The position numbers and the translations under genes were made by a program. Shown piece by piece: positions 1 to 58,148 of a DNA stretch of 58,148 bases. The notes beneath the pieces are model-generated. The model saw only the letters and a list, made by a program, of their open reading frames with translations, did not search any database and was not told where the DNA came from. The stretch's first letter is position 1. Each line of letters begins with the position of its first letter. The stretch comes from a virus. The stretch lies in the IMG/VR virus record IMGVR_UViG_3300017968_000007, positions 1 through 58,148 of that record. One strand, 5' to 3'.

Positions 1-104
1 TCATCTTCTTCGATGTGAAATGTCTGTGCAGTCTCTTTGTTCTCAGCGGTAAAAGTCCCAAACTCGCTGATAAAATCGGCAACTTCTTTATCCCACTCAG
101 TCAT
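1..104 (-). CDS. Small acidic protein, partial (runs off left edge)
   Basis: An ATG at 104 is preceded by GGGAG nine bases upstream and opens a frame that stays open to the window edge (34 codons, MTEWDKEVADFISEF then an acidic stretch). It is the first gene behind the promoter at 157-184. No family is recognised, and the C-terminus lies outside the window. Confidence 0.6.
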   Translation of the reverse strand, partial: MTEWDKEVADFISEFGTFTAENKETAQTFHIEED

Positions 105-156
105 TAATCATCTCCCAAAGAAATCCCGCTTTAGTGTCGTTCCTCATTACATCTCC

Positions 157-184
157 ATTCTACCATATAGTATCGACTTGTCAA
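157..184 (-). promoter_or_regulatory. Sigma-70-like early promoter
   Basis: Reading leftwards: TTGACA (179-184), 16-base spacer, TAGAAT (157-162). It lies just upstream of the partial gene ending at base 1. The spacer carries TCGATA, a degenerate form of the GCCGATA block seen in sister promoters. Confidence 0.75.
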
Positions 185-261
185 GCCGTAAATCTTCAAC
201 TTTTCTTCCAGAAAAACCAAACTTCCCAGAGTCTTGCGGTTTCCCAAGTTATAGAATTTTT

Positions 262-292
262 GAGCCGCTGTGAGCAGCGGCGACGTTGCGGC
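262..292 (-). repeat. Conserved intergenic hairpin, copy 1
   Basis: GCCGCTG and CAGCGGC (264-281) form a perfect 7-bp stem with a 4-base loop, preceded on the plus strand by ATTTTTGA as in the other four copies. It lies between a gene 3' end and the next leftward promoter. It is the most diverged of the five copies. Confidence 0.6.
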
Positions 293-308
293 CCCTTATA
301 ATATTATA

Positions 309-347
309 TAATAAAATAAGCAGGCCCGCTTAATATTAAACGGACCC
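309..347 (-). terminator. Possible terminator after the GP88-like operon
   Basis: On the minus strand GGGTCCG and CGGGCC (347-323) can pair around an AT-rich loop, followed by a T-rich run (CTTATTTTATTAT). It sits downstream of the 24-residue gene. The stem is imperfect, so confidence is moderate. Confidence 0.45.
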
Positions 348-370
348 ACTTATTGATCGGCTTGTATTAT

Positions 371-445
371 TTAATCAATAGTCATAGAGCCAAAGATCAT
401 ACCAGTAAAGATAATAATAACAAACCAATAAACTATAACAAACAT
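371..445 (-). CDS. 24-residue single-span membrane microprotein
   Basis: The ATG at 445 follows AAAGGCGG inside the end of the GP88-like gene; the two genes are 3 bases apart. The product starts MFVIVYWFVIIIFTGMIFG and is almost entirely one hydrophobic helix ending MTID. It is one of at least five such membrane peptides in this arm. Start, ribosome site and tight spacing support it, but with only 25 codons it stays tentative. Confidence 0.5.
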   Translation of the reverse strand: MFVIVYWFVIIIFTGMIFGSMTID

Positions 446-448
446 AAA

Positions 449-1228
449 TCACACCGCCTTTCGATTATAGGAAAACTTAACTTTACGTTTTTTAAGTTCC
501 TTAATCGCAGCGGCGGCTTCGCTGCCTTTAGGCTGCACGCCGTGAATCAATAGTGCGAACGATTCGTCGCGAATCTCTGGAATTGCTGCGTGTTCGTCAG
601 TGTGGTCGATCTCGTAGCCTAGAGCGTCTGCCTCTGCCTCTGAGAATACAACCTTAGCTTCTCGCAGATTGTGTTGGTCGATCATATCGTCTTGACGACC
701 ACCACGCGATGCAGTTAAAACAAAGTTATCGAGTTGAGAGATATACTTGTTATACCGCAGCCAATAAGAAAGCGACTTAGTATAGGCATAAAACAGAACA
801 TCCGGATGCATCATTGCGACATTGATCCATGCGAACATATAGTCCGGCGAGAAGAAATCGCCTGCTACATGGATGCGAATGATAGCCGCATTCTTAGGCA
901 ATGACGAGTTAAGTTCGTGGATCATATCGTTGAGATGCAAACCACGCAAGGCGTCAAAATTACGCTTCCGCTTATCATAGGTACTTGGAAACGTCGCTTC
1001 CTGCGATGCGGAAAAACAACGGAATTCCGTTTTGGGGCCGTCCTGAATACTACGTTTGCCAGCGGTTTCCTTAACTTTTGAGAAACACTTTTCAGCAAAC
1101 GGGCAAGAATATCCCGACAATAAATCGAAGGAATAAATTTTCCGCCTTGTCTTGCCGAACCATTCCTGCAATTCAGGAACATCGTACAGACTTTCCAGCT
1201 TCGCGTTAGCCTTGGAAAACTCAACCAT
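449..1228 (-). CDS. GP88-like phage protein
   Basis: A 259-residue protein resembling the phage 'gene product 88' family. An N-terminal cysteine segment (SGYSCPFAEKCFSK) is followed by a cysteine within EFRCFSASQEA, then conserved core strings IRIHVAGDFFS, YAYTKSLSYW and VLTASRGGR. The biochemical role of this family is not established. Two adjacent ATGs follow GGGAG; the second (1228) has the better 7-base spacing. Upstream ATGs at up to 1273 would fall on the promoter -10 box. The gene has its own strong promoter at 1272-1299 and is followed by a 24-residue membrane peptide. Family assignment is from motif memory only. Confidence 0.75.
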   Translation of the reverse strand: MVEFSKANAKLESLYDVPELQEWFGKTRRKIYSFDLLSGYSCPFAEKCFSKVKETAGKRSIQDGPKTEFRCFSASQEATFPSTYDKRKRNFDALRGLHLNDMIHELNSSLPKNAAIIRIHVAGDFFSPDYMFAWINVAMMHPDVLFYAYTKSLSYWLRYNKYISQLDNFVLTASRGGRQDDMIDQHNLREAKVVFSEAEADALGYEIDHTDEHAAIPEIRDESFALLIHGVQPKGSEAAAAIKELKKRKVKFSYNRKAV

Positions 1229-1271
1229 CATCAAACTCCCATGAAGAAAACAAACTCGAACTGTTTCACCC

Positions 1272-1299
1272 ATTATACAATCTATATCGGCATTGTCAA
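1272..1299 (-). promoter_or_regulatory. Consensus sigma-70-like promoter for GP88-like gene
   Basis: TTGACA (1294-1299), 16-base spacer containing TGCCGATATA, TATAAT (1272-1277). Both hexamers match the bacterial consensus exactly. It directly precedes the GP88-like gene. Confidence 0.88.
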
Positions 1300-1334
1300 G
1301 GGGTATACTTGAACTTTTTTTGGAAATATTTTAG

Positions 1335-1466
1335 TGGGAACGGTGAGAATCGAACTCACATTCTCTCCAGCAATCAGACTCGCCATAAGGTCACACGCTG
1401 CGAAACGTGTAGCAGTTAATCTGAATCCGAGAGTCGCAATCTGGAGTCTTGCCATTAAGCGTTCCC
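1335..1466 (-). ncRNA. tRNA-like RNA with expanded anticodon domain
   Basis: This 132-nt RNA begins GGGAACG and ends CGTTCCCA, a perfect 7-bp acceptor stem plus discriminator A. A canonical T arm (GTGAG-TTCGATT-CTCAC) abuts the acceptor. Only 13 nt (CTTAATGGCAAGA, with a GG doublet) occupy the D region. A CTCCAG/CTGGAG helix is in the anticodon-stem position and is joined to the T arm by a 5-nt variable loop, but about 70 nt replace the anticodon loop, with inner GACTC/GAGTC and ACACG/CGTGT helices. CCA is not encoded. A consensus promoter places its start about 4 bases upstream of the first G. The layout recalls the tRNA-like domain of tmRNA, but there is no tag frame. It could also be a tRNA with an insertion. 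The gene-free stretch 1229-1711 is accounted for by this RNA, two promoters, a hairpin and a terminator. Confidence 0.65.
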
Positions 1467-1476
1467 TTGTTCTTTC

Positions 1477-1504
1477 ATTATACAATCTATATCGGCAAAG
1501 TCAA
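1477..1504 (-). promoter_or_regulatory. Sigma-70-like promoter for tRNA-like RNA
   Basis: TTGACT (1499-1504), 16-base spacer with TTTGCCGATATAGATTG, TATAAT (1477-1482). The predicted start is near 1470, almost exactly at the 5' end of the tRNA-like RNA. Confidence 0.87.
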
Positions 1505-1603
1505 GTAGTGTTCTTTATGTTTTCCGGATTATTTTCGTGGGAATGCCTTTCCTATTTTAGAGAATCGCCGTGTTTTGCGGTTTTCCCAATTGCGAGAATT
1601 TTT

Positions 1604-1635
1604 GAGCCGCCCTGAATGGGCGACTCGTCGCGGCT
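1604..1635 (-). repeat. Conserved intergenic hairpin, copy 2
   Basis: In minus-strand RNA GAGTCGCCC (1626-1618) pairs with GGGCGGCTC (1612-1604) over 9 bp including one G-U, with a 5-base loop. The plus-strand copy would have a C-A mismatch instead, pointing to leftward RNA as the functional strand. The palindrome GCGACGAGTCGC overlaps it and could form an alternative fold. Confidence 0.75.
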
Positions 1636-1650
1636 ACTTAATTAATTAAC

Positions 1651-1688
1651 CTAACAAAACGGGGGTCGAACACTCTGCCGGACCCCCG
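1651..1688 (-). terminator. Intrinsic terminator
   Basis: On the minus strand CGGGGGTC (1688-1681) pairs with GACCCCCG (1667-1660) and is followed by TTTTGTTAG. It lies 24 bases past the stop of the 65-residue gene and closes that four-gene operon. Confidence 0.82.
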
Positions 1689-1711
1689 CTCGAAAGGAGA
1701 TTCAAATTAGA

Positions 1712-1909
1712 TCATCGAACATTGACGATCTTTTTAGTGCTAAGGCTCCGGATCTGACCGCTAAGTTCTCGCACAGTTAGATAGGGTCCGTTGGGGCCGA
1801 CGCCCTTATCGACAACTTCTCCAGCTACTCGCCGCAGAACGTTCATAGTACCGTGGACTGGGTACAAGAAACTGACGCGACTTCCAACACGCTTGTGAGT
1901 CTTAATCAT
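1712..1909 (-). CDS. Small basic protein with SH3/KOW-like look
   Basis: A 65-residue basic protein of unknown function. The central VGSRVSFLYP and GEVVDKGVGPNGPYLTVRE segments look like a short beta-barrel of SH3/KOW type, inferred by eye only. The ATG at 1909 is one base past the stop of the preceding gene, whose last codons supply its ribosome site (GGAG). It is the last gene of the operon before the terminator at 1651-1688. Confidence 0.75.
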   Translation of the reverse strand: MIKTHKRVGSRVSFLYPVHGTMNVLRRVAGEVVDKGVGPNGPYLTVRELSGQIRSLSTKKIVNVR

Positions 1910-1910
1910 T

Positions 1911-2057
1911 CTACTTTTCTCCTTTCAAAGATATTTCAACATCTGCGAAGCTAACTTCACTTCGCCGACCATTAGTTTCCAGAATAACACACTTATTCCG
2001 GATTTCCACAACTTTACCGATTGGCAGGATCGTTCCCACCTTTACAACTGGTTTCAT
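1911..2057 (-). CDS. 48-residue unknown basic protein
   Basis: MKPVVKVGTILPIGKVVEI begins at an ATG 9 bases after TTGAGG. Earlier in-frame ATGs at 2066 and 2063 overlap that ribosome site and are less likely. Alternating hydrophobic residues suggest a small beta-rich fold, like its downstream neighbour. The function is unknown. It overlaps nothing and is cotranscribed with the 66-, 31- and 65-residue genes. Confidence 0.65.
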   Translation of the reverse strand: MKPVVKVGTILPIGKVVEIRNKCVILETNGRRSEVSFADVEISLKGEK

Positions 2058-2092
2058 CTTCATCATCCTCAAGCCAAGGGAATAAACACATA

Positions 2093-2188
2093 TCACATTC
2101 CATCATTATTGTCTGGATCGAACATCAATGATCCGACCACAAGAAAAATCGGAACTGCCACGATCAATAATACAATTAGAGTATTCAC
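2093..2188 (-). CDS. 31-residue membrane microprotein (GTG start)
   Basis: A GTG at 2188 follows AGGAG(ACGGAAGG) immediately after the stop of the 66-residue gene. The product begins MNTLIVLLIVAVPIFLVVG, one hydrophobic helix, and ends with an acidic tail. It is short enough to be chance, but spacing, ribosome site and composition agree, and other microproteins nearby look alike. Confidence 0.55.
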   Translation of the reverse strand: MNTLIVLLIVAVPIFLVVGSLMFDPDNNDGM

Positions 2189-2199
2189 CCTTCCGTCTC

Positions 2200-2400
2200 C
2201 TAAAGTTGAGCAGCTTCTTCAGCAGCACGCTCCTCCCGAATACGCTGTACTTTGTCATTGACACACTTAGCGAATTCGATCAGTTCATCATCTGACATTT
2301 TAAGGGACAGTTCATTTCCGTCTGGATCGTAAAAATCTAGACCGTAATACGATGTATGACCGCTGGAATACTTCATCGACACAACTTGCTTGATCTTCAT
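2200..2400 (-). CDS. 66-residue unknown protein
   Basis: It starts MKIKQVVSMKYSSGHTSYYG and ends in a charged alanine-rich helix (REERAAEEAAQL). No family is recognised. The ATG at 2400 is preceded by AGAAAGG. It is the first gene after a long structured leader (2422-2626) driven by the promoter at 2633-2660. Confidence 0.75.
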   Translation of the reverse strand: MKIKQVVSMKYSSGHTSYYGLDFYDPDGNELSLKMSDDELIEFAKCVNDKVQRIREERAAEEAAQL

Positions 2401-2421
2401 GGATCAACCTTTCTAAAGGTG

Positions 2422-2626
2422 TGTAAAAAAAAAGTGGATTTTAATGCTACCGGCAGTGACCTTGTGGCTATCCGGTTCGCGTCCGATATTGTCAGTCTTA
2501 CGGCTTTCGCCTGCACCGCCTCGAATCAGGGCGACTCCAAAAATGAACTACCAAATTGTCAAAGATCAGTGAGATGACTTACGCGAGCGTCCCAGTTCGT
2601 TGGGTGCTTACCTCGCTGCTTCTCAT
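2422..2626 (-). ncRNA. Structured leader or small RNA ahead of the 66-residue gene
   Basis: About 205 bases separate the promoter's predicted start from the first gene. On the minus strand the region offers several hairpins: GCGAG/CTCGC enclosing CCCA/TGGG, CGCC/GGCG, a GGC-GAAA-GCC tetraloop stem and a CCGG/CCGG helix, then a T9 tract at 2430-2422 about 16 bases later. It could be an attenuated leader or an independent RNA. It has no convincing reading frame; a 15-codon ATG frame starts at the predicted transcript start. No known riboswitch is recognised. Confidence 0.4.
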
Positions 2627-2632
2627 ACCTCC

Positions 2633-2660
2633 ATTATACAGCTTGTCGGCCAGATGTCAA
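2633..2660 (-). promoter_or_regulatory. Consensus promoter for leader and four-gene operon
   Basis: TTGACA (2655-2660), 16-base spacer, TATAAT (2633-2638). The -35 box overlaps the stop codon of the 46-residue gene. The spacer (ATCTGGCCGACAAGCTG) keeps GCCGA but not the full block. Confidence 0.85.
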
Positions 2661-2797
2661 GCGGATTTCAAATCTTTTTGCAACTTTTTTGCAGCGTCCA
2701 GAGTTCCCTCTTTTGTGAAAATCACACGGTTGGGAGCTTGAACAGCCCAAACGATTCCAACGCCACGCTGATAAACTGATGTGATTGAAGTTTTCAT
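2657..2797 (-). CDS. 46-residue unknown basic protein
   Basis: MKTSITSVYQRGVGIVWAVQ begins at an ATG preceded by GAAGGAAAAGAG. The C-terminal half (FTKEGTLDAAKKLQKDLKS) looks like a helix. The stop codon lies inside the next promoter's -35 box, a very compact arrangement. Its own promoter is at 2836-2863. The function is unknown. Confidence 0.7.
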   Translation of the reverse strand: MKTSITSVYQRGVGIVWAVQAPNRVIFTKEGTLDAAKKLQKDLKSA

Positions 2798-2835
2798 CTC
2801 TTTTCCTTCTGTTGTTTGTGTTTTCTTATACTCCT

Positions 2836-2863
2836 ATTATACAATAATTATCGGCATTGTCAA
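2836..2863 (-). promoter_or_regulatory. Consensus promoter for 46-residue gene
   Basis: TTGACA (2858-2863), spacer ATGCCGATAATTATTG, TATAAT (2836-2841). It has the full GCCGATA spacer block. Confidence 0.87.
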
Positions 2864-2923
2864 GAGGTATTCTTGAAAAAATCCTCCCGAGTCTTACGTG
2901 TTTTACGAATAGTGAGAAATTTT

Positions 2924-2956
2924 GAGCCGCCGTATGGCGGCGACTCGTCGCCGCTT
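2924..2956 (-). repeat. Conserved intergenic hairpin, copy 3
   Basis: GAGTCGCCG (2946-2938) pairs with CGGCGGCTC (2932-2924) around a 5-base loop. The loop-closing pair is G-C where copies 2, 4 and 5 have C-G, so this copy shows a compensatory change. It follows the stop of the 78-residue gene. Confidence 0.75.
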
Positions 2957-2962
2957 AATTAA

Positions 2963-3199
2963 CTACATCGCTTCTAAGTCTTCAAGATGTAGCGGGCCTA
3001 TGCCGGTTCGCTTAGGACAACCCTTATCAATCCATAAGTTAACAACCCGACGCCCCCATTCATAAGGACTAATGTCGGCCCATAACCTGCGACCGTCCGG
3101 CGTGATAACTATATGCCACGCCTTAACGCAGTCTTCCTCATAATCCGGCTCGATCAGGCAGCGATGACCTTTATAATACCACTCATCATGATTCCACAC
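2963..3199 (-). CDS. 78-residue conserved phage protein of unknown function
   Basis: The segment EWYYKGHRCLIEPDYEED through AWHIVITPDGR, ISPYEW and LWIDKGCPKRTGIGPL resembles a family often seen in phage genomes next to the preceding gene's family. Its role is unknown. I chose GTG at 3199, which has GGAG nine bases upstream; an ATG at 3214 is in frame but lacks a ribosome site. The gene overlaps the preceding gene by 14 bases, and a conserved hairpin follows the stop. Confidence 0.75.
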   Translation of the reverse strand: MWNHDEWYYKGHRCLIEPDYEEDCVKAWHIVITPDGRRLWADISPYEWGRRVVNLWIDKGCPKRTGIGPLHLEDLEAM

Positions 3200-3416
3200 T
3201 ATTATCTTCTCCATAAGCGGATTCGATTTGCTTCTCACACACTTCACAATAAAGCGTGTCATCTTCATAGTTGATATATGCCTTGCAGCAATCAACATTC
3301 TTCCCAATACGATTTTGATTCACGCAAGACGGGCAAGAATGAAACCTGCCATCATCAGACTCGATATAATAGAAAAGCGGATAACCGCCGGGGAACGCAT
3401 AATGTGCGACACTCAT
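3186..3416 (-). CDS. Zinc-finger-like conserved small phage protein
   Basis: A 76-residue protein starting MSVAHYAFPGGYPLFYYIES. Two CxxC pairs (HSCPSC and YCEVC) and a CC in between suggest one metal site. The phrases FPGGYPLFYY and QIESAYGE recall a small family widespread in phages, function unknown. The ATG at 3416 is favoured over 3449, which lies closer to the promoter and removes the typical N-terminus. It is the first gene after the promoter at 3463-3490. Confidence 0.78.
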   Translation of the reverse strand: MSVAHYAFPGGYPLFYYIESDDGRFHSCPSCVNQNRIGKNVDCCKAYINYEDDTLYCEVCEKQIESAYGEDNSVES

Positions 3417-3462
3417 TTCAACCAAGCTCCAGAAAGAGAAGAAACTCAAACCTCACGAATGT

Positions 3463-3490
3463 ATTATACTATATTATCGGCAAAAGTCAA
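3463..3490 (-). promoter_or_regulatory. Sigma-70-like early promoter
   Basis: TTGACT (3485-3490), 16-base spacer with TTGCCGATAATATA, TATAAT (3463-3468). An A/T-rich stretch upstream of the -35 resembles an UP element. Confidence 0.87.
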
Positions 3491-3591
3491 GACCCTTGTG
3501 AATAAAATCCTGAAACTTTTTCCCAAGTATCCCCCCTTTTATTTTAGAGAATCTCCCGAGTTTTGCGAATTTTGCTATTGACAATATTTTT

Positions 3592-3624
3592 GAGCCGCCC
3601 TGAATGGGCGACTCGTCGCGGCTT
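3592..3624 (-). repeat. Conserved intergenic hairpin, copy 4
   Basis: GAGTCGCCC (3614-3606) pairs with GGGCGGCTC (3600-3592), with a 5-base loop identical to copy 2. TTAATTAATTAA precedes it in leftward RNA, giving stops in all frames. It follows the stop of the 61-residue gene. Confidence 0.77.
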
Positions 3625-3630
3625 AATTAA

Positions 3631-3816
3631 TTAAACCATAAAATGCTTATACTTAGGTTTTGCTAATCTAAGTTGTGAAACGTGGTCATACTTATTAGCT
3701 AACTCACGACGTACATCCATTTCATTAGTTTCGGGGTTGTTCTTAACCCACGCCTTAATTTCATAACGAGTGCCAATCGCACCAGCCTTACAACCTTTGA
3801 AAACAACTTCATACAT
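3631..3816 (-). CDS. 61-residue unknown basic protein
   Basis: It begins MYEVVFKGCKAGAIGTRYEI; the ATG at 3816 sits 8 bases after AAGGA. The in-frame ATG at 3834 precedes that site and is less likely. A mid-protein NNPETNEMDVRRELANKY stretch looks like a loop and helix. No family is recognised. It is the third gene of a three-gene operon. Confidence 0.7.
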   Translation of the reverse strand: MYEVVFKGCKAGAIGTRYEIKAWVKNNPETNEMDVRRELANKYDHVSQLRLAKPKYKHFMV

Positions 3817-3835
3817 TCTTAAAATCCTTATCAAG

Positions 3836-4039
3836 CTAATTAGGTTTGCACATATTAGAATGCTGACGGACCAATAAGAACGGCGATTCGCCTTTTAAGT
3901 TCTTACCATACATCCTTCCGCAGCTACAGCAAATCCACTCACCAGCAGAGCACCAGCCCGATTTATATATGCGGTCACTTAATGCCATATCATTTGGCAT
4001 CTTATCAAACTTACGCTGAGCGAGATCGCGTAAAAACAT
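3836..4039 (-). CDS. Small zinc-finger-like protein
   Basis: A 67-residue protein with CCSCGRMYG in the middle and HSNMC near the C-terminus, together a plausible CxxC...HxxxC metal site. The start at 4039 has GGGGA 11 bases upstream, inside the end of the preceding gene. No catalytic motif is visible. It could be a DNA- or RNA-binding early protein; this is inference. Confidence 0.72.
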   Translation of the reverse strand: MFLRDLAQRKFDKMPNDMALSDRIYKSGWCSAGEWICCSCGRMYGKNLKGESPFLLVRQHSNMCKPN

Positions 4040-4045
4040 AACTAA

Positions 4046-4465
4046 TCATTCCCCGAATAATGCGTTAGGACGACCAGTGGATTTAGCATCCACAACATAA
4101 GGTTCATAATCAATCGACTCAGAACCGGATTCCATCTGAGCACGATATAACTCAATGCGACGATCACGCTCTACAGCATGGTCATAAGCGGCGACGGATT
4201 CCGCTACTTCCGCGTTGTACTTCCGGAGTACCTGTGCCAGCGATGGGCCTTGAATCTGACGGGTGGCCCATGCGTCATGGTCATCGTCATCATGCTCGGA
4301 ACCGTCCGGGCAGTAATCGTTCACTTCAGAACCTTTGTAAATCCGGTATCGTTCCGGAACCCACGAATTGGGAACCACGAAAGAATCCAACAGAAGCATT
4401 TGAGTATCTTCCGCCAATTCCTGAATGTTGGCGAATCCGAGATAGGGCAGGGATGGGTCAGTCAT
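4046..4465 (-). CDS. 139-residue unknown acidic protein
   Basis: It starts MTDPSLPYLGFANIQ; GGAG lies 9 bases upstream of the ATG at 4465. The frame remains open to 4573, but that extension runs through the promoter (4502-4530). The middle is highly acidic (DGSEHDDDDHD), followed by a helical C-terminal half. No family is recognised. It is the first gene of a three-gene operon with the 67- and 61-residue proteins. Confidence 0.75.
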   Translation of the reverse strand: MTDPSLPYLGFANIQELAEDTQMLLLDSFVVPNSWVPERYRIYKGSEVNDYCPDGSEHDDDDHDAWATRQIQGPSLAQVLRKYNAEVAESVAAYDHAVERDRRIELYRAQMESGSESIDYEPYVVDAKSTGRPNALFGE

Positions 4466-4501
4466 AGCAAACTCCAAAGAAAGAAAAAAACCGTTTCGAG
4501 G

Positions 4502-4530
4502 ATTGTACCCGAAAGCCGGGAGAGTGTCAA
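4502..4530 (-). promoter_or_regulatory. Sigma-70-like promoter without the spacer block
   Basis: TTGACA (4525-4530), 17-base spacer, TACAAT (4502-4507). The spacer contains CCCGGCTTTCGGG, an inverted repeat, instead of GCCGATA. It drives the 139-residue gene. Confidence 0.72.
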
Positions 4531-4539
4531 GCGGACTGA

Positions 4540-4698
4540 TTAGAAGCAATCGTCGAATTGCCCGTGATCCCAATCGTCACCACCGTATACATCCTGCCAC
4601 TCCTCGTACTCGGTAGGCTGTCCGTCATCCTCGCGGATATCATAGAAATCGTCAGCGAAAACTTCTTCACATTGAATGTCGTCGAATGAGTTGTTCAT
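4540..4698 (-). CDS. 52-residue extremely acidic protein
   Basis: The ATG at 4698 is preceded by AAGGATTTTCAAA. The product starts MNNSFDDIQCEEVFADDFYD; by my count 19 of 52 residues are Asp or Glu against one Arg and one His. Such small, strongly negative phage proteins are sometimes DNA mimics, but no family is recognised. It stands alone behind its own promoter (4741-4768), and the next promoter begins 10 bases after its stop. Confidence 0.72.
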   Translation of the reverse strand: MNNSFDDIQCEEVFADDFYDIREDDGQPTEYEEWQDVYGGDDWDHGQFDDCF

Positions 4699-4740
4699 TT
4701 TGAAAATCCTTTGAAGTGGTTTGTGATTTGTTATGGATGT

Positions 4741-4768
4741 ATTATACTTTATTATCGTCGAAAGTCAA
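4741..4768 (-). promoter_or_regulatory. Sigma-70-like early promoter
   Basis: TTGACT (4763-4768), 16-base spacer with CGACGATAATAAAG, TATAAT (4741-4746). Long A-tracts upstream of the -35 resemble an UP element. Confidence 0.85.
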
Positions 4769-4879
4769 TAGGCTTCTGCATAAAATTCCGCAAGAAAAAA
4801 AAGATTTTCCCCAAATGATTTCCCTCTTTTTTTAGAGAATTTCCCGAGTTTTGCGTATTTTGCTGTTGACAGTATTTTT

Positions 4880-4910
4880 GAGCCGCCCTCCAAGGGCGAC
4901 TCGTGGCGGC
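4880..4910 (-). repeat. Conserved intergenic hairpin, copy 5
   Basis: GAGTCGCCC (4902-4894) pairs with GGGCGGCTC (4888-4880), with loop TTGGA in leftward RNA, different from the other copies although the stem is kept. It follows the 27-residue gene. Confidence 0.77.
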
Positions 4911-4913
4911 TAC

Positions 4914-4997
4914 TTATATATAATAATATAATACAGCAGCAACGGCCCACCCTAATAAGTGAGCACCTATAATTAACTTAGCTTCTGACTTACTCAT
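4914..4997 (-). CDS. 27-residue membrane microprotein
   Basis: ATGAGTAAG at 4997 overlaps the stop codon of the 62-residue gene (ATGAGTAA), so it is probably translated by coupling. The product starts MSKSEAKLIIGAHLLGWAVA and ends AVLYYYI, a single membrane span. It is the third gene of a tightly coupled trio. Confidence 0.55.
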   Translation of the reverse strand: MSKSEAKLIIGAHLLGWAVAAVLYYYI

Positions 4998-5178
4998 TAT
5001 CTTTTTCCTTGTAAAATTTAAGCGGAACGAATTGCCAATTAAATTCTTCACCAATCCAATCACAGGCTGTTGCAGCATCCTGCATTGCATTAACTTCACG
5101 AACTATATCTTCCGGGATCTCAACACTTAATTCAGATCCCGTTGATGGCCTTAGTACTTTGCAATATATTTTACTCAT
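4990..5178 (-). CDS. 62-residue unknown protein
   Basis: It begins MSKIYCKVLRPSTGSELSVE at an ATG (5178) that overlaps the stop of the 40-residue gene in the string ATGAGTAA. The longer frame to 5265 is out of step with that coupling and is rejected. The middle segment (IPEDIVREVNAMQDAATAC) looks helical. No family is recognised. Confidence 0.68.
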   Translation of the reverse strand: MSKIYCKVLRPSTGSELSVEIPEDIVREVNAMQDAATACDWIGEEFNWQFVPLKFYKEKDNE

Positions 5179-5293
5179 CAGCATTCTCTGACTCCTCCTG
5201 ATCCTCATTAGCGAGCATTTCCAGCAACGCCAGAAATTCCTCATGGTCTGTCGCGAATTCGTCACTCTGAACCTGAACGTCGAAGCTGCTCAT
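5171..5293 (-). CDS. 40-residue acidic protein
   Basis: The ATG at 5293 has TGGAG upstream. The product starts MSSFDVQVQSDEFATDHEEF and ends in an acidic tail (EDQEESENADE). It is the first gene of a three-gene operon from the promoter at 5329-5356, joined to the next gene by an ATGAGTAA overlap. The function is unknown. Confidence 0.62.
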   Translation of the reverse strand: MSSFDVQVQSDEFATDHEEFLALLEMLANEDQEESENADE

Positions 5294-5328
5294 CTCAACT
5301 CCACAAAACAAGGTGATTGATTTTCTAT

Positions 5329-5356
5329 ATTATACAATCCAGAAACGCAATGTCAA
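5329..5356 (-). promoter_or_regulatory. Consensus sigma-70-like promoter
   Basis: TTGACA (5351-5356), 16-base spacer without the GCCGATA block, TATAAT (5329-5334). It lies immediately past the stop of the 75-residue gene. Confidence 0.83.
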
Positions 5357-5580
5357 GCGTTCCTTTTCGGAAGCATCATAATTTTGGAAACAATTTCAAA
5401 AGCCTCATGAGCCGAAGAACAGCGAACAACGTCGGTGGTTACTGGCGTATCATACACCAGCTTTCCCTTGTACAGTATTGCAACTTCATGCTCGTCAGTT
5501 TCTGGAAAGTACACAACTGAAGCTGTGTACCCGTTTGAGAACTTCGTTTGAGCGTTGATCTTGTTCAGCAGGTTGTTCAT
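5353..5580 (-). CDS. 75-residue unknown protein
   Basis: It begins MNNLLNKINAQTKFSNGYTA; GGAG sits 8 bases upstream of the ATG at 5580, better than the in-frame ATG at 5604. The pattern VVYFPETDEHEVAILYKG and VYDTPVTTDVVRC suggests a small beta-sheet domain, then a helix. I recall similar short phage proteins of unknown role. The stop overlaps the next promoter's -35 box. Confidence 0.75.
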   Translation of the reverse strand: MNNLLNKINAQTKFSNGYTASVVYFPETDEHEVAILYKGKLVYDTPVTTDVVRCSSAHEAFEIVSKIMMLPKRNA

Positions 5581-5619
5581 CTCTACATCTCCAAAAAAGT
5601 TCATTTGTGTCTTTCGTGT

Positions 5620-5648
5620 ATTCTATATACATTATCGGCAGAAATCAA
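5620..5648 (-). promoter_or_regulatory. Weaker sigma-70-like promoter
   Basis: TTGATT (5643-5648), 17-base spacer with TGCCGATAATG, TAGAAT (5620-5625). The GCCGATA block is intact although the hexamers are weaker. Confidence 0.7.
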
Positions 5649-5683
5649 GCGGACTCTTGAGAGAATCCGCAAGATTTCAAACA

Positions 5684-5797
5684 TCATTTATTTAGGCTTT
5701 TCTCGAATACCCAAATCGTGACTGTACACCCCAACACCACATTGGAAACAAGTGAACAAGCGAACACCGCTATACCTAAGTCATTTAATTCTAGCAT
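5684..5797 (-). CDS. 37-residue membrane microprotein
   Basis: MLELNDLGIAVFACSLVSNV is followed by VLGCTVTIWVFEKSLNK, a single membrane span with a basic end. The ATG at 5797 is 1 base after the preceding stop, with GGAA in the preceding gene as ribosome site. Its C-terminal half resembles that of the preceding gene (GCT, then WVF and a K), so the two look like a tandem duplication. Confidence 0.55.
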   Translation of the reverse strand: MLELNDLGIAVFACSLVSNVVLGCTVTIWVFEKSLNK

Positions 5798-5798
5798 T

Positions 5799-5909
5799 TT
5801 ATTCCACTTTCCATAATTTTGTAAATACCCAAGTTGTACATCCGAACCATGCTGTACACATGAGAGTGATAACGATCATATCTGCTGTACTGTACATTAC
5901 TGTAGCCAT
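5799..5909 (-). CDS. 36-residue membrane microprotein
   Basis: The ATG at 5909 follows TAGGAACATAC. The product starts MATVMYSTADMIVITLMCTA, with one hydrophobic span and a basic end containing FGCTTWVF. It pairs with the 37-residue neighbour as a probable paralogue. The function is unknown. Confidence 0.55.
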   Translation of the reverse strand: MATVMYSTADMIVITLMCTAWFGCTTWVFTKLWKVE

Positions 5910-5933
5910 GTATGTTCCTATGCTGCTGCTGCC

Positions 5934-6125
5934 CTACTGAATTCCACGAGATTTTTTGATTTCTTTTTTAATATACCACGGAAGTGAGTCGCACCATTCT
6001 TTCAAGTCGTTATTCTCTTCCGACTTGTTTACGTGTGCCGGATACTGTGGACCATTGGAAATTGTTCTGTTTCCGGTGAACTGGTTAACTCTTATGGTCG
6101 CTGATGAGTGTTCGTTGAAAATCAT
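5934..6125 (-). CDS. 63-residue unknown protein
   Basis: It starts MIFNEHSSATIRVNQFTGNR; AAGGA lies 8 bases before the ATG at 6125. The frame reaches 6167, but that start would overlap the promoter -10 box. The C-terminus DLKEWCDSLPWYIKKEIKKS is an amphipathic helix. It heads an operon with the two membrane microproteins. Confidence 0.7.
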   Translation of the reverse strand: MIFNEHSSATIRVNQFTGNRTISNGPQYPAHVNKSEENNDLKEWCDSLPWYIKKEIKKSRGIQ

Positions 6126-6158
6126 TTTTTTTCCTTGTTGAGTGTTTGTTATATTTCT

Positions 6159-6186
6159 ATTATACATAGATCGGAAGAAAAGTAAA
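6159..6186 (-). promoter_or_regulatory. Sigma-70-like early promoter
   Basis: TTTACT (6181-6186), 16-base spacer with TTCCGATCTATG, TATAAT (6159-6164). The spacer block is degenerate. Confidence 0.7.
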
Positions 6187-6202
6187 TAAGAATAGGAGCG
6201 GC

Positions 6203-6445
6203 TCAGTCAAGAGCCGTTCCATATCTTGCGAAATAACTCTGGATATCGAGTTCTCTTCGATCCCAATGCGAACGGGCAGCTTCCAGCGTGTCGAAAATGT
6301 TTGAGTCATAGACTCCAACACTTGTCACGCTATGCCCCTGCGTCACAGCATAACGGCCATCAGGCAGGGACACCAAAGTATTCAGACCGTTTCGGCCTTC
6401 GAGTACTTCAGCGAACGGGATTCGACGGTAACTTGAGGAACTCAT
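6203..6445 (-). CDS. 80-residue unknown protein
   Basis: It starts MSSSSYRRIPFAEVLEGRNG; GGAG lies 8 bases upstream of the ATG at 6445. LVSLPDGRYAVTQG followed by DTLEAARSHWDRRELDI reads as a small beta-hairpin plus helix. No family is recognised. It is a single-gene unit between the promoters at 6483 and 6159. Confidence 0.75.
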   Translation of the reverse strand: MSSSSYRRIPFAEVLEGRNGLNTLVSLPDGRYAVTQGHSVTSVGVYDSNIFDTLEAARSHWDRRELDIQSYFARYGTALD

Positions 6446-6482
6446 TCAAACTCTCCAACAAAGAAACAAACTTGACACATGT

Positions 6483-6511
6483 ATTCTACAATATTTATCG
6501 GCAAAAGTCAA
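6483..6511 (-). promoter_or_regulatory. Sigma-70-like early promoter
   Basis: TTGACT (6506-6511), 17-base spacer with TTGCCGATAAATATTG, TAGAAT (6483-6488). Confidence 0.8.
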
Positions 6512-6524
6512 CGCCAATCTTTAC

Positions 6525-6731
6525 TCAGAAGGGCGGATTCTCAGAAATTTCCAGAAAAGCATCAGGCCGGAATCGTCGTTCCTTCCGGGAGATCGGGAAG
6601 AATCTTCGTCGCTCCGCTTCTGCTTGATCTTCATCAAAGCGAGCGATATCAGCCAGCATTGCGAATTCGCGTTCCCGATCAACCTGAATCTGTTCTTGCT
6701 CCATCACCACCAGCAGAAGACCGTCATCCAT
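6525..6731 (-). CDS. 68-residue charged helical protein
   Basis: It begins MDDGLLLVVMEQEQIQVDRE at an ATG (6731) preceded by AAGGGG at good spacing; the frame runs on to 6791 through the promoter, so the long form is rejected. It is mostly charged helix (DEDQAEAERRRFF), possibly a coiled coil. The function is unknown. Confidence 0.7.
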   Translation of the reverse strand: MDDGLLLVVMEQEQIQVDREREFAMLADIARFDEDQAEAERRRFFPISRKERRFRPDAFLEISENPPF

Positions 6732-6768
6732 TTTGAAACCCCTTGAAAAGTGTTGTTCGTGTGTGTGC

Positions 6769-6798
6769 ATTCTATCATATATTATCGGCATTCGTCAA
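6769..6798 (-). promoter_or_regulatory. Sigma-70-like early promoter, 18-base spacer
   Basis: TTGACG (6793-6798), 18-base spacer with ATGCCGATAATATATGA, TAGAAT (6769-6774). The GCCGATA block is intact. Confidence 0.72.
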
Positions 6799-6936
6799 CG
6801 CAACTCTACACAAAATCCCACAAGAAAAAAAAATTTTTTCGGAATTGTTGGGGGGGTTTTTTGTTGAATTCGAAAGTGGGTTTTCTGGGATTCCAGCGGC
6901 GGGGGGGTTTATTCACAATTCACACAATTAACTTAA

Positions 6937-6955
6937 AGTGTATCGCCCGTACACT
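6937..6955 (-). terminator. Weak terminator candidate after HNH gene
   Basis: AGTGTA and TACACT form a 6-bp stem with a 7-base loop directly after the HNH stop, followed leftwards by TTTAAGTTAATT. The rest of the gap 6799-6936 shows no gene and holds two runs of seven G (6850-6856, 6901-6907) and A/T tracts. Confidence 0.4.
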
Positions 6956-6956
6956 G

Positions 6957-7379
6957 TCACTCAATTGGAGCTAATATTGCAGCCCATGTTGGAACGCCTT
7001 TGTTGAGTCTGCCTCTTAGTACATCGTAGCCTACTAAGCACCTGTCATCGCGGCTCCATTCTGAAATTGTTTTCTTTTCGCCAAAACATTCCAGAAAGAC
7101 ATTATCTTCGCGGTTATTAGCATTCTCTAAATAAGTGACGATTCTTAGATTCTCGCGGGTATTGTTTAATCTATTGTGATCAATATGGTCCACAATCATA
7201 TCCGGATCGCGGACATCCATAATGTAGCGGTGCATTCTGATTTCGCGGCCTCTAATTTTTGCGAGGGCATATCCATCCCGATAGTACCAACTATGTCTCA
7301 TAACCATTTCATAGTCAGAAGTGCTAACTTTTGCAAATTTTCCTGCGGCATTTACGCCATTTAACTTAATTTCTAACAT
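6957..7379 (-). CDS. HNH homing-type endonuclease
   Basis: A 140-residue protein with an HNH core VDHIDHNRLNNTRENLR at residues 63-79, preceded by RMHRYIMD, the usual layout of free-standing phage HNH endonucleases. The N-terminal part (residues 15-48) resembles the DNA-contact segment that precedes HNH_3 domains; the C-terminal part (KKTISEWSRDD through LRGRLNKG) looks like a short DNA-recognition helix pair. It sits at the boundary between the leftward and rightward transcription units and faces away from the sigma gene. No early promoter precedes it, and its ribosome site is poor, so it may be a selfish insertion. Confidence 0.85.
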   Translation of the reverse strand: MLEIKLNGVNAAGKFAKVSTSDYEMVMRHSWYYRDGYALAKIRGREIRMHRYIMDVRDPDMIVDHIDHNRLNNTRENLRIVTYLENANNREDNVFLECFGEKKTISEWSRDDRCLVGYDVLRGRLNKGVPTWAAILAPIE

Positions 7380-7393
7380 TTTAAACTTTCTGC

Positions 7394-7403
7394 GGGGTAT
7401 AAT
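7394..7403 (+). promoter_or_regulatory. Candidate late promoter, copy 1
   Basis: GGGGTATAAT lies 38 bases before the 51-residue gene that opens the rightward region. It fits the motif GGNGTATANT shared with four other late intergenic sites. No conserved -35 is seen, though TTAAAC is at 7381. Confidence 0.5.
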
Positions 7404-7441
7404 GTAGATATGAGCTTCTTTTTTACACGGAGAGATAAGTA

Positions 7442-7597
7442 ATGAAAATTATAGCAGAGAGTGGCATCGCTACAGCAGCGGAAAAAGAATTAGCTATACC
7501 TGATCCATCTAACGCTTTAGAAATTTTAAAAAATGCTACAACCAAGCCCTCAGCAAAAGGAAACGATTCTAAAGGTAATCAACAGAATCGCTCCTAG
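7442..7597 (+). CDS. 51-residue unknown protein overlapping sigma gene
   Basis: The ATG at 7442 is preceded by CGGAGAGATAAGTA. The product starts MKIIAESGIATAAEKELAIP and ends in a polar tail. It overlaps the next gene by 65 bases in another frame, so it may couple or tune sigma translation. Function unknown. Confidence 0.6.
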   Translation: MKIIAESGIATAAEKELAIPDPSNALEILKNATTKPSAKGNDSKGNQQNRS

Positions 7598-8030
7598 ATA
7601 TGTCTTTAGCTACTTTGAGCTTGAAGACATCAAACAAGAGTCATATATTATATGCTGCGAAGCACTCGAAAAATACGACGAATCGCGTCCTTTTGAGAAT
7701 TTTATTTCAAAACACTTATCAAACAGATTAAAGACCCTAATTCGGGATAAATATTCCCGCAGTTCGATACAATCTGAAAAACATCAGGAATTAAATGACA
7801 GCAAAAAGAACCTGATGGATTTAAAAAGCTATGGGTCTCCTAATATTTACTATGAAGATAATATCCTTGATAAGTTATCCACCGCTGAAGCCTTAGAGCA
7901 GATTATGGACGAGCTAAGTCCATCTATGAGGAATAACTTCCACCGCTTAGCAAATGGCGTGGCAATCTCATCCTCTAAGAAGCAAGCACTATTTGACCGC
8001 GTTAAGGAGATATTAGGTGAAGATTGGTAG
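7533..8030 (+). CDS. Phage sigma-70-family transcription factor (region 2)
   Basis: A 165-residue protein resembling sigma factors. Residues 28-75 (FELEDIKQESYIICCEALEK, then FENFISKHLSNRLKTLIRDK) match the region 2 pattern that binds core polymerase and the -10 element. The C-terminal third (LDKLSTAEALEQIMDELSPS) could be a short region 4 remnant, but no clear -35-binding HTH is visible. Its size is close to the T4 late sigma factor gp55 (185 residues). It would redirect host polymerase to late promoters without a -35 box. It overlaps the 51-residue gene upstream and the HTH/coiled-coil gene downstream. The ribosome site is weak, suggesting translational coupling. Confidence 0.8.
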   Translation: MLQPSPQQKETILKVINRIAPRYVFSYFELEDIKQESYIICCEALEKYDESRPFENFISKHLSNRLKTLIRDKYSRSSIQSEKHQELNDSKKNLMDLKSYGSPNIYYEDNILDKLSTAEALEQIMDELSPSMRNNFHRLANGVAISSSKKQALFDRVKEILGEDW

Positions 8031-8808
8031 ATTAAGCAAAGATGAGTGGGATTATATTGAAGCAAATGCTGAAAATCTAAGTCCCGAAAAAATCGCGGAA
8101 AACCTTGGTAGATCTGTTGAGTCTGTCGAGAAGCATTTAAAAAAGATAGGCAAGTCTTTTAATAAGCACGAAGCCTTTGCTGTTCAAGCAGAATATGATA
8201 TTAAATCCCGACCATATTGGCGGGAACTCAAGGCTCAGTTCTCTGATGATGAACTTGAGCTATTTTTATATCACTGGAAACAAATTATTGCCCAATTTCG
8301 TAAAGATGTCATGGCGACAGAAGAACTTCAGGTTGTTGACTTAATCAAGCTGGAAGTTCTCATGAATCGTGCCCTAAGAGAACAAAATGAATCCGCAGAA
8401 CGTGTTCGTGTACTTGAGGGGGAAATTGAGCTAGAAAAAACTCGGGATAGTGACCAGCAAGATAAGGAAATGATCTTTAACTTAGAAAGACATATTGCTA
8501 GTTTGCGAGCGGCTAAGGAATCGCTATCACGCGAGTTCAAAGATTTACAAACTAAAAAAGCGGGGCTATATAAGGACTTAAAAGCAACCCGTGAGCAACG
8601 TATCGAGAAGCTAGAGAATAACAAGAAGACACTTGCTTCTTTAGTGAATCAGATTCTACGTGATCCTGACTTCTACGAGAATGAAGGTAAAGCATTAGAA
8701 AAGATGCGTCTCGCTATGGAAAAGGAAAAGGAACGCCTATCTGATTATCATACTTATGACGATGGGACAATTGATATGCCATTTTTAACTCCAGATACTG
8801 TAAAATGA
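8017..8808 (+). CDS. HTH and coiled-coil protein, possible small terminase
   Basis: A GTG start at 8017 follows AAGGAG and overlaps the sigma gene by 14 bases. Residues 5-45 (LSKDEWDYIEANAENLSPEK, IAENLGRSVESVEKHLKK) form a helix-turn-helix. From about residue 100 to 245 it is a long coiled coil rich in Glu, Lys and Arg. An N-terminal HTH followed by an oligomerising helix is the layout of small terminase subunits, and a large terminase lies 3 kb downstream. It could instead be a transcription factor acting with the sigma protein. Confidence 0.7.
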   Translation: MKIGRLSKDEWDYIEANAENLSPEKIAENLGRSVESVEKHLKKIGKSFNKHEAFAVQAEYDIKSRPYWRELKAQFSDDELELFLYHWKQIIAQFRKDVMATEELQVVDLIKLEVLMNRALREQNESAERVRVLEGEIELEKTRDSDQQDKEMIFNLERHIASLRAAKESLSREFKDLQTKKAGLYKDLKATREQRIEKLENNKKTLASLVNQILRDPDFYENEGKALEKMRLAMEKEKERLSDYHTYDDGTIDMPFLTPDTVK

Positions 8809-8815
8809 GGAAAAT

Positions 8816-9988
8816 ATGACTTGTAAAGGAAACTGTGTTTGTAAGAAGGAAAAAACTGCAATTATCTTTGGGGTAACTGGTCAGGATGGATCACATCTAG
8901 CTGATCTTTTACTTGAAAAGAACTACAAAGTAGTTGGTGTTAGCCGTAGATCTTCTACTGACAACACTCAGAGAATCTCTCATATTAATAATCCAAATTT
9001 TAAGATAGTCGATGGCGATATTACAGACTATTCTAGCGTCATTAGTGTTCTTGCTAAAAATGCTACGTATGGCACTGAAATATATAATCTCGCCGCACAA
9101 TCACACGTTGCCGTATCATTCAAGCAGCCCGGATTAACTTGGGATATAACAGGCAAGGGATGCCTTAATCTTTTACAGGCTATCATAGATTTAAATCTTG
9201 ATAAGTATAAGGTTAAATTTTATCAGGCAAGTTCTAGTGAAATGTTTGGCAAGAATTATGACTATATAGATTATAGTTACGAAAATGAAAATGGAAATAC
9301 TGTATTGACACATTTAAAATGTCAAAACGAAGACACAAAATTCCTACCACAAAGTCCATACGCTATTGCTAAGTGTGCAGCTCATGAAGCAGTCAGGTTA
9401 TATCGTGAAGCATGTGGATTACATGCCAGTGCCGGTATCTTATTTAATCATGAAGGAGAGCGACGAGGAGAGACATTCGTCACTAGAAAAATTACAAAAT
9501 GGATTGGTGAATTTCTTAGATGGTCTAATAGGGCTGTAAGTCCAATATCGCCTCAAAGTAAAGCTAGTTATGATAATGACAATATCATTATAAATGGATA
9601 TAAATTTCCAAAGCTACGTCTAGGCAACTTAGAAGCATCGAGAGATTGGGGGTATGCAGGAGATTATGTGGAAGCCATGTGGATGATGCTTCAGCAGGAA
9701 GCTGCTGATGATTATGTCATTTGCACCGGCGAGACTCATACTATTCGCGAGTTCTTAGACGTAGCATTTAAACTGGTTGGTATTAACAATTGGGAACATT
9801 TTGTAGTTCAAGACCCAGCATTTTATCGACCGGCAGAAGTTGATTACCTAAGAGGTGATTCTAGTAAGGCTAGAACGCAATTAGGATGGACGCCTAAAAC
9901 TTCCTTCGAGGGATTAGTTAATATTATGATATCACATGATGTTTCATATTTTCCTTCTGAGGTACAAATGTATGTAGATACTAAATGA
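8816..9988 (+). CDS. gmd: GDP-mannose 4,6-dehydratase
   Basis: A 390-residue short-chain dehydrogenase/reductase of the extended family. The NAD(P)-binding GVTGQDGSH is at residues 19-27. SSSEMFG (139-145) supplies the acid/base residues, and YAIAK (182-186) is the catalytic Tyr-Lys pair. Further markers are LYNLAAQSHV-type (here IYNLAAQSHV) and FNHEGERRGETFVTRKI. It converts GDP-mannose to GDP-4-keto-6-deoxymannose, the precursor of GDP-fucose, perosamine and related sugars. An unusual Cys-rich leader (MTCKGNCVCKKEK) precedes the Rossmann fold. It is cotranscribed with terminase genes, so expression is probably late. Confidence 0.93.
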   Translation: MTCKGNCVCKKEKTAIIFGVTGQDGSHLADLLLEKNYKVVGVSRRSSTDNTQRISHINNPNFKIVDGDITDYSSVISVLAKNATYGTEIYNLAAQSHVAVSFKQPGLTWDITGKGCLNLLQAIIDLNLDKYKVKFYQASSSEMFGKNYDYIDYSYENENGNTVLTHLKCQNEDTKFLPQSPYAIAKCAAHEAVRLYREACGLHASAGILFNHEGERRGETFVTRKITKWIGEFLRWSNRAVSPISPQSKASYDNDNIIINGYKFPKLRLGNLEASRDWGYAGDYVEAMWMMLQQEAADDYVICTGETHTIREFLDVAFKLVGINNWEHFVVQDPAFYRPAEVDYLRGDSSKARTQLGWTPKTSFEGLVNIMISHDVSYFPSEVQMYVDTK

Positions 9989-10239
9989 TAAATTATATTG
10001 TTACTGTAGATATGACTTTATTACTAAAAAGACTCGTGAGGTTTCGATTAGTAAACTTTGGTAGACAAACTTCAAAGATAGAAATCGACGCAAGCGATCC
10101 AGACGATGCTTGTTATTCTGTTTTTAAGGCGTTTTGTGATATTATTCTAGAACAAGATGATTCTACTGAAACTAAGTTATTACTAAAAGATTTAAAATAC
10201 GACTTTAAGGTTAGTAAATTACATGTCAAGAAATTATGA
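9985..10239 (+). CDS. 84-residue unknown protein
   Basis: It starts with ATGA overlapping the gmd stop. The product begins MINYIVTVDMTLLLKRLVRF, with basic N- and C-termini and an acidic middle (SDPDDACYSVFKAF). No family is recognised. It lies between gmd and an HNH gene, all coupled by overlaps. Confidence 0.65.
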   Translation: MINYIVTVDMTLLLKRLVRFRLVNFGRQTSKIEIDASDPDDACYSVFKAFCDIILEQDDSTETKLLLKDLKYDFKVSKLHVKKL

Positions 10240-10495
10240 CGACCCCGTTTATAAACGTGCTCGATCTAATGTATTAAAAAGAGATGATCACCGTTGTCAG
10301 ATGCCAAGTTGTGGATCTAACAAAAGGTTAAACGTTCATCATATTCAGCCGTGGAGCAAAGCGTCTTCATTAAGATTTGATGAAAATAATTTAATTACAC
10401 TCTGTCGTAAATGTCATGACTCAATAAAAGGTATGGAGCATGTTTACGCTGGCTTATTTATGAGTATTGTTCATGAAAATAATAAGAGACACTAG
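10223..10495 (+). CDS. HNH endonuclease (small, McrA-like)
   Basis: A 90-residue protein with the order CQMPSCGS (zinc pair), VHHIQPW (HH), NNLITLCRKCH (N and zinc pair), the classic HNH arrangement. The whole protein is one domain. Phages often encode such an HNH near the large terminase, where it can help genome packaging; here TerL is 1 kb downstream. It overlaps both neighbours by about 20 bases. A homing role is the alternative. Confidence 0.9.
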   Translation: MSRNYDDPVYKRARSNVLKRDDHRCQMPSCGSNKRLNVHHIQPWSKASSLRFDENNLITLCRKCHDSIKGMEHVYAGLFMSIVHENNKRH

Positions 10496-10952
10496 AGAAA
10501 AAACAGGCTGGGAATTCCCATTCTATGATGATGTTGAGGTAGAATCTAAAAAGATCGACTCTGGAGATTATACAACAGAATTGTTACAAAACAAGGTTGT
10601 TATAGAAAGAAAAGCATCAACTTCAGAGATTGCTAATAACCTTGGCAGAAAAACTGCAAAGGCTAGATTCTATCGAGAGTTTGACAGAATGGAAAATTTA
10701 AGGAAAGCCTATATCGTATGTGAGTTTCCGGAATCTAAAGTTTATGAATTTCCGAATAACTCCGGATTCTCACAGGCACAAATATCGAAAATAAGAATGA
10801 ATGGTAGATATTTAAGAAAGCTACTCAACAAAATAGAAGAAGATTATTCAAACGTTGAAGTAGTCTTTTGTGAAAATAGAACAGCAGCAGAGGCATTTAC
10901 TTATGACATCCTCAAATTCTGGGAACATAAGATCTCGTCGGAACAGACCTGA
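10473..10952 (+). CDS. ERCC4-type nuclease
   Basis: A 159-residue protein starting MKIIRDTREKTGWEF. The DTRE near the start and GDYTTELLQNKVVIERKAS (about residues 31-49) are the active-site elements of the XPF/MUS81 ERCC4 nuclease family (GDx-n-ERKx3D-like; the last position is less clear). It would cut branched or flap DNA, for example in recombination intermediates or before packaging. I chose ATG 10473 over TTG 10467. It overlaps the HNH gene upstream and the ClpP-like gene downstream. Confidence 0.82.
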   Translation: MKIIRDTREKTGWEFPFYDDVEVESKKIDSGDYTTELLQNKVVIERKASTSEIANNLGRKTAKARFYREFDRMENLRKAYIVCEFPESKVYEFPNNSGFSQAQISKIRMNGRYLRKLLNKIEEDYSNVEVVFCENRTAAEAFTYDILKFWEHKISSEQT

Positions 10953-11544
10953 TTTAATTAGTAGTATTCAAGATAACTCTATTGATATAAAGAATAGAAT
11001 AATTTACATACATTCAGATTTCGATCCCGAAGAAGCTGGCGTAGATTTTAGAATGGCTGTATCATTTATTAAGAATCTTGATTATCTTAATAGTATATCC
11101 ACAGAGCCTATCATATTGAAGATGTTTAGCTATGGAGGATGCTGGAATTATGGCATGGCAATGTATGACGCTATTGTTTCGTCTAGCTCTCCAATCACAT
11201 TCATATCGTATGCTCATGCACGCTCGATGAGTTCTATTATACCGCAAGCCGCACAGAAAAGATATATCAATAAACATTGTGACTTCATGGTGCATTATGG
11301 AACATATGAAGATAGTGGTGATTTTAGACAAGTTGCAAACGGTTTAAAGTTTACTGAAAAACAAAATGAAGTTATGTTAGAAGTCTATGCCAAGCGATGC
11401 GTCAAAGGAAAATATTTCCGAGAAAAAGGCATGGATCAGAAGAAGACGCTTACATTCATTAAAAACAAAATAGAAAAGCTAACAGACTGGTGGATGACAT
11501 CAGAAGAAGCAGTATACTATGGGTTCATGGATAAGATCATATGA
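10903..11544 (+). CDS. ClpP-like serine protease
   Basis: A 213-residue ClpP/crotonase-fold protein. Ser108 in ARSMSS matches the nucleophile (ClpP ASMG), and His131 in DFMVHYG matches the catalytic His at the usual distance. The C-terminal WWMTSEEAVYYGFMDKI matches the ClpP tail pattern around the third catalytic position. ATG 10903 has GAGG 9 bases upstream; GTG 10870 is less likely. ClpP-like head maturation proteases are common in phages, but the protease-scaffold at 15767 also exists, so its substrate is uncertain. It overlaps the terminase start by 4 bases. Confidence 0.85.
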   Translation: MTSSNSGNIRSRRNRPDLISSIQDNSIDIKNRIIYIHSDFDPEEAGVDFRMAVSFIKNLDYLNSISTEPIILKMFSYGGCWNYGMAMYDAIVSSSSPITFISYAHARSMSSIIPQAAQKRYINKHCDFMVHYGTYEDSGDFRQVANGLKFTEKQNEVMLEVYAKRCVKGKYFREKGMDQKKTLTFIKNKIEKLTDWWMTSEEAVYYGFMDKII

Positions 11545-13538
11545 GTCAACAAGAAATTATCAAAGAGCTAAATAATGCTTGGTTAAACCTAACTTTAAAA
11601 GATTCGGAGGTAATTAATCCACTAGAACGTCTGAGAACGGATGACCCTGAAGAGTTCTATAAGAGACTTACATGCTTATTCATGAATCCAGATTATTTTT
11701 CGTTTGTCTGCAAGCACATATTAAATATTGAACTGTTGCCATTACAGGCTCTAATTCTGAAAGAAATGTGGGGCCGCAAGTTTCCAATGCTAGTTGGAAG
11801 TCGTGGTCTTGGCAAGACGTTCATCTTATCATTATACTGTGTGCTAAGAGCCATGTTGATTCCTAACAGGAAAATCGTCGTCGTTGGTGCCGCGTTTAGA
11901 CAGTCAAAGTACCTGCATGATTATATGGAGAATATTTGGAAAAACTCTCCAATTCTGAGGGATATGTGTGACGGTAGCAGCGGTCCCAGACGCGATGTGG
12001 ACATGTGTAGACTTACTATCAATGGCAGTACAATATCAGCACTGCCCATCGGTGATGGTCAAAAAATTCGTGGACAGCGAGCAAATGACATTATTGCGGA
12101 TGAATTTGCGAGCATGTCTAGAGAAATTTTTGAAAACGTAATCGCGGGTTTCGCTGCCGTATCCGCCTCTCCTGTTGAAAATGTAAAAAGAATGGCTATG
12201 GAGGAAATGGCTAAATCTAAGGGGATTGATACTTCATTTTTATATGAGAAAAAGGATTTAGATACTTCTAAAACTAACCAGATTATTCTATCGGGCACAG
12301 CCTATTATGACTTTAATCATTTCTCTGAATATTGGAAAAGATGGAAGACTATCATAGAGACTAAAGGTGACGAAAAGGCTATCTCCAATAACGTCTTCAA
12401 CGGGGAGGCAGTTCCTTCATCTTTTAAATGGGATGACTATTCTATAATTAGGATTCCTGTAAACTTAGTTCCTAAAGGCTTCATGGACGAGGGGCAAATT
12501 GCTAGATCTAAAGCTACCGTCCATAATGGTATATATCTCATGGAATTCGGGGCGGTATTCACTAAAGATAGTCAGGGCTTCTTCAAAAGAAGTCTTATAG
12601 AGTCTTGCGTAGGAACAGATACTAAGCCAGTCAAGCTGCCTAGTCAAAATGTGTACTTCGATCCTCTTTTACATGGAAATAAGAACTGCAAATACTTGAT
12701 GGCTATTGACCCAGCTTCTGAAGTAGACAACTTTAGTATTGTAGTTCTTGAATTACACTCTGACCATAGAAGAATTGTATATTGTTGGACAACTACAAGA
12801 AAAGATCATACTGAACGTGTAAAGAAAGGTCTAACAAAAGAAAACAACTTCTACAGCTATTGTGCTCGAAAAATTCGAGATCTTATGGGTTTATTTCCAA
12901 TCGTGCATATTGCTATGGACGCTCAGGGTGGCGGATATTCTGTAGCTGAAGCTCTGCATGACCATAATCAATTGCAGCCCGGAGATATCCCAATATGGCC
13001 TGTCATCGACGAAGAAAAACCTCAGCCATCAGATGATCAACAAGGTCTACATATTTTAGAGCTATGCCAGTTTGCAAAATATGACTGGTATTCTGAGGCC
13101 AATCATGGATTAAGAAAAGATCTAGAAGATAAGATTCTTTTGTTCCCACGTTTTGATCCTATTACTATCGGCCTTTCCATAGAAGAAGATAAAGTTAACA
13201 ATAGATTATATGACACGCTTGAAGATTGTGTTATGGAGATTGAGGAATTAAAGAATGAGCTTTCTCTGATTGAAGTCACGGAAAGCGTGAATGGCAGAAT
13301 GAGATGGGACACGCCCGAAGTTAAAGTCGGAGTTGGTAAAAAGAAACGCATGAGAAAAGACCGTTACTCTTCCCTATTAATGGCAAATATGTCTGCTAGA
13401 TCTATTTCCTTTGAAGAAAAGAAAAGTACATATACTGGATATGGTGGATTTGCAGCAAGTTCTAATAACAAGACTGACAATCAAGCAACTTTTTCTGGCC
13501 CTAACTGGTTTACATCTCAAATGAACAACTTATATTGA
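11541..13538 (+). CDS. terL: Terminase large subunit
   Basis: A 665-residue packaging motor. Walker A GSRGLGKT is at residues 86-93, Walker B IIADEF with D187/E188, and the RNase H-like nuclease starts at MAIDPASE (387-394), followed by HIAMDAQGGG. It cuts concatemeric DNA and pumps it through the portal. The ATG overlaps the ClpP-like stop (ATGA). The C-terminal 60 residues are polar and low complexity. Length and motifs are typical. Confidence 0.97.
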   Translation: MSQQEIIKELNNAWLNLTLKDSEVINPLERLRTDDPEEFYKRLTCLFMNPDYFSFVCKHILNIELLPLQALILKEMWGRKFPMLVGSRGLGKTFILSLYCVLRAMLIPNRKIVVVGAAFRQSKYLHDYMENIWKNSPILRDMCDGSSGPRRDVDMCRLTINGSTISALPIGDGQKIRGQRANDIIADEFASMSREIFENVIAGFAAVSASPVENVKRMAMEEMAKSKGIDTSFLYEKKDLDTSKTNQIILSGTAYYDFNHFSEYWKRWKTIIETKGDEKAISNNVFNGEAVPSSFKWDDYSIIRIPVNLVPKGFMDEGQIARSKATVHNGIYLMEFGAVFTKDSQGFFKRSLIESCVGTDTKPVKLPSQNVYFDPLLHGNKNCKYLMAIDPASEVDNFSIVVLELHSDHRRIVYCWTTTRKDHTERVKKGLTKENNFYSYCARKIRDLMGLFPIVHIAMDAQGGGYSVAEALHDHNQLQPGDIPIWPVIDEEKPQPSDDQQGLHILELCQFAKYDWYSEANHGLRKDLEDKILLFPRFDPITIGLSIEEDKVNNRLYDTLEDCVMEIEELKNELSLIEVTESVNGRMRWDTPEVKVGVGKKKRMRKDRYSSLLMANMSARSISFEEKKSTYTGYGGFAASSNNKTDNQATFSGPNWFTSQMNNLY

Positions 13539-13543
13539 GATCT

Positions 13544-13555
13544 ATGGCGTATAGT
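13544..13555 (+). promoter_or_regulatory. Candidate late promoter, copy 2
   Basis: ATGGCGTATAGT, identical to the site at 32806-32817, lies in the 69-base gap between terminase and portal, 52 bases before the portal start. No -35 match. Confidence 0.6.
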
Positions 13556-13607
13556 TAGCGTACAGTCTAATTACATTCGAATTACATTTTGATTGCAGGA
13601 ATCAGAT

Positions 13608-15725
13608 ATGACCAAAGAAAAACCAGAAGAACAAATTCCCTATATTTTCTGGACATCAGCAGAAGATCAGCAAAAGGCTTTTGAAAATACAGCCGGGAAT
13701 GTAAACAGTTATGACGGCATTATGAGTGCTAGTGCTAGTCGTCGCTCTTATATTGATATCGAGCCAAACATTTCTGTTCGACCTGACTTTCTAAAAGATG
13801 ATTACTATCGCTTTCGTCCATTTGAAGAACCCGGAAATAATTTCAAACAATCTATGTCTATGTGCATGAAGGCATATGATAGAGTTGGCATAGTAAAAAA
13901 TGTAATTGATCTAATGGGAGATTTTGCATCACAGGGAATTCAACTTAACCATCCAAATAAGAATATAGAAAGATTCTATAGAAAATGGTGGGATAAAATT
14001 GGGGGGACTGAGAGATCTGAACGATTTCTTAATATGCTTTATCGTTGTGGAAATGTGATTATCTACAAGAGATATGGAAAAGTCACCCGTAGCAATCAGC
14101 GAGAAATGTCTAAAGGTCAAGATGAACTTATTGTAAATAAGAAACCTCGCGTGATTAAGAAGACTATCCCGTTTAGATATGACTTCCTTAATCCTATGCA
14201 GATAGATATAGAAGGTGGCTATGCTGCGAATTTTAGCGGAACCCCAAAATATAAAATGAAGATTTCTAATTCGTTAAGAAAGTCTTTTGAAAAAAACTCT
14301 ACTTACATAGATGGATTACCTCCAGCATTAAAGAAAGCAGTAATAGATAAGAGTCCTTATATTGAACTAGATAGCGAATACTTAGAGATCTTTCACTATA
14401 AGAAAGATGATTGGGAGCTATGGGCCAATCCAATGGTTAATCCGATCATTGATGACATTATCATGCTTGAGAAAATGAAGCTCGCAGATATGTCCGCACT
14501 TGACGGTGCTATTTCTAATATTCGTTTATGGCGTTTAGGTAATCTTGACCATAAGATTCTACCAAATAGAAGTGCTATTGATAAGCTCCGTAATATTTTA
14601 GCAAGTAATGTTGGTGGTGGTACTATGGACCTTGTTTGGGGTCCAGAAATTGATTTCAAGGAAAGTAACACTCAAATCTATAAGTTTCTTGGCTCAGAGA
14701 AATATCAGCCAGTTCTTAATAGTATTTATGCTGGACTTGGTATTCCTCCAACACTAACTGGACTAGCTGGACAGAGTGGCGGATTTACAAATAACTTTAT
14801 ATCTCTTAAAACACTAATTGAGAGATTAGAATATGGTAGAGATCTTCTTGCACAGTTTTGGCAAAAAGAAATAGAATACGTGCAGAAGTCTATGGGTTTC
14901 ACACAGCCAGCCACTATTCATTTTGAACAAATGCTTTTATCTGATGAAGTTGCTGAAAAGAACTTACTCATTAAGTTAGTAGAGGAAGATATTATTTCTG
15001 TCGAAACTGTTAGAGAGCGTTTGGGCGAAGATAACTCAATAGAAGAAAAACGTATTCAAGGCGAGCGTAAGAAGCGAGACAGAAAAGCTATGCCTCCAAA
15101 AGCCGGTCCTTATCATAATGCCAATCTTGATTCTGAGTACAAAAAGATTGCTTTGCAAAAAGGCGAGATTGGAATTGATGATGTTACTGATCTTACTCCT
15201 AAGCCAAAAGAAGTAGAGCCTCCTAAAAATCCTGCTCCTCAAGGACCACAGGTTCCACAGGAACAGCAGAAAGAGGTTAAAGAAAACGGACGGCCTCCAT
15301 TCTCTAAAGATACTGAGCCTCGTAAGCAGAAAAGAGTATTGCCAAAAACAACTCCGGGACAGGCTACTGTTATGATATGGGCTAATGAGGCACAAAAGCA
15401 AATCGCTAATATTGTCAATCCCGCTCTATTAGCTCATTACAAAAAGAAAAATTTAAGAGAGTTAAGCAAGGCTGAGCTATTAGAAATAGAGGATATTAAG
15501 TTTACTATCTTATCCAGCCTTGAGCCACATGAAGAAATTAATTCAGAGAAAATAGCATTTATTTTAGAGAAAAATCCTCAATTAACTGCTAGCCAAGAGA
15601 ACGCCAAAAATGAAATTTATTCCGAATGGGTAAAGAATACTAACAAAACGCCATCTATTGATGAACTACGTCAAATTAATAATGTAAGCTATTCGTTGAA
15701 TTTTTTTGACGAAAAACAAACTTAA
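13608..15725 (+). CDS. Portal protein
   Basis: A 705-residue protein right after TerL. The N-terminal half (FRPFEEPGNNFKQSM, MCMKAYDRVGIVKNVIDLMG, RCGNVIIYKRYG) and the central PTLTGLAGQSGGFTNNF segment resemble portal rings of long-tailed phages. The C-terminal 200 residues carry a proline/lysine-rich linker (EPPKNPAPQGPQVPQEQQ) and a helical tail, longer than typical portals. The ATG at 13608 has AGGA upstream; an in-frame TTG at 13593 is ignored. A candidate late promoter sits 53 bases upstream. Confidence 0.92.
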   Translation: MTKEKPEEQIPYIFWTSAEDQQKAFENTAGNVNSYDGIMSASASRRSYIDIEPNISVRPDFLKDDYYRFRPFEEPGNNFKQSMSMCMKAYDRVGIVKNVIDLMGDFASQGIQLNHPNKNIERFYRKWWDKIGGTERSERFLNMLYRCGNVIIYKRYGKVTRSNQREMSKGQDELIVNKKPRVIKKTIPFRYDFLNPMQIDIEGGYAANFSGTPKYKMKISNSLRKSFEKNSTYIDGLPPALKKAVIDKSPYIELDSEYLEIFHYKKDDWELWANPMVNPIIDDIIMLEKMKLADMSALDGAISNIRLWRLGNLDHKILPNRSAIDKLRNILASNVGGGTMDLVWGPEIDFKESNTQIYKFLGSEKYQPVLNSIYAGLGIPPTLTGLAGQSGGFTNNFISLKTLIERLEYGRDLLAQFWQKEIEYVQKSMGFTQPATIHFEQMLLSDEVAEKNLLIKLVEEDIISVETVRERLGEDNSIEEKRIQGERKKRDRKAMPPKAGPYHNANLDSEYKKIALQKGEIGIDDVTDLTPKPKEVEPPKNPAPQGPQVPQEQQKEVKENGRPPFSKDTEPRKQKRVLPKTTPGQATVMIWANEAQKQIANIVNPALLAHYKKKNLRELSKAELLEIEDIKFTILSSLEPHEEINSEKIAFILEKNPQLTASQENAKNEIYSEWVKNTNKTPSIDELRQINNVSYSLNFFDEKQT

Positions 15726-15735
15726 TTTATTTTTT

Positions 15736-15747
15736 GTGGCGTATTCT
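15736..15747 (+). promoter_or_regulatory. Candidate late promoter, copy 3
   Basis: GTGGCGTATTCT in the 41-base gap between portal and protease-scaffold genes, 19 bases before the ATG. It matches the shared motif at 9 of 12 positions. Confidence 0.45.
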
Positions 15748-15766
15748 TTCTGTAGAAAGGTAGAAT

Positions 15767-17317
15767 ATGAAAATATACTTACATGAAATGAATGATAACT
15801 TAGCTCAAGCTATGATCGATGGAGGTAACTCCATCGCATTTGAGTGTGATATATTATCTCCAGAATCTACTTCATTGTATACAATCAATATTTATGACCA
15901 GATTGTAGCACAGTCTCTAAAGTCCGCAAAAAGTTTTATTCAAGAAAATAAAGAAGTCAAGCAGAAAGATCTTTATTATCTAAATTCTGTTTTGGTATCG
16001 GCGGGATGGAATAAAAACGATGATGTTTTTGGTGTAGATGAATTGTGGGAAGCTAGAGATACTCCAGTTAACAAACAATTTAACTACATGCATGATGATA
16101 CGGACATCATAGGACATATTACAGCATCTATGGTTGTAGACCATGATGGTAATCCCGTAAAACAATCAGACACTGGTGAGTTGCCGGAAAAAATTGATAT
16201 TATAACCAGTGCTGTTATTTATAAAACTTGGTCCGACATGCAGATGAGAGAAAGAATTGAAGAATTGACCAGTGAAATAGACGAAGGAAAATGGTCTGTT
16301 TCAATGGAATGTATCTTTAGTGATTTTGATTATGCTATTGTTGGTCCGGACAGTGAAAATAGAGTTTTGGCAAGAACAGAAGAGTCTTCTTTCTTGACAA
16401 AGCATCTAAGAGCCTATGGTGGAACTGGAGAATACCAAGGCTATAAAGTGGGAAGGCTTTTGAAGGGTTTCTACTTTTCGGGTAAAGGGTTAGTCGCCAA
16501 GCCTGCAAATCCGAGAAGTGTTATCTTTAGTAAAGGAGTTAATCCCTTTAATACAAAGGCTAATATAAGTTTTAACAATTTTTTAACTGCTATGGAGAAT
16601 CATAATATGAGTGATAATACCAAGCAGATTGAAGATTTGCAGGCTGAATTAGAATCCGTTAAAGCCGGATTTGATGCTCAAAAATCTGAGATCGAAAAAA
16701 CGCATGAAGATGCATTGGCAGAGATTACTGCTGCTAATGAGTCCATCATTGCTGAAAAGGATCAGCTAATCGCGTCTCTTGAAGCCAAGGTCAAAGAATT
16801 GCAAGATTCTGTTGCGACCATGCATGGCGACAAGGAAAAGATGGAAAAAGAAGCTGAAGCCTTGAAGCAAGACATGGAAAAGAAAGAAGAAGAATTAAAA
16901 GGTATGAAAGAGAAATACGCTGGCATGATGAAAGAAATGAAAGGCATGAAGCGTATGGCGTCTTTGGTCGAAGCTGGTGCAACTGAAGAAGCTGCTGCAA
17001 AAGTTCTTGAAGACTTTGCAGAAGCTACAGATGAAATGTTCCAGTCGGTTGTTGCTTTAATTCACAATAGCCCTACGCCTGCTCCAGAGCCTGCTCCAGA
17101 GCCTGCTCCAGAGCCACTTGTTGAAGCCGCAGACGAAGATGAAGAAGAAGAAGATGAAGAAGAAGCTGATGCTTCTATTCTAGAAGATGTATCTGAAGTT
17201 GCGGAAGCAACTTTGGCAAATCCAGAATCTTTTGAAGAAAATAAGCATGTGGCAATCGCTGCCGCAGCTTCATGGATTCGCGGATCAGTTTTAAATTCTA
17301 CTAAAAATCTTAAATGA
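15767..17317 (+). CDS. Prohead protease fused to scaffold
   Basis: A 516-residue protein. Residues 1-270 look like a herpesvirus/phage prohead protease fold: FNYMHDD (about 104-110) offers the catalytic His and GKWSVSMECIF the Ser. Residues 281-410 are a long coiled coil of scaffold type (DLQAELESVKAG, KKEEELKGMKEKYAG). Then come a PAPEP triple repeat and a run of Glu/Asp, and a C-terminal helix likely to bind the capsid. AGAAAGG precedes the ATG. An internal in-frame start with a perfect ribosome site (16607) would yield scaffold alone. Confidence 0.88.
   Translation: MKIYLHEMNDNLAQAMIDGGNSIAFECDILSPESTSLYTINIYDQIVAQSLKSAKSFIQENKEVKQKDLYYLNSVLVSAGWNKNDDVFGVDELWEARDTPVNKQFNYMHDDTDIIGHITASMVVDHDGNPVKQSDTGELPEKIDIITSAVIYKTWSDMQMRERIEELTSEIDEGKWSVSMECIFSDFDYAIVGPDSENRVLARTEESSFLTKHLRAYGGTGEYQGYKVGRLLKGFYFSGKGLVAKPANPRSVIFSKGVNPFNTKANISFNNFLTAMENHNMSDNTKQIEDLQAELESVKAGFDAQKSEIEKTHEDALAEITAANESIIAEKDQLIASLEAKVKELQDSVATMHGDKEKMEKEAEALKQDMEKKEEELKGMKEKYAGMMKEMKGMKRMASLVEAGATEEAAAKVLEDFAEATDEMFQSVVALIHNSPTPAPEPAPEPAPEPLVEAADEDEEEEDEEEADASILEDVSEVAEATLANPESFEENKHVAIAAAASWIRGSVLNSTKNLK
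16607..17317 (+). CDS. Nested scaffold protein (internal start)
   Basis: The in-frame ATG at 16607, residue 281 of the protease gene, has GGAG at 16594-16597, 9 bases upstream. It would give a 236-residue scaffold starting MSDNTKQIEDLQAELESV, precisely at the start of the coiled coil. This repeats the lambda C/Nu3 and similar nested designs, in which many free scaffold copies and few protease fusions are made. Not proven by sequence alone. Confidence 0.6.
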   Translation: MSDNTKQIEDLQAELESVKAGFDAQKSEIEKTHEDALAEITAANESIIAEKDQLIASLEAKVKELQDSVATMHGDKEKMEKEAEALKQDMEKKEEELKGMKEKYAGMMKEMKGMKRMASLVEAGATEEAAAKVLEDFAEATDEMFQSVVALIHNSPTPAPEPAPEPAPEPLVEAADEDEEEEDEEEADASILEDVSEVAEATLANPESFEENKHVAIAAAASWIRGSVLNSTKNLK

Positions 17318-17332
17318 CTAGGAGTAATAAAT

Positions 17333-17785
17333 ATGGCTCTTAAAGGTGATCGTCACGAATTAGATACCGAAGTAACATACTTCATGAACGAAACTGCCAG
17401 TCGTGGTGCTGTTGTTTCTATCAGCACTCAAGGTTCTGGCTCTGCAATGGACAGTTCTTCTGCCGTTGCAACTGTCGCTGCGGAAGCATCTGGAGCAACC
17501 CCTCTAGGTATTCTTCTTAATGATGTTGTTAATATTGACCAAACTCGTCAGCATCTTAACTGGCATCAAGACGAAGTTCAGCAGGGTGGAAAGGTTACTA
17601 TCCTAACCAAAGGCTTTGTTGTTACTGACCAAATTTCTGGCACTCCAACTGCTGGTCAGACGGCATATGTCGCAGATAGCGGCAAGATTGCTGGTACTCA
17701 GGATGGCACCGCTGTTGCTATTGGCCGTTTCCTTTCGACAAAGGATGCGGATGGTTATGCCAAAGTTTCTGTCAATCTTCCCTGA
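17333..17785 (+). CDS. Capsid decoration/stabilisation protein candidate
   Basis: A 150-residue protein placed between scaffold and capsid, the usual position for a decoration protein. The sequence is beta-rich and small-residue-rich (SRGAVVSISTQGSGSAM, KVTILTKGFVVTDQ, GTPTAGQTAYVADSGKI), similar to head fibre/DUF2190-like and lambda gpD-like proteins in style. AGGAG precedes the ATG. The role is inferred mainly from position. Confidence 0.72.
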   Translation: MALKGDRHELDTEVTYFMNETASRGAVVSISTQGSGSAMDSSSAVATVAAEASGATPLGILLNDVVNIDQTRQHLNWHQDEVQQGGKVTILTKGFVVTDQISGTPTAGQTAYVADSGKIAGTQDGTAVAIGRFLSTKDADGYAKVSVNLP

Positions 17786-17812
17786 ATGAATTAAAAGTTA
17801 GGAGAAAAACAT

Positions 17813-18823
17813 ATGTCATTTTTAACCAAACCAGATGCTGAATTCATTGAATTGCTTCAGCGTACAGCTAGTACTGACCGCGTAGAGGCTGGCAATGCTA
17901 TGGCTGAATTAGCCAAGGCTATTGAGCTACCTCTTCGTGAAGGAATTATGGTTGGCGATATTGCCAGCAATATTTATGAGAGAATTGCGATGCCTGCTGG
18001 TAGCTCTACAGAGTTCCCACTTGATCTAATTTCTCCGGGTGAAGAAGCCGATTTTGTGGCTTACGTTGCACCTGCTCATGGTCGCGTGCCTGAACGTACC
18101 GTCGAAGGCGATTACGTCATGGTTCCGACTTACACAATTGCCAACTCTATTGATTGGCTTCTTCGTTATGCTCGTGAAGCTCGTTGGGACGTTGTTGCTC
18201 GTGCAACCCAAGTCCTCGAAGCTGGTTTCGTCAAGAAGATGAATGACGATGCATGGCACACCATTCTAGCCGCTGGCGTTGACCGTAACATTCTTGTTTA
18301 CGATGCTGATGCTGCTGCTGGTCAATTCACCAAGCGTCTTGTTTCTCTATTGAAGGTTGTTATGCGTCGTAATGCTGGCGGTAACAGTGCTTCTATCAAG
18401 CGTGGTCAACTTACAGACCTATATCTTTCACCAGAAGGTGTTGAAGATATGCGTAACTGGGGTATTGATCAGCTTGACGAAACATCTCGTAGAGAGATTT
18501 ATGTCGCTAATGACGCCGCCGGTTCTGTTTCTCGCGTATTTGGTGTTAACCTCCACGCGATTGATGAACTTGGCGAAGGTCAAGAGTATCAAACTTACTA
18601 CTCAAACAGCCTAAGTGGTACTCTAGGCCCATCTTCAGACGTTGAACTTGTTGTTGGTCTTGACCTAGCCGCTAACGATTCATTCGTTATGCCTGTCAAG
18701 CAGGAAGTTACAATCTTTGAAGATCCTGCACTTCATCGTCAGCAGCGTTCCGGTCTATACGGATTCGCAGAGGTTGGCTTTGGTGTTCTTGACAATCGTA
18801 GAGTTGTTCTTGGAAGTTTCTGA
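17813..18823 (+). CDS. Major capsid protein
   Basis: A 336-residue protein with strong translation signals (TTAGGAGAAAAACAT before ATG) and a strong terminator after it, as expected for the most abundant head protein. The order protease-scaffold, decoration, capsid supports it. It has an N-terminal helix, central mixed segments and no extended N-arm rich in charged residues, so HK97-like but without recognisable signature motifs. Codons are strongly biased to pyrimidine-ending forms relative to neighbours, fitting high expression. Confidence 0.88.
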   Translation: MSFLTKPDAEFIELLQRTASTDRVEAGNAMAELAKAIELPLREGIMVGDIASNIYERIAMPAGSSTEFPLDLISPGEEADFVAYVAPAHGRVPERTVEGDYVMVPTYTIANSIDWLLRYAREARWDVVARATQVLEAGFVKKMNDDAWHTILAAGVDRNILVYDADAAAGQFTKRLVSLLKVVMRRNAGGNSASIKRGQLTDLYLSPEGVEDMRNWGIDQLDETSRREIYVANDAAGSVSRVFGVNLHAIDELGEGQEYQTYYSNSLSGTLGPSSDVELVVGLDLAANDSFVMPVKQEVTIFEDPALHRQQRSGLYGFAEVGFGVLDNRRVVLGSF

Positions 18824-18844
18824 GAAATTAACTCTGTGAGTTTC

Positions 18845-18882
18845 AGGGGAGTGGGGGTATTTTACTCCTCCTCCCCTTTTTT
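18845..18882 (+). terminator. Strong intrinsic terminator after capsid
   Basis: AGGGGAG and CTCCCCT pair around a GGGGTA...TACTCC inner region, followed by TTTTTT. It lies 22 bases past the capsid stop and would isolate capsid transcripts from the fibre genes. Confidence 0.88.
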
Positions 18883-18913
18883 GTTGTAAGAATTCACCAT
18901 AGGATACAAGCCA

Positions 18914-19777
18914 ATGCCATTAACACTTGCCAATCGTGTCAAAGAATCGTCATTGACAACTGGCACTGGTACAATAACGCTACGTGGTGCTATAGCTGGT
19001 TATCAATCTTTTAGTTCAGCACTATCTAATAGTGATACTACATATTATACCATTGTCAATCAAGATGCATGGGAAGTTGGTATTGGAACGTACTCTTCTG
19101 ATACCTTAACTAGAGATACAATTTTATCTAGCTCAAACTCTAATGCTAAACTAAATCTTAGCGGACAGAGTTTTGTTTTTATAGTATATCCGGCAGAAAG
19201 AAGTGTTTATCAAGACGCTAATGATCAAGTGATTGTTGGCTCATCTGGTATAATTATTGAATCTGGCACACCTCCAACCACAGCCAATGCTTTATATAAT
19301 TTAAATGGTGGACTGTACTTTGACGGAACACCAATTGCCTTATCTGGTCCTAGCAATCAAATTTTATATTATGGATCAGATAATAAGCCAGCTTCTGATT
19401 CTGGATTTACTTGGAATAGTGGATCTACCACATTAACCGTTGGTGGTCATATTGCAGCCACAACAAAATCTTTTCTTATTAACCATCCATTAAAAGAAGG
19501 TAGCAAACTTCAATACGCCTGTCTTGAAGGTCCAGAGAATGGAGTTTACTACAGAGGTAAGTTAGACTGTAATAGAATAGATCTTCCGGAATATTGGTGC
19601 AATCTTGTAAATGAAGATAGTATTACTGTTCACTTAACCCCTAGTAAATTTTACTTTATACAGCCATATGTTATTAAAGCTAATAATAAGTATGTCGAGC
19701 TTAGTAAGAAGTTTTGCGGCTCTTACATTGTTTATGCTGAAAGAAAAGATGTACCAAAATTGGAGGTTGAGTATTAA
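18914..19777 (+). CDS. Virion fibre/adhesion protein
   Basis: A 287-residue protein. The N-terminal 90 residues (RVKESSLTTGTGTITLRGAI, YYTIVNQDAWEVGIGTY, LTRDTILSSSNS) form a repeat often found in virion proteins of large phages. The C-terminal 110 residues (KSFLINHPLKEGSKLQYACL, EGPENGVYYRGKLD) resemble a fibre-tip domain found at the ends of phage fibres. It is probably a trimeric head or tail appendage. The ribosome site is AGGA; no promoter motif is seen after the capsid terminator. Confidence 0.75.
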   Translation: MPLTLANRVKESSLTTGTGTITLRGAIAGYQSFSSALSNSDTTYYTIVNQDAWEVGIGTYSSDTLTRDTILSSSNSNAKLNLSGQSFVFIVYPAERSVYQDANDQVIVGSSGIIIESGTPPTTANALYNLNGGLYFDGTPIALSGPSNQILYYGSDNKPASDSGFTWNSGSTTLTVGGHIAATTKSFLINHPLKEGSKLQYACLEGPENGVYYRGKLDCNRIDLPEYWCNLVNEDSITVHLTPSKFYFIQPYVIKANNKYVELSKKFCGSYIVYAERKDVPKLEVEY

Positions 19778-20058
19778 TGTTTGAAAAAAGAAGATTCTCA
19801 ATTATATCATCCGATGATGCCAGTTTGATAGACTTTAGCAAAGTGCGTGAAACATCTATCGACACATTACGATACAGTGTAGATGGAACAAAAACGTTTG
19901 TCAAGTATGATTGTACTTGTGATCATGATCCGGCAGATTGTGAATGCTGCCCGAATTGTATTACAGACTGTCCAAGCCATACTGGCTTACTTATTTTATC
20001 TGAAATTCATGCTATTCTGGCTACACCAGAATGGACGCGGGACATGTTTGGAGCTTAA
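19777..20058 (+). CDS. 93-residue cysteine-cluster protein
   Basis: It starts in a TAATG overlap with the fibre gene. Nine cysteines lie in about 30 residues (CTCDHDPADCECCPNC, then ITDCPSH), suggesting a metal cluster or disulfide knot. The C-terminus ends EWTRDMFGA. Coupled to fibre genes on both sides, it may be a virion part. No family is recognised. Confidence 0.65.
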   Translation: MFEKRRFSIISSDDASLIDFSKVRETSIDTLRYSVDGTKTFVKYDCTCDHDPADCECCPNCITDCPSHTGLLILSEIHAILATPEWTRDMFGA

Positions 20059-20802
20059 ATGGGACTTACTATTGGTAATACGTTATATCATCCCCAAATA
20101 CCATTGAATGGTTTAGCATTCTCATTGGATGCGGGAAATATTACCAGTTATCCCGGAGCAGGCACAAACTGGAATGACATGATTAACAATCAGTCCAATA
20201 CTCTCGTAAATGGTGCAACCTTTAGTAATGACAAGTTAGGGGCGATTGCGTTAGATGGCACAAATGACTATATTACTTTACCAACATCGCTAGCCGCTAC
20301 ATTGTCTGATACAGCAAGCCTTGTTGTTTGGTTTAAGCTAAACTCTACTTTTAACAGTTCATCATCAACATGTCAAGCTCTATTTGACATTTATCTCAAT
20401 AATAATATTCGCGGGTTAATTTATTTTTCTAACGATTCTGGTTATGTTGGCAGAATAGGGTCGTTGTTAATTGCGGGAAGTGTTAGAAATAGGGTGTATA
20501 CCATACAGAACAGTTGGAATACAGAATGGACGCATTTAGTTGCTACAAGACAAAATAGTGACTTTAAAATATTTATTAACGGTGTTCAAGAATCATTAAC
20601 TACTATAACCTCGACTAGCTTTGGTGCCTTTTCGTCCAGTGCATCAGCGGTGTCTTTGGGTACATCGTTATATACATTTGGCAGTACTTATCCGGCATGT
20701 CCATTTAATGGAAAAATTGCACAATGTTCACTGTACGATAGAGTGCTTACTTATAGTGAAATATTAAAAAGTTATTCAGAATTAAAATCTAGATATACAT
20801 AG
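20059..20802 (+). CDS. LamG/concanavalin-like adhesion protein
   Basis: A 247-residue protein with a jelly-roll LamG-like pattern: GLAFSLDAGNITSYPG, ALDGTNDYITLP, SLVVWFKLN, WTHLVATRQNSDFKIFINGV, FNGKIAQCSLYDRVLTYSEI. These are typical of carbohydrate-binding laminin-G-like domains in phage adhesins. The ATG immediately follows the preceding stop. Likely role: binding surface glycans. Confidence 0.85.
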   Translation: MGLTIGNTLYHPQIPLNGLAFSLDAGNITSYPGAGTNWNDMINNQSNTLVNGATFSNDKLGAIALDGTNDYITLPTSLAATLSDTASLVVWFKLNSTFNSSSSTCQALFDIYLNNNIRGLIYFSNDSGYVGRIGSLLIAGSVRNRVYTIQNSWNTEWTHLVATRQNSDFKIFINGVQESLTTITSTSFGAFSSSASAVSLGTSLYTFGSTYPACPFNGKIAQCSLYDRVLTYSEILKSYSELKSRYT

Positions 20803-20813
20803 GGATTTGAATT

Positions 20814-22121
20814 ATGACCCAAGACATTAGAATAACTCCGGGCAGTGGAGAGCCACAAATACTATTTCGTGGCAGCGGAACAGACGACACGCCAATTGAA
20901 TTGAATGTTTTGAGTTCCTATGAAAGTGCAACAGGTTCTGGCACTGCTTTAGTTTTTGATGGCACGCAAGGAAGATTACTTTCAATTACGGATAATCTCT
21001 CTAGTGGCACTATATTTAGTGTTTCTAACATTAGTGGACTACCACTAATAGATGCCGACGCTAGTGGATTTATCTCAATAAATAAGTATGGCAGTGGCGT
21101 TACAATCTACTCTGATAGAGGTCTAACTTTAACACAGGGTGCTCCATCATCTACAACAAATAGGTTATATAATGTAGGTGGAGCTTTATACTTTAATGGC
21201 TCAGGAGTTGGAGGAGGGGGAGGAGGAGGCACATATACTGCTGGCACAGGCTTAGAATTATCTGGAACAGAATTCAATATTGATAATACTGTATTACAGT
21301 CTGGAGATAATATTAGCTTATTGAATAATGACGCTGGATATTTAACGGCAGAAAGTGATACTTTACAAACAGTAACAGATCGCGGGTCAAATACAACTAA
21401 CTCTATTTTTACCAGCGGAAATGTAACAGCTACAAGTGGTTATTTTGACACTTTTGACATGACATTATTAGGAGATGGGTCACAACCTCCACATTTAGAA
21501 GGTAGACTATTTTACGATAGTGAAAACCACACTATCACAATGTTTAATGATGAGCCGGATGTATCTTTGCAGATTGGGCAAGAATTATACATAAGAGTTA
21601 GAAACGAAACGCCAGATGATATACCAAATGGTTCTGTAGTTAGACTTGACGGATCACATGGCAATGCCGCTCCAACAATTGTCTTAGCTTCAGCAGATTC
21701 TGAAGAAAATTCACAGGTCGCCGGTTTTGCAACCCATACAATTGAGTCAAATTCTTTTGGATATATTTCTACTTTTGGTTTGGTGAGAGGCGTTGATACT
21801 AATGGCGGAATGAATGACGGTGATGAATTATTCTTATCGGTTACATCTGGTGAATATGTAAATGCTGATCCCGGCATTCCTTACTATAGTGTTTCATTAG
21901 GACGAGTTGTTGTATCGCATGAAAGCAATGGCAGTATTTTTGTCAATATTGGTAAAAGAAAATTATCTGGCGGCGACTTAAAATCTGTTACAGCATTAAA
22001 TCAAAGCGGCGTCCCTTTTGTTACATATATCGCAGATACTAATGCTGGTGGTGTAACAACTGTTTCAGATTTTGTATATGATAGCGGTAATTCTATTCTA
22101 TATGTAGATACAAGCAAGTAG
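20814..22121 (+). CDS. Tail fibre, N-terminal part of split fibre
   Basis: A 435-residue fibre protein with glycine run GVGGGGGGGTYTAGTG and the motif LQSGDNISLLNNDAGYL that recurs in the next frame. The last 180 residues (IGQELYIRVRNETPDDIPNG, VVRLDGSHGNAAPTIVLAS) match a domain common in phage fibres. It stops with TAG at 22119, while the downstream -1 frame is open from 22091 and carries ATSGDNVS before the first ATG of the next frame, so the two are probably one protein of about 1620 residues interrupted by a frameshift. Confidence 0.8.
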   Translation: MTQDIRITPGSGEPQILFRGSGTDDTPIELNVLSSYESATGSGTALVFDGTQGRLLSITDNLSSGTIFSVSNISGLPLIDADASGFISINKYGSGVTIYSDRGLTLTQGAPSSTTNRLYNVGGALYFNGSGVGGGGGGGTYTAGTGLELSGTEFNIDNTVLQSGDNISLLNNDAGYLTAESDTLQTVTDRGSNTTNSIFTSGNVTATSGYFDTFDMTLLGDGSQPPHLEGRLFYDSENHTITMFNDEPDVSLQIGQELYIRVRNETPDDIPNGSVVRLDGSHGNAAPTIVLASADSEENSQVAGFATHTIESNSFGYISTFGLVRGVDTNGGMNDGDELFLSVTSGEYVNADPGIPYYSVSLGRVVVSHESNGSIFVNIGKRKLSGGDLKSVTALNQSGVPFVTYIADTNAGGVTTVSDFVYDSGNSILYVDTSK

Positions 22122-22144
22122 CTACATCTGGCGATAATGTTAGT

Positions 22145-25100
22145 ATGTTTACTAACGACGCTGGATATCTAATTGCACATCCAAGTATTTCCGCAGCAAG
22201 TTCTTCTGATAATTCTGGACGTACTTATATCCAAGATATTTTGTTGGATAGTAATGGACATGTTACTGGAATTGCGACAGCCGCAGAAACAGTAACAGAT
22301 ACAACATATTCGGCTGGAACTGGATTACTACTATCTGGTACTGAGTTTAATATTAGCGGTGTAGATACAAGTTTGTTACAAGGTACTGTTGCCAATGACC
22401 AACTGGCAAACTCGTCAGTAACAATAACTGCTGGCACAGGATTGTCAAATGGTGGAAGTGTTACTCTTGGCGGCAGTGTTAGTATAGATGTTGATTATGG
22501 TGCCGTAGATCATGATTCTTTGAACAATTTTGTGGCAAACGAACATATTGATCATACATCTGTTACATTTACTGCTGGCTCTGGATTATCTGGCGGTGGA
22601 GATATTTCTTCTAACAGGACTTTCAACGCCCTGACAGCAACTACTTCGAGTTCCGGCATAACAACACTAACTAATACTATTGATTCTACAGAAACTAAAG
22701 CACTAACACCAAAGGCAGTTAACGACGCTGGATACCTTACAGCACACCCAGCCATTTCTGCCGCTTCTTCTTCAGACAATAGTGGTAGAACCTATATCCA
22801 AGACATTTTACTTGACAGCAATGGTCATATTACCGGCATTTCTACTGCTACAGAAACAGTTGTTGATACAGATACAACATATACCGCAGGAACTGGACTA
22901 ACTCTTGTTGGTACAGAATTTAACATTGACGATACTGTGGTGCAATCAGGCGATAATATTAGTTTATTAGTTAATGATTCTGGATATATTAATACAGAGC
23001 TTAACGATTTAACGGCAAATGTAACATGGGCAGATGTACCAGACGCTAACATTACTGAATCATCAGTTGTTCAACATTCTGGTGCAATAAGAATTACTGA
23101 ATCACAGATTGTAGACTTGCAAAGCTATTTAACAGCACATCCATCTATCTCTGCCGCAAGCAGTAGCGATAATTCTGGACGTACTTACATCCAAGACATC
23201 TTGCTTGACAGTAATGGTCACGTTACTGGAATAACAACGGCTACAGAAACTGTAACAGATACTGATACCACATATACGGCTGGAACTGGCTTGACATTAA
23301 ATGGTACAACATTTGACGCCAACGTTAATGCAACAGTGCAAACAACTGCTGCTGAAAGTGTTACATCTACTGCCAATAGAACTTATGCTATTCAAGTAGA
23401 TGGTAGTGATAACCTAGTTGTCAATGTTCCTTGGGAAAGTGGTACTGGAGGTGGTGGTGGTGGTGGTGGTGGTGGAGATATTACTGCTGTATATGCTGGA
23501 AGTGGTTTATCTGGTGGTGGAACTACTGGAGATGTCACACTTAATGCTTTAACGGCAACTACTTCCAGTTCTGGTATAACTACATTAACTAATACTATAA
23601 ATGGTGATGAAGATAAAGCTCTAACGCCTAAAGCAGTTAATGATGCTGGATATCTTACAGCACATCCAAGCATTTCCGCAGCTTCAAGCAGCGACAACTC
23701 TGGAAGAACTTATATTCAGGATATTCTTTTAGATTCTAATGGTCACGTAACAGGAATCGCAACCGCGACAGAAACTGTCGTTGATACAGATACTACCTAC
23801 ACCGCTGGTACGGGATTAACTCTTGTTGGTACAGAATTCAATATTGACAATACGGTAATACAATCTGGCGATAATGTCTCTTTATTGAATAATGATGCTG
23901 GATATTTAATTGCACATCCATCTATCTCTGCTGCAAGCAGTAGCGATAATTCTGGAAGAACCTATATTCAAGATATCTTGCTTGATAGTAATGGTCACGT
24001 TACTGGAATTGCAACAGCGACGGAAACTGTAACAGATACTGATACTACCTATACTGCCGGTAGTGGTTTACAGTTAAATGGTACAGTTTTTGAGGCTTTA
24101 ACCGCCACTACATCTGGCAGTGGAATCACAATTCTCACTAATACAATTAATAGTGATCAAGATAAAGCCTTAACGCCAAAGGCAGTTAACGACGCTGGAT
24201 ACCTTACAGCACACCCAACCATTTCTGCCGCCTCTTCTTCAGACAATAGTGGTAGAACCTATATTCAAGACATTTTGCTTGATAGTAATGGTCACGTTAC
24301 TGGAATTGCGACAGCGACAGAGACTGTAACTGATACTACCTATACCGCTGGAACCGGCATAACTTTAAATGGCACAACTTTTGATATTAATCTTGTAGAT
24401 GGCACAACTCAAACAACTGCGGCAGAAAGTGTTACGACTACAGCAAATAGAACCTATTCCATACAAAGAAATGCTAGTGATCAATTGGTAGTTAATGTTC
24501 CGTGGGAAAGCGGTGCTGGAGGGGGCGGCATTTCTAATGTTGTGGAAGATACAACTCCGCAGCTTGGTGGAACACTTGATGCAAATGGCAATATTATTGA
24601 TATGGGAACCTATACCATAACCGATGCAAAGGTTGGTCAGTGGGATACTGCTTATGGCTGGGGCGATCATGCTAGTGCTGGATACTTAACTTCGGAGACA
24701 TCCCATGCTGACGTTGTTGTAGATGGAGACTTTGGCTCTCAGGGTATTATGTTAAGAGGTGCTAGTGCTGGAACATATAGCATTCTTACTGACAATTCTA
24801 CAAACTGGAACACTGCTTATGGATGGGGCGATCATTCTACCGCTGGGTATCTTTCTAATATAGTTGAAGACACAACCCCTCAGCTTGGAGGTGACTTAGA
24901 TCTAAATGGAAATCAGATTTTAGACGCTCAATGTGAAGCAAGTCTATCTACAAATGTAGCTTTAACCGCTAAAGGTGCAGCTTCACAATCTGCGAGCTTT
25001 TTTGAAGCTACTGATAGTTCTGATACGGTTGTAGCTAAAGTCTATCCAACTACAGATACGAGTAATTTTCTACTACAAAAGGGTGCTGGCGATAACGTAA

Positions 25101-25693
25101 AAATAACAGCTAAAACAGTCACTCCCGGTACAAACGGCTGGGCTGGCGTAGAAATTGATAGTGATGGTCAAGCCTATGTGGAACTTGATCGCGGCGGAAC
25201 AACCGATTGGGCGGATTTAGCTTTAAGAACAGCAAGTGTGACAAAATGGAGGGTTGGGCTTCAAGCGAACCAGTCAAGATTTGCTATTTACGATTATGCG
25301 GCTGGCAATCATGTTCTTTATGCCCCGGATAATGGAACGGATGTAACAACTGATAGAACTTGGCATTTTAATAAGGCGGCTAAAGGTGCTTTAAATACCG
25401 AATCAGATGGAGCAACAGTTACATTTGATCTTGATGAAGCTGATACTCATACAGTTACACTTGGAGGTAATAGGACTTTAGCACTATCTAATGCTGATGT
25501 TGGTCAAAGATTTGTAATTAGGTTAGTTCAAGATGGGACTGGCACTCGTACAGTAACTTGGTTCAGTACGATTAAGTGGCCGGGAGGCTTAGTACCAACA
25601 TTAACTACAACTGGCGGTAAAACAGATGTATTTGGATTTATTTGTACTTCAGCCGGAAATTATGACGGTTTTGTAATAGGATACAATCTATAA
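22145..25693 (+). CDS. Tail fibre, C-terminal repeat-rich part
   Basis: A 1182-residue fibre segment. It has six copies of a block with NSGRTYIQDILLDSNGH, alternating with TYTAGTGL, EFNID and KALTPKAVNDAGYL units. The glycine run GTGGGGGGGGGGD comes next to a repeat, two WNTAYGWGDH-type units near the C-terminus, and a final beta domain (LGGNRTLALSNADVGQRFVI). No ribosome site precedes the ATG at 22145, and the open frame begins upstream at 22091, overlapping the previous gene. It is therefore likely the continuation of that fibre rather than a separate gene. Confidence 0.8.
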   Translation: MFTNDAGYLIAHPSISAASSSDNSGRTYIQDILLDSNGHVTGIATAAETVTDTTYSAGTGLLLSGTEFNISGVDTSLLQGTVANDQLANSSVTITAGTGLSNGGSVTLGGSVSIDVDYGAVDHDSLNNFVANEHIDHTSVTFTAGSGLSGGGDISSNRTFNALTATTSSSGITTLTNTIDSTETKALTPKAVNDAGYLTAHPAISAASSSDNSGRTYIQDILLDSNGHITGISTATETVVDTDTTYTAGTGLTLVGTEFNIDDTVVQSGDNISLLVNDSGYINTELNDLTANVTWADVPDANITESSVVQHSGAIRITESQIVDLQSYLTAHPSISAASSSDNSGRTYIQDILLDSNGHVTGITTATETVTDTDTTYTAGTGLTLNGTTFDANVNATVQTTAAESVTSTANRTYAIQVDGSDNLVVNVPWESGTGGGGGGGGGGDITAVYAGSGLSGGGTTGDVTLNALTATTSSSGITTLTNTINGDEDKALTPKAVNDAGYLTAHPSISAASSSDNSGRTYIQDILLDSNGHVTGIATATETVVDTDTTYTAGTGLTLVGTEFNIDNTVIQSGDNVSLLNNDAGYLIAHPSISAASSSDNSGRTYIQDILLDSNGHVTGIATATETVTDTDTTYTAGSGLQLNGTVFEALTATTSGSGITILTNTINSDQDKALTPKAVNDAGYLTAHPTISAASSSDNSGRTYIQDILLDSNGHVTGIATATETVTDTTYTAGTGITLNGTTFDINLVDGTTQTTAAESVTTTANRTYSIQRNASDQLVVNVPWESGAGGGGISNVVEDTTPQLGGTLDANGNIIDMGTYTITDAKVGQWDTAYGWGDHASAGYLTSETSHADVVVDGDFGSQGIMLRGASAGTYSILTDNSTNWNTAYGWGDHSTAGYLSNIVEDTTPQLGGDLDLNGNQILDAQCEASLSTNVALTAKGAASQSASFFEATDSSDTVVAKVYPTTDTSNFLLQKGAGDNVKITAKTVTPGTNGWAGVEIDSDGQAYVELDRGGTTDWADLALRTASVTKWRVGLQANQSRFAIYDYAAGNHVLYAPDNGTDVTTDRTWHFNKAAKGALNTESDGATVTFDLDEADTHTVTLGGNRTLALSNADVGQRFVIRLVQDGTGTRTVTWFSTIKWPGGLVPTLTTTGGKTDVFGFICTSAGNYDGFVIGYNL
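22151..24340 (+). repeat. In-frame fibre repeats (six copies)
   Basis: Six related blocks, each containing a stretch coding for TYIQDILLDSNGH, lie near 22172, 22739, 23137, 23657, 23911 and 24211. Codon choice differs between copies although the protein is nearly identical, so they are old duplications under protein-level selection or gene conversion. Confidence 0.85.
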
Positions 25694-25710
25694 TTTAAAA
25701 GGGTTATATT

Positions 25711-26010
25711 ATGGCACAGTTTTCAATAGAAATAGCAGATCAAGATATTACAAGAGTTTTGGATGCAGTGGCAGCTAATTATGGCAGACCAGATCAAGTA
25801 GAGAATCCGGATTTCAATTCATCTCTACCTACTGATCCAGTATCAAATCCAGAACTAATTGAAAATCCTGAATCTAAATCAGTATTTGCTAATCGAATGG
25901 TTAGAAAGTTTTTATCAGATAATGTTTCCGCTTATGAGGTGAGACTTGCTAAAGAGCAGGCTGCTAATTCTCTTGATACAAGTGTAAATATTACAGATCC
26001 ACAAGTTTAG
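25711..26010 (+). CDS. 99-residue conserved virion-associated protein
   Basis: It starts MAQFSIEIADQDITRVLDAV and has a middle VENPDFNS region and an amphipathic end (FANRMVRKFLSDNVSAYEVR). Proteins of this shape occur after fibre genes in other phages; role unknown, perhaps a fibre chaperone or tail component. AGGG is upstream. Confidence 0.7.
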   Translation: MAQFSIEIADQDITRVLDAVAANYGRPDQVENPDFNSSLPTDPVSNPELIENPESKSVFANRMVRKFLSDNVSAYEVRLAKEQAANSLDTSVNITDPQV

Positions 26011-26019
26011 GATTAAATT

Positions 26020-26511
26020 ATGCCGGAACAAACATATACACATAGACCTCCATTGTCGTATATGACGGATGCTGAAGTAAGAGCATTAGGTTTTCATAAC
26101 TATCAAATATTTGATGTATTGCGAGGTAGTGGCGATCCAGATGCTATGCCGGAATATAATTTGGATATTAGCAGTTCTACTGGATTTGGTCCAACTTATA
26201 CAGTTACTTTAGTCTATGATAATGCCACATCCGATGGTCTTACAAAAATTCAAATTGGCGATAAATTAATTATTGGTGATGATATTGACAACTCTACTGG
26301 AGGTGCTAAGCAATGGTATAGATATGATATTACAGCAATATCTTCATCTTCTGCAAGTTCTGCCACCGTAACGGTAAAATATATCATTGATACGGCATCT
26401 GGCGGCGACGTTGATCCAGATACACTCCATTATGAGTATGACGCTTATGGTGCCTCAGTAGATGTAAATATTATTGCAAGGGAATTAAATTCACAATTTA
26501 TGCTAGGATAA
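26020..26511 (+). CDS. 163-residue unknown protein
   Basis: It starts MPEQTYTHRPPLSYMTDAEV; the rest is a beta-rich, Ser/Asp-rich domain (TYTVTLVYDNATSDGLTK, ASSATVTVKYIID). Probably virion-associated by position after the fibre genes. No family is recognised. Confidence 0.68.
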   Translation: MPEQTYTHRPPLSYMTDAEVRALGFHNYQIFDVLRGSGDPDAMPEYNLDISSSTGFGPTYTVTLVYDNATSDGLTKIQIGDKLIIGDDIDNSTGGAKQWYRYDITAISSSSASSATVTVKYIIDTASGGDVDPDTLHYEYDAYGASVDVNIIARELNSQFMLG

Positions 26512-26514
26512 TAT

Positions 26515-27537
26515 ATGGAAGAATGTTGTTGTGACGGACCCGGATTTTGCCAGTTTTTCAATAAAGAAATGACGGCAGACCCACCAAGTTGGCAATGGTG
26601 TCAATCTGCTACATCTGAAGAAAGAGAGGCATATAAACAAAGATCTGATCTTGGAATACAAACAAAAAGAAAAAGATCTCCATCTGGAAAGATAATAACG
26701 CTTGATGCGTTGATAAATACAACAAAAACCAAGCTAATTCCACAATTGAAGAAATATAATATATCCGGAATTGTTGGTGTGCCAAGGTCAGGATTAATTA
26801 CAGCATCAATTATAGCGGTTGAGTTAAATCTTCCGCTTTATTCTTTTAATGGAAAAGAGTTGGTTTTACTCTCTTCATTTTCTGAATATGGTGGATGTCG
26901 TATGGAGCATTTCAATCAATCTGGGGATTGCCTGATATTTATTGACGATACAAGTAGTTCTGGTTTTGCCGCTAAAAATATAAAGGAGTTATTTCCGGAA
27001 TCAATATTTGCCGTTACTTACTCAACATCTGTTGGCACTAATCATGTAGATCATTACGGGGAAATATTAGAGAATCCACATATATTAGAATGGAACTTTT
27101 TTAACAGCCTGCATGTCCAACACGCATTATTTGATATCGACGGTATATTTTGCAAGAACGTTCCAATTGAAATATTAAACGATGAAGAAAAGCATATTGC
27201 ATGGCTTGAAACAGTTGAGCCATATCTTGAGAGAATACCCAAATTATTTAAAGCTAAGGCATTAGTAACTGGAAGACTAGAAAGATATCGAGATGTGACG
27301 GAGGCTTGGCTTAAAAGACATGGATTTAATTATAATAAGCTAATTATGTTTCCAACAGAGAGAGAAGAAGAACGTAATTTAAGGCATCATTTTGTTGTTG
27401 GTCAATATAAAGGAGAAATTGCCAAAAAAATGTTTGCTAAATTTTTTGTTGAGAGTGAAATGCCAGAGGCAAAAATAATTAAAGAAACATTTCCAAATAC
27501 TTGTGTTATTTGTCCAAATGATGGGGTTTACTTTTAA
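26515..27537 (+). CDS. Phosphoribosyltransferase-HAD fusion
   Basis: A 340-residue two-domain protein with a Cys-rich leader (CCCDGPGFCQFF, then WQWC). Residues 85-180 form a PRTase type I domain: GIVGVPRSGLITASIIA and the PRPP loop FIDDTSSSG (142-150). Residues 203-340 form a HAD-like domain starting FDIDGIF (D207/D209), with VTGR near 252 and a long C-terminal helix region. It may build or hydrolyse a phosphoribosyl-linked sugar precursor, and it starts the carbohydrate cassette. The two enzyme folds are clear; the substrate is not. Confidence 0.82.
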   Translation: MEECCCDGPGFCQFFNKEMTADPPSWQWCQSATSEEREAYKQRSDLGIQTKRKRSPSGKIITLDALINTTKTKLIPQLKKYNISGIVGVPRSGLITASIIAVELNLPLYSFNGKELVLLSSFSEYGGCRMEHFNQSGDCLIFIDDTSSSGFAAKNIKELFPESIFAVTYSTSVGTNHVDHYGEILENPHILEWNFFNSLHVQHALFDIDGIFCKNVPIEILNDEEKHIAWLETVEPYLERIPKLFKAKALVTGRLERYRDVTEAWLKRHGFNYNKLIMFPTEREEERNLRHHFVVGQYKGEIAKKMFAKFFVESEMPEAKIIKETFPNTCVICPNDGVYF

Positions 27538-28064
27538 TGATCTACCTTCCGGGAAGGGCGGTTTTTATACATGTGCCAAGAGCCGCTGGAAATTCAATAA
27601 CTAACGCTATAGCTTCCGCTTGTGCCGGAAATAATTTTGATATTTTCATAGGAACAGGGGCACATTCTATACCGCATTGGTGGCATTTTGCAAGACATAC
27701 AAGAGCCTGTGTTTTAAAAAAATACATAACAGAGTGGGATGATATATTTAAGTTTGCTATTTATAGACCAGAAGAAGAAAGACTTAATAGCATTAAAGCA
27801 TTAGTAGATAAAGATATTGCTTTAGGCGTTCATGAGTCTCCACTTTGTGCTGATGGATGGAAAAAAGTATTATCATCTGAAGATAAAGAATGGTATTGGG
27901 ATATTCAAAGAAAACAAGATTTAGCTTGGTTTACTAAAGGTTATGATGGAGAAGATCTTGGTGTTGAGATATTTGACTACTACAAACTAAACGAACAATG
28001 GTGGGAAATTTGTGTAAAATGTGATATTCCACAATGTAGTTTGCCACATCTTAATAAGGCTTAA
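27537..28064 (+). CDS. Sulfotransferase-like protein
   Basis: A 175-residue protein. The 5'-phosphosulfate loop is FIHVPRAAGNSI (residues 10-21; normally PKTAGTS) and the 3'-phosphate motif is FAIYRPEEERLNS (normally VRNPxxRxxS). This is the sulfotransferase family 2 pattern, so it would transfer sulfate from PAPS to a sugar. It starts in a TAATG overlap with the PRTase-HAD gene. It is shorter than most family members, so the acceptor side may be minimal. Confidence 0.78.
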   Translation: MIYLPGRAVFIHVPRAAGNSITNAIASACAGNNFDIFIGTGAHSIPHWWHFARHTRACVLKKYITEWDDIFKFAIYRPEEERLNSIKALVDKDIALGVHESPLCADGWKKVLSSEDKEWYWDIQRKQDLAWFTKGYDGEDLGVEIFDYYKLNEQWWEICVKCDIPQCSLPHLNKA

Positions 28065-28066
28065 TA

Positions 28067-28924
28067 ATGATAGAAGCGTATGTCCTAAATACCTATGATG
28101 AATTTAAAGATTGGCATAGAACTTCAATTACTAGCCTCAATAGGTATTTTACTAAACATGGAGTAACGCTACGTGTTATTGACAAAAATAATTACTTTGT
28201 TAGAAAGATGCTTGATACTAACATTGATCATCATCCGTTCATTAGAAAGCTAACGCGAATTTATAGTTTTTTAGAATCTCAGGCTGATATTGGTATTTTT
28301 ATTGATTTAGACACTGTAGTACTAAAACTAGAAGAAGACATTAACGGATTAATACCGCAAGACAAAAATTTTATGCACTGGAGATTTGTAGATTTTGGCG
28401 ATAATCCCGACAGGCCGTGGTTGAAAACAAAAACAGATATCACAAGATTATTTTTTTCCGATAATTATAATAAAGTGCTTAATACTGATACTGGCTTTGC
28501 AATATACACAAGAGAGTTTTGTCAAAATTTAGTTGATTACTTAATAAGTAGAGAATTAGATATTGTGTCAGAAATAGGGTTGCTTCATTGTATGAGCATT
28601 AACAACCAGTTACGAATTAAGGATGAAAAACAAATAATTAATGATGAACATTTAATATCCTTTTTTCTACAAGAGAATGATAATTATAAAAGCTACACAA
28701 TAGAGCCTCCGTGTAATTTTGCTGGGCAATATCCAAATAACAAAATATGTTCATCAACTTATAATATAGGCGATCCGCTATATCCACAAGAAATAGAATT
28801 TAAGGATATGATAACTTGGTCTATGCAGAAGCTATGCCTACATGATTGTATATTCCATCATTTATTGGGATGGAGAATGTCTCACAAGTTAGTGCCATTT
28901 TATGTGGAAGCATTTAAAAAATGA
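28067..28924 (+). CDS. Glycosyltransferase (GT-A type)
   Basis: A 285-residue protein with the metal-binding DxD FIDLDTVVL (D80, D82) and the acceptor-side NTDTGFAIYTRE motif, typical of retaining GT-A enzymes with a sugar-nucleotide donor. C-terminal IFHHLLGWRM may complete the site. It begins 2 bases after the sulfotransferase and ends in an ATGA overlap with the cytidylyltransferase. Donor and acceptor cannot be read. Confidence 0.8.
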   Translation: MIEAYVLNTYDEFKDWHRTSITSLNRYFTKHGVTLRVIDKNNYFVRKMLDTNIDHHPFIRKLTRIYSFLESQADIGIFIDLDTVVLKLEEDINGLIPQDKNFMHWRFVDFGDNPDRPWLKTKTDITRLFFSDNYNKVLNTDTGFAIYTREFCQNLVDYLISRELDIVSEIGLLHCMSINNQLRIKDEKQIINDEHLISFFLQENDNYKSYTIEPPCNFAGQYPNNKICSSTYNIGDPLYPQEIEFKDMITWSMQKLCLHDCIFHHLLGWRMSHKLVPFYVEAFKK

Positions 28925-29325
28925 AGCTATACACTGGAGGAACATTTGATCTTTTCCATTACGGGCATATGAAATTTTTAAGAGCCTGTCAAAAGATTTC
29001 CAGTCAAGTTTTTGTTTCTCTAAATACTGACGAGTTCGTATTTTCTTATAAAAATCAAGCCCCAATTTTATCTTATCATGAAAGAAAACAAAGTATTGAG
29101 TGTTTTGACTCAAATATAAAAGTTGTTGAAAATATTGGTGGTCACGATAGCAAACCAGCAATATTAACAGTTCAGCCAGACATTATAGCAATTGGCGATG
29201 ACTGGTGCAAGAAAGACTATTACGAGCAAATGCAGTTTACTCAAGAGTGGTTGGACATTAATAATATACTATTAATTTATATTCCGTATACCAGAGATAT
29301 CTCAACTTCAAGTTTAAAGGCATGA
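28921..29325 (+). CDS. Cytidylyltransferase (TagD/glycerol-3-P type)
   Basis: A 134-residue nucleotidyltransferase with HYGH at residues 13-16 (the HxGH signature) after TGGTFDLF, and the C-terminal RDISTSSLK matching the family's RTxGISTTxI/xK motif. It would couple CTP to an alcohol phosphate such as glycerol-3-phosphate or a sugar alcohol phosphate, forming a CDP-activated donor. It is the last gene of the cassette. Substrate specificity is inference. Confidence 0.9.
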   Translation: MKLYTGGTFDLFHYGHMKFLRACQKISSQVFVSLNTDEFVFSYKNQAPILSYHERKQSIECFDSNIKVVENIGGHDSKPAILTVQPDIIAIGDDWCKKDYYEQMQFTQEWLDINNILLIYIPYTRDISTSSLKA

Positions 29326-29355
29326 ATATCTATAATTTGACTTTATTTAAAATTC

Positions 29356-29367
29356 ATGGAGTATACT
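29356..29367 (+). promoter_or_regulatory. Candidate late promoter, copy 4
   Basis: ATGGAGTATACT, 22 bases before the decapeptide-repeat gene and 31 bases past the cytidylyltransferase stop; TTGACT at 29338-29343 upstream may be incidental. Two mismatches to the ATGGCGTATAGT motif. Confidence 0.5.
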
Positions 29368-29389
29368 AAGGATAGATTAGGAGATAATA

Positions 29390-29644
29390 ATGTTTTGCGA
29401 TAGTCCTATTTGTGGCAGCACTTTTTCTGATATCGACACATATGTTGTGTCAAACGGGGAAATATTTTACTTTAATATCGACATTCAGGAAGATGAGAGC
29501 TTTTCCATTGAAATTCAGGAAGATGAGAGTTTTTCCATAGACATTCAACAAGATGAAAGTTTCTCCATTGATGTTCAGCAACAGGATGTATTTAATCTGG
29601 ATATTCAACAATCTATATCCGAAGATTTTATAATTATTAGATGA
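29390..29644 (+). CDS. 84-residue decapeptide-repeat protein
   Basis: After a 28-residue Cys-containing start (MFCDSPICGSTFSDIDTYVV) come five tandem units of about 10 residues: FNIDIQEDES, FSIEIQEDES, FSIDIQQDES, FSIDVQQQDV and FNLDIQQSIS. The alternating hydrophobic pattern predicts stacked beta strands. TTAGGAGATAATA precedes the ATG. The function is unknown; it is the first gene after the carbohydrate cassette and likely part of the virion. Confidence 0.75.
   Translation: MFCDSPICGSTFSDIDTYVVSNGEIFYFNIDIQEDESFSIEIQEDESFSIDIQQDESFSIDVQQQDVFNLDIQQSISEDFIIIR
29474..29628 (+). repeat. 30-bp coding tandem repeat
   Basis: Five in-frame 30-base units (about 29474-29628) encode the decapeptides. 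They share GATGA(A/G)AG(C/T)TT(C/T)(T)CCAT-like strings, so the expansion is fairly recent. Confidence 0.75.
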
Positions 29645-29656
29645 CGGGAGAGCTAA

Positions 29657-29962
29657 ATGGCTAGTCAAATACATGTTGGAGATATTGGCACTAAACTCAT
29701 TATGACCGTTAAGGACGATGGGGTAGTTGTAGACATATCTACTGCTAGCGATTTAGATGTATTTATAAAAAAACCAGATGGCATTTCATATGAAAAATCC
29801 GGCCTTTTGTATACTGATGGCACAGACGGTAAAATGTATTATACATCCGTCAGTGGCGATTTCAATGCTGCTGGAAATTATAAACTTCAGGGTAGAGTAT
29901 TTATGCCTAGCGGGACTTATTATACCAGTATAGAAGATTTCAAAGTTTACTGTAACCTTTAA
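29657..29962 (+). CDS. Baseplate BppU-like N-domain protein
   Basis: A 101-residue immunoglobulin-like domain: IHVGDIGTKLIMTVKDDG, VDISTASDLDVFIKKPDG, KMYYTSVSGDF, GNYKLQGRVFMPSGTYYT. This resembles the N-terminal domain of upper baseplate protein BppU, which anchors receptor-binding proteins. Here it stands alone before neck genes. GGGAG precedes the ATG. Confidence 0.72.
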   Translation: MASQIHVGDIGTKLIMTVKDDGVVVDISTASDLDVFIKKPDGISYEKSGLLYTDGTDGKMYYTSVSGDFNAAGNYKLQGRVFMPSGTYYTSIEDFKVYCNL

Positions 29963-29973
29963 GGGGTAAAATT

Positions 29974-30501
29974 ATGTCTTGGCAAGGTGAAATGACTACA
30001 ATAGTTAGATATTTAATAAGTGATGTCGATCCTACAAACTATAGCTATTCTAATGAGCGTTTAGAGACCAGTATTTTAGTCGCTGCACAAATTGTGCTTG
30101 TCGAAGTAGATTTTGAAAACACCTACACGATTGATGTAGAACAATGCTATCTTAGTCCAGATCCTACAGATCCTACAACTGGCTTATCGACTGTAAATAA
30201 GGACGATGCTTTTATTAATTTAGTTTCTCTTAAAACTGCCTGCTTGATTATGGGCAGTGAAATGAAAACACAGGCACTTAATGCTGTTAGAGTCAGCGAT
30301 GGTCCAAGCAGCATTGATTATACCGCAGTAGCAGCAAATATTAAATACCTATACGAATATTCCTGTAAAACATACGAAGAATACAAGTTTAATTACGCCG
30401 CTGGCAATAATGCAGTTGGCAAAGCAATTCTTAGTCCTTACGCTCCCGGCAGTGACGTTGTATATAGATACAATGGTAATTTTAGACAATACATTAGATA
30501 G
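29974..30501 (+). CDS. Head-tail adaptor candidate
   Basis: A 175-residue mostly helical protein (EMTTIVRYLISDVDP at the start, then ERLETSILVAAQIVLVEVDF and a helical C-terminus). Position between capsid-side and tail-tube genes and this helical pattern suit a gp6/gp15-type head-tail connector adaptor. No signature motif proves it. RBS AAGGGG. Confidence 0.62.
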   Translation: MSWQGEMTTIVRYLISDVDPTNYSYSNERLETSILVAAQIVLVEVDFENTYTIDVEQCYLSPDPTDPTTGLSTVNKDDAFINLVSLKTACLIMGSEMKTQALNAVRVSDGPSSIDYTAVAANIKYLYEYSCKTYEEYKFNYAAGNNAVGKAILSPYAPGSDVVYRYNGNFRQYIR

Positions 30502-30512
30502 AGGTAAAAATC

Positions 30513-30716
30513 ATGGCAGATGTTCTTCAAAAGATTATTGGAGGTAATGATTATAAGAATGGAACGGCTGTTGTATCCGTTAACGTTCTTGGAGTTGTTA
30601 CGAATCATACATTAGATACAGTAAACAATCAGACATCACAAATACCAACTCAAAGCGGCGTTTTAGATTCTAGATTTGAGCATGTTAGATACTACACTGG
30701 AGATGATATTCTATAA
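30513..30716 (+). CDS. 67-residue neck-region protein
   Basis: It starts MADVLQKIIGGNDYKNGTAV; the remainder is a small beta-rich domain. GAGG is upstream. The gene shares its last base with the next ATG (TAATG). It is likely a neck or head-completion component by position; no family is recognised. Confidence 0.62.
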   Translation: MADVLQKIIGGNDYKNGTAVVSVNVLGVVTNHTLDTVNNQTSQIPTQSGVLDSRFEHVRYYTGDDIL

Positions 30717-31195
30717 TGGTTACAATTCCATCTGGCGTGTTTACAAAATATGCGGAATTTGCTGATGCTATGTTAGCATCAAGTGGATTTGGCATGTCCT
30801 GTAAGTTGGTATATACAGAAAAGATAGAAACAATTGTAGATGTCGTTCCGGATATCAAACAGCGTAAGTTAATGAACTTGCAGAATACTTCTCCAGATTC
30901 CGGCTTTAAGAGGGGGTCAACAAGTTTCAAGACTGTAGAAACAACAGAAGATATTACACTCCGCGTTTACTGGGATAAAAAAGACTTCAAGAAGTTTGGA
31001 AATATTGAAGTTCCAGATGGCGGAATAATGACTATCGGAGCTTATGCTGATCTACAAAAAATAAATAGAGCAAAGGCTTTGCTTATAAATACAGATAGAA
31101 CTGGTCATGCAGAATGGCGATTCACAAAGAATGGCGAGCCAGTACTTCATGGATTAGATCAAAAATATTTTATGTGTTTTTGGGGTCGTGCATAA
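30716..31195 (+). CDS. Neck/head-closure candidate
   Basis: A 159-residue protein starting MVTIPSGVFTKYAEFADAML. The middle (LRVYWDKKDFKKFGNIEVPD) and C-terminal WRFTKNGEPVLHGLDQKYFM strings are beta-rich, like head-closure or stopper proteins. It overlaps both neighbours by one or a few bases. Assignment from position only. Confidence 0.6.
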   Translation: MVTIPSGVFTKYAEFADAMLASSGFGMSCKLVYTEKIETIVDVVPDIKQRKLMNLQNTSPDSGFKRGSTSFKTVETTEDITLRVYWDKKDFKKFGNIEVPDGGIMTIGAYADLQKINRAKALLINTDRTGHAEWRFTKNGEPVLHGLDQKYFMCFWGRA

Positions 31196-31866
31196 TGGCT
31201 GGATTCCGAACCAAAGCCAACTTAAAAATAGTTAGTGGAGATAATGTATTTCAAGACGCTATAAGAAAAGAACTTATTAAGGCTCTTTTTGGAAAGATTA
31301 ATACAATCACTAACAATTTACGTCCAAGCATATCTTCAGTTGTTAGTGTTCAGTTGATGTCTTCTCAAACAGTTACAGAATTACTTGGCGGGCAATTAAG
31401 AGATGACTTTGGTTTAAAGCCAGCAGAAGTAACAAGTGCTATTGGGGGAATTATTGATGCTTTGGCAGAAAACTTTCAAATAAAAGTATTAGCTGGGTCT
31501 AATCAGTATGTAGCAAGATTATCTGCTGAGATTTTACCTGCTGATTTTTCTTTATCATCACTTTCTGCTGGCGGGTCATATCAATCAACTGGAGGAAATG
31601 TAGATTGGCTCGAATGGTTATTAACTCGTGGCACAGAAATTATTATTGGTGATTATTCGCTATTTGAACATGCTCGTGGCCGCACACGTTCCGGAGGTAG
31701 AACAGTAATGGTTCCATTAAAAAACTTATCTTCCAGCGAGCCTTTTCGCGTCGATCCATCACATGCCGGAACAGAAGCTAGCAACTTTGTAACAAGAGCG
31801 TTAGAACCAGCATTTCCTCAAATTGTTGAAATGGTTGCAAAAGAAATTAAAAAGGTGCTTGAATGA
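31195..31866 (+). CDS. Minor tail/neck protein candidate
   Basis: A 223-residue protein starting MAGFRTKANLKIVSGDNVFQ at an ATG overlapping the preceding stop (ATAATG); the longer frame from 31114 is a shadow of the neighbour. Helical N-terminal half, then WLEWLLTRGTEIIIGDYSLF, and RSGGRTVMVPLKN. It is similar in style to tail-completion proteins (gp10-like) but not firmly identified. Confidence 0.6.
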   Translation: MAGFRTKANLKIVSGDNVFQDAIRKELIKALFGKINTITNNLRPSISSVVSVQLMSSQTVTELLGGQLRDDFGLKPAEVTSAIGGIIDALAENFQIKVLAGSNQYVARLSAEILPADFSLSSLSAGGSYQSTGGNVDWLEWLLTRGTEIIIGDYSLFEHARGRTRSGGRTVMVPLKNLSSSEPFRVDPSHAGTEASNFVTRALEPAFPQIVEMVAKEIKKVLE

Positions 31867-32816
31867 CATACTTAAAAGGCTTTACTTTATTTGGCGATGC
31901 AACGATTACGGCAGATATTAGAGAGAATTTAATATCATGGCTAGACTATGGCTTAATAGAAAAGTCTGGATATATTAATGTTGAAATACCAACCGTTGGA
32001 TATTACGGTGGATCAGAACATCAACTTAGGGTCGTTGACGATCCTAGATATACATATGGTCAAGTTTGGGAGGGGTTTCGATCAAATTGGGTATGGGAAA
32101 GTGGGCTTGGTGCATTGACCAGTACTGATAGTGCTTACCCCGGAGTTTCTGGAGTTTATGTTGGTGGCGACTTTTATCCAACATCTACTGCGGGAGCATA
32201 CGCTCATTATATTAATCATCCTTTAGGAAGGGTTATCTTTGATACGGCGATTGATACAGATGCTACTGTAACATGTGAGTATAGTTACAAATATGTTAAT
32301 GTGGCACAAGCGGATGGACTGGAATGGTTTAAGCAAGTGCAGAAAAATTCTGAACGTGCTGACAATTCAAATTTTATCAACAATAGTGGTGAATGGGCGA
32401 TACTAGGCGACAATCGTTTACAATTACCTGCTATTGGTGTGGAATTAGTTAATTCAAGAAAAATGACACCTTATGCACTTGGCGGTGGACAGACAATATT
32501 CACTGATTTTCTGTTTCATTGCGTTGCGGAAGATGTCTATACGCGAGATCACCTAATTGACATTGTGACTATGCAGAATCAAAAGGTTTTAAAAGCATAT
32601 GATTTGGACCAAATTGCGACAAACAATGCTTTTCCTTTAGATTACAGAGGTGTTCCCGTATCGGGTGCTTTGCAGTATCCAGATCTTTTGTCTACTTATG
32701 AAGGCAGGCATATAAGATTAATTGAGGCGAGTATTGATTCTGTTTATTCGCTTACGCCAAATGTACATGTTGGTACAGTTAAATTAAAGACTGAACTAAT
32801 AGTTCATGGCGTATAG
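31863..32816 (+). CDS. Tail-completion/terminator candidate
   Basis: A 317-residue protein starting in an ATGA overlap. It begins MTYLKGFTLFGDATITADIR; beta-rich segments (HPLGRVIFDTAIDTDATVTC) and the GHPL-like stretch recur in neck proteins of large phages. The gene's last codons overlap a candidate late promoter. Role from position; no motif. Confidence 0.6.
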   Translation: MTYLKGFTLFGDATITADIRENLISWLDYGLIEKSGYINVEIPTVGYYGGSEHQLRVVDDPRYTYGQVWEGFRSNWVWESGLGALTSTDSAYPGVSGVYVGGDFYPTSTAGAYAHYINHPLGRVIFDTAIDTDATVTCEYSYKYVNVAQADGLEWFKQVQKNSERADNSNFINNSGEWAILGDNRLQLPAIGVELVNSRKMTPYALGGGQTIFTDFLFHCVAEDVYTRDHLIDIVTMQNQKVLKAYDLDQIATNNAFPLDYRGVPVSGALQYPDLLSTYEGRHIRLIEASIDSVYSLTPNVHVGTVKLKTELIVHGV

Positions 32817-32817
32817 T
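32806..32817 (+). promoter_or_regulatory. Candidate late promoter, copy 5
   Basis: ATGGCGTATAGT, identical to the site at 13544-13555, overlaps the stop codon of the preceding gene and lies 42 bases before the tail-tube gene. Two exact copies of a 12-mer in 58 kb are not expected by chance. Confidence 0.6.
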
Positions 32818-32859
32818 ATCTAGAAAAGTAACATTTTTTCCATAATGGGAGTTTAAATT

Positions 32860-34125
32860 ATGGCATACGTAACAAATACAAACAATAGAGTCTTCTATGC
32901 TACACAAGGTGTAGCATTAGGAGACAGAGCGGCAACAAGCATTGTCGATAGTTGGCAACCCGGAGACGGTGATTTAGATGGTACTGGAAAGGTCATGATT
33001 ATGCATGGCTTGCAGTCCATCGGAGTATCAACCAACTTTAATTTAGAGCAAATCTTTGAACTTGGACAGCTTTCTTTGTATGAAAACTACGAAGAAATTC
33101 CAGAAATCGAAGTTAGCTTTGAGAAGATTCTTGATGGTTATACTTTAGCATATCATGCTGGAACCCCTACTGCGGCAAACGCAACACTAACTGGTCGTGC
33201 AGCACCTCGATCAGATATCAGAATGGTTATTGGCTACGACACATCTGATGAAATTCAAGAGGGCGGAACCAATAGCGGTGTAGCAGAACTTTATTGCTCT
33301 GGTACTTATATCAGTTCTGTATCTTATAGCTTGAGCACAGATGGCAACTTTACTGAATCAACCACTTTTGTTGGTAATGATAAGCAATGGTTGACAGATA
33401 CTGATTCAGGTGGATTACTGGTAACTGGAACTGGAACTATTGCCTCGGCATTTAGCTCTAGCGTCTTTGGTAATGATGCACCAGTTGGTGAAGCTAATAG
33501 CGTTTTGCGTCGTCAAAATGTTGTTACAGGAAGTACTGGCAAATCATTTGGCAGTGGTTCAGTCAATTTTAGAACAGTTGTGCCAGCCTTTATCGAAGGA
33601 GGTACTCCCGGTGCTACTGGCGTTGAAGGAGGAGCATATACTGGTCTGTATACTAATGTAACTTATATTGATAGTGCTACTGGACCTTATCTACAATCTG
33701 CTAGTGTAAGTGTTGATCTTGGTCGTGAAAACATTTCGCAGCTTGGTAAGAAAGCACCTTACTATCGCTATGTTTCCTTCCCTGTAGATGTGACTTGTGA
33801 TATTGAAGTCATTGCCGTGGGTGGAGATAATATTGATGCTTATGAAGAAGGCTATCCAAGTGCTGGTACAGGCAAAAACATTGGTGTTCCAGTTGGTAAA
33901 AACCTTGCTAATCACTCAATTCAATTTGTTCTTGATGATAGTACAGTTATTCAATTAGGTAATAAGAATAAGCTAACAAGCGTTTCATATGGTGGAGGAG
34001 ATGCCGGTGGAGGAAATGCCACGGTAAGCTATAGCTTCACTAATTCTAACGACTTTGTTGTTCTTCATTCTGGAGATCCGGCTCCTATCAACTCCGCTGA
34101 TTATTGGAAAGACTACTTTGGTTAA
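32860..34125 (+). CDS. Major tail tube protein
   Basis: A 421-residue protein placed directly before tail chaperones and tape measure. N-terminal NRVFYATQGVALGD, then QSIGVSTNFNLEQIFELGQL, YENYEEIPEIEVSFEKILDG are typical of long tube proteins. A candidate late promoter, GGGAG ribosome site and a GNRA-looped terminator after the gene suggest high, separate expression. Length exceeds simple tube proteins, so an added decorative domain (residues 230-320) is likely. Confidence 0.82.
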   Translation: MAYVTNTNNRVFYATQGVALGDRAATSIVDSWQPGDGDLDGTGKVMIMHGLQSIGVSTNFNLEQIFELGQLSLYENYEEIPEIEVSFEKILDGYTLAYHAGTPTAANATLTGRAAPRSDIRMVIGYDTSDEIQEGGTNSGVAELYCSGTYISSVSYSLSTDGNFTESTTFVGNDKQWLTDTDSGGLLVTGTGTIASAFSSSVFGNDAPVGEANSVLRRQNVVTGSTGKSFGSGSVNFRTVVPAFIEGGTPGATGVEGGAYTGLYTNVTYIDSATGPYLQSASVSVDLGRENISQLGKKAPYYRYVSFPVDVTCDIEVIAVGGDNIDAYEEGYPSAGTGKNIGVPVGKNLANHSIQFVLDDSTVIQLGNKNKLTSVSYGGGDAGGGNATVSYSFTNSNDFVVLHSGDPAPINSADYWKDYFG

Positions 34126-34145
34126 TATAAATTAGTTAAACAGTT

Positions 34146-34175
34146 CCGGAGGGGGAAACCCCTCCGGGATTTTTA
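34146..34175 (+). terminator. Terminator with GAAA tetraloop
   Basis: CCGGAGGGG and CCCCTCCGG (34146-34167) make a perfect 9-bp stem closed by GAAA, followed by GATTTTTAGG. It is 20 bases past the tube gene and 11 before the next start, so readthrough must supply the tail chaperones at lower level. Confidence 0.85.
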
Positions 34176-34185
34176 GGATTTTAGG

Positions 34186-35211
34186 ATGGAAAAACTGGAC
34201 TTAGTTAATGCAGTGATTTCAGGCATTGTTATTCTTCGCATCGGGAAGGAATATATTTATTGCAAGCCTCCTTCCGCAGAAGATAAAACTTTTGCGGATT
34301 TTTTTTCACAAGAGCAATATGACGATGCTTTAATTGATGGAATATGGACTCAAGAAGATGCTGAAAATCATTTGATTGAACTAGGTTATTGGAATAAAGA
34401 GGACGATGATAAATTAAAAGAGTTAAGAGATAATATTGACAATATGAAACTTGACTACTTTAATCAGTTTTATAACAGTCAAACCAAAGAGTATATCAAG
34501 CGGGCTATTAGCGGAATAGAAGATAAAGTAAATAACTTATATACTACCAAGCATACATTTTATGATAAGACATGTGAATATATAAAATCCTATGCATTTG
34601 AATCCCATGTTTTATCAAAGAATGCATTTTTATCAAACGGACAATTAGCTTCTGATAAGTTTTCCATACATAAATTAGTTTCTAAATTTAAAGATCAAAC
34701 ATACTTAATTGGTTCAAGGGCTAGAGAGGTAGCAAAATCTGATGCTTGGAAAAACTACTGGTTTTCTCTAAAGCATGAGGTTTTCGATAATAAACATTCT
34801 ACTTTAACTGGATTTCAATTGTCGGTAGTTGGATGGTCAAGTTATTACGAAGGCGTTTATCAATCAATGGATAAGCCATTCGATGAAATAATAGAAGATG
34901 ATATAGCAATAGATGGATGGTCTATTTCTCAACGAAGAAAACGAAAAGAAGAAGAAAAACAACGCAATGCCGAAAAGATGTTGCCTAAAAATATGTCAGA
35001 TGCTGGAGAAATATTCATACCAGTTAAAAATCAACGCGAAGCTCAAGATGTTATGTCACTAAACGATGGGGCTGGAAAAGCCAAATTGAAATCACTAAAA
35101 AAAGACTTAGAAACACGGGGTTCATTATCCGAAGCAGACTTAACAAGTACAAGACAAAGTATACAAATGCAAGCTGCGGAAATGTCCAAACATAGTAATA
35201 GAAGGAGATAA
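34186..35211 (+). CDS. Tail assembly chaperone-like protein
   Basis: A 341-residue protein between tail tube and tape measure. It begins MEKLDLVNAVISGIVILRIG with acidic helix-rich N-terminal 130 residues (KPPSAEDKTFADFFSQEQ), and a C-terminal Lys/Arg-rich tail (QRRKRKEEEKQRNAEKM) of low complexity. Position matches chaperones of the tape measure; the usual slippery frameshift is not seen. RBS TTTTAGGA. Confidence 0.65.
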   Translation: MEKLDLVNAVISGIVILRIGKEYIYCKPPSAEDKTFADFFSQEQYDDALIDGIWTQEDAENHLIELGYWNKEDDDKLKELRDNIDNMKLDYFNQFYNSQTKEYIKRAISGIEDKVNNLYTTKHTFYDKTCEYIKSYAFESHVLSKNAFLSNGQLASDKFSIHKLVSKFKDQTYLIGSRAREVAKSDAWKNYWFSLKHEVFDNKHSTLTGFQLSVVGWSSYYEGVYQSMDKPFDEIIEDDIAIDGWSISQRRKRKEEEKQRNAEKMLPKNMSDAGEIFIPVKNQREAQDVMSLNDGAGKAKLKSLKKDLETRGSLSEADLTSTRQSIQMQAAEMSKHSNRRR

Positions 35212-35213
35212 TT

Positions 35214-35537
35214 GTGGAAAATAGGAAAGATCAAATCTTGAATGAAAGATCCAAGACAAGATTAAAAAAAGAAATAAGAAAACGAATACAAACAACAATG
35301 ATTGGATCTTTATCAAGTGTTGAAAAGTTTTTTGGCTTTCTTTGGGGAGAGGGTTCTGAATCAGAACTAACAAAGGAGCAATTACAAATTCGAGAAGTGT
35401 TTGAAGAGTTAAGAACTGAGATATTAGATAAAGGCAATGCTCAAATTCGTAACTCAGAAGCCGAAATAGAAAATTATGATATTGTGTGGAATAAGTATCA
35501 TATAAACTTACCTTTAAAAAGAATGAATGAAAATTAG
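35214..35537 (+). CDS. 107-residue charged protein before tape measure
   Basis: A GTG start at 35214 follows GAAGGAGATAATT. It is almost all charged helix (MENRKDQILNERSKTRLKKE) with two hydrophobic strings in the middle. It lies between the two larger chaperone-like genes; probably a tail assembly factor. No family is recognised. Confidence 0.65.
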   Translation: MENRKDQILNERSKTRLKKEIRKRIQTTMIGSLSSVEKFFGFLWGEGSESELTKEQLQIREVFEELRTEILDKGNAQIRNSEAEIENYDIVWNKYHINLPLKRMNEN

Positions 35538-35547
35538 GAGGGAAACA

Positions 35548-36423
35548 ATGGCTAAGAAAGATGAAAAACGTTTTACATTTAAAGACAAGGACTACATTGT
35601 TAGGCCAGCAAGTGCCGCCGATGTTGTTGAGGCACAGAAAGTGTACAATAAAGCCTTCAAGAAAGCAATAGAAGAAGGTGCTATTCTCAAGAAAAGTCTT
35701 GAGGATCATATGCGTCGTCAGGGCTTATGGGATGATGACAAGCAAGAAGAATACGACCGCCTTATTAAGAAAAGTGCGGAGATCGAATATAAAATTAAAA
35801 GCGGGCAATATAAGCTAGCTTCTCAGCTTAAAGATAAGAGCTTTGAACTTAAAAGAATTCGCTCTGAGCTTGCGTCTTTGCTTATGGTAAGAAATTCAAT
35901 GGACTCTGCAACCGCTGATGGTATTGCAGATAATCAAAGATTCTTCTATCTAATCACCGCATCTGTTATTGACTATGAAACACAAAAGCGAGTCTTCTCT
36001 TCTTTAGAGGAATATATAGAGCAGGCGGATTCTGAATTAGCCATCAAATGTGCTGAAGAATATGCCAACTTTGCTTATGGTCTAGACGATAACTACGAAG
36101 ATAAGCTATTAGAAAATAGAGTACTTGATAAGCTAGGTTTACTTAATGATAAAGGCCAGCTAATAAATAAGCAAGGCCATAGAGTAGATATAGAGGGTAA
36201 CTTGCTTGACAAAGACGGTGCCAGAATTGACAAAGAAGGCAACCGCATTGACATTAATAATAATCCAGTTTTAGAAGATGATGTTATTGATAGTCTAGAA
36301 TTTGAAGATGATTTGGACAATGCCGTAGAGGATGTCAAACCAGCTAGCAAATCCCGAGCATCTTCAGCTAAGCGTGCTAAAAAAAAAGAAGAAGTAGCAG
36401 CGGCTGAAGAAGCAACAGCATGA
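35548..36423 (+). CDS. Tail assembly protein with DxxG-type repeats
   Basis: A 291-residue protein starting MAKKDEKRFTFKDKDYIVRP at ATG 35548 after AGGAGGG; the longer frame from 35527 is ignored. Residues 200-245 repeat a short unit (NKQGHRVDIE, GNLLDKDGARIDKE, GNRIDINNNP), then an acidic stretch and a C-terminal KRAKKKEEVAAAEEATA tail. It sits directly upstream of the tape measure, the position of a tail chaperone. Repeat function unknown. Confidence 0.7.
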   Translation: MAKKDEKRFTFKDKDYIVRPASAADVVEAQKVYNKAFKKAIEEGAILKKSLEDHMRRQGLWDDDKQEEYDRLIKKSAEIEYKIKSGQYKLASQLKDKSFELKRIRSELASLLMVRNSMDSATADGIADNQRFFYLITASVIDYETQKRVFSSLEEYIEQADSELAIKCAEEYANFAYGLDDNYEDKLLENRVLDKLGLLNDKGQLINKQGHRVDIEGNLLDKDGARIDKEGNRIDINNNPVLEDDVIDSLEFEDDLDNAVEDVKPASKSRASSAKRAKKKEEVAAAEEATA

Positions 36424-36434
36424 TAGGCAGATAA

Positions 36435-39400
36435 ATGGCTTACGATTTCAATATGCAGATGAATATGCAAGCACCATCTGGTGCTAACATAAGTCGCGTT
36501 AAGAAGCAGATAGAGGCTGGTCTTGGCGGCATAAATATTGGTGGTTTAGACACTAAAGGGTTTGCCAAAGCCAATAGTGAAATCGAAAAAACTAGGAACA
36601 ATTTAAAAAAAGGCGAGAAAGCCAGTGAATCTTTTTTTCAAGCTCTCACTGGCAGAGCCGCTAATTATGCCACTTTTACGGCAATCAGCACAGCAGTTCT
36701 CAAATTAACTGGTGCTGTGGCACAAGCTACTAGAGAAGCCGTTAAATATGAGACCGAGTTAATTAAAATATCTCAAGTTACCGGAGATACTATCTCTCAA
36801 ACTAAAGAATATGGTAAAGAACTACTCAATATCTCAAAGACCTATAATGTTAATATTACTAAGATTGCACAGTTAACTAGAACTTTAACTCAGACCGGCC
36901 TTTCTTTTAGAGAAGCCGCTAAGGGTGCTGAATTACTTGCTAGAACTAGCTTGTTAGCATCTTTTGATAACTTAACATCTACTACTGAAGGTTTGATTGC
37001 TGTTATGCAGACGTTTAACCTTACGGTATCTTCTAGTTCAAAAGTACTTGAAGAAATTAACATTGTTTCAAAAAGGTTTGCTGTTGAATCTGGAGACATT
37101 GTTGAAGCAATTAGAAGAACTGGTGGTGCATTTAGTGCGGCGGGTGGTAATGTTGAAGAACTGATTGCATTGTTCACATCTGTTAGATCTACTTCTCGTG
37201 AAAGTGCTGAAACTATTGCTACTGGTTTCCGTACTATTTTTGGTCGTTTACAGAGACCTAAAACTATTGAATACTTTAAGGAATTAGGTATTCAGTTACA
37301 AACTGCCGAAGGTCAATTCATTGGGCCATATGAGGCCATCAAACGAATTAGCGAGGGGTTAGACGAACTTGGCATTCGTGCAGGCTCTGTTCAGTTTGCA
37401 CAGGTCGTAGAACAAATTGGTGGTATTCGACAGCTATCTAAAGTGGTGCCATTGCTCGAACAATTTAATAAATCACAAAGAGCATTAGATCTACAAAACC
37501 AAGCTAGTGCTGAAAGCACCAAAGACATAGAAAAGGCACAACAGGGTCTTGGCTTCCAATTAGGAGTGTTGCGTCAAGAATTTGGTGCATTAATTGCCGA
37601 ATTTGTTGACTCTAGCTCGTTCAAGTTTCTTGCTGAAACCTTTATATCAATTGCTAGAACTGTGATTCGCTTAACGGCTGCGTTTAAGCCATTACTTCCT
37701 ATTTTAGCCACTCTGACGGCATTTAAGATTGGCAAAGGTTTAGGAACTCTTATTTCAGGAGGGTTTAGTTTAAAGGGATTGAAAGAGGCTGCTGTAGCTC
37801 CTAAAGGATTTGCTAGAGGGGGTATTGTTCCGGGAAGTGGCAATGGTGATACGGTCCCAGCTATGCTGACGCCGGGAGAGTTTGTAGTTAGAAAAAGTGC
37901 TGTGCAGGCATTTGGTGCTGCTAATTTGGGCAAGATAAATCGTTATGCGGATGGTGGAGAGATTATCTATGATAGACCACAGAGGGACGGTATTGCAGAA
38001 GACACATTAAACGCTGGTATGGCTAAAGCAGTAAATGATTTAGCAAAGTCTATGAATAAGGATTCAAAAAAAGTTAGAGGAACTATTAAAAATATACCTC
38101 AATATGAATCAGTTGTTGGGGTATTATTTGAAGCGGCTTTATCAAGAGCTTCTGGTGGTAATTTTACCGACAATGATGATCCATTAAAACCATTTGATTT
38201 TCCTACCGGCCTTAAAAATAGCTATTTTAATTTAGTTGGTAGAGGTGCTATGCCAACTGATGCCAAAAAAACTAGACCCGAGCGAGCAAACATATTAAGT
38301 AAAATTGCAAGATTTTTATCAGGGGATGGACGAAAGCGGACGCCCGGAAAGAAAAATTTTGGTGTTGCTATTATGGAAAAAGGATCGGATGAAAGATTTA
38401 CATGGGACTTGGAAGACCTTGGTCAATATATACAAGAAAAAAATGTTGGAGGTTCAATTTCTGGTGCAGGAACCGATACTGTTCCCGCACTCTTAACTCC
38501 CGGTGAATTTGTTGTCAATAAAAAGTCTGCTCAGGCTTATGGTTATAACAATCTCAAAAACATTAATAAGTATGCTAAAGGAGGCATTGTACAAAGATTT
38601 GCGGGAGGTGGCGAAGTTGATAGAGGAAGAATAAGTGAACTTCTTAAACTGACAAATCAGGGAGACAAGAGGACTCAAATAGATACATCCGACGCTGATG
38701 CTATTAAGCAGCAAATTAAATTATTGCAAGAACTTGTTAAATTAAATAAAGTTGCCTATATTAGATCACATCCAGATAGAGCGGGTGGAGATGATAAAAC
38801 CTTCAAAGATGATATAAGAGTAAGAGACATAGCAAATAAGCGTCTTGAAAAAATGAACGCGGCTTTAGAAAGAATTTCTGCTGGTATTGGCGGTGGTGCT
38901 GGAGGCGGCGGTGGTGCTGGAGGCGGCGGTGGTGCTGGAGGCGGCGGGGTCGGTGGAGGACTTATTGTTGCTAAGAAAGCAGAGGCTGAGGCTACTGAAT
39001 TAGCCACCACGAAAGTAGAGGGTTTAGTTGATGCGGCAAGCAAATCTGGTTATGCCTTGATTAAAGTTGAGCAATCTGGAAAGAAAGCGGCAGACGCTCA
39101 GGACAAAGCCGCCGAGGCGGCTAAAAAGCTAAGCCTAAATAGTGCTCAAGTTATCTTTGGATTTGCCGCACTTACTTCAGGTTTGAAAAACTTTGCTGGC
39201 CTTAATCTCAATCAAGCAGCATTGGATACTGCTCAAGTTAAAGCGGGTAAATTTGGAGGAACGGCTGATATATTAGGCAGGGTTGACAAAAATAACGTGA
39301 AAGCATTTAGTAGAACCTTGTTTGATGTTGGGAAAAAACTGCCAAACAAAGTTGGTAAGCCTTTGCAGGGCTTAGCAGTTGGAATAAGTAAAAATTCTAC

Positions 39401-42400
39401 TGCGATTGTCAAAGGTGCGGCAGGACTGGCTAAAGGTCTTAATGTAGCTATGTGGGCTGAATTAGTAGGAGGCTTTGCAGATTCATTATTTAGTCAAGAC
39501 TATGGAAAGCAAAAAGAACAAGCAATTGAACTAGGAGATGCTCAAGCTGCTGGCGTTGCAGCACTTAACGAATATAATCAGTCCATGTTGAGAGGCATTC
39601 CAGTTATTGGAGGATTTCTTTCCGCAGTGCAGTCGCTTTTACCAGTTTGGGAAACTAGCATTGGCGGAGTTGTTAAAGCAACTGCTGAAATGCAAGCGTC
39701 TGTGGTTGCCCTAGATAAAAAGATGGTGTCATCTAGTAAAAGCATCAATGATGCTTTCATTCGTGGAGATAGGGGAGAATTTAAAGCGGCTTATAGTGAA
39801 GCTAAAGGAGCTATTTCTAACACTCGATCTAAAATAGATACAACAAAAACAAAATTAGCTGAAGCTAGTGCTGGAAAACAAGCAGGGGCAGATGCTCTTG
39901 CTGGAGCTGCTGGTGGTGCTATAGCTGGAGCAGCAATAGGAAGCTTTGTTCCCATTATTGGAACAGGTATTGGAGCCGTGGCTGGTGGTCTAATTGGCGG
40001 TGCAATGGCCTTAAAATCATCTCTGGGCAAAAGCCATAAGGCGATTATAGAAGGTTATGAAGAAGCCGGAAAAGCCATTCAAGCGGCGGGGCAAGCACAA
40101 AGAGATATACAGCTACAGGTGGCTAATGAAATGACTTCAGCGGCTGTTAAGGTGATTGCTGCTGGTGGAACATACGAAGACGCTTTTGCACAATTAAAAG
40201 ATCAGTTTGGAGATGAAGCATTTGCTGATATGTTTGGCGATGTAGATGTTTCAAGTGCAGCAGATGTAGAAGCAATATATCAAAAACAAAAAGTCGCAGC
40301 AGAGGAGGCGGCGGCAGCAATAGAAATGCAAAATCAAGCCATATCTGATCAGGCCGCTGATATAGAAACTAGATGGTTTCCTTGGACTAAGAATGCTTCT
40401 AAACAGGCTAAGGCTAGATTGGAAATGGAGAAGAAAGAACTGGAAGAAAAGAAGAAATCCGCAGAACAAAGTAAACAGTTAATAGCACAACTTCAGCAAC
40501 AAATAGCTCAGCAGGCAGCTCTAAATAAAGAGAGGCAGATCGAGGCCGAAAGAATACGTACTATTATTGAACTTAATAGATCATGGCAGGAAAGTCAAGA
40601 TAGTATTAATAACACTATTTCAGAATTTTCAAATCTTTCTGATAAGTTTAGTAAAATAGGTACTGGACAATTAACTAATGAAGACGCATTGGCCGGAACT
40701 GGTATTTCTACTCGTACAATGGGTATGAGTGGTGAACAGATACTTCGCGACAGTACCGCTTTTGAAGAAATGCTTCAGTCTATTAACAGAACTGCCGCAG
40801 CAAATAATTTAGGCACTGGTAGGCAAGATTTTCTAAGAAGAACACAAAATGAATTTGCAGCTATTGATAAGTTAGAAAACATATTGACAACAAATCAATC
40901 TGTTACCGAAAAAGTCCTTGCTGCACAAAAAGCAGCAAGAGTTAGCACTACAGCAGATGATAAGGGCAAAGTTGCCGAGGGGCTGGCAGACACTGAAATC
41001 ACAGCCCTAAAAGACGAATTGATCAAACAGTTGGGCGGCAATGTAAGTACAGAATTGGAAGCTGGACTGCTTGAATACGCTAGAAAACTTGCCAGTAGTT
41101 TAGATGCCACCGTTGCTGCTGATGAGGTAAAGAAACAGCTTGGAGAAACCGCTGCTAGATTTTTTGAGGAACAAAAGGAAAACATTGAAAAGCTACAGGA
41201 AAAACGACAGGAGCTTCAGGACAAAGAGCTTGAAGTAGCTGCCAAGCGTGTTGCAGATGCAAAGCAGCTATATGATATTCAAAAAGAATCTAGCATGAAG
41301 ATAGCGTCTCTTATTAAAGAAAGTCAAGACTTTTTTGATGTAGATCAAACAACAAGAGGTAGAAAAGCATCTGCTGCTAGAAATATTAAATTTGCTGAAG
41401 AACAAGCAGGTAGAGTTGCACAGGCTAGGCGATCATTTGGCTTTCGTGCGGATGTCCGTCCGGGGCAGCAAGCTGCTGGGACTATCGCAGCAATGTTTGG
41501 TTTTGGAGCCTCGGCTGAGAACGAGATAGCAGCAGATGTTGCAGTAATTGTTGCTGACGCAAAGAAACTTAAACAAGTTGGTCCAGAATATTTAAAGATA
41601 ATTAACGATCAGATTGATGCAGAAAAGACTAAGCTCGATGCTTTACGTGAACAGGCTATTGCTCAACGTGATGCAACACAGGCTCTACGCGATGCACAGG
41701 GCGATCTAGTTAATCAGTTTGCATTTGGCACGGATGAACAGCGTGGGGATCTATTAAGAAGTGCAAACGCTGCACAAATGGCGGCTTCACAAGGAAGTCT
41801 TGCTGGTCTTAGTGGAGAAATGCGTGGTCAAGTATCTTCGTTCTTAGATCAATTTTCAGATGTTCGTCTAGCACAATTTGGCGGTAGAACAGGTGCTCAG
41901 GTTAAGGGAGATATTGCCGCCGAGGAAGCTGTACGTGCCGGTCTGATCAGCAGATCTCAAAAAGCAGACTTTGCCGCCAAAGCCGCTAAGAAAGCTGTGC
42001 CGATTGATCAAAAATTAGCGGAAGGTATTAAAAATCAAGAAGAGGTTATTAAAAGACTATTTGAGTCAGAAAGAGCATTAAAAGAGGCACAGTTGAATCA
42101 GGAATTGCAAAATACTAAAGACATGGCTGGGATTGTAAGTCAATTTGCTACCGCTGTAGCTGATCTAGAGAAGAAGTTAGGTCAGGATCTGACTGACGCG
42201 ATTGCTAATGGAATGAATGCTGCTAGACAGAATCAGATTAACGCTACTAAGAAGGCACAAGGTCTAGCCGAAAAAGGAGAAGATCCTGAATTAACGAAAA
42301 AAATAGCAGATAAACGAAGAGAGGTACAATTAGCGAAGGCAGCGGCTGGAAAAGCAGCACAAGATGAACATAACATAACTAAGAAATTAAATTCAATGCC

Positions 42401-42953
42401 TGTCCGGCGTTCCCGTTCCGGTAAGGGAAGTAACACGAGAGCGACTCTAGTTAGACAACAGAAAGAAGCAGCTAGAGTCCGACAGGCAGCATCTGATGCA
42501 ATGCACACAAAACAGGCAGAGTTGGAGGCTTTGGAAGCAAAAGCAGCACAAGCCTCCGCTTTGCCAGTGTCACCGCAAACGACGACGGCGATTGATCAGG
42601 GAGTGAATAATACCACCCCGTCAGTGTCACCGGGGCCAAGTGTCATGCCTGCTATTGCTTCTCCTCCTCAGTCCGTGGCGGGATTAACTCCTTCAGTTAC
42701 CACACCGGCGGGAGGATCTTCCGTTGAACAAATTCCTAAATTTGAAATAACAGGATCACAACAAATTACTATTGCTATGCCAGACGTTCAAGCTGCTTTC
42801 AGCAAAGAAATTACGGGAATGGTTTATTCCGCAGTTGCATCAGTGTTTAAGACGGCTGCTGACAAGATAGACGGTTCTACATCTCCAGAAGGTGTTGCGT
42901 TGGCATTGCAAGATGCGGCAAATAATACTCAAACAGTAGGAGTAAGTTCATAA
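36435..42953 (+). CDS. Tape measure protein
   Basis: A 2172-residue tail length ruler. The N-terminal 430 residues include the phage TMP domain (EYGKELLNISKTYNVNITK, RTSLLASFDNLTSTTEGLIA, GDIVEAIRRTGGAFSAAGG). Two copies of the TMP motif DTVPAxLTPGEFVV lie at residues 472-485 and 681-694, with a unique 185-residue insertion between. A J-domain-like HPDRAGGDD is at 779-787, a Gly-rich linker at about 818-841, and an Ala/Gly membrane-zipper segment at about 1151-1195. The rest is coiled coil. The start is 11 bases after the preceding stop. Confidence 0.95.
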   Translation: MAYDFNMQMNMQAPSGANISRVKKQIEAGLGGINIGGLDTKGFAKANSEIEKTRNNLKKGEKASESFFQALTGRAANYATFTAISTAVLKLTGAVAQATREAVKYETELIKISQVTGDTISQTKEYGKELLNISKTYNVNITKIAQLTRTLTQTGLSFREAAKGAELLARTSLLASFDNLTSTTEGLIAVMQTFNLTVSSSSKVLEEINIVSKRFAVESGDIVEAIRRTGGAFSAAGGNVEELIALFTSVRSTSRESAETIATGFRTIFGRLQRPKTIEYFKELGIQLQTAEGQFIGPYEAIKRISEGLDELGIRAGSVQFAQVVEQIGGIRQLSKVVPLLEQFNKSQRALDLQNQASAESTKDIEKAQQGLGFQLGVLRQEFGALIAEFVDSSSFKFLAETFISIARTVIRLTAAFKPLLPILATLTAFKIGKGLGTLISGGFSLKGLKEAAVAPKGFARGGIVPGSGNGDTVPAMLTPGEFVVRKSAVQAFGAANLGKINRYADGGEIIYDRPQRDGIAEDTLNAGMAKAVNDLAKSMNKDSKKVRGTIKNIPQYESVVGVLFEAALSRASGGNFTDNDDPLKPFDFPTGLKNSYFNLVGRGAMPTDAKKTRPERANILSKIARFLSGDGRKRTPGKKNFGVAIMEKGSDERFTWDLEDLGQYIQEKNVGGSISGAGTDTVPALLTPGEFVVNKKSAQAYGYNNLKNINKYAKGGIVQRFAGGGEVDRGRISELLKLTNQGDKRTQIDTSDADAIKQQIKLLQELVKLNKVAYIRSHPDRAGGDDKTFKDDIRVRDIANKRLEKMNAALERISAGIGGGAGGGGGAGGGGGAGGGGVGGGLIVAKKAEAEATELATTKVEGLVDAASKSGYALIKVEQSGKKAADAQDKAAEAAKKLSLNSAQVIFGFAALTSGLKNFAGLNLNQAALDTAQVKAGKFGGTADILGRVDKNNVKAFSRTLFDVGKKLPNKVGKPLQGLAVGISKNSTAIVKGAAGLAKGLNVAMWAELVGGFADSLFSQDYGKQKEQAIELGDAQAAGVAALNEYNQSMLRGIPVIGGFLSAVQSLLPVWETSIGGVVKATAEMQASVVALDKKMVSSSKSINDAFIRGDRGEFKAAYSEAKGAISNTRSKIDTTKTKLAEASAGKQAGADALAGAAGGAIAGAAIGSFVPIIGTGIGAVAGGLIGGAMALKSSLGKSHKAIIEGYEEAGKAIQAAGQAQRDIQLQVANEMTSAAVKVIAAGGTYEDAFAQLKDQFGDEAFADMFGDVDVSSAADVEAIYQKQKVAAEEAAAAIEMQNQAISDQAADIETRWFPWTKNASKQAKARLEMEKKELEEKKKSAEQSKQLIAQLQQQIAQQAALNKERQIEAERIRTIIELNRSWQESQDSINNTISEFSNLSDKFSKIGTGQLTNEDALAGTGISTRTMGMSGEQILRDSTAFEEMLQSINRTAAANNLGTGRQDFLRRTQNEFAAIDKLENILTTNQSVTEKVLAAQKAARVSTTADDKGKVAEGLADTEITALKDELIKQLGGNVSTELEAGLLEYARKLASSLDATVAADEVKKQLGETAARFFEEQKENIEKLQEKRQELQDKELEVAAKRVADAKQLYDIQKESSMKIASLIKESQDFFDVDQTTRGRKASAARNIKFAEEQAGRVAQARRSFGFRADVRPGQQAAGTIAAMFGFGASAENEIAADVAVIVADAKKLKQVGPEYLKIINDQIDAEKTKLDALREQAIAQRDATQALRDAQGDLVNQFAFGTDEQRGDLLRSANAAQMAASQGSLAGLSGEMRGQVSSFLDQFSDVRLAQFGGRTGAQVKGDIAAEEAVRAGLISRSQKADFAAKAAKKAVPIDQKLAEGIKNQEEVIKRLFESERALKEAQLNQELQNTKDMAGIVSQFATAVADLEKKLGQDLTDAIANGMNAARQNQINATKKAQGLAEKGEDPELTKKIADKRREVQLAKAAAGKAAQDEHNITKKLNSMPVRRSRSGKGSNTRATLVRQQKEAARVRQAASDAMHTKQAELEALEAKAAQASALPVSPQTTTAIDQGVNNTTPSVSPGPSVMPAIASPPQSVAGLTPSVTTPAGGSSVEQIPKFEITGSQQITIAMPDVQAAFSKEITGMVYSAVASVFKTAADKIDGSTSPEGVALALQDAANNTQTVGVSS

Positions 42954-44698
42954 TGCCAGTTATAATAACAAAAGCAGATTCTAATGGAACAGAATATGAT
43001 TATTATCTGGTTCCGGCTCCATTAGTATCTTTCAATAAACAAACATATAATAATATAGGCCGTCCGGGGTTTGGGGCTGACTACTCTGTTTCTTTACAGG
43101 GGACGTTAGTTCCAATGCTTGGAAATCCATATTATAGCGGAGATGCATCTCCAGTAGAATGGTTAAAAAATGATGATGATGCTGACGGGATATTCCGTAA
43201 TCGCGGAGTTGATAGCGATAGTATTGAAAATCACCCATTAACTGAAGCTAATCTTTTAGATACAACAATTAGAAAACAAGAAAAGGTTCGATGGTTATTT
43301 AGTAATCCATTAGTTAGTGGAGTTGCCCGCCCAATCAAAATTGCCATTCGTGGATGGGACGACGCTGATTATGGAGGAAGTGGCCTATCTTTTAATGCTT
43401 TTGTGGATGATGTTTCTTTTGATCCTGATGGGAGAGGCGTTAATCCCGGCGGCTATACAGTAAACATGAGGATGAGCAACTTTCTAACAAGTGCAAATCT
43501 CAATGAGTTTTCTGATTATACAAATGAAAATGCCCCGAAGTATCAAATTTCTAGTTTAACTGAAAACTTCGATATCCAAGAAGATGGTCAGAAGACATTG
43601 CAGTTTGGCACCGACGCTAGTTATGGACATAAAATTTTCCAAAGTGCAAATAAAGTTTATACAATTAACCGTTCTATCTCTGCGGTAGGATCTCCGGTAT
43701 ATGATGAAGACGGAGCTTATGTCAGTGGATTAGCTCCGTGGCAACAGGCCAGCGGTTTTATTTATGAACACCTTGGCCTTGGCAGTGGATATATTCCAGA
43801 GATAAGATCTGAATTAAGACAATATTTAGGCAATAGCTATTCTGTTGGAAACACCGTATATCAAGAAACAGTTGATAAAGAGGGTGGAACATATAGTCTC
43901 ACTGAAACCTATACTGCATATAGCGGCAACTATCCAGTAATTGAAACCATTAGTATTAATCAAGATGTTGGCGAAAATGAATCTAATACATTTAGTATAC
44001 AAGGAAATATTCAGGGGTTAAATACTGCTGATGGCTTCTCTATCTCAACTAATGCTTACACAAACGCATCTGGATATTGGGAAACAATTTCAACAGGTGT
44101 TCCCGCTGTCGCTTATTATCATGCACTTGGTGCTTTACCAGCAGGTAGCTGGTTGCATCCAAAAGCATTAAGTAGATCAGTTGGTAGAGATTTTGCCGCT
44201 GGAACAATTTCTTATTCATATAATTTTGATGATAGACCGCCAAATCTTGTTCCGGGAAGTGTATCAGAAAGTATTCAAATTAGCGATACGTATCCGGGAG
44301 AAATTTTCTCTGTTACTCCAGTCATAGGTCGTAGCCAGCCAGTTTTACAATATCTTAACTCAAGAAGTGAATATAAAAGAAATTTATCTATTAATATTGT
44401 AATGGGTACTCAGGCTCCATCGTGGAGTCTGGATCAAGTCAATGGAAGCGGAACGTTATCTGATGGTACGGGTGGAGCTTTAACAAGAAGAGATATCCTT
44501 AAAGACTTGTTAATTAATAAAAAACCAAGTATTACTAATACTGGCGAACTTAATGAAATTTATCAAGCTGCGAATCCAGCAAATGACCTTAATGTGACTG
44601 CTGGCAAATGCTTCCATTCAGCACCAAATGAAAGCTGGGACGCAAGAACAAGAAGTTATACTTATAGTATTGAATGGACTTATGAGAGGAGTTCTTAA
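42953..44698 (+). CDS. Distal tail protein
   Basis: A 581-residue beta-rich protein in a TAATG overlap with the tape measure. N-terminal VPAPLVSFNKQTYNNIGRPG and FNAFVDDVSFDPDGRGVNPG and repeated TYSLTETYTAYSGNYPVIET match style of distal tail/baseplate ring proteins. No enzymatic motif. Position right after the tape measure suggests Dit-like. Confidence 0.7.
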   Translation: MPVIITKADSNGTEYDYYLVPAPLVSFNKQTYNNIGRPGFGADYSVSLQGTLVPMLGNPYYSGDASPVEWLKNDDDADGIFRNRGVDSDSIENHPLTEANLLDTTIRKQEKVRWLFSNPLVSGVARPIKIAIRGWDDADYGGSGLSFNAFVDDVSFDPDGRGVNPGGYTVNMRMSNFLTSANLNEFSDYTNENAPKYQISSLTENFDIQEDGQKTLQFGTDASYGHKIFQSANKVYTINRSISAVGSPVYDEDGAYVSGLAPWQQASGFIYEHLGLGSGYIPEIRSELRQYLGNSYSVGNTVYQETVDKEGGTYSLTETYTAYSGNYPVIETISINQDVGENESNTFSIQGNIQGLNTADGFSISTNAYTNASGYWETISTGVPAVAYYHALGALPAGSWLHPKALSRSVGRDFAAGTISYSYNFDDRPPNLVPGSVSESIQISDTYPGEIFSVTPVIGRSQPVLQYLNSRSEYKRNLSINIVMGTQAPSWSLDQVNGSGTLSDGTGGALTRRDILKDLLINKKPSITNTGELNEIYQAANPANDLNVTAGKCFHSAPNESWDARTRSYTYSIEWTYERSS

Positions 44699-47600
44699 TG
44701 CCGACAGACATTCAGCCTTTTGGAACAACATCTTCACAAGCTGCTCCAGACTTAGCCGTTATCAAAGCATTTGGATGTACCGTCGTTGACTTTAATGTTT
44801 CAGCAGATTGGTCATCTCAAGCTGGTAGTTTAAGTTTTAGATTAATTGAAGATGAAGGCGATGGCGATAGACTGGTTATTCCAGTTCTTGGAAGCCCTCA
44901 TATATTTGAACTTAAAGATACCAGCGGGAATGTTCTATTTGAGTATATTGGCTTAGTTGATTCTTTTAGTAGATCATCAAATAATAGCAAAACATACTCT
45001 GTCAGCTTAACAAGTCCACTAACTATTTTAAATGCCACCCAAGTTATTATGGATGGATTTGCCGGACTTGGCGGATCTTTAGAAGCAAATTCTGATTTTA
45101 GCGGAACCAGTTATTATGACTTCGGACACAATAATAGTCTAATTACTGTAGATAACAGTCCCGGACAATATCATTGGCATAATGTCTCTAATCTTATCAA
45201 TGTTTTGGGTATTCTGGAAAATGATCATCCAAATTATCGTGTCCCATTCGCTACAGACTCATACGGCGATTTTGGTTACAGCGGAAAAAGTGCAGACGGT
45301 ATCCCCTTAATAAAGCTGATATGGGCTTTACATATGGGCGTTAATCATCTACCAACATTGTCAGAAGAACAGAGACAAAGAACGCATGGCGGAAATCTAC
45401 TGTTTGGTAGACATAATTATAATGTCATTAGAGATGATGAAGGTATACCTTATTACTATCACTTTGACGCTATTGGTTTTTACAATCAAGTTATTGATGC
45501 CTCACCAAATATTGGCCCTCAATTTAGAGTGGGCGGATCTAGTAAAAGCATAGCAGAGATAGTGTCTGAAATTTGTCAAGAAGCAAATCTAGAATACTTC
45601 TGCTATATTGACTTGAATAAAAATACTGATATTGATGGTAATCCTATTGGCGATCCTACATTACAGGAGGATGATCCCAACTGGACTCAGAACGCTATAT
45701 GTAACTGGCCTTTAAATAATAGCAAGTTTACAGAAGAAGGCGGCAAATACGGCGGGACGATAAGAATCAAAGTTCTAAATAAGAATTCATTTTTTAATGG
45801 ATCTAGACCTTTTAGTAATATTGCTTATAACATTATTGGTTTAGAAGTTCCAGATATTAAAGATTCATATTGGACTACTCAAGATGGGATACACCCCGGA
45901 AAGAGACCAGTCAATAATACAGATTATGGATTGGCGGATCTAAATGATACAACATATTCTGATCCATTAGATTCTAGAGGTATAGATTCTGCCGATGAAG
46001 GCTTTACTGGAGTAGGTACACAATCAATTGCTAACGGTGGAACTTTTCCTGTTGCTACAGGATATTGGGATTCTAGCAAACTATCTGATCTAAAGATAAA
46101 GAATTCTGACGTTTCTATCAAACTAAACGATTTAACAACAATGAAAGTTGTTACGGGAGGTTATCAAACAAGATTAGTTAGCGTTCCTAGAAAATATCTT
46201 CGTCAATACTGGGGCGATATTATTATACCAAATGCTTCAGATCCTAGAGAAACTGCTGATACTGCTACTGATTCGTTAGGACTAAATGAAACGTCTACTA
46301 GAAAAATTCCAGTAATTACAAACATGTTAGATCCTAGAGATGTTGATGATTTTATTTTAATTGATATGCGTAGTGACTTTGCAGGATTAACAGTTCCGGG
46401 AGTGTTTAAAAATGGTATCTATGCGGCATCTATGTTAGAAATTAGATGTGCTATGACCGGCAAGGGTAGCTGGGATGCATTCTTTAATGATTATAAAAGC
46501 AAGAAGTTTATTAATTTACGAGAGCATTTTTATCCTAATTGTGTTGTGCCTCCAACGGGTGAAGATGAAAGTTCGCAAGAAGATAAAGAAGAGTCTACTA
46601 AAAAACAAAATGCCGCTGGAGGCATCGGTTATGCTGGGGCTTGTGATATATTAGGTATTGGAAATTTATTTACTCAGAGTCTCACAACTCAAAGTATAGT
46701 TACAGAAACCTATGATCCTGATGGTCAGCCACAACCATGCTTAACTGAAGATGGAACAGAAGTTCCGGCAGCTACGTATATTGAAAAACAATTGACTGGA
46801 TGCGATGACGATGGAAATCCGGTATATAGCGATGTAGAAGTTACTGGTCAATGTCCACCAGTATTAACATGTGCTTTTGCTAATGCACAGATAAGAGACT
46901 ATATTTTGCCATTAATTTATGAGCGTGTAAAAACTATTGGGGATACCCATTACGGCAAATCATGGTATGCACCAGTACCTTATTTAAAAACTATAGAAGA
47001 TTTAAATGGCGATAATCTAGTTGGAAACTTTAAACGTTCTTGGGAATTAACTGACTCAGCATATGTAGAACCTTCTCAGTATTATGCTAGGCAAATTCCA
47101 CAGAGCAATATGTTTATCAATGACGGCAAGGTATCTCCATTTATTAACTATGATCATAGTTTTATTGGAGATGGTGCTGGATGGGACGAGAATTATGCCG
47201 CTGACTTGAAAAATTTGTTCAACGGTGCAAATGTAAAGGTATTTAAATTTTCAGAATATAATCTAGACTCTCTATGTATTACAAAATATGGCAGTTACTC
47301 TATTTTACACGCATCTCCGTCTAATATTGAAAATCAATACAGCTTTTTACCATATGGCTATGATGCTATTTATACTAGAGCATCACTTCCCTTCAGTTCT
47401 ATTGTAACTGGACATAGACGGTATTTTCAGGAATATAGCTCATCTGGACTTGGCCCAGAGAGTGTCACGAAGGCTGGAAGTACTAACACCTCAAACAATT
47501 TATCAAACTATACTCTCAATAATGGACAATGCACTCCTTCAGTTTGTAGGTCTATAGCTGACGGCGATCCTACACCATCTGGATATTTTGCTTATAGTGG

Positions 47601-48447
47601 AGTAATTGGAATACCAAGAGAAACACAGCCGGAATGGTTGAATGCCATTGTTCCAGCATTAACTAGCTTAGAATATAGTGACAATGGAAGATTCTGTTTC
47701 CCGTTCGTAAAGTTTACTACTGACAGAGTTTTCTTGCCACAGCCTAAGCCGGGGCTTGCACAAGGAAAGGGTTTAACCAATGTGCCAAGTGCAGATGCAT
47801 TCAAGAGATTTATTGGTGCTACGGATGTTAACGCTGGAGACTTAGATGGCTGTTCAACATGGGAGACATCTTATCTTGCAGCAAGCGGTAAAGCAAGACA
47901 ATATAAAATAACATCCGACGATGTTGTAGAAAACCTTCAGCCATTTAAAGTATGCGTTTCTCCTAAATCTATAAATTATGCTCAAATTTCTACGAGATAT
48001 GTTTATGGTCCTTGGATGACAAGTCTACCATATGTTCCATTCAGAGGTAAAATAGAATATGAGCAAGACGAATCATTGGTTCCAGAGAACTTTCTAATTC
48101 CAGTGGGATTTGGAACATTTGGATCTTATGACTTGTCTCAAACTAGCGGATTGACCGGAATGAATCTTGCCGCACAGGGTAGAGCAAATGCTATTGATGA
48201 CTTTGCTTTGTTTGCAGTTGAAGAAGGCAGCTTTTCCATTCCGGGTGCTCCAGCAATTACTAGAATTGGAGACGGTCTTTACGGACTGCAACAAGTTACA
48301 GACATTAAAATCAATGTAAGTTCAGACCAGATTGACACTACTTATACTTTTAAGACAATTTCTCCAAGATTTGGCAAAAATAATAGAGATATTGAGAAGA
48401 ATATAACTAAAATATCTAATAAGTTAAAGAAACTTAAATTAAGGTAA
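44698..48447 (+). CDS. Tail hub/baseplate-type protein
   Basis: A 1249-residue protein in a TAATG overlap. Residues 20-115 (VIKAFGCTVVDFNVSADWSS, FELKDTSGNVLFEYIGLVDS, YSVSLTSPLTILNATQVIMD) resemble the first domain of tail hub proteins (gp27/late control D style). Much of the remaining length is beta-rich and unusual. Probably the tail tip hub that contacts fibres. Inferred by position and first-domain pattern. Confidence 0.7.
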   Translation: MPTDIQPFGTTSSQAAPDLAVIKAFGCTVVDFNVSADWSSQAGSLSFRLIEDEGDGDRLVIPVLGSPHIFELKDTSGNVLFEYIGLVDSFSRSSNNSKTYSVSLTSPLTILNATQVIMDGFAGLGGSLEANSDFSGTSYYDFGHNNSLITVDNSPGQYHWHNVSNLINVLGILENDHPNYRVPFATDSYGDFGYSGKSADGIPLIKLIWALHMGVNHLPTLSEEQRQRTHGGNLLFGRHNYNVIRDDEGIPYYYHFDAIGFYNQVIDASPNIGPQFRVGGSSKSIAEIVSEICQEANLEYFCYIDLNKNTDIDGNPIGDPTLQEDDPNWTQNAICNWPLNNSKFTEEGGKYGGTIRIKVLNKNSFFNGSRPFSNIAYNIIGLEVPDIKDSYWTTQDGIHPGKRPVNNTDYGLADLNDTTYSDPLDSRGIDSADEGFTGVGTQSIANGGTFPVATGYWDSSKLSDLKIKNSDVSIKLNDLTTMKVVTGGYQTRLVSVPRKYLRQYWGDIIIPNASDPRETADTATDSLGLNETSTRKIPVITNMLDPRDVDDFILIDMRSDFAGLTVPGVFKNGIYAASMLEIRCAMTGKGSWDAFFNDYKSKKFINLREHFYPNCVVPPTGEDESSQEDKEESTKKQNAAGGIGYAGACDILGIGNLFTQSLTTQSIVTETYDPDGQPQPCLTEDGTEVPAATYIEKQLTGCDDDGNPVYSDVEVTGQCPPVLTCAFANAQIRDYILPLIYERVKTIGDTHYGKSWYAPVPYLKTIEDLNGDNLVGNFKRSWELTDSAYVEPSQYYARQIPQSNMFINDGKVSPFINYDHSFIGDGAGWDENYAADLKNLFNGANVKVFKFSEYNLDSLCITKYGSYSILHASPSNIENQYSFLPYGYDAIYTRASLPFSSIVTGHRRYFQEYSSSGLGPESVTKAGSTNTSNNLSNYTLNNGQCTPSVCRSIADGDPTPSGYFAYSGVIGIPRETQPEWLNAIVPALTSLEYSDNGRFCFPFVKFTTDRVFLPQPKPGLAQGKGLTNVPSADAFKRFIGATDVNAGDLDGCSTWETSYLAASGKARQYKITSDDVVENLQPFKVCVSPKSINYAQISTRYVYGPWMTSLPYVPFRGKIEYEQDESLVPENFLIPVGFGTFGSYDLSQTSGLTGMNLAAQGRANAIDDFALFAVEEGSFSIPGAPAITRIGDGLYGLQQVTDIKINVSSDQIDTTYTFKTISPRFGKNNRDIEKNITKISNKLKKLKLR

Positions 48448-48451
48448 TACA

Positions 48452-50212
48452 ATGACTAAGGAACAGTTAGGTTGGTCATATAATCCAGCGTCTTTAATTC
48501 TTGTAGGCGAGATTACTGAAGCATTGCGGGCACAGGGCAATGTTTCTGCCACTGGAACTAGAATAAATGCGACCGCTGATTCGCCAGTTAAAAGTGCAAC
48601 TTATCATGAAATTCCACAGGCACAAGTTGGATTCATGCAGTATAGTGAATTTGCGAACAGTGCTAGAAAATTTAATGAAATACCATCTACGGAAACTGCA
48701 TATTCTGGAAGACATCCTTGGAATCTTATTGGTGCTACAAGTCTAGATGCGGTATTTTATCCGTATACAACTCAAACGGATGAATACAGAGCGGGAAAAT
48801 GGCTACCATATTGGACAAAGCCTACAGAAGCGGAAGGCGGCGATCCAACTGCAAGAGAGCTAAATCCATTCAATCCATTCAATGTTTTAGATGGAATAAA
48901 TCCAAAGGGCGGATATTCTGTTGCTAATGATCCGTGGATGTCTAGCGGTCATAATATTGCAATGGCTTTAAATTATAATCCAAAAGATTCTGGTATAAAT
49001 GGAAGTGGCGGATTTGTTGGAGACACTGGGATTTACCCTAGCGGATCTGGGTCTCCTATTGACTTTTATTTTGAAAAGGATCATTGGGGCAGACATATAG
49101 TAGAAACTGAAGGCATTAGAGGCGTTGGCTTTAAAGCACCAATGGTTTTAACTGGATGGGGATACGATACTGGAGGTAATCCCGTTCCATCAAGTGGCAG
49201 TACTTTTCATCCACAAGCAATGTACAATCCGCATTTGTGGAAGTCTGGACCTGTTGATTTAAGATGGGATGATGCGAGAGGCGTTTGGACCGGAGGAAAT
49301 ACTACTAAGATATATTTAGTAAAATTAACCAACGTTTACACTCCCCCAAGTTTTTCGTTTGAGGTTGATAGAAGTAATAGCAGAGATCAATATAGTAGAA
49401 ATGCCCCACAAAATATGAGGGCTTTTGATTCTACCGAGGCTATATATGATCCTGAATATCTAGCATATACTGCAAATGAAGATAACAAAAATTATTATGA
49501 ACAACTGGATTATACAAGTTTAGAGTTTCCATTTTATGAAGCATTTATTATTCGCGAAACTAAAGATTCGGTAGGTCAAAATTATTATAATATATGGACC
49601 AATGACTGTCAAGACTGTGGACATATTACAAATAGTGGATGCGGCACACAACATGGTAGCGATTCTACTGGTAAAAGAGTGTTGATAGAAAATCCTTTAC
49701 GTCAATCATTTGATGTTGGAGATTTAGCATTCACTGTAGATACTGGACGTAGAAAAAATGTAAATACAGGGTCTTTTATTGGCGGATCTGGAGAAAATGC
49801 TCGTGGTCAAATCGTGATTGATACAAGCGGTAATGGCTCTTTTCAAGTCACCTCGTCTGGATCTGGTTATACTTATGGAGGATTTGCACTATATTCTGGT
49901 TGCGATATTTGTGCTAGTCTAAGTTTAGTATTTTCTGATGGTAAACTAACAAGCGGAACGTTAGATCCAAACACTGGTTTAACAAATTATGGATTAACAT
50001 GTCCCGTTCAAATCTATGCAAATAATGCAACTGCTGAAACAGAGAGTCTACCAATACATTGGGTGACTCAGGCAGAGTTTAAATCTCAGCAAGTTGTTAC
50101 GCATGTAGAATGTGATAATGGCACTTTACAATCCTGTACATTAAAATTACAAACACAAGGATATAAGACCTGTGAGTGGTGTGGAGAAGACACGGCACTT
50201 ATAAATAATTAG
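48452..50212 (+). CDS. Distal tail protein with Cys-rich C-terminus
   Basis: A 586-residue protein starting MTKEQLGWSYNPASLILVGE. The last 200 residues contain cysteine pairs (NDCQDCGHI, SGCDICASL, KTCEWCGEDT). Beta-rich and aromatic-rich (YPSGSGSPIDFYFEKDHWGR). Belongs to the tail tip cluster; role unknown. RBS is weak (GGTAATACA). Confidence 0.7.
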   Translation: MTKEQLGWSYNPASLILVGEITEALRAQGNVSATGTRINATADSPVKSATYHEIPQAQVGFMQYSEFANSARKFNEIPSTETAYSGRHPWNLIGATSLDAVFYPYTTQTDEYRAGKWLPYWTKPTEAEGGDPTARELNPFNPFNVLDGINPKGGYSVANDPWMSSGHNIAMALNYNPKDSGINGSGGFVGDTGIYPSGSGSPIDFYFEKDHWGRHIVETEGIRGVGFKAPMVLTGWGYDTGGNPVPSSGSTFHPQAMYNPHLWKSGPVDLRWDDARGVWTGGNTTKIYLVKLTNVYTPPSFSFEVDRSNSRDQYSRNAPQNMRAFDSTEAIYDPEYLAYTANEDNKNYYEQLDYTSLEFPFYEAFIIRETKDSVGQNYYNIWTNDCQDCGHITNSGCGTQHGSDSTGKRVLIENPLRQSFDVGDLAFTVDTGRRKNVNTGSFIGGSGENARGQIVIDTSGNGSFQVTSSGSGYTYGGFALYSGCDICASLSLVFSDGKLTSGTLDPNTGLTNYGLTCPVQIYANNATAETESLPIHWVTQAEFKSQQVVTHVECDNGTLQSCTLKLQTQGYKTCEWCGEDTALINN

Positions 50213-50222
50213 GAATTTAAAA

Positions 50223-53200
50223 ATGGCTTTTATAACTCAGAGCGGGGACACTCCCTGTTATTCATGTGGCAAACAATGTATAAATGTAGAATTTTGTAGT
50301 GAAGGTGCCACATACGACCTAAGTGAATCAAACGGTATATCTCTTTCTAAGAATATAAAAGTTAAGATCATAGCCAACCCCGACTTTTGGGGCTTTGGAA
50401 CTATAGAGGATAATGTTTTAATATCTGGCTGGGCCACATGGGGTACAAGCTACTACGATTTCTTTGACGGTCATGACGAAGATCATTCAGCCACAAAAAC
50501 ATGTGGCAGTGTGACTTATGGGCCATTTATGAATGAACAACGTCCTGATGTATTTTATAGGACCGTTTATGATCCTTACGACTCGTCATTAGCCCCTACA
50601 TATAAAAAACATTATGATCAGGCTGGAGATTTAGATACCAGCACTCCACCAAAAGACAGGGGAGGTGCCGAGACTTACCTAGTAGATAGACCAAAAGGGC
50701 TTATAGAATATGTAACATCTGATGAAAATTCTTGCGACACTACAAGCCCAAACAAGGTTTTTAAGAAAACTCCAGAGAATTTTGGCTGGGGAAATAAGAT
50801 AAACTTCAGCACAAAGATATTTAAAAACCTTAGTGGTGCATGGAGACTATCTAGTATAGAAAACTGTTATGAGACTGAAGATCTATACGCTCCTCCCGGA
50901 TACCTATTAGATTGTAGTGGGGAGCCTAAGCAAAATATTGCTAGAGAAAGTCACCGCTTTGAGAAGTACGAGCATAATCAAAACCGAGCCAAGCTAACTG
51001 GTATTTCAAATTACTATAATTATGAATCCGGTTGTAGACCTGACGGTGCAGTAGCAGGAGAATACGCCGGTGGTTTTACAAATGCTAGTGGAATTTATCG
51101 TTCCGCCCAAGATGATTTTATACAAGCACGTTTCACTTATGGCGATGGTGCAGCCAGCGGTTTAAAAAATGGAATGACTTTAGGATTATATAACACCGTT
51201 AGTGGACAATTTAATGGGTCTTATACATTATTTGATGTTACCCATGAATCTAATTATACTTCAGCAAAATTTGTAGGTACTCAAGGTGAAGAGATCTTCT
51301 CTTTATCTGGATTAGCCACGGAAAGTGGTGATCATTGGATAGCATTTAATACGTATGATACTGACACATGCTGCGGACTGGCTGCATATGGAGTTGATGA
51401 TAGATGGAAATCTACCTGTAATACTGACTTTCATGTAGACTTCAGGAGAGTCTTAAATAATCCGAAAAATATTCGCCAGTCTAATAGAGATAGAGAATGG
51501 AGATACAATTACGGACTGTTTAATACAATTACTTCAAATGTTGATGCCGACAGTCCAAGATTTGATCAAAATTATGTATCAGTGAGTGGTGGGTACGCAA
51601 TTATTCAGAGTGGTGAAGAATTAATCACCTTTTCTGGATCGTATATGAGCGGAATTCCATATTTACAGAGAGAGATGTCGTATTACGGCCCCTTCTTCAA
51701 TGTAGATGCTTGTGATGATGCAAAAAGACTAGAACAAAAACAAACGCGGCTGAAAAATAAAAACGCTACATGTTACAGCAAAAGAGCGACCCTTGAAATA
51801 TTTCCAGACTGTGTAACCCAATTTGATAAGTATAATGAATGTGAAACCGAGACGGAAAAATATAAACAAAATCGACTACCTAGATTAGCTTTTGTTTATC
51901 GTGGATGCGACTTTAATGACAAGTGTTCATTTGACAGCTCTGGTCTTCCGCTGGGAGGATGGGAAAATTCTGAACCGGCAGATATGAATGATCTAAAAAG
52001 GCAGTTGGCCGGTCAAGAAATTCATATGTTTATTAATCTTGCCCGTGCTTGGGCCGGTAGGAAACCGGGATCTCCCTGTGTATGCGATTGTGGTGAAGAC
52101 CCGCCTGATGGACAACGACCTCCAGTACATGTATCTATTCCTTCAGTAATGACCTTCCCGACACTGCCAAACTTCGATATTGATCCGACTGGATATGGAT
52201 GCTTGGACGCAAGGTATCAGCTTCAGCAGTATAATCTATATGAAGGTCCGAATTATACTGATCCTAACACAGAATTTTGTGATCCACTACATACATCTTG
52301 CTGTGCCTGTAATATACGACAGCCATATACTACATATGGTTACATTATGAATTTATGCGGTAAAGAAGACCGTAATAGAAAGGATGTTATTACTAAGGCG
52401 TTTGCTAAGTTAAATCATGAAAAAACCTACACTAATCAAACTCCGTTAATAGACATTGATGAGCCTATGTACTGGAGTGTCACAGCCCCAATTCCAGCAC
52501 CATTCAACCCCTCTAGTGGATTATGGAGTAGTGGAACATCCAGCAGGGACGATGAGGGTGGTGACTTTTTCCAATATGGAGGAAGTGGATATGGATGGTG
52601 GGGATTAGCTGACACAAACAAAGCCGTAATTGCTCCTTACTTTACAACAAAATGTGGCGAATTTAGCTGCTGCGGGACACCAGAATGCAATCATATAGAT
52701 TATGATGCTAGTGGAACTTACACAAATGTTCTTGGCACTCATAATGGATGGCCTACTGATGGAGTTCCGTTCTTTATTGAATGGGAAGTTGATGATAGAT
52801 GTCTTGGATGTGTTAGTGCAAACATGAAGGCCGAGCCGCTCCATATAAAATTTAGTGGATTAGGGACTGAATATATTTGGGACGAGGCTGATAGATACGG
52901 ACATAACTACTGTAAATATGGTGATCCCGGATTTCTAAATCCGAAACTAGAGCCGGGATTATTTACCTGTGCGGATGGATATGGAAATGATTATTGTGCC
53001 AGCGGAGATGGATTACGTAAAGAATATGGACATGCATATACTGGTGAAACCTGTGGATGCCTTAGCTCCGAAGACGGATTTTCTGCAACATTAGAGCCTG
53101 TTGTAATTCCCAGCAGCGAGATTGTAATTGGATGGAGAAGCAGTCGGGACGGTGGTGGAGACTTGGGAGAAGTTGTTAGTTGTGCTTCATATAAAAGTAG

Positions 53201-56200
53201 GTACTTAGATCAGGATTATTTAGAAACAGCCGGATGCGGCTATAGAATTTTTGCAAAGGTAGAGCTTGCATGTCCCGGATTTCACGATTATTTAATAGAT
53301 CCTAGATATCCAGAGGCGAAATATGAAAGTAATCCAGTGGCTGCATTATGGGATGGTGGAGCTTCTTGTCAACACCATTATCCTGCTAGGGTTGGTTCTG
53401 CTGGAGATCTAGAATTAAAAACTACATTATATGCTGTAGTACCTCAATATGTAGACTTGTTTAGAAATATGACTGCCTATGGTTTAAGACATATTGATAC
53501 CCTAGCACGATGCCTTACTTCTGGAGATTTTTATGAAGTAAACAATTTATTTGGATTTTGTCCGGGAGATACTATTTATGCTTATGGATGTGAGTTAACG
53601 GCATCTAATGGAAGCAGATATTTTTATGGATGTCCAAATCCAGTAAGCCCATCTGAAAATCCTTGTAGTGGAAATACATTATGTAATACATGCCCCACGG
53701 GAATAGAAACATTTCGTCCCGGTGGTGGCGGTATCTCTTGTTTGTGTGATGAACAAATTGGATTTGAAGGTGTAGAACCCGCTAGGGCACCGTCAAACTA
53801 TCAATTTAATTCGTGTTTTTGTGATTGTCAAGATCCAACATTAGCTGCTATATATGAAATTGATTCTAATCATCAGCCTGTTTTAACATCTGGAAGTAGC
53901 TGTGCGACAATTTATTGGATTGGAGCTAGTGGAGCCAATGGAACTGTAATAGGACCAACAGATTTATCTTGTGGCCCTCCATGTCCATACATGGGTATTA
54001 ATCTAGGCACCTTTTCTTCAACAGATTGGTGGGACTGGAATCATGGGGTGAATGGATTAGTCAGCGGGATTAAATATGAGTTGAATGAACCATACATTGG
54101 TGGTGAGTGTGGACAAATGTCCAAAGGAGACTATCCCGGATCAGTAGTTGAATGTTCAGCAGTAGATTGCAGTCAGGATTCTAACGTTGGAAGCAAAAGT
54201 TGTGGCAATCCAATATATCACGGATTAGTTGGTGATGAACTGCCATTTTCTGGCGTTGAAGTTCGCAAGAAAAGATGTGCTCCCGAAGTTGCAATTGTAA
54301 ATAAGATCGACTGCTTTATTGGTCCTACTGGAGACACACAATATAGATTAGACCTTTCTAGAGAATACCATGAGCACGACAGAACTTGGTATGAGCAAAT
54401 TGTCGATGGGGAGGGAGAACAAGTTTGTGTAGCAGTTGCTGCTGGTGCCTACAGTGGAGAGGGTCTTTGCCATATCATTCCTTATGCCTTAGAAGCAGAC
54501 ACTGTTACTCCAGCATATGAGGCTCCATGCAGTATTCATCCGTCATCGGGTGTTTATGTAAATCAAGATTATCAATTTTCATCTCCGGGTTCTTCATATA
54601 GTCATGTATGGAATTATTTTAATTTATTTTATTCAAGTGGTCATCTGCCGACAGTAACTACCGGAAATTTAATTCCTTCAATAAATAGAGATGGCGATGG
54701 TCAATTCAATTGTAGCGGCCTTGGACCAGATCCGCCAGTTTCTACAACAATTTTTGAAACTGGAAAATATTATGATCCACTTAACTTTTATGGAATATTT
54801 GAAACAAATAAAAAACACAGTTGCGTTCAAGATTCATCTGAGTGTGGTGGTGAACTATGGTGCAATAAGATGTTGTTTCCAAGACATCACTATGCTAGTG
54901 GAACTAAGGTAGCTGCTTTTGCCGCACCTAGTGTTTGCACTACGACAAGTCAGTTTAAAACCGGCTATGGTTTTGATGGGTATACAAGTGCGGGAGAAGG
55001 TGATGATTTAAACCGAGAGCAGGTATTGAGATTTAGAGACTGGTGTGATGATGAAGTATTAGCAACGATTCAGAGTGGAGTTCATATTGACGATGTAACA
55101 ATCATAGTAGATGACTATCTACCTTTAATTGGAGTCGTCCATCCCGGATGGAGATTTGCTTCAGATGTTAAAAGCTGTACTGTTGTTGGAACTGGATGTG
55201 TGTCACAATTACCATTACATAGTGAACATACTATCTTAGCGGGCATACATCAGCCAAAAACATTTACTTCTAATGGTTTTGAGTCTATGGGCTACTATCT
55301 TGATAGGTTTGGAGTTTCTTTAGACGAGTCACAAACGGGACTAATTAGAGCTAGCGGAACTCCTGTTTCTGGAAATCATCAGTGTTTATTTAACCCATTT
55401 AAAATAATGATAGATGTGGAATGCTCACTTAATCGTATTGCTAGAAAAGGGGTCGAGAGAGATCCTCCTACATTGCTAAGAGGGGTGCAAGAATGGCCCG
55501 CAACAGCATGTCTTGGCAATATAGCAAATCCTCCATGTTCTTGTGGTGATAGTCAATGCAACTATAATGTTGACCCCCGAAAAGGACAGTGTCAGCAATT
55601 CAGACTAGCTACATATGTTGGAGAATCTGCAAATGCTGACTACTTATGTGCGTCAGGCATTCCCTCTCCGGGAAGTTGTCCATATCCAACCTGTGAAAGT
55701 GGTCCATTCCCTGTTCTAAAGATAATTGGAACTACTGGAGCATGGATTAGTGCAGACAATCTAGTTGATATGCCAGAATTTTCAGGAACCTACGGTGGAA
55801 CTAATATAGGCACCTGTTATGTTCCTCCCTCTGGTACAATCTCCGTCTCTTATTCCTATGCAACAACTGGTGTAGAAGCCGGATGGATGAAAAATACCTG
55901 CGATGGAAAATATTATAGAATTGATGACACCGGATATGCTCCAGTTTGGCAGTGTGATCAGTATCAATATATGTCATTTGCTGCTGGATCTATAATGTAT
56001 CCAGATAAATGTAGCTGTGAAGTTGATTGGATAAATGGATTATGTAGTGCTGACAAACGGTGTGTAGACTTCCACTCTTGTGATTGTGGAAATGGGTTTA
56101 TTAATGACATGCCATCCCCTCCAGCATTAACCTTCAATAGCGGCTGGTGGACTGAAGACTGTCACTGTGAAGGAACGGCAAAAACCGAATCTCCATGCAC

Positions 56201-56246
56201 TAATTCAAGAGTTCAATTTGAAATTACAGAAGCTGGTTATGACTGA
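50223..56246 (+). CDS. Giant cysteine-rich tail-tip protein
   Basis: A 2007-residue protein, last gene of the late operon. By my count it holds about 96 cysteines (4.8%), spread in CxC and CC clusters such as PCVCDCGEDPPDG, SCCACNIRQ, NSCFCDCQDP and KCSCEVDW, with many aromatic and glycine residues. No catalytic motif is seen. Position suggests the central fibre/receptor-binding or tip protein; the cysteines could hold metals or disulfides. Its GGAATTTAAAA ribosome site is modest. It converges with a minus-strand gene 19 bases beyond, with no terminator visible. Confidence 0.72.
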   Translation: MAFITQSGDTPCYSCGKQCINVEFCSEGATYDLSESNGISLSKNIKVKIIANPDFWGFGTIEDNVLISGWATWGTSYYDFFDGHDEDHSATKTCGSVTYGPFMNEQRPDVFYRTVYDPYDSSLAPTYKKHYDQAGDLDTSTPPKDRGGAETYLVDRPKGLIEYVTSDENSCDTTSPNKVFKKTPENFGWGNKINFSTKIFKNLSGAWRLSSIENCYETEDLYAPPGYLLDCSGEPKQNIARESHRFEKYEHNQNRAKLTGISNYYNYESGCRPDGAVAGEYAGGFTNASGIYRSAQDDFIQARFTYGDGAASGLKNGMTLGLYNTVSGQFNGSYTLFDVTHESNYTSAKFVGTQGEEIFSLSGLATESGDHWIAFNTYDTDTCCGLAAYGVDDRWKSTCNTDFHVDFRRVLNNPKNIRQSNRDREWRYNYGLFNTITSNVDADSPRFDQNYVSVSGGYAIIQSGEELITFSGSYMSGIPYLQREMSYYGPFFNVDACDDAKRLEQKQTRLKNKNATCYSKRATLEIFPDCVTQFDKYNECETETEKYKQNRLPRLAFVYRGCDFNDKCSFDSSGLPLGGWENSEPADMNDLKRQLAGQEIHMFINLARAWAGRKPGSPCVCDCGEDPPDGQRPPVHVSIPSVMTFPTLPNFDIDPTGYGCLDARYQLQQYNLYEGPNYTDPNTEFCDPLHTSCCACNIRQPYTTYGYIMNLCGKEDRNRKDVITKAFAKLNHEKTYTNQTPLIDIDEPMYWSVTAPIPAPFNPSSGLWSSGTSSRDDEGGDFFQYGGSGYGWWGLADTNKAVIAPYFTTKCGEFSCCGTPECNHIDYDASGTYTNVLGTHNGWPTDGVPFFIEWEVDDRCLGCVSANMKAEPLHIKFSGLGTEYIWDEADRYGHNYCKYGDPGFLNPKLEPGLFTCADGYGNDYCASGDGLRKEYGHAYTGETCGCLSSEDGFSATLEPVVIPSSEIVIGWRSSRDGGGDLGEVVSCASYKSRYLDQDYLETAGCGYRIFAKVELACPGFHDYLIDPRYPEAKYESNPVAALWDGGASCQHHYPARVGSAGDLELKTTLYAVVPQYVDLFRNMTAYGLRHIDTLARCLTSGDFYEVNNLFGFCPGDTIYAYGCELTASNGSRYFYGCPNPVSPSENPCSGNTLCNTCPTGIETFRPGGGGISCLCDEQIGFEGVEPARAPSNYQFNSCFCDCQDPTLAAIYEIDSNHQPVLTSGSSCATIYWIGASGANGTVIGPTDLSCGPPCPYMGINLGTFSSTDWWDWNHGVNGLVSGIKYELNEPYIGGECGQMSKGDYPGSVVECSAVDCSQDSNVGSKSCGNPIYHGLVGDELPFSGVEVRKKRCAPEVAIVNKIDCFIGPTGDTQYRLDLSREYHEHDRTWYEQIVDGEGEQVCVAVAAGAYSGEGLCHIIPYALEADTVTPAYEAPCSIHPSSGVYVNQDYQFSSPGSSYSHVWNYFNLFYSSGHLPTVTTGNLIPSINRDGDGQFNCSGLGPDPPVSTTIFETGKYYDPLNFYGIFETNKKHSCVQDSSECGGELWCNKMLFPRHHYASGTKVAAFAAPSVCTTTSQFKTGYGFDGYTSAGEGDDLNREQVLRFRDWCDDEVLATIQSGVHIDDVTIIVDDYLPLIGVVHPGWRFASDVKSCTVVGTGCVSQLPLHSEHTILAGIHQPKTFTSNGFESMGYYLDRFGVSLDESQTGLIRASGTPVSGNHQCLFNPFKIMIDVECSLNRIARKGVERDPPTLLRGVQEWPATACLGNIANPPCSCGDSQCNYNVDPRKGQCQQFRLATYVGESANADYLCASGIPSPGSCPYPTCESGPFPVLKIIGTTGAWISADNLVDMPEFSGTYGGTNIGTCYVPPSGTISVSYSYATTGVEAGWMKNTCDGKYYRIDDTGYAPVWQCDQYQYMSFAAGSIMYPDKCSCEVDWINGLCSADKRCVDFHSCDCGNGFINDMPSPPALTFNSGWWTEDCHCEGTAKTESPCTNSRVQFEITEAGYD

Positions 56247-56265
56247 GAATGAAAGTTAAGTCAAT

Positions 56266-56721
56266 CTACCATTTGTTTATTGGGCATGAAGAAGATTCCC
56301 ATTTTGTTTTAGCTTGAAGAAAGCATCCGCATTTAGTGCATCTAGATTTGTCCTTACTAATAAATGGACATGCTGCACAAATTTCTAACCGCTGCGTTTG
56401 TACATTAACGTCTACATTTTTCATCCCGTTGGATATATGATTTACTGCGGATTTTGCAAAGTTTTTAGCCATTTGTATGGCACTAGGCATTTCTTGTACT
56501 GATTCTTCTTGTACTGGTTCTTCTTGCTGTATAAACTTGTTATCATTATTTTCTTTACAATTATTAGGGTTTTGTCCGGGACCGCGACATGCCTCCCATT
56601 GAGCAAAATAACCAGAATGATTCTGACATAGTTTATGATAATGAGAGCTTTTTTGAATTCCATGTCTCTCACAAAATCCAGCAAGTGGACATTCGCATTG
56701 AGTTTTGGCTTTGTCACTCAT
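56266..56721 (-). CDS. Zinc-ribbon-type small phage protein
   Basis: A 151-residue protein with two Cys-rich ends. The N-terminal CECPLAGFCERHG plus HKLCQNHSG resembles the leader of the PRTase-HAD gene (26515). The C-terminal LEICAACPFISKDKSRC, TKCGCFLQAK and CPINKW matches a short zinc-ribbon pattern common in phage proteins. The middle is Gln/Glu-rich. Start at 56721 overlaps the preceding gene by 8 bases. Function unknown. Confidence 0.75.
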   Translation of the reverse strand: MSDKAKTQCECPLAGFCERHGIQKSSHYHKLCQNHSGYFAQWEACRGPGQNPNNCKENNDNKFIQQEEPVQEESVQEMPSAIQMAKNFAKSAVNHISNGMKNVDVNVQTQRLEICAACPFISKDKSRCTKCGCFLQAKTKWESSSCPINKW

Positions 56722-56947
56722 TAGTTATTCCTAGCAAGTTTTGATATGTTCCAACACCTAATAACATAGCATCAAGATAATCTCTATCTAATGCAATAAA
56801 GTGAACGTGACCAGCCATCTCTTGCCTAATGATTGGTGCTTCCCAATTCATTCCTTCAAATTCAGAAGAAGATATTGACTGTTCAACTATCTCACTAAAC
56901 ATTACCTTTTCATTTTCTGTTTTAAATATTAACCTATAGTACCTCAT
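56714..56947 (-). CDS. 77-residue unknown protein
   Basis: It begins MRYYRLIFKTENEKVMFSEI; RBS TATAGGAGACTATA. It has alternating hydrophobic residues and a C-terminal helix (LDAMLLGVGTYQNLLGITNE). It overlaps the zinc-ribbon gene, and a strong terminator lies just upstream of it, so it is probably read from another start or by readthrough. No family is recognised. Confidence 0.65.
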   Translation of the reverse strand: MRYYRLIFKTENEKVMFSEIVEQSISSSEFEGMNWEAPIIRQEMAGHVHFIALDRDYLDAMLLGVGTYQNLLGITNE

Positions 56948-56967
56948 TATAGTCTCCTATAAATCTT

Positions 56968-56999
56968 AAAAAAGCCCCGCCAAGAATTCTCAGCGGGGC
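56968..56999 (-). terminator. Canonical intrinsic terminator
   Basis: On the minus strand GCCCCGC (56999-56993) pairs with GCGGGGC (56980-56974) around a 12-base loop, followed by six T (56973-56968). It sits 29 bases past the 119-residue gene. Confidence 0.92.
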
Positions 57000-57028
57000 G
57001 GGCATGGTTTTAAACCAGCGGCAAGTGA

Positions 57029-57388
57029 TTACTCTTCCTTACCCGTTTCTTTATTATATTTAGTCCAAGGCTTCCAGTTTCCTTCCTCGTCCTTATTCTT
57101 TGGAAACAATCCGCCACCTTTCTTATTTACCCCGAACTTACGCTTAGCATAATGACATTCAGGTTGTGATGGATCAAAGCATACCATTTCATAGTATTCA
57201 TTGTCATCATTATCAGAGCGAACATTAATCTTCACTCTATCGGAAGTTTGTCCATTTCTCTCACAAGTGCAGTTGTCAAACAACTCTCCCATGTGATATA
57301 GAAATTTAAACATATCGCAATCTGTATCGCATTCTTGTGACACGACAACTTCTTTACCACCAATCTTTACAAGATATTCTACTTTCAT
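57029..57388 (-). CDS. 119-residue unknown protein
   Basis: It starts MKVEYLVKIGGKEVVVSQEC at an ATG overlapping the preceding stop (ATGA); RBS GAGG 10 bases upstream. It contains QECDTDCD and NCTCER cysteine pairs and YYEMVCFDPSQPECHYAKRK, ending in a Gly/Lys-rich tail. It is coupled to the Rad52-like gene, so may act with it in recombination (inference). Confidence 0.7.
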   Translation of the reverse strand: MKVEYLVKIGGKEVVVSQECDTDCDMFKFLYHMGELFDNCTCERNGQTSDRVKINVRSDNDDNEYYEMVCFDPSQPECHYAKRKFGVNKKGGGLFPKNKDEEGNWKPWTKYNKETGKEE

Positions 57389-58086
57389 GTGTTCCAATCC
57401 TCATCATAACCTTTAATACTGTCTGAGATTAGTTTTTTGTCATTTGATAATTTATTAAGTTCTTTAATCATCTTTGCAGCAGTTTCTTTCTTTACCTCAT
57501 AAATGCTTCTGTACTCCTTTTCTCCAGAATTAACAAAGGCAAGCACATTGATGTCTAGCTTTCTACAACGATTGTCAATGAAATTAACCTGATCATTGTT
57601 GATTCTGTCTTCGTTTTGTCCCGACTGTTCGCCTAAGAACTTAGATACATCTTTCTTGCATAGTTCTTCAGCCGCAACTACTCGAAGTTTCAATGCCTTG
57701 CGTAGTGCTCTACCTTCCGCTCTAGTACTAGCTGTAGCAGCAGCATGAACAGCAAACAGGTCATCTGTATTGCCTTCCCATACTTCTGCTGCATCAGCAT
57801 ACGTTTTAATATACTCTTCACCACTGCATCGTCTACATAGAAACTGAACTTCGTAAACAACAGTGGCTCTACCAATAGGACTATTGTTCTCTGCATGAAC
57901 AACCATAGTTGGCTTGCTTGAGATAATTTCTCCAATCAACATTTCTGCTACACGCCTTAGTCCAGCAACTAATGGATTGCCATCAATTAATTCCTTAGCA
58001 GTAAAGAACGACATCGCGTAGTCGCTCCATTCTGGATCATTAATGCTTGGTACTACTGCTTCTTCAGATTCTTCTTGCTTCGCCAT
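57385..58086 (-). CDS. Rad52-like recombination protein (tentative)
   Basis: A 233-residue protein starting MAKQEESEEAVVPSINDPEW. The segment PIGRATVVYEVQFLCRRC followed by AATASTRAEGRALRKALKL resembles the core strand and helix pattern of Rad52-superfamily annealing proteins of phages. The C-terminal half is helical and charged. GAGGTAAAAG precedes the ATG. The assignment rests on pattern memory and is uncertain. Confidence 0.5.
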   Translation of the reverse strand: MAKQEESEEAVVPSINDPEWSDYAMSFFTAKELIDGNPLVAGLRRVAEMLIGEIISSKPTMVVHAENNSPIGRATVVYEVQFLCRRCSGEEYIKTYADAAEVWEGNTDDLFAVHAAATASTRAEGRALRKALKLRVVAAEELCKKDVSKFLGEQSGQNEDRINNDQVNFIDNRCRKLDINVLAFVNSGEKEYRSIYEVKKETAAKMIKELNKLSNDKKLISDSIKGYDEDWNT

Positions 58087-58147
58087 CTTTTACCTCAATT
58101 TCTATCAACCGTTTATTGTTTTCGGGAAACTTTTCCCGAATCCTCTC
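58064..58147 (-). CDS. C-terminal fragment of next leftward gene (partial)
   Basis: The minus-strand frame is open from the window edge to a TGA at 58064-58066 (ERIREKFPENNKRLIEIEV then KDGEARRI). It overlaps the next gene's start by 23 bases in another frame, the same coupling as its neighbours. Only 27 codons are visible. Confidence 0.5.
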   Translation of the reverse strand, partial: ERIREKFPENNKRLIEIEVKDGEARRI

Positions 58148-58148
58148 A

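Follow-up and report, generated by a model that had tools for sequence, protein, structure and literature searches.

A variable cassette headed by a PRTase-HAD fusion in the virion operon of a probable Planctomycetota phage, with a possible role in glycan decoration

Analysis of the window, i.e., the whole stretch of 58,148 nt of virus record IMGVR_UViG_3300017968_000007, revealed carbohydrate-modifying enzymes inside the virion operon, headed by a fusion of a PRTase and a HAD domain. We read them as a modular, virion-linked glycan-decoration cassette of a probable Planctomycetota phage lineage, in which the fusion would add ribofuranose in two steps, and we give this reading an even chance. 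The PRTase-HAD, likely the heart of the cassette, would catalyze transfer from PRPP and then 5'-dephosphorylation, while the GT and the nucleotidyltransferase would make and use an activated sugar or alditol, a GDP-mannose dehydratase would supply 6-deoxyhexose, and the sulfotransferase-like protein would sulfate the product. Relatives have methyl-, pyruvyl-, or radical-SAM enzymes in place of the GT, the nucleotidyltransferase, and the sulfotransferase-like protein. The target would most likely be a tail component of the virion, either a fibre or a Cys-rich tail-end protein. If so, the tails of these phages, or alternatively planctomycete surfaces, would receive ribose plus sulfate or other groups by means of an enzyme design without description in the literature searched; searches of open-licence papers yielded none on this cassette.

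As claimed by the first-pass annotation, four overlapping or abutting genes occupy positions 26515-29325 on the plus strand (Table 1). Based on the ORF coordinates, the first of them begins 3 nt past the end of the preceding gene and overlaps the second by 1 nt; the second and third are separated by 2 nt, and the third and fourth overlap by 4 nt. Since non-identical relatives exist for the PRTase-HAD, the sulfotransferase-like, and the CTP_transf_like proteins (about 40-66% identity) as well as for the GT-A-like protein (about 23-30%), the four ORFs are genes rather than chance ORFs. Their location in the virion operon was supported, and the cassette is probably expressed late. Of the fibre and neck genes said to flank it, the former was recovered by its PHROG match, whereas the presumed neck gene (29974-30501) gave no informative family match in Pfam or PHROG. 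In relatives, long fibre-like proteins stand in the position of the window tail fibre and a gene of 120-170 aa in that of the small protein before the cassette, neither being joined to its counterpart by BLAST, while the BppU_N-like gene and the relatives' counterpart formed one BLAST cluster.

Table 1. Features of the window discussed in the text; roles are putative.
Feature	Coordinates	Strand	Details	Putative role
GDP-mannose 4,6-dehydratase-like	8816..9988	+	TIGR01472	GDP-6-deoxyhexose supply
Tail fibre	22145..25693	+	PHROG 9017/7760 tail fiber, 2.4e-10	Upstream flank, possible acceptor
Small protein	26020..26511	+	Position directly before cassette
PRTase-HAD fusion	26515..27537	+	340 aa
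Sulfotransferase-like protein	27537..28064	+	175 aa
GT-A-like protein	28067..28924	+	285 aa
CTP_transf_like nucleotidyltransferase (CTase)	28921..29325	+	134 aa	Donor-making enzyme
BppU_N-like gene	29657..29962	+	Pfam PF10651 6.8e-6	Downstream flank
Tape measure	36435-42953
Cys-rich protein	50223..56246	+	2007 aa, 96 Cys, 4.8%; fourth gene past tape measure	Candidate acceptor
Small Cys-motif protein	56266..56721	-	7.9% Cys

The PRTase-HAD label was confirmed. The protein consists of an N-terminal Cys motif (residues 4-29), an XPRT-type PRTase domain (about 57-200), and a HAD phosphatase domain (about 202-338). In an AF2 model (pLDDT 86.8), the PRTase domain matched XGPRT (VIA Z 14.3, rmsd 3.6, 126 aligned) and the HAD domain the phosphatase of T4 Pnkp (VIA Z 11.8); the NCBIfam XPRT match (5.9e-12) lies below its cut-off. 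Among 72 dereplicated homologues, the PRPP loop DD..G is kept almost throughout (D144/D145 in 72, G150 in 71), as are D207 at the motif I nucleophile position, D209, and E313 of the HAD domain (71 each), while K299 is retained in only 60. Judging from the model and by analogy with known two-domain enzymes, the protein is probably a two-step ribosyltransferase. A search for a cultured phage with the fusion, in 50,697 phage records, resulted in 18 partial matches, none covering 80%.

The sulfotransferase-like protein revealed a 5'-PSB-like motif HxPR..GxS, a 3'-PB-like motif R77..R82..S85, and a C-terminal Cys cluster, and residues H12, P14, R15, G18, and S20 as well as R77, R82, and S85 are invariant in 16 aligned sequences, in agreement with the motifs of PAPS sulfotransferases. 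Its 5'-PSB-like motif has an Arg in place of the usual Lys, which is also the case in some sulfotransferases. These motifs and a match to PHROG 3347 (1.3e-4) lend the label moderate support, but none of the 16 sequences had a sulfotransferase match in Pfam and the fold match is weak, with sulfotransferases making up 44 of the 50 matches listed at a best Z of 6.4 (<8), MiaA-type enzymes at the top (Z 6.8), and no Foldseek match at E <= 0.001. The GT-A-like protein carries a DxD at 80-82, with D80, D82, H259, D260, and H265 invariant in three sequences. Its label is weakly suggested by the DxD and by an hhalign match to the gene preceding the CTase in loci L020 and L022 (E 4.8e-5, probability 68%), but no family match appeared in Pfam, PHROG, or NCBIfam. 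Neither protein had a match in the 50,697 phage records.

The fourth protein, which had been called a TagD-like cytidylyltransferase, does belong to the CTP_transf_like superfamily (Pfam PF01467, 6e-15, 56.1 bits vs. a cut-off of 21; PDB 1coz GCT, 6.1e-13), whereas a TagD specificity for glycerol-3-phosphate, of the teichoic type, was not supported (TIGR01518, 66.4 bits vs. a cut-off of 165.4). Its matches comprise 113 phage records, and in other phages the CTase often follows a GT. The GDP-mannose dehydratase was confirmed, matching its family in two stretches (2.9e-107; 358.8 bits, below the curated cut-off of 415). It does not overlap the terminase genes to which it had been described as coupled, three ORFs of 90-224 aa separating it from the large terminase in the window, but the neighbourhood is conserved: using a homologue threshold of E 1e-40, it was located 0.8-2.4 kb from the terminase in 12/12 records showing both (21 searched), which supports the link to the cassette. 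Its neighbours in L072 are a CTase and an ORF of 208 aa, GT-like by eye.

Comparison of relatives showed that the PRTase-HAD is the constant head of a variable cassette in 21 dereplicated loci, window phage included, counted as ORFs of at least 280 aa with the PRTase-HAD as best profile. Its partners, classified by a family-library check on one or few representatives each, are sulfotransferase-like proteins (19 loci), methyltransferases (10), pyruvyltransferases (7), GTs (7, excluding the GT8-like part to which the PRTase-HAD of L034 is fused), radical SAM enzymes (4), and CTases (3). Among the loci examined, all four genes occur together only in the window phage and its 100%-identical contigs, so that the four-gene set, judged by the refuting condition the first-pass annotation itself had given, was rejected as a conserved unit and a single fixed pathway is not supported. 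In 17 of 37 distant loci, to which L032 and L041 were assigned after falling outside the Cys-motif filter, no other cassette enzyme was detected near the PRTase-HAD with the profiles used, which were built from close relatives and may miss distant partners.

In many phages, the PRTase-HAD has a fibre-like, BppU-like, or Cys-rich gene as its neighbour; five loci with no detected ORF (L151, L210, L221, L236, and L239) were lost from this placement survey. Distant homologues are mostly preceded by a Cys-rich gene (31/35, vs. 35/201), a comparison that is descriptive and not a test since the threshold of 3.4% Cys was chosen after inspecting the data, and in which overlaps may be overstated, ORF starts being the first possible ones. 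One of the four exceptions, L190, is a window-type locus. The large Cys-rich protein of the window revealed no PHROG match of its own. In relatives, motifs that by eye resemble that of the small Cys-motif protein stand at the head of a GT and of certain PRTase-HADs; in L043 a GT8-like protein begins with the Cys motif, and in L226 a PRTase-HAD and a GT2 share a different Cys-rich segment at their N-termini. The gene just after the cassette is Ser/Thr-rich (30-35% Ser+Thr) in L023, L024, L032, L035, L036, and L041. Such a neighbour was rejected as a general acceptor because its counterpart in the window reaches only 17% and several relatives are without such a gene.

Cellular PRTase-HAD matches were restricted to ten planctomycete records and one SAR202 MAG. 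Among them, cultured Thalassoglobus neptunius KOR42 has a prophage-like locus in which a PRTase-HAD and a sulfotransferase-like gene, whose product had no Pfam match, are flanked by a head gene on one side and by more phage-like genes on the other. The phage lineage probably infects Planctomycetota. Thanks to the T. neptunius locus, the proposed decoration of tails or host surfaces can be tested in an environmental bacterium that is in culture.

It seems rather unlikely to us that the cassette instead alters the surface polysaccharide of the host in the course of infection, e.g., blocking superinfection or re-adsorption to debris, its enzymes then acting on host glycans and its location near fibre genes reflecting co-variation with the receptor. 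In the excerpts available of a jumbo-phage review, clusters of NTase, GT, epimerase, and cupin genes are tied to outer-polysaccharide diversification (PMC7824862). The window phage also has a second, larger glycan cluster, with GHMP kinase, aminotransferase, dTDP-sugar isomerase, and GTs, that is just as compatible with remodelling of the host surface, and the polysaccharide pyruvyltransferase of relatives (one representative scanned) speaks for this reading too. However, the position inside the virion operon, in many phages next to a fibre-like or Cys-rich gene, and the distant PRTase-HADs, often with no other cassette enzyme detected, argue against it.

The PRTase domain has the PRPP loop and the fold of a type I XPRT-like PRTase but not its purine-binding Lys, which we take to be K115. 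According to a profile alignment, from which the equivalence was taken, this position holds N in 30, H in 17, R in 12, T in 5, S in 4, and K in 2 of the 72 homologues. Since Lys is aligned in only 2/72, a non-purine acceptor is plausible. A nearly invariant stretch, P-H-x-L-x-W-N (P188 and W193 in 72/72), might bind a base. The resemblance to purine salvage enzymes counts against ribosyl transfer to a glycan and would suit the synthesis of a free nucleoside-like metabolite from a base and PRPP, followed by dephosphorylation, with the other genes as unrelated cargo. Such a synthesis was proposed for Ter systems of jumbo phages, in which, according to the portion of the review available, PRTases and HADs occur as pairs that serve the making of nucleoside derivatives (PMC7824862). 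We consider this reading improbable here, given the altered Lys position, the GT8-like fusion in L034, the N-terminal Cys segments common to PRTase-HADs and GTs, and the sulfotransferase-like partner in nearly all window-type loci. Hypermodification of DNA, i.e., glycosylation of modified bases of the phage genome, is highly improbable: DNA-modifying phage GTs are known (cited in PMC12619734, seen in part), but no base-hydroxymethylating enzyme was noticed among the ORFs of the 118-kb contig (first residues, by eye), and the sulfotransferase, the pyruvyltransferase, and the tail-gene location do not fit.

Going beyond virion-linked glycan decoration, the PRTase-HAD might found a new class of PRPP-dependent ribosyltransferase, in which an XPRT-type domain has switched from bases to a virion protein or the glycan on it, phages of planctomycetes use Cys-rich tail-end proteins as substrates, and the decoration differs between phages through a hypervariable tailoring set (sulfo-, methyl-, pyruvyl-, glycosyl-); this we regard as possible, if doubtful.

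With regard to known systems, GT-nucleotidyltransferase pairs of Streptomyces and Arthrobacter phages are similar in that their CTases share about 45-50% identity with that of the window, among the matches listed, and overlap the annotated GT by 4-8 nt in three examined. They differ in their GTs, which had no detectable relation to the window GT, and no PRTase-HAD or sulfotransferase was annotated in the three 16-kb stretches examined. Polysaccharide clusters of cyanophages and jumbo phages likewise combine a HIGH-superfamily NTase with GTs, epimerases, and HADs, but are interpreted as serving host outer-polysaccharide diversification, and the excerpts of their description contain no PRTase-HAD fusion (PMC7824862). 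Virion glycosylation is known from mycobacteriophages Che8, Corndog, and Myrna, which encode GTs that decorate the capsid and the tail tube; their hosts differ, and no PRTase-HAD fusion or sulfotransferase was found in the available part of the description (PMC12363180).

A precedent is provided by PRPP-dependent two-domain ribofuranosyltransferases, as far as the excerpts go (PMC11127046, PMC10299916). The bipartite gPRT-PRP enzymes of bacterial polysaccharides, e.g., those of Klebsiella O antigens and CriT/CrpP of Hib Bcs3, also carry a PRPP-type transferase domain together with a HAD phosphatase on a single polypeptide, and in Bcs3 both domains work alongside a transferase that uses CDP-ribitol (PMC11127046, PMC11231755, PMC10299916, each seen in part). 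Like these, the phage protein has both domains in one chain (AF2 model and fold matches) and the HAD nucleophile Asp. Known gPRT or CriT domains were not named among the 21 PDB sequence matches or the structural matches listed, which is no proof of their absence. The order also differs, as the phosphatase precedes CriT in the part of the Bcs3 description available (PMC10299916), whereas in the phage the PRTase precedes the HAD; order may not be defining. Apart from that, the phage fusion stands out by a transferase resembling canonical XPRT, an added Cys motif, and a gene located in the virion operon.

The four ORFs of the cassette called in the first-pass annotation were present at their coordinates and near-abutting, flanked by a tail fibre gene on one side and a BppU_N-like gene on the other, with the tape measure gene further downstream. 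The window is a virus record, and identical cassette genes were found in three other IMG/VR contigs, one of 118 kb; the PRTase-HAD fusion was identical in two of them, and the third begins within the cassette. Immediately after the cassette, window 29390–29644 encodes a protein of 84 aa that contains repeats such as IDIQQDESFS; in some relatives, this place is taken by other repeat proteins.

Genes of the cassette and the Cys-rich protein of the window, with the basis of each label
Feature	Coordinates	Strand	Basis
PRTase-HAD fusion	26515–27537	+	XPRT/HAD family and fold matches
Sulfotransferase-like	27537–28064	+	PHROG match, motif residues
Putative glycosyltransferase (GT)	28067–28924	+	hhalign to L020/L022, DxD
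CTP_transf_like nucleotidyltransferase (CTase)	28921–29325	+	CTP_transf_like match
Cys-rich protein	50223–56246	+	96 Cys; fourth gene after tape measure

Searches with the fusion revealed xanthine PRTase in NCBIfam (5.9e-12, below cut-off) and phosphoribosyltransferase in PHROG (1.2e-7), with polynucleotide kinase over the HAD part; Pfam Pribosyltran was matched by 14 of 24 aligned members, the window member not being among them. An AF2 model, calculated from the alignment of these 24 sequences including the window (pLDDT 86.8, pTM 0.73), was matched by VIA-align to XGPRT 4jls (Z 14.3, rmsd 3.6, 126 aligned) and T4 Pnkp phosphatase 5uj0 (Z 11.8, rmsd 2.7, 123 aligned). Since 72 dereplicated homologues kept the PRTase residues D144/D145 (72/72) and G150 (71/72) and the HAD residues D207 and D209 (71/72), T252 (70/72), E313 (71/72), and K299 (60/72), both domains appear active in almost every homologue. 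The position aligned with the purine Lys of XPRT is mostly Asn, His, or Arg in the 72 homologues, which argues mildly against purine use, and base binding is possible given the invariant W193. Cys 4, 6, 12, and 29 were kept in all 24 aligned sequences.

The sulfotransferase-like protein was similar to galactose-3-O-sulfotransferase in PHROG (1.3e-4), while a search of 16 family members resulted in no sulfotransferase Pfam match and one hit to DUF507 at 0.009. Its model (pLDDT 80.4) gave weak evidence for the fold, and the sulfotransferase motif residues, invariant in the aligned members of the window family, suggest the use of PAPS, which is assumed to come from the host. The GT had no match in Pfam, PHROG, or NCBIfam and was aligned to its counterpart in loci L020 and L022 (hhalign E 4.8e-5, probability 68%), with the DxD conserved. 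As for the CTase, described earlier as a TagD-like cytidylyltransferase, the CTP_transf_like assignment stood (6e-15; closest PDB relatives ECT and GCT), the more specific TIGR01518 stayed below cut-off, and the cut-off for rfaE_dom_II was not reached.

Viral loci were collected with two fusion profiles, one including the Cys motif (35 loci) and one of the core only (80 kept of 89). Together they gave 98 loci with an ORF of at least 280 aa for which PRTase-HAD was the best-scoring profile. Dereplication at 95% left 63, of which 21, the window phage counted, carried an N-terminal Cys motif like that of the window fusion, all with at least 3 kb of downstream sequence. Partners in these 21 window-type loci were sulfotransferase-like (19), methyltransferase (10), pyruvyltransferase (7), GT (7), radical SAM (4), and CTase (3) genes. 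Among these 21, the window phage alone combined all four cassette genes, so that the idea of a conserved four-gene set was abandoned; L020 and L022 carried fusion, GT, and CTase, with no sulfotransferase detected by the profiles used. The sulfotransferase-like partners fell into three families, one resembling that of the window, a second with Sulfotransfer_2 at 5.5e-4 (narrowly under cut-off), and a third with Sulfotransfer_1 at 6e-5 (narrowly over cut-off). In the 37 distant loci whose downstream sequence reached 3 kb, the profiles used detected sulfotransferase-like genes in 11, methyltransferase genes in 12, and no partner in 17; distant locus L215 revealed a clear Sulfotransfer_4 (5.3e-29). 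Domains were also combined differently: a GT8-like part is fused C-terminally to PRTase-HAD in L034, a GT8-like protein of L043 begins with the Cys motif, and a Zn-ribbon-like segment heads both PRTase-HAD and GT2 in L226. The GT8-like label is based on BLAST clustering with L021, whose Pfam match of 0.0026 was under cut-off. PRTase-HAD loci L213–L216 and L224 harbored a cytidylyltransferase of the CTP_transf_3 type (scanned in L213 only, 9.7e-6) adjoining a small protein, sialyltransferase-like by eye and with no Pfam match.

Homologues of the CTase were found in 113 phage records and at least 568 viral loci. Among the best 80 of these loci, an ORF of more than 150 aa ended at most 90 nt from the CTase start in 68, and the upstream ORF overlapped the CTase by 4–13 nt in 50; the largest upstream family (35) was GT2-like by eye, and the window GT family accounted for five, two being the window phage. 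Some upstream partners did not look like GTs, being methyltransferase-like in L086, phosphorylase-like in L121, and a homologue of window 8017–8808 in L072. An overlap of the CTase with an annotated GT was likewise seen in all three of the Streptomyces and Arthrobacter phages inspected. Based on this recurrence across phages, GT-CTase is a common phage pair, joined to the window cassette. The GDP-mannose 4,6-dehydratase-like gene (Gmd) and terminase were searched at E 1e-40 and E 1e-20, respectively, in 21 records, many of them fragments, 20 with PRTase-HAD and L072 chosen for its CTase. Each was found in 13/21 and both in 12, where they lay 0.8–2.4 kb apart in every case. Ahead of the terminase, L072 harbored the CTase, a 208-aa ORF (GT-like by eye), and then Gmd, an order that ties CTase and Gmd into one putative pathway better than the window alone.

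The gene immediately upstream of the fusion had at least 3.4% Cys in 31 of 35 dereplicated loci (L189–L233), compared with 35 among the remaining 201 neighbouring ORFs of at least 150 aa, at a threshold set after the Cys contents were seen. These 31 genes formed 14 BLAST clusters, and the gap to the fusion was at most 6 nt in 29 of the 35 loci; in L199, the Cys-rich gene before the fusion is the fourth after the tape measure. The window fusion sits away from the Cys-rich gene, and in window-type loci the upstream gene is not Cys-rich. Because PHROGs recognized none of the Cys-rich proteins tested, we call them putative tail-end proteins, from their position. On a Planctomycetota chromosome (L242:3790–11289), a 9.2% Cys protein and a Cys-motif PRTase-HAD stand in one row with sulfotransferase-like, methyltransferase-like, and GT-like genes, the last labels partly by eye.

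The fusion matched 11 cellular records, ten planctomycete (five contigs from one MAG) and one SAR202 MAG with phage gene order around it. Matches were found in 6/392 Planctomycetota genomes, including Thalassoglobus neptunius KOR42, in which a head gene (PHROG head maturation protease, 8.7e-10) precedes the fusion and a sulfotransferase-like gene by 1.4 kb, and these two are followed by genes that are phage-like by eye. The longer contig of the window phage (118 kb) encodes two DUF1501-type proteins (L064:9960–12493; one scanned, 7.7e-69). DUF1501 was above cut-off in 21/30 Planctomycetota genomes versus 2/14 controls, and the phage copy had a match in 93/149 Planctomycetota genomes, with at most 40% identity among the matches listed. 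A planctomycete is the likely host. A Planctomycetaceae MAG (G008, L151–L155) revealed 11 PRTase-HAD matches, three ORFs (606–711 aa) carrying two copies in tandem, and a Pirellulaceae MAG contig (L156:2–5781) encodes a PRTase-HAD of 450 aa, behind which lie a protein of 1216 aa and another ORF, both GT-like by eye.

With modest confidence, we place the virion ahead of the host as target, since the cassette lies among virion genes in varied phages, adjoining fibre-like or Cys-rich genes, and a fusion locus was found within a prophage-like element. Virion glycosylation by phages is already known, as stated in PMC12363180, citing Freeman 2023. Action on a host glycan ranks behind; in its favour, the 118-kb contig carries a second glycan cluster (L064:13391 to L065:10223), and the reading of jumbo-phage glycan clusters given in PMC7824862 supports a host target. 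Labels in this cluster are partly scanned, namely a GHMP kinase near HddA (7.8e-37, below cut-off), DegT aminotransferase (8e-62), dTDP-sugar isomerase (7.7e-23), GT2 (2.3e-11), and B12-radical SAM, and partly by eye; an NTase, a HAD-like protein, an epimerase, TPP E1 subunits, a cupin, and several GTs were also seen.

No description of a PRTase-HAD-led cassette was found in the open-licence papers searched. Known bacterial ribofuranosyltransferases, as presented in PMC11127046, PMC10299916, and PMC11231755, use PRPP as donor; their transferase domain puts Ribf-5-P on the glycan, and the phosphate is then taken off by the HAD domain. Since the transferase domain of the window fusion looks XPRT-like in comparison, its domain order differs from that described for the Hib enzyme Bcs3, and no relation to the transferase domains gPRT or CriT was detected, we did not class it as a known ribofuranosyltransferase. 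The fusion would be equipped for the same two steps, PRPP-dependent transfer of Ribf-5-P followed by dephosphorylation by the HAD domain.
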